Virus record (IMG/VR): IMGVR_UViG_3300048839_000203
Location: 1 to 38,173 of that record
Strand: one strand, 5' to 3'
Length of the DNA: 38,173 nt
DNA from: a virus
Shown: in pieces, positions 1-38,173 of the stretch
Position numbering within the stretch: position 1 is the stretch's first letter
Layout: every line of letters begins with the position of its first letter
Position numbers and translations under genes: made by a program
The notes under the pieces: model-generated
The model's database searches: none
The model's input: only the letters and a program-made list of their open reading frames with translations
Told to the model about the DNA's origin: nothing

Positions 1-12
1 CGTTGTATTCGT
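1..12. other. Non-native bases at the contig start (fold-back artefact)
   Basis: The first 15 bases are the exact reverse complement of bases 71-85, and bases 1-12 do not match the sequence found just before the same point at the other end of the contig (38036-38047). The simplest reading is a chimeric fold-back read at the contig edge. These 12 bases should be dropped when the genome is circularised. Confidence 0.8.
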
Positions 13-744
13 GGCCGGCCCGATGAAGGTTATAGAATAATCCGTGACCTCATCGAGTTCGTAGTACTCAGCCACGAATACAACGTCCGGTGTGTACCAG
101 TCAAACTCTGCCTGCTCTATCTCTTTTGAAACAGACGCGGGGCTGTCCTCGTACATCTCCTCGAACGCCTCACGGGTCATCGAGTACAACAGGAAACAGC
201 ATTTCGCGTCGGCCTTGTCCTGGCGCTTGGCATCAAGGTCAAAGAATACTGAACTATCAGCATCATATATCGGCTCTATCTTGATTCGCTGGCGCTCGTC
301 ATCCGGGTCCTCGTCATCCTCGTAACAGGTGCGAAGGCGCAATGCACCGAACCCGCCGCCCACGGCTTCCTCGAATGCATTGTCGTATGCTTCCTCAGCG
401 CCTGAGTCATGCTCGTCTGCACGGAATAGCCCGTTGCACGCGTCGGATAGCTTGTCGTCATTGTTTCCGTCCTTGGCCACGAAGTCCACCGTGATACGGT
501 TATTGCGGTATTCGTTTATGATCCGCAGCACCGCAAGGTGGATCTTGTTCACCTCGAACTTGGGCTTGTTCTCGAACTGTTCGCCCAGCGGCCCTTCCCA
601 TTGCGCACCAGCTAAGGAATAGAATCGCCGGTCCTGGAGACACTGAAGCCGCTCATCCCGGATCGCCGATTGTATGCGGTCGAACTCTGCAAGGGCTTTG
701 TAATGGACGCTTGCAAGGCGTTCCTCTTTTGTCGGCCTAGCCAT
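1..744 (-). CDS. Portal protein, P22 type: N-terminal part (continues at 38173)
   Basis: This is the first third of the portal, the dodecameric ring at the capsid vertex through which DNA enters and leaves. The start is ATG at 744, overlapping the upstream gene by 8 bp. Reading leftward through base 13 and on from 38047 gives one 697-codon frame, close to the 725 residues of P22 gp1. The early part aligns with P22 gp1 from memory: an FDRIQSAIRDE-like start, then IKIEPIYDADSSVFFD followed by DAKRQDKADAKCCF, matching the P22 stretch around its SNSKLMDKSDARHC segment. Bases 1-12 are artefact and do not code for this protein. It lies after the terminase genes and before the scaffold, the usual P22-like order. 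Confidence 0.92.
   Translation of the reverse strand, partial: MARPTKEERLASVHYKALAEFDRIQSAIRDERLQCLQDRRFYSLAGAQWEGPLGEQFENKPKFEVNKIHLAVLRIINEYRNNRITVDFVAKDGNNDDKLSDACNGLFRADEHDSGAEEAYDNAFEEAVGGGFGALRLRTCYEDDEDPDDERQRIKIEPIYDADSSVFFDLDAKRQDKADAKCCFLLYSMTREAFEEMYEDSPASVSKEIEQAEFDWYTPDVVFVAEYYELDEVTDYSITFIGPATNTT
13..138. repeat. Terminal redundancy of the contig, left copy (126 bp, pairs with 38048-38173)
   Basis: Bases 13-138 are identical to 38048-38173. The repeat lies inside the portal gene and keeps its reading frame when the ends are joined, so the molecule is circular as assembled, about 38,035 bp. A 126-bp overlap fits a fixed assembler word size better than a biological direct terminal repeat. 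P22-like phages package by headful and give circularly permuted genomes, which assemble in exactly this way. Confidence 0.9.
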
Positions 745-1039
745 GATACCCTCCAGTGCGCCGATATCCGGCACTATACAATCCAACCTCAAGCCTACAA
801 ACAGTTTCTTCTGTCAAGTCAAGTTTCAGCTCTCTATCAATCATGTGAATAATCTCATGCAACACGGTTGACTCGACCTGTTGCGGTGCAAGGCCAGCGT
901 CAACAGCTATGAATTGCTTTGATCGGTCTGCACTTCCCATGTTTCCACAAGTCCCGATACTATCAGTATATCTGATTATATATTCTTTGCCAAGAATAGC
1001 GACCGTCTCATCGTATGGCAATGGTTGTTTTTCAGCCAT
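737..1039 (-). CDS. Small HEIIH zinc-metalloprotease-like phage protein
   Basis: This 100-residue protein carries LHEIIHMID, a clear HExxH zinc-binding motif, followed by a helix with ETVCRLEVGLYS. That arrangement, HEIxHxID and then an E-x-x-x-RL-x-x-GLY helix, recurs in small phage proteins usually called metallopeptidase-like, distantly like SprT or ImmA. Start ATG at 1039 has GGAGG 8 bases upstream and overlaps the previous gene by 8 bp; its stop overlaps the portal start. A third zinc ligand could be the Glu of the following helix. Its role is unknown. It sits between terminase and portal, so processing of a head protein or a maturation factor is possible, but this is inference. Confidence 0.6.
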   Translation of the reverse strand: MAEKQPLPYDETVAILGKEYIIRYTDSIGTCGNMGSADRSKQFIAVDAGLAPQQVESTVLHEIIHMIDRELKLDLTEETVCRLEVGLYSAGYRRTGGYHG

Positions 1040-1391
1040 TGGCGGCCTCCTTTTGTTTCCTGGGCAGTTCAGCAAAATCTATATTTGGCCGGATGATCTT
1101 CGGCTTGTGAAACAGGTAATGAAACCATGACTTCATACGCCTGATCCGTCGCTGTAGATTCGATTCATCCAGCCCCATCTTGATTGCCAGTTTCCGCGCC
1201 TGCTTGACGGTTGCCTGCGAATAAATGTCTTTGTTTATCTTGAATAACATCTCATTGGACAGCCGCGCAAGGGACGCATGATCCATGCGGTCTTTCTTGG
1301 GGATGCGGAAGTCATGGCACATGACCTGGTATGAATTGATTAGCACAGCCCTGTCACGGTCGGCCTTTTGCCCCTTGCGGTGGACGGTCAT
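1032..1391 (-). CDS. Hypothetical basic protein of the packaging module
   Basis: A 119-residue protein I do not recognise. It is rich in Lys and Arg, with a helical centre (QATVKQARKLAIKMGLDES) followed by a strongly basic NLQRRIRRMKSW stretch, so nucleic-acid binding is possible. The start ATG overlaps the stop of the upstream gene in an ATGA junction and the end overlaps the HEIIH gene by 8 bp, so it is translationally coupled on both sides. Its position directly downstream of the terminase genes suggests a packaging or regulatory accessory factor. No catalytic motif is visible. Confidence 0.7.
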   Translation of the reverse strand: MTVHRKGQKADRDRAVLINSYQVMCHDFRIPKKDRMDHASLARLSNEMLFKINKDIYSQATVKQARKLAIKMGLDESNLQRRIRRMKSWFHYLFHKPKIIRPNIDFAELPRKQKEAANG

Positions 1392-1615
1392 TCAATTCCC
1401 CAGTCATCTTTCATTGCCTGTATCGCAAGATCAAGCTCCGACCTGAACTCTTCCAGATCGGGAAGATCATACCGGCGTGCGAATGCCTTGGCAAGCCCGG
1501 TCCATGTGAAGTCAGTTGCGTCGTTCAGGTTGTCAAAGGCAGACTGCGCCCGGCGGTCGAAGTTGGGGTTAGCTACTGTTTCGTCAAGCTCATCAAATCC
1601 GTCAAATCCGTCCAT
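1388..1615 (-). CDS. Hypothetical acidic protein downstream of terminase
   Basis: A 75-residue acidic protein beginning MDGFDGFDELDE. I chose ATG at 1615 because GGAGGG lies 6 bases upstream; the frame is open a little further but without a better start. The end overlaps the next gene in ATGA. Nothing resembles a known domain; the middle (DFTWTGLAKAFARRY) looks helical. Its acidity beside the basic protein encoded next suggests the two might pair, but that is only a guess from charge and coupling. Confidence 0.65.
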   Translation of the reverse strand: MDGFDGFDELDETVANPNFDRRAQSAFDNLNDATDFTWTGLAKAFARRYDLPDLEEFRSELDLAIQAMKDDWGIE

Positions 1616-1638
1616 GGTATCCCTCCAGTAATAAAAAA

Positions 1639-2964
1639 CTACCAACGATTGACAACCGGCAGCGGGGCCGCGTCCTGTACTGGTTTGGCTGATTTAACCA
1701 TCCCAGGAAAAAGCTCCGCCAATCCCCATATCAAAGCGTCTGCCCGGTTGGGACTCTTACCACCAGTATAACCCGCACTTGAGAATCCCGCAAGCTCTTC
1801 CTCAAGCTGCACGAACCGACCAACGTGACGCACCTTGCCCTGCTCGTACAACGCGCTGAATGGCTCTGCCCTCACGTATTTACCCCTGCTTGCAGTCACA
1901 CCTTTGAACGGTGTCCGGGGCCGTGATACTTGTATAGTGTTCTTGACCATCGCTCCGCCGTAGTTTGTTTCACCTACGATGCAATCCGCAGCGTGCCGGT
2001 CATACGCAGTGGTTGCAACTCGCCCCCAGGTTGCAGGGCCAGCCTTGACAGTCAGATCCTCGATCACGTAAGCATTGCCGTCCGTACCTAAGCCTACAAC
2101 AACAATGCCTATTTCGTCATTGTCGGCGTTGTCAATATCATCCGAGCCGGAAGGGTCAACCGAAACAACAACACGCACAAAGTCGGGCACCTTGCCATCT
2201 ATCACGCGCCAGCGGTCCACGTACTCATCAGGGAATAGTGCATTAGGTGTAGCATCAGCGAACCGGCCCTCAAGGAACCGCGCACGCATCTTTGCTGGCA
2301 ACCCTTCAAGCTGGCCTATGTATTCGCTTGATAGATTGGCTATATTATCTACAGGGTTAATAAAAAATACAGCGTAATCATCGGGGCTTGCAAGTGGCGT
2401 TCGTGTCTCAGGGTCCATTTTTTCGATGAACGTCCGATATGTCCAGTGATTTTTTGACGGCGGGTTTTCATCGTAAAATGCCCGAAGCCTAAGCGGTACA
2501 TCATCGCGCCCGGTTATCTTTTGATCAACCTTTTGTGACAATCGGGTACGGGCCATGGTTATTGAATTATACGGGATCTGGCTGCACTCGTTAAAATACA
2601 GGGTCGCAAACTCCATACCAAGGATCTTTTCTGTCCGGTCCTTGTCGTCAAGGCCAGCAAACCATATCTCTGATCCGTTCGGGAATGTTACGTATTTTTC
2701 CTGCACATGGGTGTCATACGTTACGTTTGGATAGCATAGCTTCATGACCTTCGGGAAAGTATCCAGAAATACGGAACTGACAAGATGAGACAAGCGGAAC
2801 CGAAATATGGCGTGCCGTGATTCGGGGGCTTTGATTGCCCTGGTTACAAGGTTACGGGTAAATAAAAAAGTCTTACCCGATCTTGAACCGCCAACTCCAA
2901 GGATATGCGTAGCATTCCCAGCAACTATGACCTGTGCTTCTTGTTGCCGGGGTGTGAACTTCAC
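1639..2964 (-). CDS. terL: Terminase large subunit (packaging ATPase and nuclease)
   Basis: The motor that pumps DNA into the prohead and cuts the concatemer. Residues 24-33 hold a Walker A (GVGGSRSGKT), residues 121-127 a Walker B (TLYFNEC, catalytic Glu126), and a later VVSVDPSGSDD stretch supplies the first acidic residue of the RNase H-like nuclease domain; GETNYGG and RADALIWGL near the end fit further nuclease segments. At 441 residues it is typical of Terminase_6-type large subunits. The start is GTG at 2964, inside a GTGA overlap with the small subunit stop. P22-like structural genes follow in the same operon, consistent with headful packaging. Confidence 0.95.
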   Translation of the reverse strand: MKFTPRQQEAQVIVAGNATHILGVGGSRSGKTFLFTRNLVTRAIKAPESRHAIFRFRLSHLVSSVFLDTFPKVMKLCYPNVTYDTHVQEKYVTFPNGSEIWFAGLDDKDRTEKILGMEFATLYFNECSQIPYNSITMARTRLSQKVDQKITGRDDVPLRLRAFYDENPPSKNHWTYRTFIEKMDPETRTPLASPDDYAVFFINPVDNIANLSSEYIGQLEGLPAKMRARFLEGRFADATPNALFPDEYVDRWRVIDGKVPDFVRVVVSVDPSGSDDIDNADNDEIGIVVVGLGTDGNAYVIEDLTVKAGPATWGRVATTAYDRHAADCIVGETNYGGAMVKNTIQVSRPRTPFKGVTASRGKYVRAEPFSALYEQGKVRHVGRFVQLEEELAGFSSAGYTGGKSPNRADALIWGLAELFPGMVKSAKPVQDAAPLPVVNRW

Positions 2965-3410
2965 AATGATTCATCCAGGGGTGCAAGGTTAACTGATATG
3001 CCGCCGGAATGCTGGATTTCCTGTTTATCTCTCCACTCGGCAGGCTTGCGGTTCTTGAGCCAGAAAATACAGGCGGTTGTGTTTGGCTGAACCGTTTCCT
3101 CGTATTCAACAATCTCGACATGGGAACCTAGTCCATTTCCATCGGATACGACCATAGGTTTTTGAGTTTTATATTTATAACCAGTTGCCAGCTTGTAAAG
3201 TGACTTTTCCACTTTCTCATCGGCTTCCTGTTTCGCGGTCTTTAGGGTTGCGAAAAAGTCAGGATGCTCTTTTTTCCAGTTGGTTATGGTTGCAATATTG
3301 ATTCCAAGCTCATCGGATATTTGCTTTTCAGTTGCACCCAACTTTGCCATAGCGAACGCTATTTTCTGGTGAGTTTCGGAGAATAGCGACGGTCTACCCT
3401 TCTTTGCCAT
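2961..3410 (-). CDS. terS: Terminase small subunit
   Basis: A 149-residue DNA-recognition subunit. The N-terminal 60 residues form a helix-turn-helix typical of phage small terminases (GATEKQISDELGI, then NIATITNWKKEHPDFF), followed by a helical oligomerisation part (LKTAKQEADEKVEKSLYKLA) and a C-terminal tail (FWLKNRKPAEWRDKQ) also common in this family. ATG at 3410 lies 3 bases after the previous stop. It binds the pac site, which in P22 lies within this gene; I cannot locate a pac site here. Its stop overlaps the TerL start by 4 bases. Confidence 0.9.
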   Translation of the reverse strand: MAKKGRPSLFSETHQKIAFAMAKLGATEKQISDELGINIATITNWKKEHPDFFATLKTAKQEADEKVEKSLYKLATGYKYKTQKPMVVSDGNGLGSHVEIVEYEETVQPNTTACIFWLKNRKPAEWRDKQEIQHSGGISVNLAPLDESL

Positions 3411-3413
3411 AAC

Positions 3414-3563
3414 TTAAACCTTACCCAGTATTACCGGTTTTGTCAAGGGTTTGTTCGACTGAACATACTTGAGCGGCCAGGATGTTATGCGGATATGAAG
3501 TGGCGCGGCGTGATTGGGGTCTTTGGAACCGAGACGTATGCAAACACGGGTAGATTTCTTCAT
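3414..3563 (-). CDS. Tiny basic hypothetical protein before terS
   Basis: A 49-residue open frame starting MKKSTRVCIRLG. The start overlaps the previous stop as ATGA and the stop lies 3 bases before the terS start, so it fits a chain of coupled genes with no spare bases. It is basic (about ten Lys or Arg) with no recognisable motif. The 3' part also contains a possible promoter for terS, so coding and regulatory functions may overlap. It could be a non-coding junction read by chance, but the coupling on both sides argues for a gene. Confidence 0.5.
   Translation of the reverse strand: MKKSTRVCIRLGSKDPNHAAPLHIRITSWPLKYVQSNKPLTKPVILGKV
3418..3446 (-). promoter_or_regulatory. Possible promoter for the terminase genes
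   Basis: On the minus strand a perfect TTGACA (3446-3441) is followed after 17 bases by TAAGGT (3423-3418), a weak -10. It lies 8 bases before the terS start, which would leave almost no leader, so either the promoter is not used or it makes a near-leaderless message. Confidence 0.3.
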
Positions 3564-3733
3564 GCTGAAAACTTCCCTTCCCATTTTTTGATGTGGTTAT
3601 GTAAAGATTCCTCTGTGCGCAAAGCCATGTTCACCCATATCTCAAGCTCGTTGGCTAGGATAATTGCCTCATCGGACGTTATGGTACGAGCGCGGGCTTT
3701 GTTGATAAGGGAGCGGCGCTGATCGGGGGTCAA
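3560..3733 (-). CDS. Small helical protein, TTG start
   Basis: A 57-residue protein whose only in-frame start is TTG at 3733, inside a TTGA overlap with the previous stop and with GGTGG about 7 bases upstream. The sequence (LTPDQRRSLINKARAR, then SDEAIILANELEIWVNMALRTEES) is helical and amphipathic, with composition like a real protein. The stop overlaps the next start as ATGA. Function is unknown. It may be missed by gene finders that disfavour TTG and short lengths. Confidence 0.55.
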   Translation of the reverse strand: MTPDQRRSLINKARARTITSDEAIILANELEIWVNMALRTEESLHNHIKKWEGKFSA

Positions 3734-3921
3734 AAATGGCCACCGGTATTATGTTTTTTGCGCGGCTTGAACCCGTGTTTCTGTTCGTATTCGTCTGCCT
3801 TTTTTTGTCTATACCATGTCCTGAACTCAAGGTACACCGGGCCGAAGGCAAGGACTGACAGAACAGAGAACAGAACGAAAAGAATGGACCCGGTAAATAT
3901 TTTCTGGAGTATTTCAATCAT
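3730..3921 (-). CDS. Small single-span membrane protein
   Basis: A 63-residue protein with one hydrophobic span near the N-terminus (SILFVLFSVLSVLAFGPVYL), followed by a charged cytosol-type tail rich in Lys and Arg (FRTWYRQKKADEYEQKHG, KPRKK). The start I chose, ATG at 3921, overlaps the previous stop as ATGA; the longer frame upstream runs through another gene. The topology resembles small phage membrane proteins of unknown role. It is too far from the peptidase gene to be called the holin with confidence, but a membrane role in takeover or lysis timing is possible. Confidence 0.6.
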   Translation of the reverse strand: MIEILQKIFTGSILFVLFSVLSVLAFGPVYLEFRTWYRQKKADEYEQKHGFKPRKKHNTGGHF

Positions 3922-4145
3922 GATTTGGCCCCCGGTATGTACTGTTTCGAGTCCTGAAGGAAAGCCCGGCTCCGGTAACACGTGCAGGTTTTAGATCTTC
4001 CGGGCGGGTTGACGAAATGGTTCTTTGTCCGTGGACCTGCTGCCAGCCTGGTGCAATCGGGACACAAAGGATTTGACACAATGCCTTGGCACAAAGAATC
4101 TGGCGTGTAGCGGGGGGAATGATTGACTAGATCAATGTCAAACAT
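3918..4145 (-). CDS. Small cysteine-rich protein at the head of the tiny-gene block
   Basis: A 75-residue protein, MFDIDLVNHSP at the start, with CPDC in the middle and CTCY later, a spacing that could bind zinc. ATG at 4145 is supported by a strong GGAGG 5 bases upstream; the longer open frame would read into the RNA region and lacks such a signal. It is the first protein gene after the tRNA-like tract and probably shares its transcript from the 4493-4520 promoter. No family recognised. Confidence 0.6.
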   Translation of the reverse strand: MFDIDLVNHSPRYTPDSLCQGIVSNPLCPDCTRLAAGPRTKNHFVNPPGRSKTCTCYRSRAFLQDSKQYIPGAKS

Positions 4146-4225
4146 AGGATCCTCCAAAGTTTGCCGTCTTTCCGTGCTGCCAGACCGCCATAGCTCGGCC
4201 AAGTTGATCACCCATACGGGCTACA

Positions 4226-4296
4226 GCCACCACGAGGAATCGAACCCCGTCCATCCGGTTACAGGACGGTTGCTCTACCAAGTGAGCTATGATGGC
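4226..4296 (-). tRNA. tRNA-like element, Thr(UGU)-like, probably degenerate
   Basis: On the minus strand these 71 bases give a 7-bp acceptor stem (GCCATCA with TGGTGGC, one G-T), a normal D arm (GCTC, loop with TTGGTA, GAGC), and a T arm with a perfect-type loop TTCGATT closed by CGGGG and CCTCG. Aligned to bacterial tRNA-Thr the anticodon would be TGT, but position 33 is C instead of T, two of five anticodon-stem pairs are broken and one base is missing. An alternative fold, CCGTCC and GGATGG around TGTAACC, is more stable but puts no T at 33. No encoded CCA. So it is a decayed tRNA or a tRNA mimic; I am confident only of the acceptor, D and T arms. Confidence 0.6.
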
Positions 4297-4302
4297 AAGA
4301 CT

Positions 4303-4360
4303 GCAGGCGGCGGGGGATGATCCCGCGTAGAGTTTTGACACTCCACATCCAATCGCCTGC
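4303..4360 (-). ncRNA. D-armless tRNA-like fold (58 nt)
   Basis: Minus-strand reading: a perfect 7-bp acceptor-like stem (GCAGGCG with CGCCTGC), a 7-base linker where a D arm would be, a 7-bp stem GTGGAGT with ACTCTAC around GTCAAA, and a perfect 5-bp T-like arm GCGGG, loop ATCATCC, CCCGC. The pieces abut without spare bases. The T-loop lacks TTC and the anticodon-like loop has six bases, so it would not serve as a normal bacterial tRNA. It lies 6 bases upstream of the Thr-like element on the same predicted transcript. Confidence 0.45.
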
Positions 4361-4487
4361 ACGTGCGTTGATGTCGCACCCCATAGCCTTCAGTGGCCAG
4401 TCTATCGATTGTCGGTCCAGGCTGAATACGCCTGTGGTATCCCACCGATTCCGGCTCCCCGTTGGCCTGTTGATTAATTATCAACGC
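4361..4487 (-). other. Structured RNA tract upstream of the tRNA-like elements
   Basis: No convincing gene here. On the minus strand several stems can form: GCGTTGAT (4487-4480) with ATCAACGC (4372-4365) closing the whole tract; GGCCA (4467-4463) with TGGCC (4399-4395); a 5-bp arm CAGGC with GCCTG (4434-4418) around GTATTCA; and GTGCG with CGCAC (4379-4363) around ACATCAA, which excludes the closing stem. The 5-bp stems with 7-base loops resemble anticodon arms. It starts right after a good promoter, so it is probably transcribed as an RNA or long leader. Confidence 0.4.
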
Positions 4488-4492
4488 CCCCC

Positions 4493-4520
4493 AGTATAAA
4501 CCATGTTTTCAACCTGTCAA
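4493..4520 (-). promoter_or_regulatory. Sigma-70-like promoter for the tRNA-like tract
   Basis: Minus strand: TTGACA (4520-4515), a 16-base spacer, TATACT (4498-4493). It lies just after the stop of the NUMOD1-like gene and would start transcription near 4486, exactly where the structured RNA tract begins. Confidence 0.7.
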
Positions 4521-4526
4521 GCGTTT

Positions 4527-4874
4527 TTATTCTATCCCTTGCTTTCTCATGTTTAAAAACAATGCCTCGATGGTGTACCCGCAGATGTAGCGTTTTGCTA
4601 TCATCCAGCCGTTAGCAGCTGACTGCCTGATCTGGCCTGGGTCAACTCCGATTGATGATGCTGCATCAGCCAATGATACATGATCTGTCGTTTTCAATGT
4701 TCTGACATCATAAACCAGTATGGGTTTACGCTTTGCAACTGAAGCATGGGGGCGTGACAGTTCTTTGAGGGAGTTTGAATCGTTGCAGTTGTAGCGCCAT
4801 GGATCATTGTAGTGAGAATGTTGTTTGAGTATACAGGGTTGCCATACGATGTAGTCTAGTGTTACGCCAAGCAT
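4527..4874 (-). CDS. NUMOD1-like DNA-binding protein (possible homing-endonuclease remnant)
   Basis: A 115-residue protein. Its second half, PILVYDVRTLKTTDHVSL, then ADAASSIGVDPGQIRQSA and a final KRYICGYTIE, follows the NUMOD1 pattern: a strand with the element V-Y-D, a helix-turn-helix of the type AA-x-x-x-GV-x-x-x-x-I, and a YxxGY-like end. NUMOD1 modules normally give DNA specificity to HNH or GIY-YIG homing endonucleases; no nuclease motif is visible here, so it is an orphan module, a remnant or a small regulator. ATG at 4874 overlaps the VRR-NUC gene by 13 bp. The first 50 residues are unrecognised. Confidence 0.55.
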   Translation of the reverse strand: MLGVTLDYIVWQPCILKQHSHYNDPWRYNCNDSNSLKELSRPHASVAKRKPILVYDVRTLKTTDHVSLADAASSIGVDPGQIRQSAANGWMIAKRYICGYTIEALFLNMRKQGIE

Positions 4875-5185
4875 ACAGCCAACGCCTCATCGACTGACCG
4901 GACCAGGACGTACTCAAAACCCCTATCCTCGACAATCTGCTGGAAGTCTTTTTGCTTTGGCTTTTGTGTTTCACCGGGAATCTTCACCTCCATGAAGATT
5001 ATTCTTCTAGGCAATACTACCAGAAGATCCGATGCACCGGCACGAAGGCCCATGCTTTTCAATCGCCCGGCCTGTTTTGGGGATATCTTACCCGCCGCAT
5101 CGTTCGGGATCATCAGGCAATAAATCCGGTGCAGTGATAGGGCTTGAACGATGTTGGCTTGCAGAATGGATTCGTCGTGGTTCAT
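4862..5185 (-). CDS. VRR-NUC domain nuclease
   Basis: A 107-residue stand-alone VRR-NUC protein of the PD-(D/E)XK fold. Visible family features: an N-terminal helix with ILQANIVQAL, the strand IYCLMIPNDAAGK, the catalytic GASDLLVVLPRRIIFMEVK (Asp in GASD, Glu and Lys in MEVK), then SPKQ- and KQKDFQQIVEDRG-type helix and the closing YVLVRSVDEAL. Phage VRR-NUC proteins are structure-specific nucleases, probably resolving branched DNA during packaging or recombination. ATG at 5185 overlaps the previous stop as ATGA. As the second gene of the left arm it is expressed from the strong promoter at 5416-5444. Confidence 0.9.
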   Translation of the reverse strand: MNHDESILQANIVQALSLHRIYCLMIPNDAAGKISPKQAGRLKSMGLRAGASDLLVVLPRRIIFMEVKIPGETQKPKQKDFQQIVEDRGFEYVLVRSVDEALAVCLA

Positions 5186-5382
5186 TCTTCGGCTTCCACA
5201 AACTGGCCGCACCAATCGCCGTCAGTTGTTCGACCGTCTTTAAATACTACCGACCTCTTTACAACTGGCCATGCAAATTCTGTACCAGTCCACACCGGCG
5301 GGACAAGCCTACAGATCCCTTCCAAAATGTAATCATCGTTAAGATCAAAATACTTGCAATACCTACAATTTGACCGCTCCAT
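5182..5382 (-). CDS. Small CxxC/WCGxF metal-binding-type protein
   Basis: A 66-residue protein, first gene of the left arm. It has CRYCKYF near the N-terminus, GICRLVPP in the middle and DWCGQF near the end. This pattern, CxxC-x-x-F/W, then C-R-x-x-PP, then WCG-x-F, is a recurring small protein family in phages and bacteria; four cysteines suggest bound metal or an iron-sulphur site, but the function is unknown. ATG at 5382 is preceded by AAGGTGG at good spacing. It is separated from the promoter's -10 by about 33 bases and is coupled to the VRR-NUC gene. Confidence 0.7.
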   Translation of the reverse strand: MERSNCRYCKYFDLNDDYILEGICRLVPPVWTGTEFAWPVVKRSVVFKDGRTTDGDWCGQFVEAEE

Positions 5383-5415
5383 GTTCGTACCACCTTTCAA
5401 CTCAGTATATCCACT

Positions 5416-5444
5416 ATTATATAGTATCATTGATTCATTGTCAA
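5416..5444 (-). promoter_or_regulatory. Perfect-consensus promoter of the left arm
   Basis: Minus strand: TTGACA (5444-5439), exactly 17 bases, TATAAT (5421-5416). Both hexamers match the sigma-70 consensus fully. It should drive the VRR-NUC region and, without an obvious terminator for several kilobases, perhaps much of the left arm at a basal level. Confidence 0.85.
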
Positions 5445-5718
<274 letters not shown>

Positions 5719-5748
5719 TTGACAAACTATCATATCCTATTATATGAT
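5719..5748 (+). promoter_or_regulatory. Promoter of the right arm with an overlapping palindrome
   Basis: TTGACA at 5719-5724, 18 bases, TATGAT at 5743-5748. The spacer and -10 are covered by the inverted repeat ATCATAT (5729-5735) and ATATGAT (5742-5748). Downstream, CCTATC-TTTT-GATAGG forms a small hairpin that contains part of the ribosome-binding site of the first gene. The palindrome is a likely operator, perhaps for the ribbon-helix-helix-like protein encoded next. Confidence 0.7.
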
Positions 5749-5778
5749 AAACCTATCTTTTGATAGGAGACGTACAAA

Positions 5779-5964
5779 ATGCCGAAGTCTACAAAGAAAC
5801 TGTACACCGTATTTGTCGAGGATGACTCGTTTAGAGCCAGGGTCAAGAGACTCTCGATCCACGCATCGGCTCATCAAGGCTTGCCCGTTTCACAGGGTGA
5901 AGTATTGCTTGAGGCAATAGAGGAACTCGAAAAGAAATACCCGGCACCAGAAAAGCAGGGCTAA
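5779..5964 (+). CDS. Ribbon-helix-helix-like regulator (probable)
   Basis: A 61-residue basic protein, first gene of the right arm. An initial strand (KLYTVFVEDD) is followed by two helices (FRARVKRLSIHASAHQG and SQGEVLLEAIEELEKKY), the size and order of MetJ/Arc-type ribbon-helix-helix proteins, which bind palindromic operators as dimers. The palindrome over its own promoter supports autoregulation, but this is inference. ATG at 5779 is preceded by TAGGAGA. Alternative: a small helical accessory of the primase encoded 5 bases downstream. Confidence 0.55.
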   Translation: MPKSTKKLYTVFVEDDSFRARVKRLSIHASAHQGLPVSQGEVLLEAIEELEKKYPAPEKQG

Positions 5965-5969
5965 CATGA

Positions 5970-8216
5970 ATGGTGGAATCCATAGATAAAACCGTCCTGC
6001 TGTCTACTTCCAACCGTGTACAGGACAAGGTCAATCCACATTTCAGTGAGTCAGAGATACCGCTTGAAAAATCGGTACTGCGGAAAGTTTTATCATGCGA
6101 CTGGTCGCCGTTCGTTTATGACCAGGGATACCGGGACGGAAAACACTTCAGGGAAGCCCATGCAATAGCCCTTGATATCGACAATACCAGCGGCGAGCAA
6201 TGCACCGTTTCAAAGTTCCTTGAGATGTTCAAGGAGAAACTATTCATCCTGTCAACATCGAAAAGCCACCAGAAACCCAAAGTATCAGGCGGCAAGGTAT
6301 ACAATGCTGCCGACCGATTCCATGTAATATTCCCGCTTGCATCACCCATAAATGACCCGGAGGAAATGGGCAGGCGCATCAAGGAATATATCAAGGCTTA
6401 CCCGTTTTTTGATAAATCGGTATCGGGAAACGCCCAGCTGATCTTTGGCAACCCTACCACCGAAATCATCATCAATGACGGGGAGCCGTTGGAACTGCCG
6501 CAGGTCGAAAAAAAGGCAAGGATAGAATCGACGGAAAGAACCTTTATTCCTGCATCATACGGACAGACTTCCTACGGACCGGAAGAGGATATACTTTCAA
6601 CACCTCAGAACCGCGTCAAGTTGATGAATGCATTGCGGATCTGCGCCGCATCAGGGATGTTTGAATCGCGTTATGACTGGGTAAAAGTTGGCCTTGCATT
6701 GAAAGCAGCATCTTTTACCGTCGAGGATTTTCTGTCCATATCATGGCCGGAAGCCGCAGAGGACGCCGTAAGACAATGGGACAGTTTCAACCCTACAGAA
6801 GTAACCGCCGGGACATTGCTGTTTTATGCCCGCCAGGGAGCCGAGATTGATCTGACTTCACCGGAGGCACAAGCAGAGATTGAAACCATGCGGGAAGTGG
6901 TAGCCGGGTGGAGAAAGAACAAACAAGAGGAAACGGCAACACTGCTGGCACAAAGGCATAAGGATACCAAGGCTGGCCCGCCCCCGTCAAACCTCATGCC
7001 GAAAGAAGGATTGATACGGGACATTGCAAATCATATCCTGGCCGGGAGCATCCGTCCGTTGCCGGAATTGGCCGTAGCCGCGGCAGCGTCTTTTATCTGT
7101 GCGCTTGCCGGTCGCAAGTACCAGACGGAAACGAACCTGGGCCTGAATATCTATTTTGTCGGGTTGGCCGAGTCCGGGTCAGGGAAAGAACATGCCCGCA
7201 AGGTGATAAAGAACCTGGCATATAAAACAAAGTGCTCACACTTGATAGGCGGTGAGGATATCGCATCAGGGGCCGGGTTGATATCATCCCTTGACGAAAG
7301 CCCTACCAGGCTATTCCTGCTGGATGAGTTCGGCATGATGCTCAAGTCTTTCACTTCAAAGAACTCAGGCAGCCACCAGCGGGACGTTGTGACAAAGCTC
7401 ATGATCCTGTATTCGTCCTATGGATCTGTCTACCACGGGACAGAGTACGCCAATAAGGCCGAGCGCAAGCGCCGGGATATTGAATCGCCATGCTGCATCG
7501 TCTATGGCACAAGCACCCATTCAGAGTTCTACGACGCCTTGAACGGGGCAGACGGCGCATCTGGCAACATCGCCCGTATGCTGGTAATCAATGCCCCAAA
7601 GGAGCGACCGAAAAGGCAAAGAACAATCATCCATGAACCGCCAGAGGATCTGCTACTCAGGATACATGAACTGGCAAACCTGAAACATTCAGGCGGGGAC
7701 CTTGCCCAGTTTTTCCCGAAAACAGTCATGATGCTGGATGATGTATACGAAGCATGGATTGAACTTGACGAAGCCATGACCGAACGCATGACAGGCAACA
7801 CGGCAAACTCGATCTATGCCCGCGTGGCCGAAAACGCAGCCAAGCTGGCTCTTGCCTATGCCGTATCTGTTGACCCAGTAGACCCTATCATTGATGAAGT
7901 GGCTTTTGCATGGGGCAGGGACTTGGCCATGTGGTGCGCCAATACCCTCATGGAACAGTTCAATAGTTACGTGGCCGATACTGAACATGGAAAGACTTTA
8001 AAGCGGGTACTTCGGGCAATCAAGGAAGAGGGGCGGCAAGGGATAGACAAGCGTACCATCCTGCATAAAGTCCAGGATATCCGGTCAGCTGAGCGGGACG
8101 AGATAATCCAGAAACTGCTTGACTCCGGGGACATATTCACAAAGGATATTGAACCAGACGGAAAGCTGATAAAAAAGGTGCAGACTCGATTGGTGCATTC
8201 TGACTTTGCAGATTGA
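5970..8216 (+). CDS. Primase-polymerase / helicase fusion (replication protein)
   Basis: A 748-residue replication protein. The N-terminal 190 residues look like an archaeo-eukaryotic primase: IALDIDN (metal-binding D-x-D), STSKSHQK, then RFHVIFPLASP and a final QLIFGNP. Residues about 200-290 form a helical PriCT-like linker (YDWVKVGLALK, then FLSISWPEAA). The second half is a P-loop ATPase of the DUF3987/helicase type: GLAESGSGKEHARK as Walker A and LFLLDEFG as Walker B, with a later GTSTHSEFYDAL sensor-like segment. It probably primes and unwinds at the origin; no phage DNA polymerase is present, so the host enzyme must extend. ATG at 5970 was chosen, with AGGG upstream; GTG at 5973 is also possible. 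Confidence 0.85.
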   Translation: MVESIDKTVLLSTSNRVQDKVNPHFSESEIPLEKSVLRKVLSCDWSPFVYDQGYRDGKHFREAHAIALDIDNTSGEQCTVSKFLEMFKEKLFILSTSKSHQKPKVSGGKVYNAADRFHVIFPLASPINDPEEMGRRIKEYIKAYPFFDKSVSGNAQLIFGNPTTEIIINDGEPLELPQVEKKARIESTERTFIPASYGQTSYGPEEDILSTPQNRVKLMNALRICAASGMFESRYDWVKVGLALKAASFTVEDFLSISWPEAAEDAVRQWDSFNPTEVTAGTLLFYARQGAEIDLTSPEAQAEIETMREVVAGWRKNKQEETATLLAQRHKDTKAGPPPSNLMPKEGLIRDIANHILAGSIRPLPELAVAAAASFICALAGRKYQTETNLGLNIYFVGLAESGSGKEHARKVIKNLAYKTKCSHLIGGEDIASGAGLISSLDESPTRLFLLDEFGMMLKSFTSKNSGSHQRDVVTKLMILYSSYGSVYHGTEYANKAERKRRDIESPCCIVYGTSTHSEFYDALNGADGASGNIARMLVINAPKERPKRQRTIIHEPPEDLLLRIHELANLKHSGGDLAQFFPKTVMMLDDVYEAWIELDEAMTERMTGNTANSIYARVAENAAKLALAYAVSVDPVDPIIDEVAFAWGRDLAMWCANTLMEQFNSYVADTEHGKTLKRVLRAIKEEGRQGIDKRTILHKVQDIRSAERDEIIQKLLDSGDIFTKDIEPDGKLIKKVQTRLVHSDFAD

Positions 8217-8258
8217 AGATCCTAGGGAAAGATTCTGAAAAAATATGTAAAAATATAG

Positions 8259-8287
8259 TTGACATACGCTATTATACGTTATACAAT
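8259..8287 (+). promoter_or_regulatory. Promoter upstream of the recombination genes
   Basis: TTGACA at 8259-8264, 17 bases, TACAAT at 8282-8287, preceded by an A/T-rich stretch (8236-8258) that could act as an UP element. It starts the operon 8319-10234. Confidence 0.8.
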
Positions 8288-8318
8288 CAAGACAGATTTT
8301 AGAGAGAGGGAGGCAAAC

Positions 8319-8714
8319 ATGCCAGACGAGAAAACGGTAGTCCTGCTTAAACGCTGGACAACCGGCAAGGAGATGTTGGATTCTTTGAAAAAGGAACTGG
8401 CCGACATCGAAAACGAGCTATTGGATATGGTTGGAGTCAACCCCTACGGCTCAAAGACAACCCGCCTGGAAGGCTACAAGGTCACGGTCAAATGCCCGAT
8501 AAACCGGACGATTGATGGTGACAAGTGGGAAGAGGTTAAAGGCAGGATTCCGTCTGAGATGTGGCCGGTTCGATTAAAACTGGAACCGGACGCCAAGGGC
8601 TGCACATGGCTGGCAGAAAACAGGCCGGATCTGTGGGGAATCGCGGCTCAGGCCATAACCGAGAAGCCGGGCAAGCCGGGGTTCACGATTGAAAAGGAAC
8701 CTACCGATGAGTGA
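8319..8714 (+). CDS. Phage protein upstream of the Sak4-type recombination genes, unknown function
   Basis: A 131-residue protein with an N-terminal coiled coil (MLDSLKKELADIENELLDMVG) broken by a small globular part (TTRLEGYKVTVKCPINRTID, then WPVRLKLEPDAKG). Proteins of this outline often precede annealing or single-strand-binding genes in phages, but I cannot assign a function. I place the start at ATG 8319, after GGGAGG, not at the longer frame that would begin inside the promoter. The stop overlaps the next gene's start. Confidence 0.7.
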   Translation: MPDEKTVVLLKRWTTGKEMLDSLKKELADIENELLDMVGVNPYGSKTTRLEGYKVTVKCPINRTIDGDKWEEVKGRIPSEMWPVRLKLEPDAKGCTWLAENRPDLWGIAAQAITEKPGKPGFTIEKEPTDE

Positions 8715-8931
8715 AAAAAACAACGGCGTGCCAGCATTTCCAGTCGCGCATGATGGGTTTTACAAGCTGGGCATGACCCTGCGTGACTGGTTCGCCGGGC
8801 AGGCGCTTGCTACTGTAGTAGACGGCGCGTTGAAGCTCTTGAGGGCGACGGAACAAATGCCAGCGGCCGACAAAATGGCGCATGCTGCCTACGTTCTAGC
8901 CGACGCCATGATCAAGGAGCGTGATAAATGA
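8707..8931 (+). CDS. Small phage protein with GMTLRDWFAGQAL motif
   Basis: A 74-residue protein with the element GVPAFPV near the start and GMTLRDWFAGQAL in the first half, a pattern common to a widespread family of small phage proteins of unknown role, usually near recombination or replication genes. The C-terminal half is helical and alanine-rich. ATG at 8707 overlaps the previous stop (ATGAGTGA), with a GGAA Shine-Dalgarno upstream; the stop overlaps the ATPase start. Confidence 0.7.
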   Translation: MSEKNNGVPAFPVAHDGFYKLGMTLRDWFAGQALATVVDGALKLLRATEQMPAADKMAHAAYVLADAMIKERDK

Positions 8932-9698
8932 GCATCTCCCTTCAATCCCTTTCCAGCCCGTCAAACACCCGCCCCCTGATCTTCACCATCGTTTCTGATG
9001 GTGGAATGGGTAAAACAACCCTTGCATCCCTATTCCCCCGCCCGGTGTTCATACGGACAGAAGACGGCACGCAAAGTATATCCGACAGGCAGGACATAGC
9101 CCTTTTCCCGGTGGCTGGAACAATCCAAGAGGTACTTGAGGCCGTCCAGACGCTACGGAATGAAAAGCATCGTTTCCTAACACTGGTCATCGACTCGGTG
9201 ACAAAGTTCAACGTTATGGTCGAGGCTGATGTTTTGGCCAGTGATCCACGGGCAAAGGGGCTGAACCAGGCGCACGGTGGCTATGGCAATGCCTACGATA
9301 TGGTTTCCAAAATCCACAGGGATTTAAGGGAACTGGCCGGGGCATTGTCTGCCGAGAAAGGTATGCATATAGTCTTCATTGCCCATGCTGCAACCGAGAC
9401 GGTAGACCTGCCAGACTCAGATCCGTTCATGCGGTATTCAATCCCGATGCACAGGAAGTCAATTCCTCACTACACCAATGACGTCGACGTAGTGGCGTAC
9501 ATCAAGCAGAAGACCTACACAACCGGGGACGGCGACAAGAAAAAGGCCGTCACTGATGGGTCAAGGATCATAACGTGCTACCCGACCCCGAGCCACGTAT
9601 CCAAGAATCGACTCGGAATATCGAGCGACCTGGTTTTTGAATTGGGCGTCAATCCATTTGACGCATGGCTTAAAACAAACAAGGAGAACAAGGAATGA
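8928..9698 (+). CDS. Sak4-like RecA-fold ATPase (single-strand annealing helper)
   Basis: A 256-residue AAA_24-type ATPase. Walker A is VSDGGMGKTTLA near residue 25-35, Walker B is TLVIDSVTKF near residue 90, and IVFIAHAATETVD supplies the sensor. This size and motif order fit phage Sak4 proteins, RecA-core ATPases that promote single-strand annealing together with a cognate single-strand-binding protein. That partner, a DUF669 protein, follows immediately (ATGA overlap), which strengthens the call. Start ATG 8928 overlaps the previous stop. Confidence 0.88.
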   Translation: MSISLQSLSSPSNTRPLIFTIVSDGGMGKTTLASLFPRPVFIRTEDGTQSISDRQDIALFPVAGTIQEVLEAVQTLRNEKHRFLTLVIDSVTKFNVMVEADVLASDPRAKGLNQAHGGYGNAYDMVSKIHRDLRELAGALSAEKGMHIVFIAHAATETVDLPDSDPFMRYSIPMHRKSIPHYTNDVDVVAYIKQKTYTTGDGDKKKAVTDGSRIITCYPTPSHVSKNRLGISSDLVFELGVNPFDAWLKTNKENKE

Positions 9699-10234
9699 GT
9701 TTCAACTGGGCCAACTTCAACGCAGACGAGATCGATACAAGCGTAACCATACCGGCCAACTGGTATCCGATCATTTTCGTGAAATCGGAAACCAAACAGA
9801 CAAAGAGCGGCGGTGAAATGCTGGTTCTGGAAGCCGAAGTGCTGGAAGGACAGTACAAAAAACGCAAGGTATTTGAACAGCTCAACCTCAAGAATCCGAG
9901 TTCACAGGCCGAACAGATCGCGCACAAGACCCTTGCAAGCATCTGCAAATCAATCGGAATCATTCATCCACGCGGAAGCGAAGAGCTTCACATGAAGCCA
10001 ATGATGGCAAAGGTCACCATACAGCCAGAAACTGACGAATACCCGGCCCAGAACAAGATCAAGGCATACGCTCCGATATCCGACAAGGCCAAGCTGATCA
10101 AGGCAGAGCCAGCACCAGCCACGACAGCATCGTACACCGCCCGCGCGATTCCCGATCCAGAACCAGTGGAAACAGAGCCGGTAAAAGTTACCCTCGGCAC
10201 CCCGACGGACGTCAAGAAGCCCTGGGAGGCTTGA
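9695..10234 (+). CDS. DUF669-type single-stranded DNA-binding protein
   Basis: A 179-residue protein of the DUF669 family. The N-terminal 110 residues have the family pattern: [20 protein letters not shown], then [23 protein letters not shown] and a helical [13 protein letters not shown]. The tail is proline- and glutamate-rich and ends in PWEA, as many single-strand-binding proteins have a low-complexity acidic tail that recruits partners. It is coupled to the Sak4-like ATPase by ATGA and probably forms the phage recombination pair with it. Confidence 0.85.
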
Positions 10235-10248
10235 TAGTTTGATATTGT

Positions 10249-10264
10249 GGCCTCGAAAGAGGCC
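10249..10264 (+). promoter_or_regulatory. GNRA-type mRNA hairpin between genes
   Basis: GGCCTC, loop GAAA, GAGGCC, directly between the single-strand-binding gene and the pentapeptide gene, and not followed by a T run. It may protect the upstream mRNA or set translation of the next gene, whose AAGGAAAGG site follows. Confidence 0.6.
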
Positions 10265-10283
10265 GCAAGGAAAGGACTTAAAT

Positions 10284-10895
10284 ATGCAATATACCGTAGA
10301 AGAATTAAAAGCAATTTGCGTTAAGCACATTGATTGGATAAACAATAAAGAAGGTGGTAAAAGAGCTGACCTGTCCCGAGCTGACCTGTCCGGAGCCAAC
10401 CTGTACGGAGCTGACCTGTACGGAGCTGACCTGTCCGGAGCCAACCTGTACGGAGCCAACCTGTACGGAGCCAACCTGTCCCGAGCTGACCTGTACGGAG
10501 CTGACCTGTACGGAGCTGACCTGTCCGGAGCCAACCTGTACGGAGCCAAAAACGCAGAGCTTGCCATAGCCATGACGGTTATTACTCCCCAAGGCGATTT
10601 GATAGGCTGGAAAAAATGCCACTCTGCAAAAAGTTTTTGCATTGTTAAACTATTGATACCAGCTGATGCAAAAAGGTCAAATGCAAGCGGTCGCAAGTGC
10701 CGTGCAGAGTACGCCAAAGTCCTCGAGGTGATTGGTGCTGATAGAGGTTTGTCACACTACGACGATGGCAAGACAGAATACATAGCCGGAGCTGAAATCA
10801 GGCCAGACAAGTTTGATGAAAACCGGTGGGATGAATGTTCCAATGGCATCCACTTTTTCATCACCCGTGAAGAAGCCGAGGCGTACGATCTGTGA
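10284..10895 (+). CDS. Pentapeptide-repeat protein with C-terminal DUF5758-like domain
   Basis: A 203-residue protein. After a helical start ([15 protein letters not shown]) come 12 perfect pentapeptides of the A(D/N)L(S/Y)(G/R) type, residues about 28-87, which should fold as a right-handed beta helix. The rest, with [24 protein letters not shown] and [14 protein letters not shown], matches the DUF5758 domain that often follows pentapeptide repeats in phage proteins. The function is unknown; some pentapeptide proteins mimic DNA and bind gyrase, but this repeat block is shorter than those. ATG at 10284 follows AAGGAAAGG. Confidence 0.85.
10365..10544 (+). repeat. 15-bp coding tandem repeat, 12 units
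   Basis: Twelve 15-base units encode the pentapeptides. They are nearly identical at synonymous sites: every Leu is CTG, Ala is GCT before Asp and GCC before Asn, Gly is GGA. Such uniformity suggests recent expansion or ongoing homogenisation, so unit number may vary between phage isolates. Confidence 0.95.
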
Positions 10896-10900
10896 ATATT

Positions 10901-10928
10901 TACCCCGTAGACAAAAATCTACGGGGTA
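10901..10928 (+). terminator. Perfect 11-bp hairpin after the pentapeptide gene
   Basis: TACCCCGTAGA (10901-10911) pairs with TCTACGGGGTA (10918-10928) around CAAAAA. It starts 6 bases after the stop codon. There is no T run behind it, so it may be a weak terminator or a 3' end protecting hairpin. Confidence 0.65.
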
Positions 10929-10976
10929 TACAACCAAAGTTATATATCGTGCTTAATGGGTTGGCATGGAGGATGT

Positions 10977-11525
10977 ATGAATAATTTGAACCCGGCTGAA
11001 AACAAGTTCCATCTTGGTAATGGATCAGATAAAAAACATTACTGGCTTACTCCGCCTGAAATAATGGAGCCTTTACAGGCTGAGTTTAATTTTGACTTTG
11101 ATCCTTGCCCGTATCCAAAGCCAGATAATTTTGATGGTCTTACATGTGAATGGGGGAAATCAAACTATGTTAATCCTCCATTTGGATCAATACTTCATAA
11201 TGGCAAAAAGAAAGGCCCAACTGCATGGGCAAGGAAAGCCATTGAGGAAAGCCGAAAAGGTAAGGATGTTGTTTTTGTCTATCCAATAGATAAATGGGTT
11301 TTAATGTTAATATCAGAAGGTGCAGAGGTAAGGAACCTTGGGGATATAAAATGGCTGGCTATCGAAGACAACACACAAGGCAAAGGTACTGGAAGGCATA
11401 TTGCACAGTTCATTTTACGTGGCAAAGAAGTAAAAAAGACTAGTATAAAAGATACGTATTGCCTGTTTGACTGGGCTGATCAATTTTCTAAAGAATCAAC
11501 ACTGATACCCTCAGAGATAGGTTGA
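10977..11525 (+). CDS. DNA N6-adenine methyltransferase, phage Dam type
   Basis: A 182-residue enzyme of the phage DNA_N-6-adenine-methyltransferase family. Diagnostic segments are YWLTPPEIMEPL, then FDFDPCPYPKP and the catalytic YVNPPFG (the N/D-PPY/F motif), with KDVVFVYPIDKW after it. It should methylate adenine in short sites, most likely protecting phage DNA from host restriction. ATG at 10977, with GGAGG just upstream, is preferred over ATG at 10956. This gene is visibly more AT-rich than its neighbours and follows a hairpin, which suggests it was acquired separately. Confidence 0.85.
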   Translation: MNNLNPAENKFHLGNGSDKKHYWLTPPEIMEPLQAEFNFDFDPCPYPKPDNFDGLTCEWGKSNYVNPPFGSILHNGKKKGPTAWARKAIEESRKGKDVVFVYPIDKWVLMLISEGAEVRNLGDIKWLAIEDNTQGKGTGRHIAQFILRGKEVKKTSIKDTYCLFDWADQFSKESTLIPSEIG

Positions 11526-11534
11526 GGGGTTGGC

Positions 11535-11768
11535 ATGGAATCAATAGACCACGACTTCCAACAAACCGAACCGCTAGGATCATGCGGCAAGAGATGCTAC
11601 ACCTACCGGCAGGCCAGGGAGATCATCAACTATGCGCCCAAGAAGGCCAGACACGGCCACTATAAAAGCATCCCCAAGCGGGAGTATTGGTGTCCGGTGT
11701 GCAAGGCGTACCATGTGACGCATTTCAAAAATGAGGATTATAATTCTTATGACAGGAGAAGTGAATAA
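11535..11768 (+). CDS. Small zinc-finger-like protein
   Basis: A 77-residue protein with CGKRCYTYRQAREIIN in the first half and YWCPVCKAYHVTH in the second. The two cysteine pairs and a His fit a treble-clef or zinc-ribbon type metal site, and WCPxCxxxHxTH is frequent in small phage and plasmid proteins. ATG at 11535 lies 9 bases after the methylase stop and the stop abuts the nuclease start. It may be a DNA-binding accessory for the nuclease, but function is unknown. Confidence 0.65.
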   Translation: MESIDHDFQQTEPLGSCGKRCYTYRQAREIINYAPKKARHGHYKSIPKREYWCPVCKAYHVTHFKNEDYNSYDRRSE

Positions 11769-12722
11769 ATGCCCCCCATCCCTCCACAATCGACCGATAC
11801 AGCCCACTTGGTAGATTTATACCATGAAAGTCTATCTACCCCGCCACGGCCCTATTTGGGGCCATCCAGCGCAGGTATCACGTGCGACCGGGCCTTGTGG
11901 TATTCTTTCCGGTGGGTATTGAAGCCACATACACCCGGGCGAATAGTGCGCCTATTCCGGCGTGGCACAATGGAGGAAGAGACAGCTCGCCAGGATCTGG
12001 AAGCCATCAGTTGCACCATGTTGTACACCGGAAAGAATCAAATCACTCTACCCCTAGCTCCGCACGTGATCGGACACCCGGACGGCTTCATTGACAATCT
12101 GCCTGTGGCTCCTAAAACGAGGCACGTATGGGAATGCAAGACGCACAACAAAAAATCCTTTGACTTGCTGGAAAAGGAGGGAGTGAAGAAATCCAAACCC
12201 AGCCATTGGATACAGATGAATCTTTACATGCACGGCACGCATATCAATAGGGCTTTATACTATGCGGTCTGTAAGGATGATGACAGGATCTACACCGAGC
12301 GGGTGGAGTACTCGAAAAAAGAGGCAGAGGAAGCCCTTGCCCGCTTGTCACATATCATTTTCTCCGACTATGCACCAGCCAGGATATCAGACAATCCGGC
12401 GTGGTATGAATGCAAGATGTGTGGATTCTTCGATGTTTGCCACAAACAGGCATTACCACAAAGGAACTGTAGGACATGCTTGCATAGTTCACCTGGCAAA
12501 ATTGACGGATGGTACTGCGCTCTTGACGATGGGCCACTGGACGTACAGGCACAACTGACTGCTTGCCGTGGTCATGTACCGCACCCTGACCTTGTGCCGT
12601 GGCCGTTGGTTGGTGAAGACTGCACCAGTACATCGGGGTACTTCCAGGGGGTAGGGATGGTTGGCATGGACGGGATAGATTCACGCGAAATACTCCTTGA
12701 CAACTCCACCATACCGATATAG
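11769..12722 (+). CDS. Cas4-like PD-(D/E)XK exonuclease with iron-sulphur cysteines
   Basis: A 317-residue nuclease of the PDDEXK_1 (Cas4/AddB) group. The catalytic core reads IGHPDGFID (Asp), then VWECKT (Glu and Lys) and SHWIQMNLYMHG (the QxxxY helix). One Cys lies before the core (TCDRALWYSF) and three or more after it (CKMCGFFDVC), the arrangement of a 4Fe-4S cluster in Cas4-like nucleases; a further CRTC, C and C follow. It probably resects DNA ends to feed the Sak4-like annealing pair. The C-terminal 60 residues are of low information. Confidence 0.85.
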   Translation: MPPIPPQSTDTAHLVDLYHESLSTPPRPYLGPSSAGITCDRALWYSFRWVLKPHTPGRIVRLFRRGTMEEETARQDLEAISCTMLYTGKNQITLPLAPHVIGHPDGFIDNLPVAPKTRHVWECKTHNKKSFDLLEKEGVKKSKPSHWIQMNLYMHGTHINRALYYAVCKDDDRIYTERVEYSKKEAEEALARLSHIIFSDYAPARISDNPAWYECKMCGFFDVCHKQALPQRNCRTCLHSSPGKIDGWYCALDDGPLDVQAQLTACRGHVPHPDLVPWPLVGEDCTSTSGYFQGVGMVGMDGIDSREILLDNSTIPI

Positions 12723-12737
12723 AATCAATTCAACAAA

Positions 12738-12784
12738 CTGTCTATCCATGAATGGTCGCATGGATAGGCAGTCTCGACTGTCTA
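12738..12784 (+). ncRNA. Leader RNA with two mutually exclusive hairpins (candidate)
   Basis: Hairpin A pairs 12738-12750 with 12759-12771 (13 bp, one G-T) around an 8-base loop. Hairpin B pairs 12765-12772 with 12777-12784 (8 bp, one G-T) around CTCG. They share 12765-12771, so only one can form. A terminator-like stem follows at 12785-12820. This is the layout of an attenuator or riboswitch-like control element, but no known class is recognised. Confidence 0.5.
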
Positions 12785-12825
12785 AGCCCGCAGCCTGAAC
12801 GACCACAGGTGACGCGGGCTTTTTT
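12785..12825 (+). terminator. Rho-independent terminator before the helicase-methylase gene
   Basis: AGCCCGC (12785-12791) pairs with GCGGGCT (12814-12820), with an inner CCTG and CAGG pair, and is followed by a run of T (12820-12825). It lies just upstream of the 12839 start codon, so read-through must occur for the downstream helicases to be made. Confidence 0.8.
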
Positions 12826-12838
12826 ATTTGGGGTGAAT

Positions 12839-15121
12839 ATGGAATACAGGGACTTTGTAAAAGGCAAAAAAGAATTGAAACGGTATGAAGGAATATCAGT
12901 AAAAATTGACAACACTGGACTGTTCCCGTTTCAAGTCCATATTACAGAGTGGGCACTTGCAAAAGGCCGGGCCGCTATTTTTGCCGATACTGGACTTGGC
13001 AAAACTCGCATGCAACTTGCATGGGCAGATGAAATCGTCAAAGCTACCGGAGGCGATGTTTTGATCTTTGCCCCTTTGTGCGTTTCACACCAGACGATCA
13101 AAGAAGGACAGAGAATCGGGATATCAGTCAACTATTGCCGGTCACAAGCCAAGATTGTCCCCGGCGTCAATATCACGAACTATGAAATGCTTGAACATTT
13201 CGAAGTCGATCATTTTCAGGGAGTTGTACTTGATGAAAGCTCCATCCTGAAAAGCTACATGGGAAAAACAAAACAGGCATTGATTGCCGCTTGTGAGACA
13301 GTACCGTATAGACTGGCTTGTACGGCCACCCCATCCCCGAATGACTACCTTGAACTTGGCAACCATTGCCAGTGGTTAGGTATAATGCCAAGTAATGAAA
13401 TGATAATGCGATTTTTTGCCAATGATACGATGCAGGCCGGTGGATACTCGCTCAAACCCCATGCAAAAAAGGCTTTTTGGGAATGGGTCGCATCATGGGC
13501 AGTGGCAATCTCCAATCCGGAGCAGTTGGGATACGACGGGTCAATGTACAATCTGCCTGAATTGATTCAACAATTCCATGTCATTGACGTTTCTGATCTG
13601 CCAGCAGTTGAGGGGGAACTTTTCCGCATAGTTGAAATGAACGCCACTAGCGTACACCGTGAAGGGCGCATTACTTGTGAGAGACGCGCGGCAGAGTTGG
13701 CAAAGATCGTCAATGGATCTGCTGCCCAGTGGTTGATATGGTGCAATACCAACTATGAGGCCGACGCGCTCAAGGCAGTAATAAACGATTCAGTCGAGGT
13801 CAGGGGATCTGACTCACTGGAGAAAAAAGAAAACAACCTTGACTCGTTTACTGATGGCACAATAAAAGTACTGATTACAAAACCTTCCATTGCCGGGTTC
13901 GGCATGAACTGGCAACATTGCCATAACATGGCGTTTGTAGGCCTATCCTATTCGTACGAGGATTACTACCAGGCTATAAGGCGCTGTTGGAGGTTCGGCC
14001 AGTTGCTACCTGTGAACGTGCATATAATGGCTAGTGAGTCAGAGACTTCAATACTCGAAACGATCAAGCGCAAGGAAACGGAGCATAATATCATGAAGGA
14101 AGAAATGGCAAAGGTTGTATCGGACGTTCACACCAAAGAATCAAAAATGCTTGAAACTCCATATTTCGGCGTCGAACGCGGCGAAGATTGGGAGATGCAC
14201 CACGGGGACTGTGTGCATGTTGCCAAGATGATTCCGGATTGTTCGATAGATTTTTCCATCTACTCCCCGCCGTTTTCCAATCTGTATATATATTCGGATT
14301 CAGAGTTTGACATGGGCAATTCATTCGATGATGGCGAGTTCATGAAGCACTACGGCTACCTTGTCGAGGAATTGTACAGGATTACCAGGGACGGACGATT
14401 GACGGCGATACACTGCAAGGATCTGCCCTTGTATAAGAGCCGCGATGGTTCGGCAGGATTGCGCGACTTTCCCGGGGAGATAATCAAACTATATGAATCG
14501 TTCGGCTTTACCTATCATAGCCGCGTCACGATATGGAAAGATCCAGTCATTGAGATGCAAAGAACTAAAAACCACGGGTTGCTTTACAAGCAGCTCTGTA
14601 AGGACTCTGCGGCTTCCCGTCAAGGTATGGCCGATTACATGATAGTCATGAGGAAATGGGGAGATGAAACGAAATGGGAACCAGTAACCAGGGGCGGCGA
14701 ACGGTTTCATGATTATATCGGATCAACCAAAGAGCGTGAGGCAGCGATGGTACTTAGCCGGGATGGTGAGGAATTGGAGCGACTTTCATCAATCAATGTC
14801 TGGCAGAGGTATGCTAGCCCGGTATGGTTCGATATAAACCAGACCAACGTACTGAACAAGAAATATGCAAAGGACATTGAAGAAGAGCGCCACATCTGCC
14901 CATTGCAGCTTGACGTAATCGAAAGATCAATAGAGCTATGGTCAAATCCGCGTGACCTGGTTTTTTCACCTTTTGCGGGGATTGGATCTGAGGGCTACGT
15001 TGCGGTCAAAATGGATCGGCGATTTATTGGGGCCGAACTGAAGGAAGGATATTTCAGGGAGGCTTGTAAAAACATGGCCGAGGCTGAAATGGTAAGGTCG
15101 CAACCGTCACTGGATTTTTGA
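12839..15121 (+). CDS. SF2 helicase / DNA methyltransferase fusion
   Basis: A 760-residue fusion. Residues 1 to about 450 are an SNF2-like superfamily 2 helicase: FADTGLGKTRMQLAWA (Walker A), VVLDESS (motif II), CTATPSPNDYLELGNH (motif III), and QAIRRCWRFGQ (motif VI). Residues about 450-760 are a beta-class amino-methyltransferase: MHHGDCVHVAKMIPD, catalytic IYSPPFS (motif IV), and later VFSPFAGIGSEGYVAVK with FIGAELK (motif I). Helicase-methylase fusions occur in phages and resemble restriction-type enzymes; it may modify phage DNA while translocating. ATG at 12839 is preceded by GGGGTG; the longer frame would start inside the leader hairpins. Confidence 0.9.
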   Translation: MEYRDFVKGKKELKRYEGISVKIDNTGLFPFQVHITEWALAKGRAAIFADTGLGKTRMQLAWADEIVKATGGDVLIFAPLCVSHQTIKEGQRIGISVNYCRSQAKIVPGVNITNYEMLEHFEVDHFQGVVLDESSILKSYMGKTKQALIAACETVPYRLACTATPSPNDYLELGNHCQWLGIMPSNEMIMRFFANDTMQAGGYSLKPHAKKAFWEWVASWAVAISNPEQLGYDGSMYNLPELIQQFHVIDVSDLPAVEGELFRIVEMNATSVHREGRITCERRAAELAKIVNGSAAQWLIWCNTNYEADALKAVINDSVEVRGSDSLEKKENNLDSFTDGTIKVLITKPSIAGFGMNWQHCHNMAFVGLSYSYEDYYQAIRRCWRFGQLLPVNVHIMASESETSILETIKRKETEHNIMKEEMAKVVSDVHTKESKMLETPYFGVERGEDWEMHHGDCVHVAKMIPDCSIDFSIYSPPFSNLYIYSDSEFDMGNSFDDGEFMKHYGYLVEELYRITRDGRLTAIHCKDLPLYKSRDGSAGLRDFPGEIIKLYESFGFTYHSRVTIWKDPVIEMQRTKNHGLLYKQLCKDSAASRQGMADYMIVMRKWGDETKWEPVTRGGERFHDYIGSTKEREAAMVLSRDGEELERLSSINVWQRYASPVWFDINQTNVLNKKYAKDIEEERHICPLQLDVIERSIELWSNPRDLVFSPFAGIGSEGYVAVKMDRRFIGAELKEGYFREACKNMAEAEMVRSQPSLDF

Positions 15122-15123
15122 TC

Positions 15124-16749
15124 ATGAAAACCCTCCGCCCCTACCAGCGCGAAGCCATAGACGCATTGTATCAGTATTGGAAAACCGAAAAAGGCCACGG
15201 GTTGCTAGTGCTGCCCACGGGGGCGGGGAAGTCGTTACTTTTATCAGCCCTAATCAAAGAAATATGCACCAACTGGCCTGGGACGAGGATTCTTGTCCTG
15301 GCGCATGTCCGTGAACTGCTGACCCAGAGCTATGAGGAACTATTATCTTACTGGCCCGAAGCCCCGGTGGGCCTGTACTCCGCTGGCCTATCCCGGAGGG
15401 ACTTTCAAGCCCAGGTATTGATTGCCGGGATACAATCAATAGCCAAGCACACACAGAACCTGTTCCCGCCCCCGGAGATTGTGATAGTTGACGAGTGTCA
15501 TTTGATTGCACGGACTGAGACGACTAGGTACAACGCAACAATCAAACTACTTGAACAGATGTATCCTCACCTCCGGGTAGTTGGATTGTCGGCCACGCCT
15601 TACAGGTTAGATTCGGGGTATCTGCATAAAGGCGATGGTAAAATCTTCGACCGTATCGTCTATGATGTCCCGGTACAGCGCCTTATTGACGAAGGATACC
15701 TTGCCCCGGTACGCACACCCAAGGTAGACCGCATTATTGATGTATCCGGGGTCCATCACTCCGGCGGTGAGTTCGTGGCTGGTGAGCTTGAAGAAAAGGC
15801 CATGGCCGGGGACACCACGGCACGGGCGATAAAGGATCTTTTGGTCCGGGGGCAGGACAGGAAGAAATGGTTGGTATTCTGTTGCGGACTGAAACACGCT
15901 GCCGAGGTGTCGGATTCATTATCTAACCACGGGATACGTAATGAAATAATCGCAGGCGATACGCCCAAGGCAACACGAGACAGGATCATCCAAGAGTACA
16001 AAGACGGATCATTGGATCCAATCCGGGCGCTTGTTTCGGTCGGGGTGCTGACTACCGGATTCAATGTGCCGCAGGTGGATTTAATAGTCATGTTGCGGCC
16101 GACTGAATCAGTAGGTCTGTATGTGCAAATTACGGGCAGGGGAATGCGAGTTGCACCAGGGAAAACCGACTGTCTAGTCCTGGACTACGCCGGAAATATC
16201 CTGCGCCACGGACCGATTGATGCAGTGAACCCTGACAACAAGCCCTGGAATGACGGCGACGGCGTAGCCCCGGCCAAGGAATGTCCAGCGTGTCACATGA
16301 TGGTACATGCGGCAGTTAGGGTATGCCCGGTCTGCGGCCATGAGTTCCCGGAAAGTGAATACAAGATACAGCACAAAGCCAGCGACGCCCCGATACTCAA
16401 AGCCCAGGTTGAACCGGACGAACTGGAAGTATGGTCAACAGAATGGGTGCTACATAGGAAAGAAGGCAAAAAGGATTCGATCAGGGTAAACTTTAGTACT
16501 AATTTGATGACAATTTCAGAATGGATCTTTCCAGAGTCCAGCACACAATGGGGCGATTTTTTCTATCGGAAAACATGCAAGGAATTAGGGCTTGCTGCCC
16601 CGTATCCGGCCACGGCGATGGACTTCCTTGACCGTGTTTTGCCTGAGGCTGAAAAGATATGGGTGGTCAAAGAGGGCAAATGGGACAGGGTGAAAAGGCA
16701 TATTTGGAAGGTGAAAGTGGAGGAATACGAGGATATAATTCCCTTCTGA
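15124..16749 (+). CDS. DEAD/DEAH superfamily 2 helicase with zinc finger
   Basis: A 541-residue helicase. Motifs in order: RPYQREAIDAL (Q-like), LPTGAGKSLL (Walker A), IVDECHLIA (DECH, motif II), LSATPYRLD (motif III), GVLTTGFNVPQVD (motif V) and QITGRGMRVAPGK (motif VI). A four-Cys zinc finger, CPACHMMVHAAVRVCPVC, follows, and the last 130 residues form a domain with SEWIFPES seen in other phage helicases. ATG at 15124 was chosen; the TTG at 15118 in the same frame overlaps the previous gene. Two different SF2 helicases side by side is unusual for a phage this small. Confidence 0.9.
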   Translation: MKTLRPYQREAIDALYQYWKTEKGHGLLVLPTGAGKSLLLSALIKEICTNWPGTRILVLAHVRELLTQSYEELLSYWPEAPVGLYSAGLSRRDFQAQVLIAGIQSIAKHTQNLFPPPEIVIVDECHLIARTETTRYNATIKLLEQMYPHLRVVGLSATPYRLDSGYLHKGDGKIFDRIVYDVPVQRLIDEGYLAPVRTPKVDRIIDVSGVHHSGGEFVAGELEEKAMAGDTTARAIKDLLVRGQDRKKWLVFCCGLKHAAEVSDSLSNHGIRNEIIAGDTPKATRDRIIQEYKDGSLDPIRALVSVGVLTTGFNVPQVDLIVMLRPTESVGLYVQITGRGMRVAPGKTDCLVLDYAGNILRHGPIDAVNPDNKPWNDGDGVAPAKECPACHMMVHAAVRVCPVCGHEFPESEYKIQHKASDAPILKAQVEPDELEVWSTEWVLHRKEGKKDSIRVNFSTNLMTISEWIFPESSTQWGDFFYRKTCKELGLAAPYPATAMDFLDRVLPEAEKIWVVKEGKWDRVKRHIWKVKVEEYEDIIPF

Positions 16750-16773
16750 TTTGTTCCGTTTTAATGGATTTTA

Positions 16774-16795
16774 AGTAGTTTCGGGCCAAACTACT
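16774..16795 (+). terminator. Hairpin of regulatory cassette 1
   Basis: AGTAGTTT (16774-16781) pairs with AAACTACT (16788-16795) around CGGGCC, 25 bases after the helicase stop. Its core GTAGTTT and AAACTAC recurs in cassette 2 (19369-19400). There is no T run, so it may be a bidirectional or protein-binding element and not a simple terminator. Confidence 0.55.
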
Positions 16796-16846
16796 ATACA
16801 TGATTCGTGTTTTTCTAAAATTATTTTAATATTTTTCAAAATATTA

Positions 16847-16896
16847 TTGACAGAAAAATCATTGTGCTTTATACTCTCATTATCAAGAGTTGATAA
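16847..16896 (+). promoter_or_regulatory. Regulatory cassette 1: promoter plus TTATCAA/TTGATAA operator
   Basis: TTGACA (16847-16852), 17 bases, TATACT (16870-16875), preceded by an A/T-rich UP-like stretch from 16812. The perfect palindrome TTATCAA-GAG-TTGATAA (16880-16896) covers the expected start site. The palindrome could be an operator or, in the RNA, a 5' hairpin next to the AAGGAG site. The same arrangement recurs at 19457-19506. Confidence 0.8.
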
Positions 16897-16906
16897 GGAG
16901 ATTGTG

Positions 16907-17125
16907 ATGTATCAAATTACCGGACGGACTTACGAAGCTAAGGACGACCTGAAAAAAGCCGGATACGTTTACAGCGCCGAAACCAAATCATGGATCGGTG
17001 AAAGCCGCGAGCCTTTTGATGCCATGATTGCCAAGTGGAAGCGCCCCGGATATGGTGTCAGGTTTGGCCAGCTTGCCAAGCAGTTGCACATCGCTGAGTT
17101 TGCAATCGTAACCTGTGAGATTTAA
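16907..17125 (+). CDS. Hypothetical protein, first gene of cassette 1
   Basis: A 72-residue protein (MYQITGRTYEAKDDLKKAG at its start) with YVYSAETKSWIG in the first half. That half recalls small domains in which a strand is followed by a tryptophan, as in proteins that predict KAGYxWxxxxKxW; this pattern is common in phage and plasmid proteins but of unknown role. ATG at 16907 follows AAGGAG, itself next to the palindrome. Controlled by cassette 1, it may be made early and tightly regulated. Confidence 0.65.
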   Translation: MYQITGRTYEAKDDLKKAGYVYSAETKSWIGESREPFDAMIAKWKRPGYGVRFGQLAKQLHIAEFAIVTCEI

Positions 17126-17134
17126 CCACAAGCC

Positions 17135-17150
17135 GGGGGCTTCGGCCCCC
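17135..17150 (+). promoter_or_regulatory. UUCG hairpin after the first cassette-1 gene
   Basis: GGGGGC, loop TTCG, GCCCCC, placed between the 16907 gene and the next start. A comparable G/C hairpin follows the first gene of cassette 2. It may protect the short first message or partly end it. Confidence 0.7.
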
Positions 17151-17163
17151 ACGAAAGGAAAGA

Positions 17164-17352
17164 ATGATGAATAGTTTTTTAGACAGTTTGGCAGATGGTG
17201 TTTTCAAATGGATGTTTTTTGTCTTGGGCGTTATCCCGTGGGGATGGTTTGCTTCAAACAACAAGGTTGCATGGCTCATTTTCCAGTTTGTATGCATTGC
17301 TACATTTTCAATACATGGCAAACTGGATGCAATGAAAAAGGAAATGAAATGA
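17164..17352 (+). CDS. Small two-span membrane protein
   Basis: A 62-residue protein with two hydrophobic segments, WMFFVLGVIPWGWFA and VAWLIFQFVCIATFSI, separated by a short SNNK turn, and a charged end (KLDAMKKEMK). The size and hairpin topology resemble class II holins, but the peptidase gene is on the other arm, so this may instead be a membrane-acting takeover or exclusion protein. ATG at 17164 has GAAAGGA upstream; ATG 17167 is the alternative. The stop overlaps the next start. Confidence 0.6.
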   Translation: MMNSFLDSLADGVFKWMFFVLGVIPWGWFASNNKVAWLIFQFVCIATFSIHGKLDAMKKEMK

Positions 17353-17441
17353 CCGCCACCAAATCCCGCACCGTGTATCTATCCTTCATCGCCTTCAATA
17401 TCGTTCTATCCATCGGAATCATTATCGGGAGGTTTCTATGA
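17349..17441 (+). CDS. 30-residue single-span membrane peptide
   Basis: A very short frame, MTATKSRTVYLS followed by the hydrophobic FIAFNIVLSIGIIIGRFL, that is coupled to the genes on both sides by ATGA-type overlaps. The tight coupling and the clear membrane segment argue that it is a real gene and not noise. Its function is unknown; it might pair in the membrane with the preceding two-span protein. Confidence 0.55.
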   Translation: MTATKSRTVYLSFIAFNIVLSIGIIIGRFL

Positions 17442-17719
17442 TTCTTTTCCAAGTCGGCCACAAGTTCTACCAGCACCAGGGCAAGGAGACTGCCCGCGCT
17501 GTCCTTCACGCTGCCAAGAGGCTTTCAAAAAATACAATAATCTGGGCAGAGGTGGAACCCGGTATTTTTGAAAAGCAGGGTATCCGGTACACCGAGGATT
17601 CGGAACGCATCCCCGGCAATACCTACGTGTACCTGCGGAAACGTTACCGTATGGATCTGGCCGGCAATGGCGAGAAAAAGGTGCTTGAGTTCAATGGCAA
17701 CCTGGGGGTGACGAAATGA
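17438..17719 (+). CDS. Hypothetical basic protein
   Basis: A 93-residue protein I do not recognise. It is mixed alpha/beta in look, with a helix (ETARAVLHAAKRLS) followed by strands (TIIWAEVEPGIF, NTYVYLRKRYRMD). The ATG at 17438 overlaps the previous stop and the stop overlaps the next start (ATGA). It belongs to the chain of small coupled genes behind cassette 1. No catalytic or metal motif is visible. Confidence 0.6.
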   Translation: MILFQVGHKFYQHQGKETARAVLHAAKRLSKNTIIWAEVEPGIFEKQGIRYTEDSERIPGNTYVYLRKRYRMDLAGNGEKKVLEFNGNLGVTK

Positions 17720-17913
17720 ACCACCCAGACATGGCAATATCTGGCCCGTGCGATATCTGCGGAAGTGTCGTTGATTATTGTGACGGGGACGAATGCGACT
17801 GCTGTGGGAAGTGGACCTGTTACGAATGCGGAACGCATCACGGGACTGACTGGCTCTGTCCTGAGTGTGCAGAAGCTCGGCAACTGGAAGATGAAGGGGA
17901 GTGCGATGAGTGA
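17716..17913 (+). CDS. Cysteine-rich zinc-finger-type protein
   Basis: A 65-residue acidic protein with ten cysteines in CxxC-type pairs: CDICGSVVDYC, CDCCGKWTCYECG and WLCPEC. This pattern fits two or more zinc sites, like a B-box or double zinc ribbon. Small acidic zinc proteins of this kind in phages often bind host proteins, but nothing here shows a target. It overlaps its neighbours by 4 and 8 bases. Confidence 0.65.
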   Translation: MNHPDMAISGPCDICGSVVDYCDGDECDCCGKWTCYECGTHHGTDWLCPECAEARQLEDEGECDE

Positions 17914-18373
17914 ACATACACCGGAGCGGACTGCTGACGACGTGTTGCGGTCTAACGAGGCCAACACCTATGTAATGTCATGTCATTTAAGCAGTCCAGA
18001 TTTATACAAGGCCATGCGCCAAGATTTGCGGATAGCTTGTGCCGAAATTGTCAAACTCAAAGCCGATGCCGACAGGCTGGCTGGGGCTTTGGCCACTGAG
18101 CCTCTTGGCTTTATGAGCCGGGCCGAGTTGCAGTTGAATATAATGGTCAACCTTGAGCGGTTGGTTAAACGATTATCTAAAAATAATAGCCTTCGTTACT
18201 GGTGGGATCATTCAAAAAACTGGGTCAAAGTACAGGCCGTATTGAATGGCAATACCCTGAAAGCTGGAAGCACTTCATCAGCCGCACAATGCAACTTTAT
18301 AGGTGCTGATCCCGATGGAGATACATTTATAGCCCGCACTGCACTGGCGGAACATGAAAGGGGAGAGGGATGA
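17906..18373 (+). CDS. Hypothetical protein with helical N-terminus
   Basis: A 155-residue protein. The first half is helical (LYKAMRQDLRIACAEIVKLKADADRLAGAL), the second half more strand-like with RYWWDHSKNWVKV. No family recognised. ATG at 17906 overlaps the previous stop (ATGAGTGA). The last residues, EHERGEG, and the following bases are repeated exactly at the end of the next gene, see the 26-bp direct repeat. Confidence 0.6.
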   Translation: MSEHTPERTADDVLRSNEANTYVMSCHLSSPDLYKAMRQDLRIACAEIVKLKADADRLAGALATEPLGFMSRAELQLNIMVNLERLVKRLSKNNSLRYWWDHSKNWVKVQAVLNGNTLKAGSTSSAAQCNFIGADPDGDTFIARTALAEHERGEG

Positions 18374-18374
18374 A
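18349..18374 (+). repeat. 26-bp direct repeat, copy 1 (copy 2 at 18489-18514)
   Basis: The 26 bases encode the end of one protein (EHERGEG), contain the GGGGAGAGGG ribosome-binding site and carry the ATGAA start of the next gene. The identical block ends the following gene 140 bases later, so a small gene plus its junction appears to have been inserted or duplicated as a unit. Confidence 0.9.
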
Positions 18375-18513
18375 TATACCAGAAGGTCATTGTGTATGTG
18401 CCGATTGTGGAAACGATGATCAGTACAGACTGGTGTTCGGAGTCTGCCTTGATTGTGGAGGTGAAGTTATCTGTCCAGAATATGACGAGGAACATGAAAG
18501 GGGAGAGGGATGA
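18370..18513 (+). CDS. Tiny four-cysteine zinc-ribbon protein
   Basis: A 47-residue frame with CVCADCG near the start and GVCLDCGGEVIC in the middle, a compact zinc-ribbon arrangement. It starts at the ATG inside the first 26-bp repeat with GGGGAGAGGG upstream and ends inside the second copy. The enclosing repeats suggest it was inserted between two previously coupled genes. Similar in style, but not in sequence, to the larger cysteine-rich protein at 17716. Confidence 0.6.
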   Translation: MNIPEGHCVCADCGNDDQYRLVFGVCLDCGGEVICPEYDEEHERGEG

Positions 18514-18514
18514 A
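18489..18514 (+). repeat. 26-bp direct repeat, copy 2
   Basis: Identical to 18349-18374; here it ends the tiny zinc-ribbon gene and starts the 18510 gene with the same ribosome-binding site and stop-start overlap. Confidence 0.9.
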
Positions 18515-18692
18515 AGTCTACATGATTCAAATAAAAAACTCGTACTCATCAAACGATTGCGTGGTTGCTAACTCTATGGCAGAAGCCGAAACGGCATTTC
18601 ACAAAGTGTATAAAGATTGCGAGATCAGGATAATAACTCAGCTTTACGATAGCGTGATCATTGCAACACACGAGGAGGCCAAGAATGGATAA
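18510..18692 (+). CDS. Hypothetical protein
   Basis: A 60-residue protein, MKVYMIQIKNSYSSNDC at its start, with a central helix (SMAEAETAFHKVYKDCE) and strands on both sides (RIITQLYDSVIIA). A strand-helix-strand unit of this size is seen in many small phage proteins. ATG at 18510 overlaps the previous stop as ATGA and the end overlaps the next start by 8 bases. Function unknown. Confidence 0.6.
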   Translation: MKVYMIQIKNSYSSNDCVVANSMAEAETAFHKVYKDCEIRIITQLYDSVIIATHEEAKNG

Positions 18693-19056
18693 TGCAAACA
18701 GCATACATCTAGTGCATAGAATACGCATGGCACCATTCAACCATTCGGTAATCATCTTTGACGAAGCCATAGCCACCGCCAGAGCCGAGGCGCTCAGGGA
18801 TGCGGCTGATAGGGCGATTGTGATTTGTGAATCATTCGGTATGCTCAAGGGCGATATCAATGATATGCGGAGAGCCATCCTTGCCGACAAGCAGGAGGAA
18901 CCTGTCGATTACCGCAATACCCTATTCGGGTATCCTGTCGTTGTCGATGCTTCGATCCCGCATGACCGACTAATCATCATGACACCGGCAGTGTTTGATG
19001 ATCTGAAAAAGCATCTTGAATCAACAATGCTCGACAATCAGGAGGGGGAGAAATGA
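18685..19056 (+). CDS. Hypothetical protein
   Basis: A 123-residue protein with a long helix (IATARAEALRDAADRAIVICES) typical of many small phage proteins that precede a variable C-terminal part. The second half is strand-rich (TLFGYPVVVDASIPHDRLIIM). ATG at 18685 has GAGGAGG upstream and overlaps the previous stop; the frame extends upstream only from a TTG. The stop overlaps the next start as ATGA. No function assigned. Confidence 0.65.
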   Translation: MDNANSIHLVHRIRMAPFNHSVIIFDEAIATARAEALRDAADRAIVICESFGMLKGDINDMRRAILADKQEEPVDYRNTLFGYPVVVDASIPHDRLIIMTPAVFDDLKKHLESTMLDNQEGEK

Positions 19057-19361
19057 CCGCAAAAGACACCGCATTTATAAAAGTATTACTAGCTTTTATT
19101 TACATTGCATTAGTATGTATTCTGTTCTATCGACCGAACGAACCCGCCACCCCGGAGATCCTCATAATCCGTGAAACAACAGAATCACACTATGGCGAGC
19201 AAGTTCTTATAGTTGACTACATGGTCGGAGGCATTGCCACGAACGCCATATTTTATCCCTACCAGATGGATGAATATCAGGCGGTCATGGGACACTTGAA
19301 GCGGTCAGGCCGATTGAGATATGCAACGCCGATGATGGAGCCGTTGCAAGTGGATTTTTGA
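19053..19361 (+). CDS. Membrane-anchored hypothetical protein
   Basis: A 102-residue protein with an N-terminal anchor (FIKVLLAFIYIALVCILFY) and a soluble part of about 75 residues that would face the periplasm. The soluble part has strands (EQVLIVDYMVGG) and a short helix; no family recognised. It is the last gene of the cassette-1 operon and ends 8 bases before the hairpin of cassette 2. It may act on the envelope, for example in superinfection exclusion, but this is inference. Confidence 0.6.
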   Translation: MTAKDTAFIKVLLAFIYIALVCILFYRPNEPATPEILIIRETTESHYGEQVLIVDYMVGGIATNAIFYPYQMDEYQAVMGHLKRSGRLRYATPMMEPLQVDF

Positions 19362-19368
19362 GCCTATT

Positions 19369-19400
19369 TGTGTAGTAGTTTAGCCCAAAACTACTACACA
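19369..19400 (+). terminator. Hairpin of regulatory cassette 2
   Basis: A perfect 13-bp stem, 19369-19381 with 19388-19400, around AGCCCA. The core GTAGTTT and AAACTAC is the same as in cassette 1. It follows the 19361 stop at once and could end transcription of the preceding operon, though a T run is missing. Confidence 0.65.
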
Positions 19401-19456
19401 GATGACAATTATTCCAATAATTCTTGCAAAATAATTGAAAAATATTCAAATAATTG

Positions 19457-19506
19457 TTGACAGGGTAGGGGAGGTGGTATATACTTACATTATCAAGAGT
19501 TGATAA
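19457..19506 (+). promoter_or_regulatory. Regulatory cassette 2: promoter plus TTATCAA/TTGATAA operator
   Basis: TTGACA (19457-19462), 17 bases, TATACT (19480-19485), A/T-rich stretch upstream, and the palindrome TTATCAA-GAG-TTGATAA (19490-19506) just after the -10. Hexamers, spacing, palindrome and the distance to it match cassette 1 almost base for base, while the spacer sequence differs. Both should answer to the same regulator. Confidence 0.8.
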
Positions 19507-19515
19507 GGGGAGTAT

Positions 19516-19731
19516 ATGGAAAACATCGAAATCATCAGGAAACTACAGGCAACACTTACTAAGATCGACAACAATATCCCAGTATTTTTCAATATCGTTC
19601 AGTACCAGAATCTTGGGCTTGTTTATCCTACCGACAAACACGGAAAAGATGCAGTCGGAAATGATGTGGTAATCGGGACCCGCTGGCACCTTACCGACAA
19701 AGCCAAGCAATATATCAAGGTTGCAGTCTAA
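19516..19731 (+). CDS. Hypothetical protein, first gene of cassette 2
   Basis: A 71-residue protein with a helical start (IEIIRKLQATLTKIDN), a strand-rich middle (IPVFFNIVQYQNLGLVY) and a TRWHLTDKAKQYI end that recalls small winged-helix-like proteins. No family recognised. ATG at 19516 follows GGGGAG placed directly after the operator palindrome. It takes the same place as the 16907 gene in cassette 1 but does not share clear sequence with it. Confidence 0.6.
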   Translation: MENIEIIRKLQATLTKIDNNIPVFFNIVQYQNLGLVYPTDKHGKDAVGNDVVIGTRWHLTDKAKQYIKVAV

Positions 19732-19771
19732 CCCAACCCGGGGCCACACGGTCCCCGCCAAGGAGGCCCCC

Positions 19772-20191
19772 ATGTACGAAATAATCCGCATCTGGAGCCT
19801 GGTAACCGCCCCCATCCATGAGCTCGGACACATGATATTCGGCTGGCTATCCTTCAACCCGGCCATGATTACATCGTGGAACGAAACGACCGCTATGCGC
19901 TACGGGTTCATGATCCAGATTGGCGGCTATCTTTTCGATGCAATATTCCCGGCATTGTTATCCTACAGGTTCAGGCGTCACCCTTGGGTACACGCCTTCA
20001 CTACGTTTCATGTCGTGACAATGTTTTATAGCATCCCTTACCAGGGAGACTTCAAAACAAACACCACTGGCCCCATGCTTATATGGGTGCTCGGCGGCAT
20101 TCTATCATTGGTAGTTATCCTGTATTCCTTGATTGCCGGACTGCAAGATAGATCAGAGACCAGAAAACAAGCCCGGCCAACAAGGGCTTAA
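19772..20191 (+). CDS. Integral membrane protein with HELGH motif (M50-like)
   Basis: A 139-residue membrane protein. HELGHMIFGWLSF at residues about 14-26 is a HExxH zinc motif inside a hydrophobic segment, as in M50/site-2 proteases and related intramembrane proteins. Further spans are around FMIQIGGYLFDAIFPALL and MLIWVLGGILSLVVILYSLIAG. An FDAIFP segment could supply the Asp ligand that M50 enzymes carry in NxxPxxxxDG, but the match is weak. ATG at 19772 follows AAGGAGG. A phage gene of this kind is unusual. Its stop codon is shared with the opposing left arm (TTAA). Confidence 0.65.
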   Translation: MYEIIRIWSLVTAPIHELGHMIFGWLSFNPAMITSWNETTAMRYGFMIQIGGYLFDAIFPALLSYRFRRHPWVHAFTTFHVVTMFYSIPYQGDFKTNTTGPMLIWVLGGILSLVVILYSLIAGLQDRSETRKQARPTRA

Positions 20192-20772
20192 TGCGTGAGC
20201 TCTCGCCACTTGGCATAGTATTCCTTGTAATCGGCAAGTGTTTTGAAGTGCCGCTGTTGCGGCTCAACCATGTTACCCGCCGCCCATGCGTTGTCATAGG
20301 CGTTCATGGGACCACCAGCCTTGACTATCATTTCTGTGGTCATCGTACCACCTGTGGCCGGTGTAGCCTCACGCGGTGCCAATGCGCTGCCAAGTATCCC
20401 CATTCCACCAGTGACAGTATTTGAAGCCGTGCCGGTTGTAGTGGGTTCGGGTTGATTGAACGCTGCCCAAATTGAATCACGCTCGCCGGGGTCTATGAGG
20501 CCGTACCCTGCTGCGGCATCAAACAAGGCATTGATATCACCTGCTCCATACTTGGCATAGGCGGCCTGCGGGCCCTCGCTCCTGAGCGTTGCGATGAACT
20601 CACTGGCTTGATTGAAGTCTTTTGAAAGCTGCTGCGTCTGCGGTCCGGGAAGCCGGGTATTGTCTCCCCATGATATTTTGGGAAGGTTCCATGCGGGCTT
20701 TTTCGGCTGGAAGTAGTCGGATATTGCCGTGATCCTCTCGCTTTGCGCTGACGGGTTGTTATAATCTGACAT
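20188..20772 (-). CDS. Hypothetical protein, last gene of the left arm
   Basis: A 194-residue protein with a Pro/Gln-rich start, a helical middle (FNQASEFIATLRSEG) and a Thr/Gly/Ala-rich low-complexity segment (residues about 110-150). The composition resembles virion proteins, and the MSDYNNP start recalls the MSDVNYN start of the gp20-like protein, but I see no real homology. ATG at 20772 has GGAGG upstream. The TAA stop overlaps the TAA of the converging right arm. Function unknown; a minor virion or lysis accessory protein is possible. Confidence 0.6.
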   Translation of the reverse strand: MSDYNNPSAQSERITAISDYFQPKKPAWNLPKISWGDNTRLPGPQTQQLSKDFNQASEFIATLRSEGPQAAYAKYGAGDINALFDAAAGYGLIDPGERDSIWAAFNQPEPTTTGTASNTVTGGMGILGSALAPREATPATGGTMTTEMIVKAGGPMNAYDNAWAAGNMVEPQQRHFKTLADYKEYYAKWRELTH

Positions 20773-21200
20773 TACATACCTCCTAGAATATCGCCAGGAT
20801 TATCAGCACTATCGACAAGGCTGTCGAGCCTGCTGCCCATAGTTTCAAGCGCAGTATTCGCCGCTCTAATAGTTTCAACATGCGCCCGGATTGCGCCAGC
20901 AAGTCCTCGTATCTGTGCAGTGACTGTGCCGAGTCTTCCAATGCCAGCGAGGCTTTCTTCAAGTCCTCTTGCACTGTCATCAATTGCACTCTGAGCGATT
21001 CCAATTCCCTCTCTGACAAGCTCGCCAGTTCGTCTAGCATCCTCGAGATCTCGTCCAAGCTGGTCAAGCTGTCCTCGATACTCGGCAATGGCGTAATCCT
21101 TGATTCTGCCCATCCTTGAGCTTCCAAGCCAGAATCCGCTGCCAAAGGCAATGCAAGCGCACAAAGCAACAATACCGACAATAGCCATAGTTTTCTGCAC
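20772..21200 (-). CDS. Overlapping second frame: spanin-like coiled-coil protein (uncertain)
   Basis: This 142-codon frame lies almost wholly over the 20783-21205 gene. It starts at GTG 21200 with a hydrophobic anchor (MAIVGIVALCACIAFGSGFWLG) and continues as a helical, coiled-coil-like periplasmic part, the plan of an inner-membrane spanin. Its stop overlaps the next start as TAATG, as real genes here do. Against it: it uses many AGA, CGA and GGA codons that neighbours use sparingly, and a shifted hydrophobic or coiled-coil sequence easily looks hydrophobic again. It is either an overprinted second spanin or a chance frame. Confidence 0.4.
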   Translation of the reverse strand: MQKTMAIVGIVALCACIAFGSGFWLGSSRMGRIKDYAIAEYRGQLDQLGRDLEDARRTGELVREGIGIAQSAIDDSARGLEESLAGIGRLGTVTAQIRGLAGAIRAHVETIRAANTALETMGSRLDSLVDSADNPGDILGGM

Positions 21201-21205
21201 ATCAT
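20783..21205 (-). CDS. Spanin/lysis-type protein: signal peptide, coiled coil, C-terminal span
   Basis: A 140-residue protein with a cleavable-looking signal peptide (KLWLLSVLLLCALALPLAA then D), about 90 residues of strong coiled coil (DEISRMLDELASLSERELES, VQEDLKKASLALEDSAQSL), and a C-terminal membrane span (LWAAGSTALSIVLIILAIF). The plan fits envelope-spanning lysis proteins. ATG at 21205 overlaps the stop of the holin-like gene as ATGA with AAAGG upstream, and codon use resembles the neighbours, so I take this as the main gene of the overlapping pair. Confidence 0.65.
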   Translation of the reverse strand: MMCRKLWLLSVLLLCALALPLAADSGLEAQGWAESRITPLPSIEDSLTSLDEISRMLDELASLSERELESLRVQLMTVQEDLKKASLALEDSAQSLHRYEDLLAQSGRMLKLLERRILRLKLWAAGSTALSIVLIILAIF

Positions 21206-21387
21206 TTCCCTTTCGTGTACGAATCGGCGGCTATGTACCCGCCTGCCACTCCCACCAGCAACGGGAACGCCGTCCCCATACCGCCGGGAATGTCTCCAGC
21301 TACCACGCCGTAGCCTATTATGACAGAGCATGCCACCATAGCCCATAGGCATACCCACCATCGCCGCGATTGCCATTTGTTGTACAT
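21202..21387 (-). CDS. Holin candidate (two membrane spans)
   Basis: A 61-residue protein with a basic start (MYNKWQSRRWW), two hydrophobic segments (VCLWAMVACSVIIGYGVVAG and TAFPLLVGVAGGYIAADS) and a charged end (YTKGK). Size, hairpin topology and position directly between the peptidoglycan peptidase and the spanin-like gene fit a class II holin, which would time lysis by opening the inner membrane. ATG at 21387 lies 3 bases after the peptidase stop. No dual-start motif is seen. Confidence 0.65.
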   Translation of the reverse strand: MYNKWQSRRWWVCLWAMVACSVIIGYGVVAGDIPGGMGTAFPLLVGVAGGYIAADSYTKGK

Positions 21388-21390
21388 CTT

Positions 21391-21855
21391 TTACACCTCG
21401 AAAGCTATGCAGATATGATACCCGTAGCCGTATGGGTCATTGGCTACCCGGATCACGCGCCCGGGCATTGAACGGTTCCAGTGGATGTCATAATGGTCTT
21501 TTGTAACCCGTCGGTCAACCGGCACCAGATCGAATCCATGATGAACCTTGCGGGTTTGAAGGTAGTAATCAAGCTCGGCATATGCGGTAGTGACAACAAG
21601 CGGAACTGAAAACATGTCATCGTCAAGAAAGTATAGAAGCTGTTTGACCGGCGCGGCGGCGGGCTTTTCGGCTTCGATATCGTGCAGGCTGTACATGCCT
21701 GCGTTTTCGCCCCGGGTCAGGTCAAGGTGCAAGTGCGCGGCGGTACTCTGGCCTGAGTTGCCCATGCGGCCTACCATTTGGCCTTCAGTGATTATGTCTC
21801 CAACTTTCCATCGTGGTAGGCTGTCAAGGTGGGCAAAGCGGGCTGTCAGGATCAT
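21391..21855 (-). CDS. M23 peptidoglycan endopeptidase, circularly permuted (endolysin candidate)
   Basis: All parts of one LytM/M23 zinc-peptidase domain are present in 154 residues, but in swapped order. Residues 4-47 are the usual second half: TARFAHLDSL, a VGDIITEGQMVG strand pair, GNSGQS and HLHLDL (H41, H43). Residues about 86-154 are the usual first half: VVTTAYAELDY, HHGFDL (H105, D109 of HxxxD), then PGRVIRVANDPYGYGYHICI. Joining the C-terminus FEV to the N-terminus MILTARFAHL restores the normal order. All zinc and catalytic residues remain. The start is ATG 21855 or GTG 21858, overlapping the previous stop. No signal peptide, so a holin would be needed. Confidence 0.8.
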   Translation of the reverse strand: MILTARFAHLDSLPRWKVGDIITEGQMVGRMGNSGQSTAAHLHLDLTRGENAGMYSLHDIEAEKPAAAPVKQLLYFLDDDMFSVPLVVTTAYAELDYYLQTRKVHHGFDLVPVDRRVTKDHYDIHWNRSMPGRVIRVANDPYGYGYHICIAFEV

Positions 21856-22193
21856 CACAAACGCCCTATCAGGAACTCATCATATTCATCGAATGCCGCC
21901 GTTATGAGCTCCCTGGCTGTAGTAACATTGCCGTTACATTTACCGTCCTGCAATGCCTCCAGTGTAGCCTTATGTGCTGCAAGCTGTGGCCGTTGTAGCT
22001 TGGCAATCGCTCCGATGGCAGACATGTGCTTTGTATCTGCCTGTGACAACAATTCAACGCTTATGGTCAGTTGGTTTATGTTTTTTGACATGGTTTTCAA
22101 ACTATCAATAATCTTGAACATGCCTCGGACGGCAGAACCGGCAAGCGCAATGATGACTGCTGTGATGAATACGGCCCATGGATCAGTCGGCAT
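21855..22193 (-). CDS. Small anchored helical protein before the peptidase
   Basis: A 112-residue protein with an N-terminal hydrophobic segment (WAVFITAVIIALAGSAV) followed by a long helical part (FKIIDSLKTMSKNINQLTIS and onward). The topology, one span and a coiled-coil tail, resembles small phage proteins often placed beside lysis genes, including some holin-like or antiholin-like proteins, but no family is recognised. ATG at 22193; its stop overlaps the start of the peptidase gene by one to four bases, so the two are coupled. Confidence 0.55.
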   Translation of the reverse strand: MPTDPWAVFITAVIIALAGSAVRGMFKIIDSLKTMSKNINQLTISVELLSQADTKHMSAIGAIAKLQRPQLAAHKATLEALQDGKCNGNVTTARELITAAFDEYDEFLIGRL

Positions 22194-22218
22194 GTTTCAA
22201 CCTCTTTCTGTTCAAAAA

Positions 22219-22875
22219 CTATAGTACAGGATCAGTGATAGGCTCAGGTTCAGGATACAATCTCCCGGCCACCATGTAGGTCAATCCGCCATCGGCCATG
22301 ACCTGAATCTCGTACACCGCCCGGCGCTCGATAAACTCTGCCTCGGTTTCAAGGTGTTCCTCATATTTGATTATCCCTGTATCGGTATAGATCAGATACA
22401 ACGCGTATTTTTCATAAGCTGGCCGTTCGTCAATAACAGGTATTGGTGGAGGTGGGACTCGATCAACATACAATACGCCCCCGGATGCCATAGCCTGGAA
22501 GCGCCAGACTTCTCGACGGTCGGATAGATCAACGCGCGGCCAGTCAAGATATTCTGCTATGATGTCGTGGGTCGTGGGATCGACTATGTACGCATCGGCG
22601 GGCGGGGCTTCCTCAATTGGGACAATTTCTTCGCCTTCGATCAGGAATAGTTGGTCTTCGGTGTGCGTGAGATTGTATTCCTCGGCGTAATCGGCATAGC
22701 TCTGGATCGTGGTTACTGATCGTGAAACTGCCCTGGATTCAACATATCCCTCTTGCACAATCTCCCATGCTGAGTTGTAAAGGCGGACGTTGATTGGATC
22801 TGGAGTAATGTTGACCGTTTCGGTGCAAGAAAAAAGCAATGGCAACAGGAAGATCATTAAGATTTTATACTTCAT
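22219..22875 (-). CDS. Putative lipoprotein
   Basis: A 218-residue protein with a signal peptide and lipobox (MIFLLPLLFSC, Cys at about residue 17), so it would be lipid-anchored in the envelope. The mature part contains two similar stretches of the kind REVWRFQAMASGG and RAVYEIQVMADGG, each followed by a short strand, which points to an internal duplication of about 70-80 residues. A proline-rich linker (DRVPPPPIP) lies between them. ATG at 22875 overlaps the previous stop. Phage lipoproteins often block superinfection at the receptor; here this is inference from location and signal only. Confidence 0.65.
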   Translation of the reverse strand: MKYKILMIFLLPLLFSCTETVNITPDPINVRLYNSAWEIVQEGYVESRAVSRSVTTIQSYADYAEEYNLTHTEDQLFLIEGEEIVPIEEAPPADAYIVDPTTHDIIAEYLDWPRVDLSDRREVWRFQAMASGGVLYVDRVPPPPIPVIDERPAYEKYALYLIYTDTGIIKYEEHLETEAEFIERRAVYEIQVMADGGLTYMVAGRLYPEPEPITDPVL

Positions 22876-23053
22876 CGGCCGGCTCCTTTTCAGGCTCCGG
22901 GAAGGTAAAAGGCACGTCACCCTTGTACGGCACCCATGGCCAGCCTCGGTTCATTGCTTCCAGTTCGTACAGTGGCCAGTCACGTGCCAATTCCTCATCG
23001 GTCAACTCTTTGGCGTGGGCTATCTCGGTTTCATTGTGCAAACATACAAACAT
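22865..23053 (-). CDS. Small hypothetical protein after the tailspike gene
   Basis: A 62-residue acidic protein (FVCLHNETEIAHAKELTDEE near its start, then PLYELEAMNRGWPW). No motif recognised; proteins of this style, which end a tail-fibre operon, are sometimes chaperones for fibre assembly, but I have no direct sign of that. ATG at 23053 has AGGAG upstream; the end overlaps the lipoprotein start by 11 bases. Confidence 0.6.
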   Translation of the reverse strand: MFVCLHNETEIAHAKELTDEELARDWPLYELEAMNRGWPWVPYKGDVPFTFPEPEKEPADEV

Positions 23054-23074
23054 GTATTACTCCTTTATTACCGT

Positions 23075-24289
23075 TTACGGTATATAGACTGCGCCCCAGG
23101 TATAGGCGTACTGGCCTGCGGTTCGGGGGTCGGTGGTTTTTCCAGTGCGGGGTGTGCCGTTGATGGTGTCTGTGGAAACATTAAGCACATTGCCTGTTCT
23201 ATCTCCAAAAGCTGCCGTGGCGCCCATTACTGGGGTATTATCAGACAAGCCCAATATAGATGTTTGGCCGCCTTTTAAAACATGCCTATGTGACTGCCCC
23301 CGATCCATCTTCCTGAATCCGCCGACCACTTCCCCGCCTGCATCCCCTGCGGCCACGCCGACGAATCCGGCAATTCGTAACAGGCGGGCGGTTGTAGCGG
23401 CCCCGGCCACTCGGTACGTATAGCATGTTGCCGTCTGTGCGCCTGCTGGAGGGTTGACGGAGACGGTCAAAGTCCGCGCCACGGCGTCGGCCCCGGTTAT
23501 GGCATAGTCAACACCGGATATTGTAATGGTTCTTTGCGCGGCGGCTACGGCATAGGTAGCGCCGTTGAGGAAGTTGGCAATTTCTCCGGTGTCTATGTAG
23601 TTTGTGACGATTGCGTCATTGATGATCAAAGAGATTAAAGCGGTATCGCCTAGGCCGAAGGTCAGGACATTACCAGCCACGGTCACCGCATGGTCAGTTA
23701 CTCCCAAAACACTAGCCGCTTGGTTACGCAAGGCCGGAACCAAGGCCGGGTAATTTGCCTCCAATATATCCTGATCGACATTTCTCGGCACGGCAGGGAA
23801 TGACTCACTCGGAGTCAACACCAATTCAGACAGAACCAACTCACCCAGAACGTGACTGTTTTGTATTGCAAATGCGGTCGTGGCAAGTTGTGTATCTACT
23901 GTCGAAAGCGCAGCAGTCGGGGCGGTCGGGGTTCCAATAAATACAGGGGAATCTAAATCGGCCTTGTTTATAACGGTATTCTGTAAAATCGTTACTTGGT
24001 CAATGACATTCAGGTTGGAAAATATTACTACGCCGTTCTTGTTGCGTACCAGGATTGAAAAATCACCAGGAGCGGCGTACAGGAACCCCGCCGCGCCATT
24101 GCGTGCCGGATATCCCCGTGTCGTGCGTATGTTCGTTGCGGGCATGGTAAGCGCTTCGTCCCAATATACCTGCCGAGGATTGGACAAAGGATTCAATCCG
24201 GCCACGCCGATATTGATATAGCCGTTTTCTAGGGGCAAGCCGTCGGTATCGGTGAAGACTGGAAATGGAGAACTGATCAAGGTACTCAT
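23075..24289 (-). CDS. Tailspike/tail fibre with P22-type head-binding domain
   Basis: A 404-residue receptor-binding protein. Residues 1 to about 95 match the P22 tailspike head-binding domain: FPVFTDTDGLPLENGYINIG, then PRQVYWDEALTMP and GYPARNGAAGFLY, ending DFSILVRNKNGVVIFSN. The middle is beta-rich and repetitive without the long beta-helix of P22 gp9. The end (GQSHRHVLKGG and TAGQYAYTWGAVYIP) resembles tail-collar or fibre tips. At this size it looks like a fibre-type protein fixed to the tail by a P22 adaptor domain. ATG at 24289 follows GAGGGGG. Confidence 0.85.
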   Translation of the reverse strand: MSTLISSPFPVFTDTDGLPLENGYINIGVAGLNPLSNPRQVYWDEALTMPATNIRTTRGYPARNGAAGFLYAAPGDFSILVRNKNGVVIFSNLNVIDQVTILQNTVINKADLDSPVFIGTPTAPTAALSTVDTQLATTAFAIQNSHVLGELVLSELVLTPSESFPAVPRNVDQDILEANYPALVPALRNQAASVLGVTDHAVTVAGNVLTFGLGDTALISLIINDAIVTNYIDTGEIANFLNGATYAVAAAQRTITISGVDYAITGADAVARTLTVSVNPPAGAQTATCYTYRVAGAATTARLLRIAGFVGVAAGDAGGEVVGGFRKMDRGQSHRHVLKGGQTSILGLSDNTPVMGATAAFGDRTGNVLNVSTDTINGTPRTGKTTDPRTAGQYAYTWGAVYIP

Positions 24290-24345
24290 GCTGCCCCCTC
24301 GGTGATAGTATCATAAACATTGGTATTTGTAAAGATTTGTTTCAT
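24286..24345 (-). CDS. 19-residue micro-gene between gp16-like and tailspike genes
   Basis: A frame of 19 codons (MKQIFTNTNVYDTITEGAA) that starts in a TAATG overlap with the previous stop and ends in an ATGA overlap with the tailspike start. It fills the gap exactly, which suggests either a real micro-protein or a coupling leader that brings ribosomes to the tailspike start. The sequence itself has no recognisable feature. Confidence 0.35.
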   Translation of the reverse strand: MKQIFTNTNVYDTITEGAA

Positions 24346-26519
24346 TACTTGGCTCCCGCCGTGTCCATTGTCCTCGTTGATGCCGCTGGTCTGGTCGTCG
24401 TGTCCACCGCCTGCACCGCCTGGGCCGCTTCAAGTAAACGCTTGAACAATGCTTGTTCCTCAGCGCTTCCTGGTTTGACTTTGGGAATCTGTGCCAGGAT
24501 GTTTCGCACCGGTGCCGATTCATAGACACGAGCGGCCAACCCTGCCCCGCCGACCGTTCCCATCGCACCGATAAACCCTTCCGGGCCACCGCCAAAGTAG
24601 GAGGCTAACCCCGCGCCACCCATGACGCCAAGTGGTACGACAGCCTGCACGCCTGTTGGGGGATTCAATGCCGCCTGACTTGCCCTCTGGGTTGCCTTCA
24701 ATACCCGCCCCAATCCCTCTACGGCTTGTAAGTCGTCACCACTAAAGAATACACCTACCGGGTCGCCAGAGTTTTTCAATCGCTTGATCTCGCTAACAAA
24801 TTTCTCTGGTGATGAATCCTCGCCGACCTTTTTGGCCACTTCCTGCATGACTGCCGTACGAGCTGACGCGCGGCCCCGTGCTGTAAGGTTGCGGTTCAAA
24901 GCCTGGATGACTGAGCGGTCTTTATTGAAAAGCATATTCTTGACCACCTCGGGGCGCGTCATGCCCTGGTCAAGTGTGTTTTCAAGTATCTTGAGTTCAA
25001 GCTCTTTGAAAAGTTTCGTCTCTTCCTTGTTGGCAATTCCCCACTTGGCCTTTGCCTGCGCCCCGCCAGCCTGGCCTATGAAGTCGGTCAGATCATCCCG
25101 GACTGCATCGTAGGTTTTTTTGAGTTCCGAACCCATGACCCGCTTTACCGCGCCAAGCTCCGGAGCATCGAATACATCACCTAGCATCTGTTTGTTTGTC
25201 AGGATATTTTCAGGCGATTGATTCTGTATTGCAGCTTTCCAGTTGTTCAGTTTGGCTATGGCCGGGGCCACTTCCTCGTTGTTCAGTCCATTGAGGTATG
25301 CAATGGAATCATCTATGCTTTTCAGTGTCTTTGTCATCGGGACAGTGACGCCGGGCTTGGCATTGGCCACACTTTCCAACGCCTCTTGTTTCATGTTCTC
25401 CCATCGCACAAAGTTGTCTGCACGCTTTGTCACTAGATCCCGCATGACATCATCGGAAGCCGCTGCCGCATCATCTGCCCCGAACTGGCGCAGAATATCT
25501 TTGACAGCCGATACTCTATGGGATTGTTGCGTATCCCTGACCGGCCCGGTTCCAATCACTGGGATCTTTTCGCTGAGGCTCTGGACATTGCGGCCAACGA
25601 AAGTTTTGGGCGGGATGACGTCGCTGGTCATGAGTGGAACCCCGGCCCGGTTGGCCTCGCCGATTATGGCGGGGGCAGGGGTGGGACGTAGCAGCATGGC
25701 ATTTCCCGCTGCTGATCCCAAAGCGCCACCGGCAAGCCCGGCTCCAAACTGTGCAACCGGCCCGGCACCCATCTGTGCGGCCACCCCGGCCCCGGCAGAG
25801 GCCCCGGCCCCGCCAAGAATCTGCTGCAGCGGCCCGGATGACAAAGCCTGCCCGACAAGCCCGCGCGTGGTAGGGGATAGGCCCATGCCTGACATAAGCG
25901 CCTGACCCAATGCCACTGATCCGCCTGCCTGAGCCGTTCCGCTGGCCACGGTCTGAACAAGTTTCTCCGCTTCGGTTTTTGGCTCGGCCACTCCGATTCG
26001 GGTAAAAAGATCTTCTATGGCGTCGGTCGGAAGAGTGTATTTCGTTCCGAACATTTTATTGATCCCGGATACCAGCGGATCTCCGGCCAGCTGTGCAAGT
26101 CCCATCGCCCCGGCTCCGGCTGCGGCTCCGGCAACTGTTCCGACTCCGGGAACCACTGAACCGGCAGCGCCTCCGAGTGCGGCCCCTACTGCTATCGGAC
26201 CGGCTCCCCTGACTACGCCGCCCATCATGTTCATTGCGGTTTCGGGAATGTTTTCCACACGTGGGGGCGACATGACAATATCCTGGACGCGGCCTTGGGG
26301 GCCTTGTGCCATTGGGTCTGGGCCGGCAGGAGTTTGTCCTGGTGCTGTTGCGGTGGGCTGTGGCTGTGCGGGTTGAGCTGCGCCGCTGAACGTCCTTGAC
26401 TTCTGACCAGAGGCCCGCATCTGAGCCACCATGTCCCGGAGTTGCTGGTCGGTAGGTGCAATGTCGTCGGGAATATCGCTTATGACTATTCCGTCTTTCG
26501 TGACTATTTCATGCGGCAT
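24345..26519 (-). CDS. Ejection protein, gp16-like (large internal virion protein)
   Basis: A 724-residue protein in the position of P22 gp16, after gp7- and gp20-like genes and before the tailspike. It has a Pro/Gln/Ala-rich start, a long Gly/Ala-rich stretch with repeated GAGAG-type hydrophobic helices (residues about 95-270; candidate membrane-interacting), a helical, charged middle (VKNMLFNKDRSVIQALNRN and FVSEIKRLKNSGDPVGVFF), and a second Gly/Ala hydrophobic tract near the end. That outline fits a protein ejected from the capsid that crosses the host envelope to help DNA in. Start overlaps the previous stop as TAATG. Assigned by position and composition, not by motif. Confidence 0.7.
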   Translation of the reverse strand: MPHEIVTKDGIVISDIPDDIAPTDQQLRDMVAQMRASGQKSRTFSGAAQPAQPQPTATAPGQTPAGPDPMAQGPQGRVQDIVMSPPRVENIPETAMNMMGGVVRGAGPIAVGAALGGAAGSVVPGVGTVAGAAAGAGAMGLAQLAGDPLVSGINKMFGTKYTLPTDAIEDLFTRIGVAEPKTEAEKLVQTVASGTAQAGGSVALGQALMSGMGLSPTTRGLVGQALSSGPLQQILGGAGASAGAGVAAQMGAGPVAQFGAGLAGGALGSAAGNAMLLRPTPAPAIIGEANRAGVPLMTSDVIPPKTFVGRNVQSLSEKIPVIGTGPVRDTQQSHRVSAVKDILRQFGADDAAAASDDVMRDLVTKRADNFVRWENMKQEALESVANAKPGVTVPMTKTLKSIDDSIAYLNGLNNEEVAPAIAKLNNWKAAIQNQSPENILTNKQMLGDVFDAPELGAVKRVMGSELKKTYDAVRDDLTDFIGQAGGAQAKAKWGIANKEETKLFKELELKILENTLDQGMTRPEVVKNMLFNKDRSVIQALNRNLTARGRASARTAVMQEVAKKVGEDSSPEKFVSEIKRLKNSGDPVGVFFSGDDLQAVEGLGRVLKATQRASQAALNPPTGVQAVVPLGVMGGAGLASYFGGGPEGFIGAMGTVGGAGLAARVYESAPVRNILAQIPKVKPGSAEEQALFKRLLEAAQAVQAVDTTTRPAASTRTMDTAGAK

Positions 26520-27991
26520 TAGAAGTCCACCTCCGTCCTTGTCTGTGGCGTGGTAGTTGCACTTTGAGCCGGTTGATATTGCGCTATCGTTTTTGGATAT
26601 TCGCGCTGTAATCCGGCCATGTCAAGTGAATCAATCTTGGCCGCCTCTGCTGGCCATTTGGTCTTCAAAAAAGCCTTCAAATCCACGATATTAGCCGCCC
26701 CCGTCTCTCCGGTAGGCACAGCACCGAAAGACGCGCCAGAGGCACCGCCACGGCCCAGTACAGAGGTATTTGGTACGTATACCTCTATGAACTCAGTGAA
26801 GCGGTCGCCAGTTTCTACCTGCCTGTTGCCTATGGTCATTGGTACTTTTGCCGTTCCGAGCGTTCCATTCTGCTGGATCCACTCGGACTTTGCATTGTTC
26901 ATGGCCCCCTCGTATGCCTGAAGTTTCGACATACCACGGAGGAAGCTGGCAATGTTGGCCGGGGAGGATGTCTCGGACGGGAACGCGGCAAGGGCAAGTT
27001 CCACGTCCTTGTCAGAGGCCACGCCAGGCGGCAACATCTCAAGTACTGCGGTATTTCTCATCCGTAGGAACTCTTGCCTGAGTGCCGTTGGTTCTTTTTC
27101 AGTACCAAGCATTCTTACTATCTGCTCGGATATTCTAGCCCCTGTACCAGCTGTCGTTATAGCCTGCTCAAAGTCGGTGGCCAGCGTGGCATACTGTTTC
27201 GATAGTGTATTTGCCTTGGCTGCCGCAAGCACCGCCCCATTGACAAGTTGCTCTGCACCAGATGACAACTCTGGCCCCTTGGGCAACGCATTTTTTGCCG
27301 CTTCAATCTCGTTGGTCAACTGGTCAGCTTCAAGACCAAGTTTGCGGGTTGTTGCAAGAACCTGATTAGTCTGAGCATCTGTAAATCCAATATCGGCTAG
27401 GCGTTTTGCCTGTGCGGTGGGCTCGGCTGCGGCAGTGCGGCGTTCCTGGGCAAACTTTGTTAACCCTTCCATTGCTTCTGTGCCACCTGTCATGAGTGAT
27501 ATATTCATACCGAACATATCAGCAACCGTCTTCTGCCCCTCTTCACCTGTTTTTGCAAGGTCGATTAACATTTGAAGGTCTTTTGCGCCTTTTTCATTGT
27601 TTGCATTCTTATATGCGTCAACTTTCTGTTGCATGAAGTTAAGAGCAATTTCTGGCTGTCCTGCTTCAAGTGCCGCAAATATGCGCGCCGATTCATTCAA
27701 TGTGGCTTTCTGTGTATTCTCATCCAATACCGCGAATCCTTCACGTATTGATTTGGCCTGTTCAGGTGGTAGCAGGTTAGACAGTGCAATATAGTTTTCT
27801 GCGCTCGGGTTCTCATGTACGGCATTGAAAGCGGCCTGTATCTGTGCCTGTTTCTGTGCTTGCGCCTCAGCCTGTGCTTGTGCTTGTGACCGTTGGTCAC
27901 GGATCTGCCCTAGTGCCGACCCGAATTGCAACGCCTGTAGCATGCCAGGCATGGGATTCTGTGGCGCAATGTTGTAGTTTACGTCTGACAT
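26519..27991 (-). CDS. Ejection protein, gp20-like
   Basis: A 490-residue, mostly helical protein in the position of P22 gp20. The N-terminal 70 residues contain a Gln/Ala repeat (QAQAEAQAQKQAQIQAAFNA) that should be coiled coil; the rest is helical with few distinct motifs (LVNGAVLAAAKANTLSKQ, MRNTAVLEMLPPGVASDKD). Some features recall internal virion proteins of other podoviruses, where RG-M and LPPGxASDxD-like segments appear. Start and stop are both TAATG overlaps with the flanking ejection-type genes, so all three are made in a fixed ratio. Confidence 0.7.
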   Translation of the reverse strand: MSDVNYNIAPQNPMPGMLQALQFGSALGQIRDQRSQAQAQAEAQAQKQAQIQAAFNAVHENPSAENYIALSNLLPPEQAKSIREGFAVLDENTQKATLNESARIFAALEAGQPEIALNFMQQKVDAYKNANNEKGAKDLQMLIDLAKTGEEGQKTVADMFGMNISLMTGGTEAMEGLTKFAQERRTAAAEPTAQAKRLADIGFTDAQTNQVLATTRKLGLEADQLTNEIEAAKNALPKGPELSSGAEQLVNGAVLAAAKANTLSKQYATLATDFEQAITTAGTGARISEQIVRMLGTEKEPTALRQEFLRMRNTAVLEMLPPGVASDKDVELALAAFPSETSSPANIASFLRGMSKLQAYEGAMNNAKSEWIQQNGTLGTAKVPMTIGNRQVETGDRFTEFIEVYVPNTSVLGRGGASGASFGAVPTGETGAANIVDLKAFLKTKWPAEAAKIDSLDMAGLQREYPKTIAQYQPAQSATTTPQTRTEVDF

Positions 27992-28635
27992 TAAAATGCT
28001 CCTGGATTAGCCAATCCATACCCCATAAGGCCACCCTGCACCAACGCCCCAGGGACAGCCCCATAGGCCTGCCCTGAGGCAAGCTGTGCGTTAGCAGCCG
28101 CAGCACCCTGCTGACCATAAAGACCAGCGATTGATTGCCCCGTCTGCATCCCTGCGGATCCAACTCCAGCGGCGGAAGCCTGCCCGATTTGGGTAAGCCC
28201 GCCAAGCCTTGAATACTGCTGGTTAATCAAACTTGACAATGCCTGTGGCCTGAATTGGGCCAGAGCACCCTGGACATTCCCGCCACGGAGCCCCCCGGTC
28301 GCCGATCCTTGTTGGAGTATTGCATTCTCTCCCTGTTGTGTCATAGCTATCATTTCGGGACTTGAGCTTATAGCCTCTATGGCTGCACGTTGAGCCTCAG
28401 GGCCGTCAAGCCCAGACATTGCCCGCTGCTGTGCCATTGCATCATTTCCAGTTTGCACATAGGGAGACATCAACTGTTGCATTGCATCGAACTGCCTGCG
28501 CTGTTCAGCAATACCAGCCTCTGCTGCCTCTGACTGAGTTTCTGCGGCTTCTTTTGCCGATTTGCTTTGAATATATGCAGACCCTAAAGTTGCAGCTCCG
28601 GTCACCGCTGCCACCCCTACTACTACCCATGCCAT
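27991..28635 (-). CDS. Ejection protein, gp7-like
   Basis: A 214-residue protein with a hydrophobic N-terminus (WVVVGVAAVTGAATLGSAYIQ), a helical coiled-coil part (EAAETQSEAAEAGIAEQR) and a Gly/Ala/Gln-rich remainder (LRGGNVQGALAQFRPQALSS). This matches the style of P22 gp7 (229 residues) and of related internal proteins. ATG at 28635 follows GGAGG; the longer frame upstream overlaps another gene. First of the three ejection-type genes. Confidence 0.7.
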   Translation of the reverse strand: MAWVVVGVAAVTGAATLGSAYIQSKSAKEAAETQSEAAEAGIAEQRRQFDAMQQLMSPYVQTGNDAMAQQRAMSGLDGPEAQRAAIEAISSSPEMIAMTQQGENAILQQGSATGGLRGGNVQGALAQFRPQALSSLINQQYSRLGGLTQIGQASAAGVGSAGMQTGQSIAGLYGQQGAAAANAQLASGQAYGAVPGALVQGGLMGYGLANPGAF

Positions 28636-28636
28636 G

Positions 28637-29101
28637 CTATGCCTCCAGTTCCGTATTGGCCAGGACTTCCAGTAGATTCTCTGGAGCCGGAATAGTAAAT
28701 GTATCCCATATCTCCTGCGGATCGCGCAACTCGTCCGGGTTACTGTGGAACGTCGTAACCATCGTATCAACAAGAGCAAATCCAGCCCGCTTTGTGTCAG
28801 GTTTTGTAATAGACATATAACCAGTTTCCGCTTTGATTGGTTCATTGTCTGTAGTTATTAAAATAGCACCGTTACGCACAAGGAAAAAACATTCATCCTT
28901 GTGTACTGCCCCTGTTAATACTGTCCCTGCTGGTATGATTATTGTACGGGCATAAATGCCTTTGCAGAAGTCATGAAACAAAGGTATTTCAACCTGCGGA
29001 AAATTGCGCAATGCTTCCTCCATCCGATATATCGGAAGGTGTTCAGCTTTGATCGCAACTTCCTGAGGGTTAGTATTTTTGTTGTCTTTACTTACTTCCA
29101 A
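28637..29101 (-). CDS. Probable cupin-like virion protein, gp14-position
   Basis: A 154-residue protein with strands typical of a double-stranded beta barrel: GIYARTIIIPAGTVLTGAVH, a central VRNGAILITTDNEP and GYMSITKPDTKRAGFAL, which look cupin-like. It stands where P22 has gp14, between gp10-like and gp7-like genes, but shares no visible sequence with it. The best start is TTG at 29101 with GGGGAG at about 8 bases, overlapping the upstream gene by 14 bases; an upstream start would only extend antisense-like sequence. Its role in the virion is not known. Confidence 0.6.
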   Translation of the reverse strand: MEVSKDNKNTNPQEVAIKAEHLPIYRMEEALRNFPQVEIPLFHDFCKGIYARTIIIPAGTVLTGAVHKDECFFLVRNGAILITTDNEPIKAETGYMSITKPDTKRAGFALVDTMVTTFHSNPDELRDPQEIWDTFTIPAPENLLEVLANTELEA

Positions 29102-29777
29102 TGTTCCTACTCCCCAACGTGTCAAGCTGCATGTGAATCTGCAACATCGGTATCCACGGGTTATTAGTCGGGGCCGCACCTACAGCCGCCACCCTTTTCA
29201 ATCGAGCTACAACGTGACCTCCAATATGAAGAGCCGCTGTGAAGTTTGCCAGACTCATGATCATCATGGTTTCATTTGGTGTATTGGCCGGGATCAATAG
29301 ATCCGGCGTAGTTACCACGGCCGGGAATACCCACTGCCCGTCAACATCGGCATAACCATATTCAAGCTCGAACCGGACATATCTATCGGTCGCGTCAAGT
29401 CCGTTCGTAGTCAAGTGAATGTGCCAGTAAAGAGTGCTACCCTCTTTCCAGCTGTGTATCAACTCCTGACACTCACAGATATTGACATCATTGACCTGCC
29501 ATTGTGGCATTGTAATGTTTCCATTTATCGCCGCAAGAGTCGGGATGCCTGCACCTGTAGTGCGAATCAATATAGGAAAGTCAACATCCACCCACGGGTA
29601 AGCATCACTTTCCCATTCTTCGGTCGTTTCGTTATATGTCAGTAACCCTAAATCATTGGTGGATTGCAGCAAAGTAGCATTGATCAAGGATACCAGTTTT
29701 TCAAACTCTTTTATGGATTTGAAATCCTTGAAAGCACCTTCGAGTTGTGGTCTAGAAAACGATAACTTTTCAATCAC
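29088..29777 (-). CDS. Hypothetical virion protein (beta-rich)
   Basis: A 229-residue protein downstream of the gp10-like gene. A helical start (QLEGAFKDFKSIKEFEKLV) is followed by beta-rich sequence with YWHIHLTTNG, RYVRFELEYGYAD and GGHVVARLKRV. The segment W/H-IHL-T/W-TNG is common to phage structural proteins that share a jelly-roll-like fold. Order suggests a tail-needle or neck-associated role (P22 has gp26 here), but length and composition do not resemble the gp26 coiled-coil needle. So the tail plug of this phage is unidentified. Confidence 0.6.
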   Translation of the reverse strand: MIEKLSFSRPQLEGAFKDFKSIKEFEKLVSLINATLLQSTNDLGLLTYNETTEEWESDAYPWVDVDFPILIRTTGAGIPTLAAINGNITMPQWQVNDVNICECQELIHSWKEGSTLYWHIHLTTNGLDATDRYVRFELEYGYADVDGQWVFPAVVTTPDLLIPANTPNETMMIMSLANFTAALHIGGHVVARLKRVAAVGAAPTNNPWIPMLQIHMQLDTLGSRNIGSK

Positions 29778-29787
29778 TTTGTTTTCC

Positions 29788-31188
29788 TCATACCATCAAG
29801 GGCTCCAAGCCCACTTCTAGCCGAGCCACCGATATCAAAGCCCTACTGTCACCGCAGAATCGTTGAACTCGCCAGCTCTGTAAATGCCCCTGGTGCCACC
29901 ATGCTAGGCGTCTTGTGCGGTCGCCCAACATCCCGGCGCGTATCGGGCGCTCCTGGCTCCATGTCATACCGTCCACGGAGTAGCTGGTTGAAATGTATGG
30001 ATCTTCCCCGGCCTCGACTCGGCCAGTCAGACAGACCAGCTCCATCATGTTTATCAGTGCGCCCCGGCCTTCGTTGTATATGACTGCCGTCCCGAACTCC
30101 CACCGGCAGACCTCTCCGAAATGCCGGGCGGTGTTTTCATCCATGTATCCATAGTCCCCGGTCTGGCTATCACAGACAAGCCACTTCTCGTAACAGTAGA
30201 CAAGATCAACGGGCCTGTACGCCTCGAACCCGATCTGTGAACTTGATAGGAAGTACCATACCGGCTGTCCGACAACCTTTGAAGCCTGAAGGTCATACAC
30301 CATTGTACGGTCGGGAAGCCTCACCCATAGATGCTCATGCCCTGCGAAAAGCCTTGACTCAAGCACGACAGATTCCAACTCGGCGGTAGTGTATTGCAAC
30401 AGTATCGTATCAATCTCTCGGGTGCTAAGTTTCGTAGTGCTACCTAAAACTCCAAAATAGATCCCAGGTGCCTCGTTGCGCCCGGACCCGATGAAGGCGA
30501 TGTACTCGGCAAAGATCGCTGCAGCATACGTGCCGACCGCGCCTTTTTGCAACTGTGCACCATTGATCCTTGAGAACGGAAAGAGGGATCCGCCGACATT
30601 CTGGAAAAACTCTATCGTGTAGCGGTTGACCGCGCATATCTCGTTACGGAGTTTCAACACAGTGACGATAGGATCTGGGTCAACCTCTGAAGATCCATAC
30701 TTGAGAGGGTTCACCTGCGTAGGGTCTGCAAGCTCTGTCACGACAAGGAACTCTCCATCGGTAGTCATAAAGTAGCCGTCAACCCATACGACTGACAAGG
30801 CCGTGCCAAGGTCTGGATCAATGACCTGTGTAAGCAACGCCCCGTCCCAGTAGTACAATCTCCCGCCGGACGTTACACCTAACCTATCGAACGAATACGC
30901 AAATGAACATTGCCCGCCTGCGCCAACGTCGCCAAGGATTGTCTCAACCCCGGCGGCGTCCACACTGACCAGCTTTGTCCCCATAACCCGGTAGCAAACA
31001 TCATTCCAGTTTATCCCGCCACGGGACACACCGGAGCTTACCCCTTGCTGCACGGCACCTTCGGCAGGCCGCAAATATCCTGCACTTATCCCGGTGGTCT
31101 TCGGTACGGGAACCATGTTGACAGGGTATGAGGTGCGGAAGTCTGCGGCTGAGTCGGTGAATATCCCGGACAGGATGGGGATTTGCAT
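29788..31188 (-). CDS. Tail accessory factor gp10-like (packaged-DNA stabilisation)
   Basis: A 466-residue protein aligned by eye to P22 gp10 (472 residues), the hub below gp4 that closes the head and carries the tailspikes. Matching segments: YPVNMVPVPK with SAGYLRPAEG at the start (P22 has YLPVNML and SGYLRSF), GVSRGGINWNDVCYRVMG, LRNEICAVNRYTIEFFQN, KGAVGTYAAAIFAEYIAFIG, ARTI-like ELESVVLESRLFAGHEHLWVRLP and a final GMTWSQERPIR with RRLAWWHQG. It begins 3 bases after the previous stop. Strong evidence for P22-type tail construction. Confidence 0.88.
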   Translation of the reverse strand: MQIPILSGIFTDSAADFRTSYPVNMVPVPKTTGISAGYLRPAEGAVQQGVSSGVSRGGINWNDVCYRVMGTKLVSVDAAGVETILGDVGAGGQCSFAYSFDRLGVTSGGRLYYWDGALLTQVIDPDLGTALSVVWVDGYFMTTDGEFLVVTELADPTQVNPLKYGSSEVDPDPIVTVLKLRNEICAVNRYTIEFFQNVGGSLFPFSRINGAQLQKGAVGTYAAAIFAEYIAFIGSGRNEAPGIYFGVLGSTTKLSTREIDTILLQYTTAELESVVLESRLFAGHEHLWVRLPDRTMVYDLQASKVVGQPVWYFLSSSQIGFEAYRPVDLVYCYEKWLVCDSQTGDYGYMDENTARHFGEVCRWEFGTAVIYNEGRGALINMMELVCLTGRVEAGEDPYISTSYSVDGMTWSQERPIRAGMLGDRTRRLAWWHQGHLQSWRVQRFCGDSRALISVARLEVGLEPLMV

Positions 31189-31746
31189 TTATGACATCAC
31201 CTGGAAAAGTACGTCAAAGCCGATATTGCCTACGGATGCAACAGCACCTTGCACAACTCGAATGCCTGTACCTGGCCGGATTGTCAATACGCTATTAAGC
31301 GCAGGCTGTGCGGTTTCGACCATATTGTTACGGAAGTACGTAGCAATATTCGTCTCTTCAGTAAATATCGAATTAAAGCCGATAACCGCGCCAGCAGTAG
31401 CACCGCCGGCAGGGGTAAATCGCGCAGAGATACCAGAGCGCAGCGGCGGCCCTTCCGGGTCGAGCCTGGTAAAGGTAGCAGCATTAAGCGCGGTACCCTC
31501 AAGCGTCGCTCCAGTTCCGCCGGTTCCAATTGCAGTTGTGCGAGTTAAAAACAGGTCAACGGCAACCGTCCCAACTACAGCAACAGCACCAGATGCAATA
31601 GGCACCACGCTGGCAACCTCGATAACCTTGTATGATCCGTTCCACAGGTCAAAATATACCTTGTTGGCACCGGCGGCTGTGGTAGGTACAAACAGCTTGT
31701 ACAGCACGCCATCCGGGTCTAGTTTGTCAGTTTTATGGGTAAACAT
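31189..31746 (-). CDS. Hypothetical virion protein
   Basis: A 185-residue protein rich in Ala, Gly, Thr and Val (GAVAVVGTVAVDLFLTRTTA), with a beta-sheet look and a conserved-sounding LYKLFVPTTAAGANKVYFDLW start. I do not recognise the family. It lies between the gp4-like and gp10-like genes and is preceded by GGAGGCCCGCAG; the next gene upstream has the same AGGAGGCCCGCA ribosome-binding site, which suggests that the two genes arose or were inserted together. Tail or head decoration is likely. Confidence 0.6.
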   Translation of the reverse strand: MFTHKTDKLDPDGVLYKLFVPTTAAGANKVYFDLWNGSYKVIEVASVVPIASGAVAVVGTVAVDLFLTRTTAIGTGGTGATLEGTALNAATFTRLDPEGPPLRSGISARFTPAGGATAGAVIGFNSIFTEETNIATYFRNNMVETAQPALNSVLTIRPGTGIRVVQGAVASVGNIGFDVLFQVMS

Positions 31747-31758
31747 CTGCGGGCCTCC

Positions 31759-32217
31759 TTAGCCTATCCGGTACCATATATTCAAAGTAGCATCATATTT
31801 CAAAGTGAAAAACTCGTCAGCCAAGAAAGCCGCAGGAGCTCCGGTTCCAACTGTTGCCCCATTGCCGTTTATGGTCAAAGCGGCTACAGCCTGCGTACAG
31901 TTGACTATAAATAACTGTTTATCGCGCAAATTGGCAAGGCTAGGAAGGGTAATTGTCAGAGCGGCTAAGCCGATAGCTGGAGTAATGATCAAATGCGTAT
32001 CTTCTGAGTTATCGTCTACAAGAATAGTGCCACCGTCAACCGGAGCGCTGTATTGTGTGTTCGGCTCTTGCTTGCCAGGTAAGGTATTGGCCTGGATAAA
32101 TGTCAAAAGATCAGACAAAGAAAATCGGCGTGAATCGCCCTTGGCCGGATCGTACACCGCCAAGCTCTGGCTCGCGCCGGGGACAGTCGCGGTCAGCTGG
32201 TTAATCTGTATACCCAT
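31759..32217 (-). CDS. Hypothetical virion protein, fibre-like
   Basis: A 152-residue protein starting GIQINQLTATVPGASQSLAV. The second half (HLIITPAIGLAALTITLPSL and NGNGATVGTG, then FFTLKYDATLNIWYRIG) is a pattern seen in tail-fibre and head-fibre domains, in which a beta-sheet ends with YDxxxNxWY. So it may be a short fibre or decoration attached to the neck. The start ATG at 32217 follows AGGAGGCCCGC. It is placed just after the gp4-like gene. Confidence 0.65.
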   Translation of the reverse strand: MGIQINQLTATVPGASQSLAVYDPAKGDSRRFSLSDLLTFIQANTLPGKQEPNTQYSAPVDGGTILVDDNSEDTHLIITPAIGLAALTITLPSLANLRDKQLFIVNCTQAVAALTINGNGATVGTGAPAAFLADEFFTLKYDATLNIWYRIG

Positions 32218-32226
32218 GCGGGCCTC

Positions 32227-32697
32227 CTAATTAAAATCTAAAGTAGCATCCGGCCCGGCGATTAAGTCGGCTGTCGGCTGCGGCATGAACGGGTCGTCAA
32301 TTGTCTTATTGCCAGCACCTGAAGGCATGGCTGGCAGTTTCATTTCAGGCGGCATTGAAGCGCGAGCCAGTATGGTATTGAGTGAATGCCGCGCGGTTAT
32401 CTTTGTCTCCGGGTTGACCTGCTTGCCATACGACGGAGCCATCTTTAGAGCCAGGTTTGTTATGACAGCTTCCCATGCGGCGTCCGGAAGGTTTGAGTCC
32501 TGGTCAATGTCAGAATCGGCAGGATTATCCGGAACCGGATAGCCAAGGCGCAGCCCGCGCGTATTCCACTCGGCCATCATGGAATCCAAGCGGCGGAGAG
32601 CAAGTTCCCTTTGCTCAGGCAACAGGTCGAACGCATACGACGCCAACCCTATCTCGGCCATGGAGGCTTCTACTAGCTGGCGCTTGGTGTAGCTCAT
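32227..32697 (-). CDS. Tail accessory factor gp4-like (head-completion protein)
   Basis: A 156-residue homologue of P22 gp4 (166 residues), which binds the portal ring after packaging. By eye: KRQLVEASMAEIGLASY, LRRLDSMMAEWNTRGLRLG, WEAVITNLALKMAPSYGKQV and LPAMPSGAGN line up with the P22 segments LVRAALRKLGVASD, LEAMMAEWYQDGI, NLACRIAPDYA and MPTGSGN. P22 gp4 also has a peptidoglycan hydrolase activity; whether this protein does cannot be told. ATG at 32697 overlaps the previous stop as ATGA. Confidence 0.88.
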   Translation of the reverse strand: MSYTKRQLVEASMAEIGLASYAFDLLPEQRELALRRLDSMMAEWNTRGLRLGYPVPDNPADSDIDQDSNLPDAAWEAVITNLALKMAPSYGKQVNPETKITARHSLNTILARASMPPEMKLPAMPSGAGNKTIDDPFMPQPTADLIAGPDATLDFN

Positions 32698-32798
32698 TTC
32701 TTACCCTTGGGCTTTTTCTTTTTCGGGGCTTCGATCATGATGACGATTGCGGGTTTCTTCATGCTACCCTTTTTCCCGTATCCAACACCTTTAGGCAT
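32694..32798 (-). CDS. 34-residue lysine-rich protein
   Basis: A 34-codon frame, MPKGVGYGKKGSMKKPAIVI, ending in a run rich in Lys (about twelve Lys in all). The start overlaps the previous gene by 8 bases and the stop overlaps the gp4-like start as ATGA, so coupling is exact. Short basic phage proteins beginning MPK-G/V-G and rich in Lys are frequent among head genes. It could bind DNA or RNA; the role is unknown. Confidence 0.6.
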   Translation of the reverse strand: MPKGVGYGKKGSMKKPAIVIMIEAPKKKKPKGKK

Positions 32799-33033
32799 TA
32801 TCGGCCTCCTTGGGTTTGCGCCCGCGCTTGGCTGCTGGCTTTCCATCAGATTCAGAATCCAGTTCATCCTTGGCCACCTTCGCCGCTTCGAGTGCCTCTG
32901 GCAAGCTATCCACGAATCCAGCGGCCAGCGCGGCCTTGTGATCCTTTTCATCCTGCACAAGTTCATGATCATAGGTTCCACCCTGGCAGGTGTTCTTTCC
33001 GGGGCTGATAAATACGAATCTCGGATACTTCAT
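32791..33033 (-). CDS. Small hypothetical protein
   Basis: An 80-residue protein. The front (KYPRFVFISPGKNTCQGGTYDHELVQDE is its character, shown as KYPRFVFISPGK then YDHELVQDE) is a compact beta-rich motif seen in phage proteins that sit near head genes; the C-terminal half is a charged tail (KPAAKRGRKPKEADNA). ATG at 33033 lies 8 bases after the Acb2-family stop. Function unknown. Confidence 0.6.
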   Translation of the reverse strand: MKYPRFVFISPGKNTCQGGTYDHELVQDEKDHKAALAAGFVDSLPEALEAAKVAKDELDSESDGKPAAKRGRKPKEADNA

Positions 33034-33041
33034 TATGTCTC

Positions 33042-33254
33042 CTATGACCTTGCAATACCGGCATTGGCCCAGAAAACCGCCTGTTCAAGGTTCGTGAATG
33101 CCAGGGCCTTTTCCCTGCCATCGGGAACAACAGATTCTATCAGATATGCAAGCTCTTTTGCCTTCTCACGGATATCTTGGTACAGTTCTGCCTGTCCAAG
33201 TTTCGGAGCATGATAAGTGAACCTGTTGTCTATCTCTTCTTTCGCTATAGCCAT
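33042..33254 (-). CDS. acb2: Acb2-family anti-CBASS protein (cyclic-nucleotide sponge)
   Basis: A 70-residue protein with the signature of the Acb2/Tad1 hairpin family: EIDNRFTYHAPKLGQ at the start, YQDIREKAKELAYLIESVVP in the first helix and EKALAFTNLEQAVFWANAGIAR in the second. Acb2 proteins form hexamers that bind cyclic di- and trinucleotides made by CBASS defence enzymes and so block effector activation. All landmark positions I remember (NRFTYH-P, EKxLAxTxLExAVxWANAxIAR) are kept. ATG at 33254 has GGGAGA upstream. It stands as a separate unit after a GC-rich hairpin in the virion operon. Confidence 0.82.
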   Translation of the reverse strand: MAIAKEEIDNRFTYHAPKLGQAELYQDIREKAKELAYLIESVVPDGREKALAFTNLEQAVFWANAGIARS

Positions 33255-33270
33255 TTTGTCTCCCAAAATC

Positions 33271-33292
33271 AGGGCGGGAATTACCCCGCCCT
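33271..33292 (-). terminator. GC hairpin between the decoration gene and acb2
   Basis: Minus strand: AGGGCGGG (33292-33285), loop GTAATT, CCCGCCCT (33278-33271), followed by GATTTT. An 8-bp GC stem with a short T run can act as a partial terminator, lowering expression of the genes behind the coat and decoration proteins. Confidence 0.6.
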
Positions 33293-33297
33293 TAAAA

Positions 33298-33900
33298 TCA
33301 ACCTATGCGATAGGTTACGAAGGTATCAGCGGCGGTCTTGCGGGTGCGGAACAGGCCAGAGGTCACGGTTGCAACAGCCCCGGTACCAACCACGGTATGG
33401 CCAGAAGCGGCAGCGGTCACGGTGAAGGCATTCGCGCCGGTCGCAATGGCAGACCAATCAAACGATTCGCCGATCTCCATCTCGAGCGCGGCGTCCATGA
33501 CAGCGCCGGTGTCCAGGGTCGCGGTCACGGCAGCGGCGGTGGTGGAGGTCACGATACCGGACGCAATCATGGCAGCAGTCAGGGTTCCGGTCGCGTTCAG
33601 TACTCCCGGAGCCCCCTGACCACGCAGTGCGCGGCGCTCAAGGATCACGGCGGCGGTGCCATTGGCATACAGGACATCGGCGGCCCCTGCTACGATACGG
33701 ACATCGGTAGCGGCGGCGAATGCGGCGGACACATATTCGGTGCCGGCCGCTACGTCCTGGAGCAGATCCCAGGACTCGGGGAAGTTGGGGTATCCGGCGC
33801 GGGTAAAGACCTTTACCGGGGCGCGGGAAAATATGGCCAGCACATCACTGGCAGGGACACTGAACTCTACAGTTCCATTTTCAGGCAGTCTATTCGACAT
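33298..33900 (-). CDS. Probable head decoration or minor head protein
   Basis: A 200-residue protein directly after the coat gene. The sequence is very rich in Ala, Thr, Val and Gly (LNATGTLTAAMIASGIVTST, then GAVATVTSGLFRT) with PNGTVEFSVPASD-like strands at the start, as in capsid decoration or accessory proteins. No family is recognised. ATG at 33900 (SNRLPENGTV follows) has GGAGA upstream; the longer frame overlaps an intergenic hairpin at 33928-33949. P22 itself has no such gene at this place, so the head is P22-like but not identical. Confidence 0.65.
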   Translation of the reverse strand: MSNRLPENGTVEFSVPASDVLAIFSRAPVKVFTRAGYPNFPESWDLLQDVAAGTEYVSAAFAAATDVRIVAGAADVLYANGTAAVILERRALRGQGAPGVLNATGTLTAAMIASGIVTSTTAAAVTATLDTGAVMDAALEMEIGESFDWSAIATGANAFTVTAAASGHTVVGTGAVATVTSGLFRTRKTAADTFVTYRIG

Positions 33901-33927
33901 GGCTTGTCTCCTTGCTTCATGTGACAA

Positions 33928-33949
33928 GGGCGGCCCCGGAGAGCCGCCC
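33928..33949 (-). other. GC hairpin after the coat gene
   Basis: Minus strand: GGGCGGC (33949-33943) pairs with GCCGCCC (33934-33928) around TCTCCGGG, a few bases after the coat stop. No T run follows. It could stabilise the coat mRNA or reduce read-through to the decoration gene. Confidence 0.6.
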
Positions 33950-33954
33950 GTTGG

Positions 33955-35217
33955 TTAGAAGGTGATGATACCGGACATCTCGGGCTGTTTGTTCACAACC
34001 CCAAAGAGGGTATCGAGGCGGTACTTGGTCCGCATGGTGTTGATGTCGTACTGTTTCTGCATAACCAGTTCAATGCCCTGGTCAGTGGTAGCACGCATGA
34101 CAGCCGCGCCTGCATCGGTCGGGACAGCATAGCGTCCGGGCAGGATCTCGATAGCTTCCTTGTGCCAGAAGGGATTCGCGGCCCGTGCGGTAGCGTTCAG
34201 GAATACGATTGCGGAGTTGGCAACCGGGGTCTGTACAATACAGTTCTGGTACTGGAGTTCGGGATCGGTTCCACCCTGGCCGGTGATGAGAGGCGGGCAT
34301 ATCGTGGCGGTATTCGCGCCGTCGATGGAAATGATCCTGAAGGTCTTGAGCTGTCCGGTTGACTGCTTGGTGATGTGATGTACGGCCTCGACGGTCGCAA
34401 CAGTGAATGCGTCGCCGGCTACAACGCCAGCGGCCTGCACACCGGCAATGGTAACCTGCTGGAAGCGGTTGTCAACGTTGGAGCGTTCGCCTGCTATGCC
34501 AACCTGGGTAGCCTGCGGAACGTAGACGTTGCCACCGCCTGCAGTGGTGTCAATGACAAGCGCTGCGGCAGCCTGGGCGGCCAGACGAACGGCATAATCC
34601 AATTTGAAGGTGTCAAAAGATGCAATGCGGCCAACGTATGCACGCTCGTATGCGGTAGTAGGCTTGCCGGGCATGTACTGGCGGGCGGCCAAATCAGCGG
34701 CCATGCCGTTGTAATCGCGGGTTGACAGAGCCAGGTAGCGGTCGTAATCCGGGATGCCTTGCTCGTTCATAATGGCTTCGATTGCGGCCACATCGGCAAA
34801 GCCGGTCGCTGCAACGCCACGGGCTACCACAAGCGAACCCTGAAGTGCGGCCACGTTCATTACGGCAATGTTGATATCGCTTGCCAGCTTCTGCTTGGCA
34901 GCGTCGCCAAGGCGGTTTTCCTGCAAGGCATCACGCAGCTCGGTTGCGGTCATGACCCACGGGACGGACTTTGAGAATCCGATGGTTGCGGGTACGCTGA
35001 GCTGGGTCTGATCCTTGAAGTTGAGCGTCTGGTCGGTGCCATCGAAAGACTGAGCGATGTACGGCTCGGGACGCCAGATGACGTTTCCGGTCCGCTCCAT
35101 CATTGACTGATCGGTATTGTATACCGCCACGTTTTTTGACAGAACAAGCGCGTCCTGGAATCCTTCAAGGATATCCTCGAACGCCACCCGTTCCTCTTTG
35201 CTGAACTCATTAGGCAT
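33955..35217 (-). CDS. Major coat protein, P22 gp5-like
   Basis: A 420-residue coat protein with HK97 fold as in P22 gp5 (430 residues). Landmarks shared with gp5 by eye: a helical N-terminus, GNVIWRPEPYIAQSFDG (P22 NTIWMPVEQESP), MTATELRDALQ, SNVDNRFQQVTIAGVQ (P22 NVDNRFATVTLS), the inserted domain region with FRIISIDGANTATICPP, and FWHKEAIEILPG (P22 FWADDAIRIVS). ATG at 35217 lies behind a long structured leader and a dedicated promoter, fitting its need for high expression. Next comes a probable decoration gene. Confidence 0.88.
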   Translation of the reverse strand: MPNEFSKEERVAFEDILEGFQDALVLSKNVAVYNTDQSMMERTGNVIWRPEPYIAQSFDGTDQTLNFKDQTQLSVPATIGFSKSVPWVMTATELRDALQENRLGDAAKQKLASDINIAVMNVAALQGSLVVARGVAATGFADVAAIEAIMNEQGIPDYDRYLALSTRDYNGMAADLAARQYMPGKPTTAYERAYVGRIASFDTFKLDYAVRLAAQAAAALVIDTTAGGGNVYVPQATQVGIAGERSNVDNRFQQVTIAGVQAAGVVAGDAFTVATVEAVHHITKQSTGQLKTFRIISIDGANTATICPPLITGQGGTDPELQYQNCIVQTPVANSAIVFLNATARAANPFWHKEAIEILPGRYAVPTDAGAAVMRATTDQGIELVMQKQYDINTMRTKYRLDTLFGVVNKQPEMSGIITF

Positions 35218-35224
35218 GATAAAA

Positions 35225-35400
35225 CCTCAAAAAGCAAGATTAGATACACTGCCAACGGCAGTTATTCTCATCTCACCCTTTGAGGCCGGGCGGCTGGCAT
35301 CAACCTGCTGGTTTATACGGTCAGCGAGCCGTTAATTGTACCCGGCGGGCAGGCTTCGTATCCTTGTCCCACCGGGTAGCTCAATCCATACACACTACAC
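35225..35400 (-). other. Structured 5' leader of the coat gene
   Basis: About 190 bases lie between the promoter and the coat start, with no gene. On the minus strand a long interrupted hairpin (TACCCGG 35378-35372 with CCGGGTA 35345-35339), a branched stem (GGCT and AGCC, with GCTG and CAGC inside, about 35290-35332) and a 6-bp hairpin ACTGCC-GTT-GGCAGT (35262-35248) can form. It may stabilise the coat message or control its translation. Confidence 0.55.
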
Positions 35401-35407
35401 AGGGTTA

Positions 35408-35436
35408 ATCATATCGCACGATTATACTTTTGTCAA
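35408..35436 (-). promoter_or_regulatory. Strong promoter of the coat gene
   Basis: Minus strand: TTGACA (35436-35431), 17 bases, TATGAT (35413-35408). The -35 box overlaps the end of the scaffold gene. This would give the coat protein its own transcript, starting near 35400. Confidence 0.8.
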
Positions 35437-36236
35437 CCCCTCTTTTTTCGCTTGTATTCCATGACCTTTGAATAATCGCCGGTCTTGTTGGCTTCCTCCC
35501 GGAGACGTTCAAGGGTGCTGTCAATCGTGCCGGACGGACGAGCATTGCCCTGTATGCGGCCCTCTGGCTGGACTGCCGGTTTCTTTGTGGATACTTTCAA
35601 CTGCGCCTCCAGTTTGGCAATGGCAAATGCAAACTTGACCGGATCTTTTATGGCCGCTATCTCCTTGGCCTTGGCTTCATTTTTGCCCATGGCATAGATA
35701 AGCAACGTCGGGTCATTCGCGCCGTGGACAATGATTCCCTGCTGGGTTTGATCCAGCACCTCAAGTACGGTCGCCTCGGCCTCATCGAAGTCATCAGCTT
35801 TGAAAGACGCCTTCGCTTCCTGGTACGCTTCCAACTTTTCGGCCCATGACTTTTCTGCCTTTTCAGCTTCGGCTCTGGCTTGCGCTGCCCGTTCGTCTGC
35901 TTTGCGTTTCCTCTCATACCACGATGTCAGGGCAGTCTCGTACTTGTCTGTGTCGTAATCCATCGCCTCAAGGGTCGGTTTCTGTCCCACTTCCGGCTCT
36001 TTGGCAACGGTCTTTTCTTCCAGCTTCTTGCGGGTTTCGCGCAATTCCTTCTCAAGCTCGCGGTTGCGCTGCCGGACCTTCTTGACCCATATCGGGGCTG
36101 GCTGATCTTCCTCTGGTTCCGTGGCTGGTTCGTCGCCGATGGTAACGGTAATCTGCTCTTTCGGTTCCTGCTCTTCGGTCGTTTCCTCGGCGGCTATCTC
36201 GGCTACCGGCTCGACTTTTTTAGTCTCTTCGTCCAT
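35433..36236 (-). CDS. Scaffold protein
   Basis: A 267-residue, highly charged, helical protein just before the coat gene, the position of P22 gp8 (303 residues). It begins with a very acidic region (EEETT- and EPEEDQPAPIW-rich), continues as coiled coil (NRELEKELRETRKKLEEK, RKADERAAQARAEAEKAEKS) and ends in a basic helix (DYSKVMEYKRKKRG), like the coat-binding helix-turn-helix of P22 scaffold. It should guide prohead assembly and then leave. ATG at 36236 has AAAGGAAT upstream in a leader that is duplicated before the RyR gene. Confidence 0.85.
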   Translation of the reverse strand: MDEETKKVEPVAEIAAEETTEEQEPKEQITVTIGDEPATEPEEDQPAPIWVKKVRQRNRELEKELRETRKKLEEKTVAKEPEVGQKPTLEAMDYDTDKYETALTSWYERKRKADERAAQARAEAEKAEKSWAEKLEAYQEAKASFKADDFDEAEATVLEVLDQTQQGIIVHGANDPTLLIYAMGKNEAKAKEIAAIKDPVKFAFAIAKLEAQLKVSTKKPAVQPEGRIQGNARPSGTIDSTLERLREEANKTGDYSKVMEYKRKKRG

Positions 36237-36285
36237 GCTGTATTCCTTTTCTCTTCTATTAGCGCTAGAAGGACGCGCTTAAAAA
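36237..36285 (-). repeat. Duplicated leader, copy before the scaffold gene
   Basis: Minus strand: AAGCGC-rich hairpin (AGCGC and GCGCT), then an A/G-rich stretch and GGAATACAGCATGGACG across the start codon. The same order, hairpin with AAGCGC and GCGCTT, GA-rich stretch and the identical 17 bases, precedes the RyR gene (36623-36680). A 12-base palindrome AAACAATTGTTT lies just upstream (36283-36294). Confidence 0.75.
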
Positions 36286-36292
36286 CAATTGT

Positions 36293-36631
36293 TTAAGCTA
36301 AAGCCCGAACAATAGCAATAAAAAGAGCGTCCTTTTTCTTTTGCTCTTCGGGCAGATCATCGTAAGACACAAAACAAGGATGCTCTTTCTTCTCAGCGTC
36401 CTTGACTGGCCCGTACTTCCACCCTGTAGACTTCTTTTCTTTTAGCCACTCTTCATGCGAATGGCTAGGGGCTGCGTGCGGATTAAGTAAATGGAAAACA
36501 ACGCCATTTTCAGCGCTTTGCTTTTGCCAGTCCGGCGCATGCTCCCAGTCTGGTTGCGAGTTGTCTCCAATGCTTAGGCAATACGCCTTATTTGCTTCAT
36601 GGCAAACCCTTGCAATACTTTTTGCGTCCAT
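36293..36631 (-). CDS. Stand-alone RyR-domain protein
   Basis: A 112-residue protein that is a single RyR (ryanodine-receptor repeat) domain from end to end: IARVCHEANKAYCLSIGDNS, then PDWEHAPDWQKQSAENGVVF, LNPHAAPSHSHEEWL, STGWKYGPVKDAEKKEHPC and FVSYDDLPEEQKKKDALF. In bacteria this domain is found in defence-linked proteins and is proposed to bind nucleotide- or NAD-derived signals; free-standing phage copies have no proven role. The gene lies between portal and scaffold, where P22 has none, with its own copy of the scaffold leader. Likely an inserted moron. Confidence 0.88.
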   Translation of the reverse strand: MDAKSIARVCHEANKAYCLSIGDNSQPDWEHAPDWQKQSAENGVVFHLLNPHAAPSHSHEEWLKEKKSTGWKYGPVKDAEKKEHPCFVSYDDLPEEQKKKDALFIAIVRALA

Positions 36632-36680
36632 GCTGTATTCCCTTTCTCCCTGGAATTAAGCGCCCAGTGGATGCGCTTAT
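36623..36680 (-). repeat. Duplicated leader, copy before the RyR gene
   Basis: Minus strand: AAGCGC and GCGCTT form a 6-bp hairpin, followed by a GA-rich stretch and GGAATACAGCATGGACG, identical over 17 bases to the scaffold leader. The two copies frame the RyR gene. Confidence 0.75.
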
Positions 36681-36685
36681 GCTTT

Positions 36686-38173
36686 TTATCGTTGTGCGTT
36701 AGGATCTGGCTGCGCTTGCCTTGGCATCATCCTATCAGCCATATCCATAGCCTGCTTAGTGCTATCCATATCGACACCGGCTAGCGTTTCAATGGTCTGT
36801 GCTTCCTTGAGCTTGATATTGGCTTCAGTTTCTAGCGCCTTGGCTTTCTGTAGCTCGACGCTTGCCATAGTTTCAAGTACTTCCGTCCTTGCCTTGGTAG
36901 CCTTAGCCTGAGCCTCTTCTGCCATCGCAATGAGCGCCTGGTCCTGTGGACTCTTTTCATGGGCCTGTGCGGCAAGCATCTGGGCTTCCTCCTCGGTCGG
37001 CTCGATTGCACCCATGCGTACCAGCTTCTTGCGGAAAAAGTCTCGGACATCCCCGATACCCTCGCCCTGCATATTCATTATCGCCATGGCCTGTAAAACC
37101 TGCATCGTCTCGGGGTCAGATCCTGCAACCTGCATCAATCCGATCAGTGATCTTACAGTAGCCTCACGCCGGGACGCTGAGCTAGGGCCGACATCCACGG
37201 CCACATCGAATGACGCACGGGACAGGTCATTTTCATAAATCACACTGCCAGACTCGTCTGTATTCGGACGCATAAGTTCAATTTTCCCGGCATCCTCGGA
37301 CGATGATATCGTCTTCATGGTCCTGCCAGACTCGACGTACACATCCTTTGCCATGGATAACCAGACTTCACCCACGCGCCGTATTGCCTTGGCAAAGTTG
37401 GATACGTAAATAAAGGTTTGCATGTCCATGCGGGTCTGTATCAACTCGACGGCCTTGCCGGATATATTCGACACCATCTTGTCAGCTTCACCCTGATTGC
37501 CAAGTATTGATTGCATGTCCTGTTCGGTAAGTTGGAGTAGCGCAGCCATGGCAGGCGGGATCTGTGGCGGCTGTGTGTAGGCAAGCGGTCCGGCGGGCAT
37601 CGGGTTGCCGTCGGCACCAGTGATCGGGTTGACAAGGAGATAGGGGTAATTCTTCAGGTTATCCTCGGACCACATGACAGAATGCCCCGCGACTTGTTCA
37701 GGTGTGAGTATCGGCTTCTGGACGGATGACAGCGCGGACAGTTCACCCAGCTTTGATAGCTGCATGTTCTTCAATCTCTGGGCATCCTTGGCAAGCCGTA
37801 CATGGCCCATGCAGCGTTCCACATTATCAACGAACCATCGCTTGCCGTAGACAGGAACGATAGGAATGCACTTGCCTGCAATCAAGCCGCAATCCTCAAG
37901 GATGGAGTTACCAGACAGGATGTATTTATGAACTCGCTTGGTCTTGATCTTCTTTCGCCGCGTTTCCTTGTACCCGGTAGCATCAAGTTCGGTTACAAGG
38001 TCTTCATCTTCATCGAGTTCAGACTGCTTGTGTTTCACCTCGTCTTCGGCCGGCCCGATGAAGGTTATAGAATAATCCGTGACCTCATCGAGTTCGTAGT
38101 ACTCAGCCACGAATACAACGTCCGGTGTGTACCAGTCAAACTCTGCCTGCTCTATCTCTTTTGAAACAGACGC
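36686..38173 (-). CDS. Portal protein, P22 type: C-terminal part (begins at 744)
   Basis: Continuation of the portal frame that begins at 744. Segments after the joint also line up with P22 gp1: VAEYYELDEVTDYS (P22 IAEFYEVVEKKETA), KRVHKYILSGNSILEDCGLI then GKCIPIVPVYGKRWFV (P22 GEHIPIVPVFGEWGFV), VRLAKDAQRLKNMQLS, MDMQTFIYVSNFAKAIRRVGEVWLSMAKDVY and DVAVDVGPSSASRREATV. The last 120 residues are a long charged helix and coiled coil (AQAKATKARTEVLETMASVE), matching the barrel helix of P22 portal. In frame with the first part across the contig ends. The stop is 54 bases before the RyR start. Confidence 0.93.
   Translation of the reverse strand, partial: ASVSKEIEQAEFDWYTPDVVFVAEYYELDEVTDYSITFIGPAEDEVKHKQSELDEDEDLVTELDATGYKETRRKKIKTKRVHKYILSGNSILEDCGLIAGKCIPIVPVYGKRWFVDNVERCMGHVRLAKDAQRLKNMQLSKLGELSALSSVQKPILTPEQVAGHSVMWSEDNLKNYPYLLVNPITGADGNPMPAGPLAYTQPPQIPPAMAALLQLTEQDMQSILGNQGEADKMVSNISGKAVELIQTRMDMQTFIYVSNFAKAIRRVGEVWLSMAKDVYVESGRTMKTISSSEDAGKIELMRPNTDESGSVIYENDLSRASFDVAVDVGPSSASRREATVRSLIGLMQVAGSDPETMQVLQAMAIMNMQGEGIGDVRDFFRKKLVRMGAIEPTEEEAQMLAAQAHEKSPQDQALIAMAEEAQAKATKARTEVLETMASVELQKAKALETEANIKLKEAQTIETLAGVDMDSTKQAMDMADRMMPRQAQPDPNAQR
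38048..38173. repeat. Terminal redundancy of the contig, right copy
   Basis: Identical to 13-138; see the left copy. Remove one copy to obtain the circular genome. Confidence 0.9.

Follow-up and report, generated by a model that had tools for sequence, protein, structure and literature searches.

Lac O1 is an operator dyad that overlaps +1 and blocks initiation. Streptomyces phage phiC31 carries conserved inverted repeats at its early promoters, in many copies and with a known repressor, while in phage mRNAs the hairpins that serve as translational operators or as stabilising stem-loops sit at the 5' end beside the ribosome site. In the cluster A mycobacteriophages L5 and Bxb1, as portrayed in excerpts of a published account, a repressor site is repeated at several places in the genome, oriented with transcription and in some cases located in promoters (PMC6550527). 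For stoperator repressors, a second report describes binding as monomers to a sequence that lacks symmetry (PMC9283540).

Two promoters with an identical palindrome at the predicted start

Analysis of an IMG/VR phage record, the entire 38,173 bases of which we refer to as the window, revealed two plus-strand copies of the layout TTGACA-17-TATACT-4 nt-TTATCAAGAGTTGATAA, followed directly on the 3' side by GG(A/G)G and then by a start codon. Promoter 1 lies at 16847-16875 (TTGACA 16847-16852, TATACT 16870-16875) and promoter 2 at 19457-19485 (TTGACA 19457-19462, TATACT 19480-19485); each has a 17-base spacer and 11/12 consensus matches, and the two rank highest within positions 14000-22000. The palindrome, TTATCAA-GAG-TTGATAA, is found at 16880-16896, 4 nt 3' of the -10 element, and again by sequence scan at 19490-19506, the two being identical at 17/17 bases. 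The Shine-Dalgarno sequences GGAG (16897-16900) and GGGGAG (19507-19512) adjoin palindromes 1 and 2, respectively. The usual distance from -10 to +1 places the start of transcription at the third base of the palindrome. With up to 3 mismatches allowed, these two palindromes were the sole sites in the whole window, and shuffling the window 100 times yielded a mean of 0.07 matches and a maximum of 1, excluding chance as the origin of the two copies. The initial annotation, made from the sequence alone, had described the identical palindromes and the repeated TTGACA-17-TATACT, and both copies were located as described. It suggested that the regulatory parts were duplicated or are under selection; the palindrome was kept while its surroundings diverged, and a recent duplication of the whole block is unlikely, since the 17-base spacers of the two promoters match at 6/17 positions and the 60 bases 3' of the palindromes at 21/60.

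Each promoter is preceded by a hairpin on the plus strand, with the cores GTAGTTT-CGGGCC-AAACTAC (16775-16794, immediately 3' of the stop codon that ends the adjacent helicase gene) and GTAGTTT-AGCCCA-AAACTAC (19375-19394, full stem from about 19365 to 19404). Hairpin 2 folds with very high stability (-21.2 kcal/mol, z -8.8), hairpin 1 with modest stability (-6.9 kcal/mol, z -1.5). The A/T-rich stretch from core to -35, given previously as 52 or 57 bases, is indeed 52 bases in copy 1 (13.5% G+C) but 62 in copy 2 (21% G+C), where 57 is reached only by starting the count where the longer stem ends. Hairpin and palindrome had been taken for one cassette; the core GTAGTTT/AAACTAC is present in the window and one relative only, and there it precedes a gene whose promoter is without the palindrome. 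We therefore dropped it from the element, and from its distribution the upstream hairpin is judged to be separate from the palindrome promoter. The G/C hairpins noted after each first gene do exist on the plus strand, at 17135-17150 (UUCG loop) and 19740-19755, both intercistronic, but neither stands out by its folding score (z -1.2 and -0.6, respectively). Examination of the upstream and intercistronic hairpins as intrinsic terminators gave no coding-strand T-run at the intercistronic pair and no plus-strand terminator call.

The genes behind the two promoters are small and lie on the plus strand. Operon 1, inferred from strand and spacing, starts with a gene for 72 aa (16907-17125) whose homologue in phage G001 is 76% identical and continues with small genes from 17164 to 19361, two of which (17716-17913 and 18370-18513) carry CxxC zinc-finger-like motifs. 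The first gene of operon 2 (19516-19731; 71 aa) had no relatives in the searched collections, and its structure model was poor (mean pLDDT 48). The second (19772-20191) encodes a hydrophobic, membrane-like protein in which a HELGH (HExxH) motif was read by eye and whose Pfam match was sub-threshold and uninformative. Back-translation and tblastn searches that set out from the first genes of the operons yielded nothing useful on their relatives. An anti-defence or takeover function, proposed earlier for these genes, is unsupported: PADLOC (defence families) and Pfam gave no significant match for ten proteins of the two operons, and seven of these had no PHROG function.

Recurrence in distant phages and rarity in cellular promoters

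Searching for the arrangement elsewhere, as the initial annotation had recommended, we found it in five other phages, distant relatives of the window phage, at the same position, the opposite of the absence from relatives that the annotation had named as a refutation. Eight promoters carry the layout, with TTATCAA/TTGATAA arms around a centre of three purines. They are spread over six phages (30-55% G+C) that have almost no genes in common: two are in the window, two in G005, and one each in G001, G002, G003 and G004/G007 (identical contigs). The window and G005 are thus the genomes in which the dyad is repeated at two or more promoters. In all eight promoters the palindrome lies 4 nt from the -10 and 0 nt from the Shine-Dalgarno GG(A/G)G, and its centre on the coding strand is always purine (GAG five times, GGA twice, AGA once). 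All 14 arm bases are kept letter for letter while the spacers have diverged, and in the helicase that these phages share, identity to the window version is 19-47%. Across the seven contigs, the inner core ATCAA-N3-TTGAT never lies outside the full 17-mer. The tie of the palindrome to the promoter, its conservation amid diverged surroundings and its constant position in relatives are all borne out.

The full layout is rare in cellular promoters. Of the sites of the corresponding 21-mer, 7/9 in viral contigs carried it, two of the seven being one site in identical contigs, as against 1/35 in cellular genomes, this sole site (L181) passing a lenient test with a weak -35. A survey of three phyla (1,193 genomes) gave 3 genomes, including G009, that had a -10-like hexamer with the palindrome and 0 that had it in promoter-Shine-Dalgarno context; the host phylum of the window phage may lie outside these three. 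On these counts we rejected the palindrome as an element of host promoters. The 21-mer at L053/L172, a locus in Arthrobacter, and L148 were left out of the set because their -10 is out of register; L226, with a right arm of 5/7, was also left out. Most scans demanded exact arms, so that arm variation is under-sampled, and the matches from the relaxed scan are a lower bound. A match in Phapecoctavirus with 5-base arms and a 6-base centre, found at 1/22 promoter candidates in Schickermooser, is probably convergence. The exact 17-mer was absent from the 5.39 million open-access papers searched in full text, and nothing on the element was published among the papers searched there; it therefore appears undescribed in that literature.

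Operator, message hairpin or leader

From the sequence and its conservation we infer protein binding, repression and co-regulation by the palindrome. The reading that we favour, at a probability of about one half (0.52), is that TTATCAA-NNN-TTGATAA is a DNA operator at the predicted start, where a repressor dimer would bind and so control several operons of small genes. The two 7-base half-sites have centres 10 bases, or one helical turn, apart and would span about -2 to +15, across the predicted start of a sigma-70 promoter that is strong and of host type. A DNA-binding dimer seated on the palindrome would keep the open complex from forming or the polymerase from escaping the promoter, so that both operons of the window, and the single or paired operons of relatives, would be held off together and switched on once this protein is lost or inactivated; the leader would be very short, with the Shine-Dalgarno sequence directly past the right half-site. 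The exact occurrence of the 17-mer twice in otherwise diverged promoters supports an operator. Its rigid position on both sides (4 nt from the -10, 0 nt from the Shine-Dalgarno) counts against one, as do the lack of a recognised repressor and the always-purine centre, for which a symmetric dimer site would have no use.

A role at the RNA level, which the initial annotation did not mention, is the main rival. The palindrome might form a stem-loop at the mRNA 5' end before the Shine-Dalgarno sequence, protecting the message from decay or forming the translational operator that an RNA-binding protein recognises, and this we consider unlikely on balance. The fixed 5' position with zero gap to GG(A/G)G in eight promoters and the purine centre would both suit such a hairpin, and a start two bases earlier would give 7 pairs and -3.1 kcal/mol in copy 2. 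From the predicted start, however, the outer TT precedes +1, at best 5 pairs form, the energy in copy 2 is -0.8 kcal/mol, and one member has a minimum-energy fold other than this hairpin. Arm changes that compensate each other were absent among the matches listed, which come from scans biased to exact arms. Furthermore, among 1,052 promoter-plus-Shine-Dalgarno candidates, dyads with other arms lay at the start site in 4 and none recurred, indicating that structure alone is not the recurring feature; a general phage leader hairpin was rejected on the same counts. It is less probable still that no trans-acting factor is involved and that A-TTATCAA as a favourable start region, joined to the strong ribosome site TTGATAAGGAG, was simply inherited in related phages. 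A-TTATCAA past the -10 with GGAG is common in other phages, and TAAGGAG is complementary to the 16S tail. Yet the right arm is either whole or missing once the left arm and GGAG are given: it was complete (7/7 bases) in 5 of 26 distinct leaders, and in the 21 leaders without it matches averaged 2.19, as compared with 2.13 at random, indicating that the palindrome is not a chance meeting of two common leader modules. Sister promoters in G002 have a strong Shine-Dalgarno sequence and no palindrome, and the conservation of all 14 arm bases, despite the divergence of helicase and spacers, likewise speaks against simple inheritance.

As to the protein that would bind such an operator, the initial annotation had thought a phage-coded repressor probable and had proposed the 61-aa product of 5779-5964 (plus strand), described as ribbon-helix-helix-like. 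Neither the coding of a repressor by the phage nor this assignment is supported, and we regard the 5779 product as an improbable repressor. Its single-sequence model does show an extended stretch at the N terminus and then two helices, and short proteins judged by eye to be of similar build are encoded in G003 (in a palindrome operon), G005 and G001; but confidence in the model is low (mean pLDDT 63.8), and at E<=10 RHH_1 matched 0/6 phage records as against 14/14 control genomes. The four candidates had no significant Pfam match and three no significant PHROG match; for the 5779 protein itself, PHROGs matched none and Pfam gave only an unrelated sub-threshold match. A solved-structure search gave none for this protein and weak matches only for two others. 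Moreover, the promoter of the 5779 gene bears a different dyad, CCTATC-TTTT-GATAGG. The six phages gave 99 small proteins in which Pfam regulator families were not found, the only HTH_3 match in the phages was the small terminase gene of G003, and an SNF2-like helicase/methyltransferase is the only protein that G000, G001, G002, G003 and G005 have in common.

Implications and comparison with known systems

The palindrome promoters look like a shared on/off switch for small genes without detectable function. If the palindrome is an operator, the small genes of several phages form one co-regulated group, the palindrome is a ready DNA bait for an unrecognised regulator, and annotators learn that these small genes own strong, switchable promoters. 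More tentatively, the start-site palindrome fused to a ribosome site may represent a new class of element in small tailed phages, read by one conserved factor. This could be an orphan regulator of phage origin or a protein widespread among hosts, and it would act on DNA and perhaps at the mRNA 5' end too.

As far as the excerpts describe them, the stoperators of L5 and Bxb1 resemble the present sites in that one short site lies at several genome places, some within promoters, whereas the sites of the window type are palindromic, occur only at predicted starts, number one or two per genome and have no recognised repressor. The inverted-repeat operators of phiC31 are likewise common to several early operons, in contrast to one or two copies per phage, and no recognised repressor, here. 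Phage 5' mRNA hairpins occupy the same position as the window palindrome, whose own hairpin in RNA is weak if transcription begins where predicted. Finally, although sequence, spacing and regulator differ, the dyad of the window, like that of lac O1, overlaps +1, here a predicted one, and would block initiation.

Conservation of a promoter-palindrome arrangement

Terminase genes at the left end of the window, a virus record of 38,173 bases, run leftward, the replication arm runs rightward (about 5,744 to 20,191) and the structural genes run leftward to the record end. The interval separating the leftward arm from the rightward one contains a GA-dinucleotide run followed by a G run (5556-5594). 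The palindrome TTATCAA-GAG-TTGATAA is present at 16880-16896 and 19490-19506, in the final part of the replication arm, 3' of two helicase-like genes, and the positions of both palindromes, promoters and upstream hairpins agree with the initial annotation. The two palindromes are identical (17/17 bases), allowing up to 3 mismatches brings out no further site in the window, and their promoters rank as the top two matches in the 8 kb scanned. Given that the 17-base promoter spacers of the two copies agree at 6/17 bases and the 60 bases 3' of the palindromes at 21/60, the palindrome has been retained amid changing surroundings.

The proposed search of relatives revealed the same promoter layout in five other phages. 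Scanning viral contigs for the exact 17-mer in any context gave 27 stretches; three (L012, L017 and L025) carried a -10 hexamer exactly 4 bases upstream and an abutting GGAG, and the remaining stretches lacked this context. Further scans, one relaxed and one for both arms plus GGAG, gave, among the matches listed, L033 and L072, identical across their overlap, and L051 and L131, two copies on one contig. With the window, this makes at least 8 promoters in at least 6 phages (two each in the window and G005, one each in G001, G002, G003 and the identical contigs G004/G007). All eight carry a TTGACA-like -35, 17 bases, a -10, 4 bases with a final A, TTATCAA-RRR-TTGATAA (R, purine), GG(A/G)G and a start codon. 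G+C across the records ranges from 30.5% to 54.8%, and five of these records have a single protein in common, an SNF2-like helicase/methyltransferase whose identity to the window homologue is 19-47%. The arrangement is real and conserved in a phage group.

As a cellular control, the 21-mer including GGAG was scanned in 84,980 bacterial and archaeal genomes, giving 35 sites in 34 stretches; the promoter test was passed by one of the 35 (lenient) versus 7 of 9 viral-contig sites. A -10-like hexamer with the palindrome was found in 3 of 1,193 genomes from three phyla, and none of these three sites had the promoter and Shine-Dalgarno (SD) context. In 2.4 Mb of DNA collected for this motif, hence not a neutral sample, there were 1,052 promoter-plus-SD candidates; four of these had, next to the SD, dyads with other arms of 6 or more bases, and none of the four recurred; one, L103 (TTATCA, 5-base centre), had itself been fetched for this motif.

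Upstream hairpins and downstream genes

The initial annotation had joined hairpin and palindrome in one cassette, a view that G001 contradicts. The hairpin core GTAGTTT-N6-AAACTAC, present twice in the window, was found with its scan flank included in two viral contigs, G001 and L220, the latter apparently unrelated. In G001 it lies upstream of a gene 76% identical to gene 16907, the promoter behind it lacks the TTATCAA palindrome, and the palindrome is located elsewhere, indicating that the two elements are independent. The window hairpins lie directly 3' of the stop codons of the preceding operons and have no T-run; perhaps they shield the upstream message or serve as a second binding site.

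Ten proteins encoded in the two operons had no significant Pfam or PADLOC match, seven of these had no significant PHROGs match, and the first genes behind the palindromes of the other phages resembled neither the window operon proteins nor each other, so that the suggested anti-defence function is a guess. By eye, the hydrophobic, membrane-like product of 19772-20191 carries HELGH, an HExxH metalloprotease-like motif.

DNA operator or RNA element

The usual distance from the -10 places the predicted transcription start at the third palindrome base, an A. A repressor dimer would fit the two half-sites, one helical turn apart and spanning +1, and an operator is the most likely reading of the arrangement; we put the probability that the palindrome is a DNA operator at roughly one half. 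That it acts as an RNA element is rather unlikely, although two features suit RNA better: its distance to the SD is always zero and its centre on the coding strand is always purine. For copy 2, the transcript from the predicted start would form an AUCAA-GAG-UUGAU hairpin of about -0.8 kcal/mol, and a start two bases earlier would give -3.1 kcal/mol. Somewhat less probable still is a start region acting without any trans factor. With the -10, left arm and GGAG fixed and the right arm free, a scan gave 37 stretches representing 26 distinct leaders; five had the perfect right arm and the other 21 agreed with it only at the level of chance (mean 2.19 of 7 bases; 2.13 at random), indicating that the left arm by itself is a start region common among phages and the palindrome a discrete class.

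The ribbon-helix-helix (RHH) repressor proposed for this operator, the 61-residue product of 5779-5964 (+), was not supported: family searches gave no significant match, its structure model was poor, and RHH_1 was detected in none of the six phage records at E<=10 and in 14/14 control genomes. Searched against Pfam at E<=0.01, 99 small proteins taken from the six phages matched 25 families in all, none of them a regulator family. HTH_3 matched once, in a G003 gene that homology to window 2961-3410 identifies as the small terminase.

By eye, short proteins built much like the 5779 product occur in G003, G005 and G001, one of them encoded by the operon that follows the G003 palindrome, and in four phages a short protein of RHH-like build has a VRR-NUC or DUF1064 nuclease-like gene in its vicinity (window 4862-5964; G001, L184 4143-4830; G003, L189 6283-6824; G005, L191 18162-19401).

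Other dyads were seen at promoters. At 5749-5775, the 5779 promoter (TTGACA-18-TATGAT) has CCTATC-TTTT-GATAGG at its predicted start, extending into the SD, and a leftward promoter (TTGACA-16-TATACT, 4492) is followed by GTTGAT-AATTA-ATCAAC (4469-4485, - strand). In G002, TTGACT-N4-AGTCAA covers the -35 region of several promoters or promoter-like sites (L186 6411, 6760, 8162, 13504 and 15156; a variant at record position 21687, in L187), with the TTATCAA palindrome only at 6411. Close to the G007 palindrome, a second promoter (L192 260-200, - strand) has an identical left arm at its start, running into a different dyad, GATCGATC-ATA-GATCGATC.

Comparison with known systems

No occurrence of the exact 17-mer was found in the open full-text papers searched; the arrangement is ordinary in kind and new in sequence. 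Comparable systems include the phiC31 repeats, lac O1 and hairpin translational operators. Stoperators (PMC6550527, PMC9283540) are a further system for comparison.

Follow-up and report, generated by a model that had tools for sequence, protein, structure and literature searches.

The sequence under study, IMGVR_UViG_3300048839_000203, positions 1 to 38,173, was analyzed over its full length of 38,173 nt, hereafter the window, and belongs to a P22-like podovirus with a coat protein (PF11651), a stabilisation protein (PF11134), and a gp7-like ejection protein. The P22-type coat protein (33955-35217, minus strand) is closest to that of Pseudomonas phage PfAn1 among named phages (56%), and its closest records overall are phages from the Manatee Spring metagenome (62-66%). 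The lysis block contains the following features:

21855..22193, minus strand: 112-aa protein, hydrophobic stretch at its N-terminus; gene coupled to that of the permuted M23
21391..21858, minus strand: circularly permuted M23 gene, putative endolysin, 154 aa counted from the ATG at 21855
21703..21849, minus strand: M23 C-half, residues 3-51 (PF01551 match; hhalign 99.1%)
21598..21702, minus strand: new linker, residues ~52-86, between the former C- and N-termini
21394..21597, minus strand: M23 N-half, residues 87-154 (N-half profile 18.5 bits; hhalign 94%)
21202..21387, minus strand: 61-aa holin candidate containing two hydrophobic stretches, 70% identical to its counterpart in a second contig, L002
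20772..21200, minus strand: Rz-like inner spanin, 142 aa, with an N-terminal hydrophobic anchor (phrog_2975, E 3.4e-4)
20783..21202, minus strand: second spanin-like ORF in another frame, nearly inside the Rz-like gene; its product has a hydrophobic stretch at the N-terminus and MMCRKLWLLSVLLLCALALPLAADS

An in-frame GTG at 21858, three bases before the ATG at 21855, overlaps the stop codon of the upstream gene (GTGA), and through this overlap the M23 gene is translationally coupled to the gene for the 112-aa protein; the L002 homolog, at 5001-5465, has an ATGA overlap at the equivalent place. From stop to stop, the M23 frame spans just 161 codons, and a normal N-half therefore cannot hide upstream; no further M23 gene was found in the 38,173-nt window. 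The C-half comes first and carries the AHL strand (H9), VGD..GQMVGRMGNSGQST, GNSGQST, and HLHLDL (H41, H43), and the N-half follows with the VVTTAY strand, HHGFD (H105, D109), an insert of ~8 residues, and GRVIRV. Downstream of HHGFD lie a G-V strand and then the GYG hairpin, of which the strand GRVIRVANDPYGYGYHICIAFEV ends at the new C-terminus, so that the whole chain reads AHL, GNSGQST, HLH, VVTTAY, HHGFD, GRVIRV, GYGYHICIAFEV. All five catalytic residues are present, namely H9 in AHL, H41 and H43 in HLH, and H105 and D109 in HHGFD; the first three fall inside a PF01551 match scoring above the gathering score, and H105-D109 align to the HxxxD of M23 N-half profiles. The regular M23 order is HxxxD - AHL - HxH, whereas the order here is AHL - HxH - HxxxD, which identifies a permuted variant rather than a regular member of Peptidase M23.

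Pfam PF01551 matched the C-half alone (profile positions 47-91 of 96 at residues 5-50, E 1.7e-8), and the second half searched by itself against Pfam, PHROG, NCBIfam, and PDB sequences gave no meaningful match, all scores being below thresholds. Since the second half was unseen by Pfam, PHROGs, and PDB sequences, the permutation claim needed a stronger test, and ordinary M23 proteins from bacterial genomes and viral contigs were split at the hairpin between the halves. A whole-domain HMM of 31 proteins matched twice and out of order, with profile positions 71-116 at residues 4-50 and positions 20-64 at residues 97-150. A first N-half HMM scored the second half at 13.0 bits, which none of 20,000 shuffles reached. 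A larger N-half HMM, built from 79 ordinary M23 sequences with none from the permuted family, aligned continuously over residues 86-150 (best domain, 18.5 bits) and scored the second half by itself at 20.2 bits, again reached by none of 20,000 shuffles (at most 10.8 bits). Among 8525 ORFs, the N-half profile gave E = 9e-4, unrelated ORFs scored at most 9.4 bits, and both known permuted genes ranked directly under all true M23s. By hhalign, the N-half profile matched residues 81-151 (94% probability, E ~1e-7) and the C-half profile matched residues 3-51 (99.1% probability, E 5e-19), and the C-half profile did not match the N-half region. When sequences were aligned by MAFFT without C-half rows, HxxxD fell on H105-D109 in 40 of 41 phage M23 N-halves.

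By these sequence comparisons, the N-half match is well beyond chance. The recognition of the C-half alone by Pfam, PHROGs, and PDB-sequence searches is what would be expected if an M23 C-half had been joined to a C-terminal domain of unrelated origin, with HHGFD and GYG there by coincidence; this is very unlikely, given the N-half profile match (E ~1e-7 in the single-sequence test and 0 of 20,000 shuffles) over a contiguous 62-66 residues in two divergent members, and given that a lone C-half would be without the HxxxD zinc ligands. Two other profile results were set aside. A rotated M23 profile gave a one-piece alignment over the whole protein, with a score not much above that of the C-half alone, and NCBIfam NF052336 matched weakly at residues 5-110 of the window protein and only at 5-50 in L002, the extension being a chance match.

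The two profiles are complementary: columns 17-79 of the 79 in the N-profile run up to residue 150, while columns 3-50 of the C-profile start at residue 3, which places the new termini in the loop between the halves. Each M23 half is thus present once, with nothing missing or duplicated in the domain. The sequence-only reading had proposed that the halves of one M23 domain were exchanged, with a complete catalytic set (H9, H41/H43, H105, and D109) and a C-terminus that would lead into the N-terminus of a normal M23, and had suggested looking for two out-of-order profile matches. Both matches were found, at residues 4-50 and 97-150, the profile ends meet as it described, and the exchange and the catalytic set are further borne out by a homolog with the same five residues and, for the exchange, by a compact AlphaFold2 model.

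The homolog is encoded by L002 (IMGVR_UViG_3300036987_000545), which carries the same permuted gene with 129 of 154 identities (84%), no gap, and all five catalytic residues. The two genes share ~72% DNA identity, with saturated synonymous differences (pS 0.818) and few non-synonymous ones (pN 0.118), and values are similar for the C-half, linker, and N-half; the linker alone gave a pN of 0.13 against a pS of 0.97. The scarcity of non-synonymous changes throughout means that both halves and the linker are kept as protein; two divergent phages maintain the permuted M23 gene intact, under strong purifying selection. An artefact of assembly or rearrangement, or a scrambled gene in decay, would fit the unusual order and the 0 other permuted cases in the best 80 viral loci, yet an independent contig with identical order and junctions, ~72% DNA identity, saturated synonymous sites, and few non-synonymous changes makes this explanation extremely improbable. 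Misassembly, which the earlier reading had named as what could overturn it, is ruled out by this second contig.

Further members were sought among viruses and cellular genomes. Every complete locus among the best 80 viral loci with a similar C-half had the normal order, except L178, which is the L002 contig; L207 was 5′-truncated, and L245 and L252, passed over by the automatic motif test, had normal upstream context. No permuted homolog was found in 369 gammaproteobacterial genomes, GTDB genome contigs, plasmids, or a phage collection, and extra member scans yielded only L002; the permuted family has two known members. Several candidates were rejected: L005 as a second-half relative was a chance match, as the opposite strand of its frame reads as a DNA methylase; a degenerate DNA pattern for WNR..GYG gave 120 chance matches and 0 related ones; and a Microbacteriaceae genome gave two short half-M23 ORFs, both truncated at a contig edge.

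AlphaFold2 run on the two permuted sequences alone gave a pLDDT of 35. A later alignment added 30 N-half and 10 C-half fragments from ordinary phage M23s as separate rows, and with these the model formed one compact domain (pLDDT 75, pTM 0.73), with regional pLDDT of 82-95 at residues 1-50, 86-94 at residues 121-154, and around 46-49 in the linker, which was low at residues 52-58 and 68-76. The predicted strands (86-91, 108-112, 123-125, 132-140, 145-153, 2-10, 27-32, and 41-48), read from the old N-terminus, reproduce the M23 order, rotated by half in the actual chain; the hairpin that is now cut open would correspond to strands 145-153 and 2-10. Mixed N- and C-half alignments collapsed onto one half until rows were hand-picked for the matching half, and because the rows were selected for correct MAFFT placement, the model speaks for compatibility and is not independent proof of homology; it is taken as supportive only. 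Sequential Foldseek searches of the model against PDB and BFVD gave no significant match and no M23 in the top 50; the top PDB matches were weak (E 0.12) and fell on chains of RNA polymerase beta-prime, a beta-prime insert among them. Circular permutants are expected to escape sequential structure aligners.

The gene lies in a cassette with an Rz-like spanin and an adjacent 61-aa hydrophobic protein, the setting of a phage endolysin. The 61-aa protein has no family match and is a holin candidate by size, hydrophobicity, and position. Between the window and L002, the lysis blocks detectably share only the permuted M23 (84%) and this 61-aa protein (70%). Two further contigs found via the 61-aa protein, L263 and L265, keep the cassette with a DUF261 protein in the slot, and the 112-aa neighbor is 42% identical to the product of L263:2281-2601, the gene preceding the endolysin slot there. 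In coat-related phages, genes for an M15 peptidase or a GH108 muramidase lie at the end of the late operon, and Pfam detected no other cell-wall hydrolase in the lysis block of the window. The cassette neighbors, the slot exchange, and the M15 and GH108 genes of relatives together identify the slot as the endolysin slot, in support of the endolysin role first suggested from sequence.

Overlapping spanin-like ORF pairs of ~110-150 codons with hydrophobic N-termini have the same layout in four phages (window 20772-21202, minus strand; L002:5659-6013; L263:3189-3546; L265:3192-3650). Additionally, between the tail fibre and lysis genes lies the gene (22219-22872, minus strand) for a 217-aa protein that carries a lipoprotein-like signal (LLFSC) and has no family match.

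A folded and conserved permuted M23 might instead be an accessory or regulatory lysis factor, or need a partner or a domain-swapped dimer. Degenerate, non-enzymatic M23 factors do exist (PMC9662197), and the low-confidence linker in the model would allow the halves to swap between two chains. This alternative is nevertheless unlikely: regulatory M23s lose the five catalytic residues that are invariant in both members, Pfam found no other cell-wall hydrolase in the lysis block, and the slot is occupied by other proteins in the sister cassettes. With all catalytic residues kept and the gene conserved in a distantly related virus, the permuted gene very probably encodes a functional enzyme for cell lysis, whose form has no description in the searched literature. 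It is highly likely that this enzyme is a circularly permuted M23 metallopeptidase acting as a holin-dependent phage endolysin, and likely, with somewhat less assurance, that it is a naturally occurring, catalytically active permuted M23 endolysin, the first permutant of its family, with its termini in the hairpin that joins the halves.

In such an enzyme, the chain would fold as one barrel-sandwich M23 domain holding a single zinc through H105, D109, and H43, and H41 and H9 would activate water and stabilise the transition state, roles assigned from PMC9662197 and general M23 knowledge. The endolysin, without a signal peptide, would accumulate in the cytoplasm until the 61-aa holin candidate permeabilised the inner membrane and let it escape through the lesion; it would then cleave peptide cross-links of the peptidoglycan, and the Rz/Rz1-like spanins would finish lysis. 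An ordinary M23 gene was presumably duplicated in tandem, fused, and trimmed to give the present form; the window holds no remnant of a duplicate, and no duplication intermediate was found among the sequences searched.

Few wall-cutting enzymes have been studied as well as the M23 peptidases (lysostaphin, LytM, and the EnvC/NlpD regulators). With the regular members of Peptidase family M23 (PF01551; LytM, lysostaphin, and phage M23 endolysins), the permuted protein shares the HxxxD, AHL, and HxH motifs, both half-domains, the predicted strand set, and a putative role as a small cytoplasmic phage lysis enzyme. It differs from them in its exchanged halves, its termini in the central hairpin, a linker of ~36 residues between the old ends, and the insert of ~8 residues after HxxxD. 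A review of the family describes one very conserved fold, with permutation going unmentioned (PMC9662197), and no permuted M23, whether LytM, lysostaphin, endolysin, or other peptidoglycan hydrolase, was found in the searched literature, which included few subscription papers. The permuted NlpC/P60 group (YaeF/G6R, LRAT-like) offers the best precedent, a naturally permuted domain of the cell-wall-hydrolase type with a conserved catalytic set (PMC6403190, PMC10318531), but these permutants have an unrelated papain-like cysteine fold and are not zinc peptidases. Barrel-sandwich (HABAS) domains form a set that includes an M23 peptidase and topologies related by circular permutation (PMC11515920). 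Unlike the putative permuted enzyme, HABAS or barrel-sandwich hybrid domains are non-enzymatic, and permutation there links distant families rather than giving a working M23 enzyme; HABAS domains occur among the RNA polymerase beta-prime inserts, to which the Foldseek match noted above was not significant.

A natural permutant would mark a point at which the M23 chain can be cut and still function, and it supports a view of the M23 domain as two exchangeable half-motifs. As standard domain searches show permutants as half matches only, more may be overlooked. With synonymous sites saturated between them, the two members offer a direct way to test activity and structure.

The DUF261 (PF03196) proteins of L263 (2601-3008) and L265 (2595-3008) occupy the same slot, between a gene for 107-112 aa and one for a holin candidate of 61-63 aa, but are unrelated in sequence to the permuted M23 and are without M23 motifs. 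In both, a Cys lies close to the N-terminus (GCYFL), with HFVL and D following later, a pattern that suggests DUF261 may be a cysteine-type endolysin.
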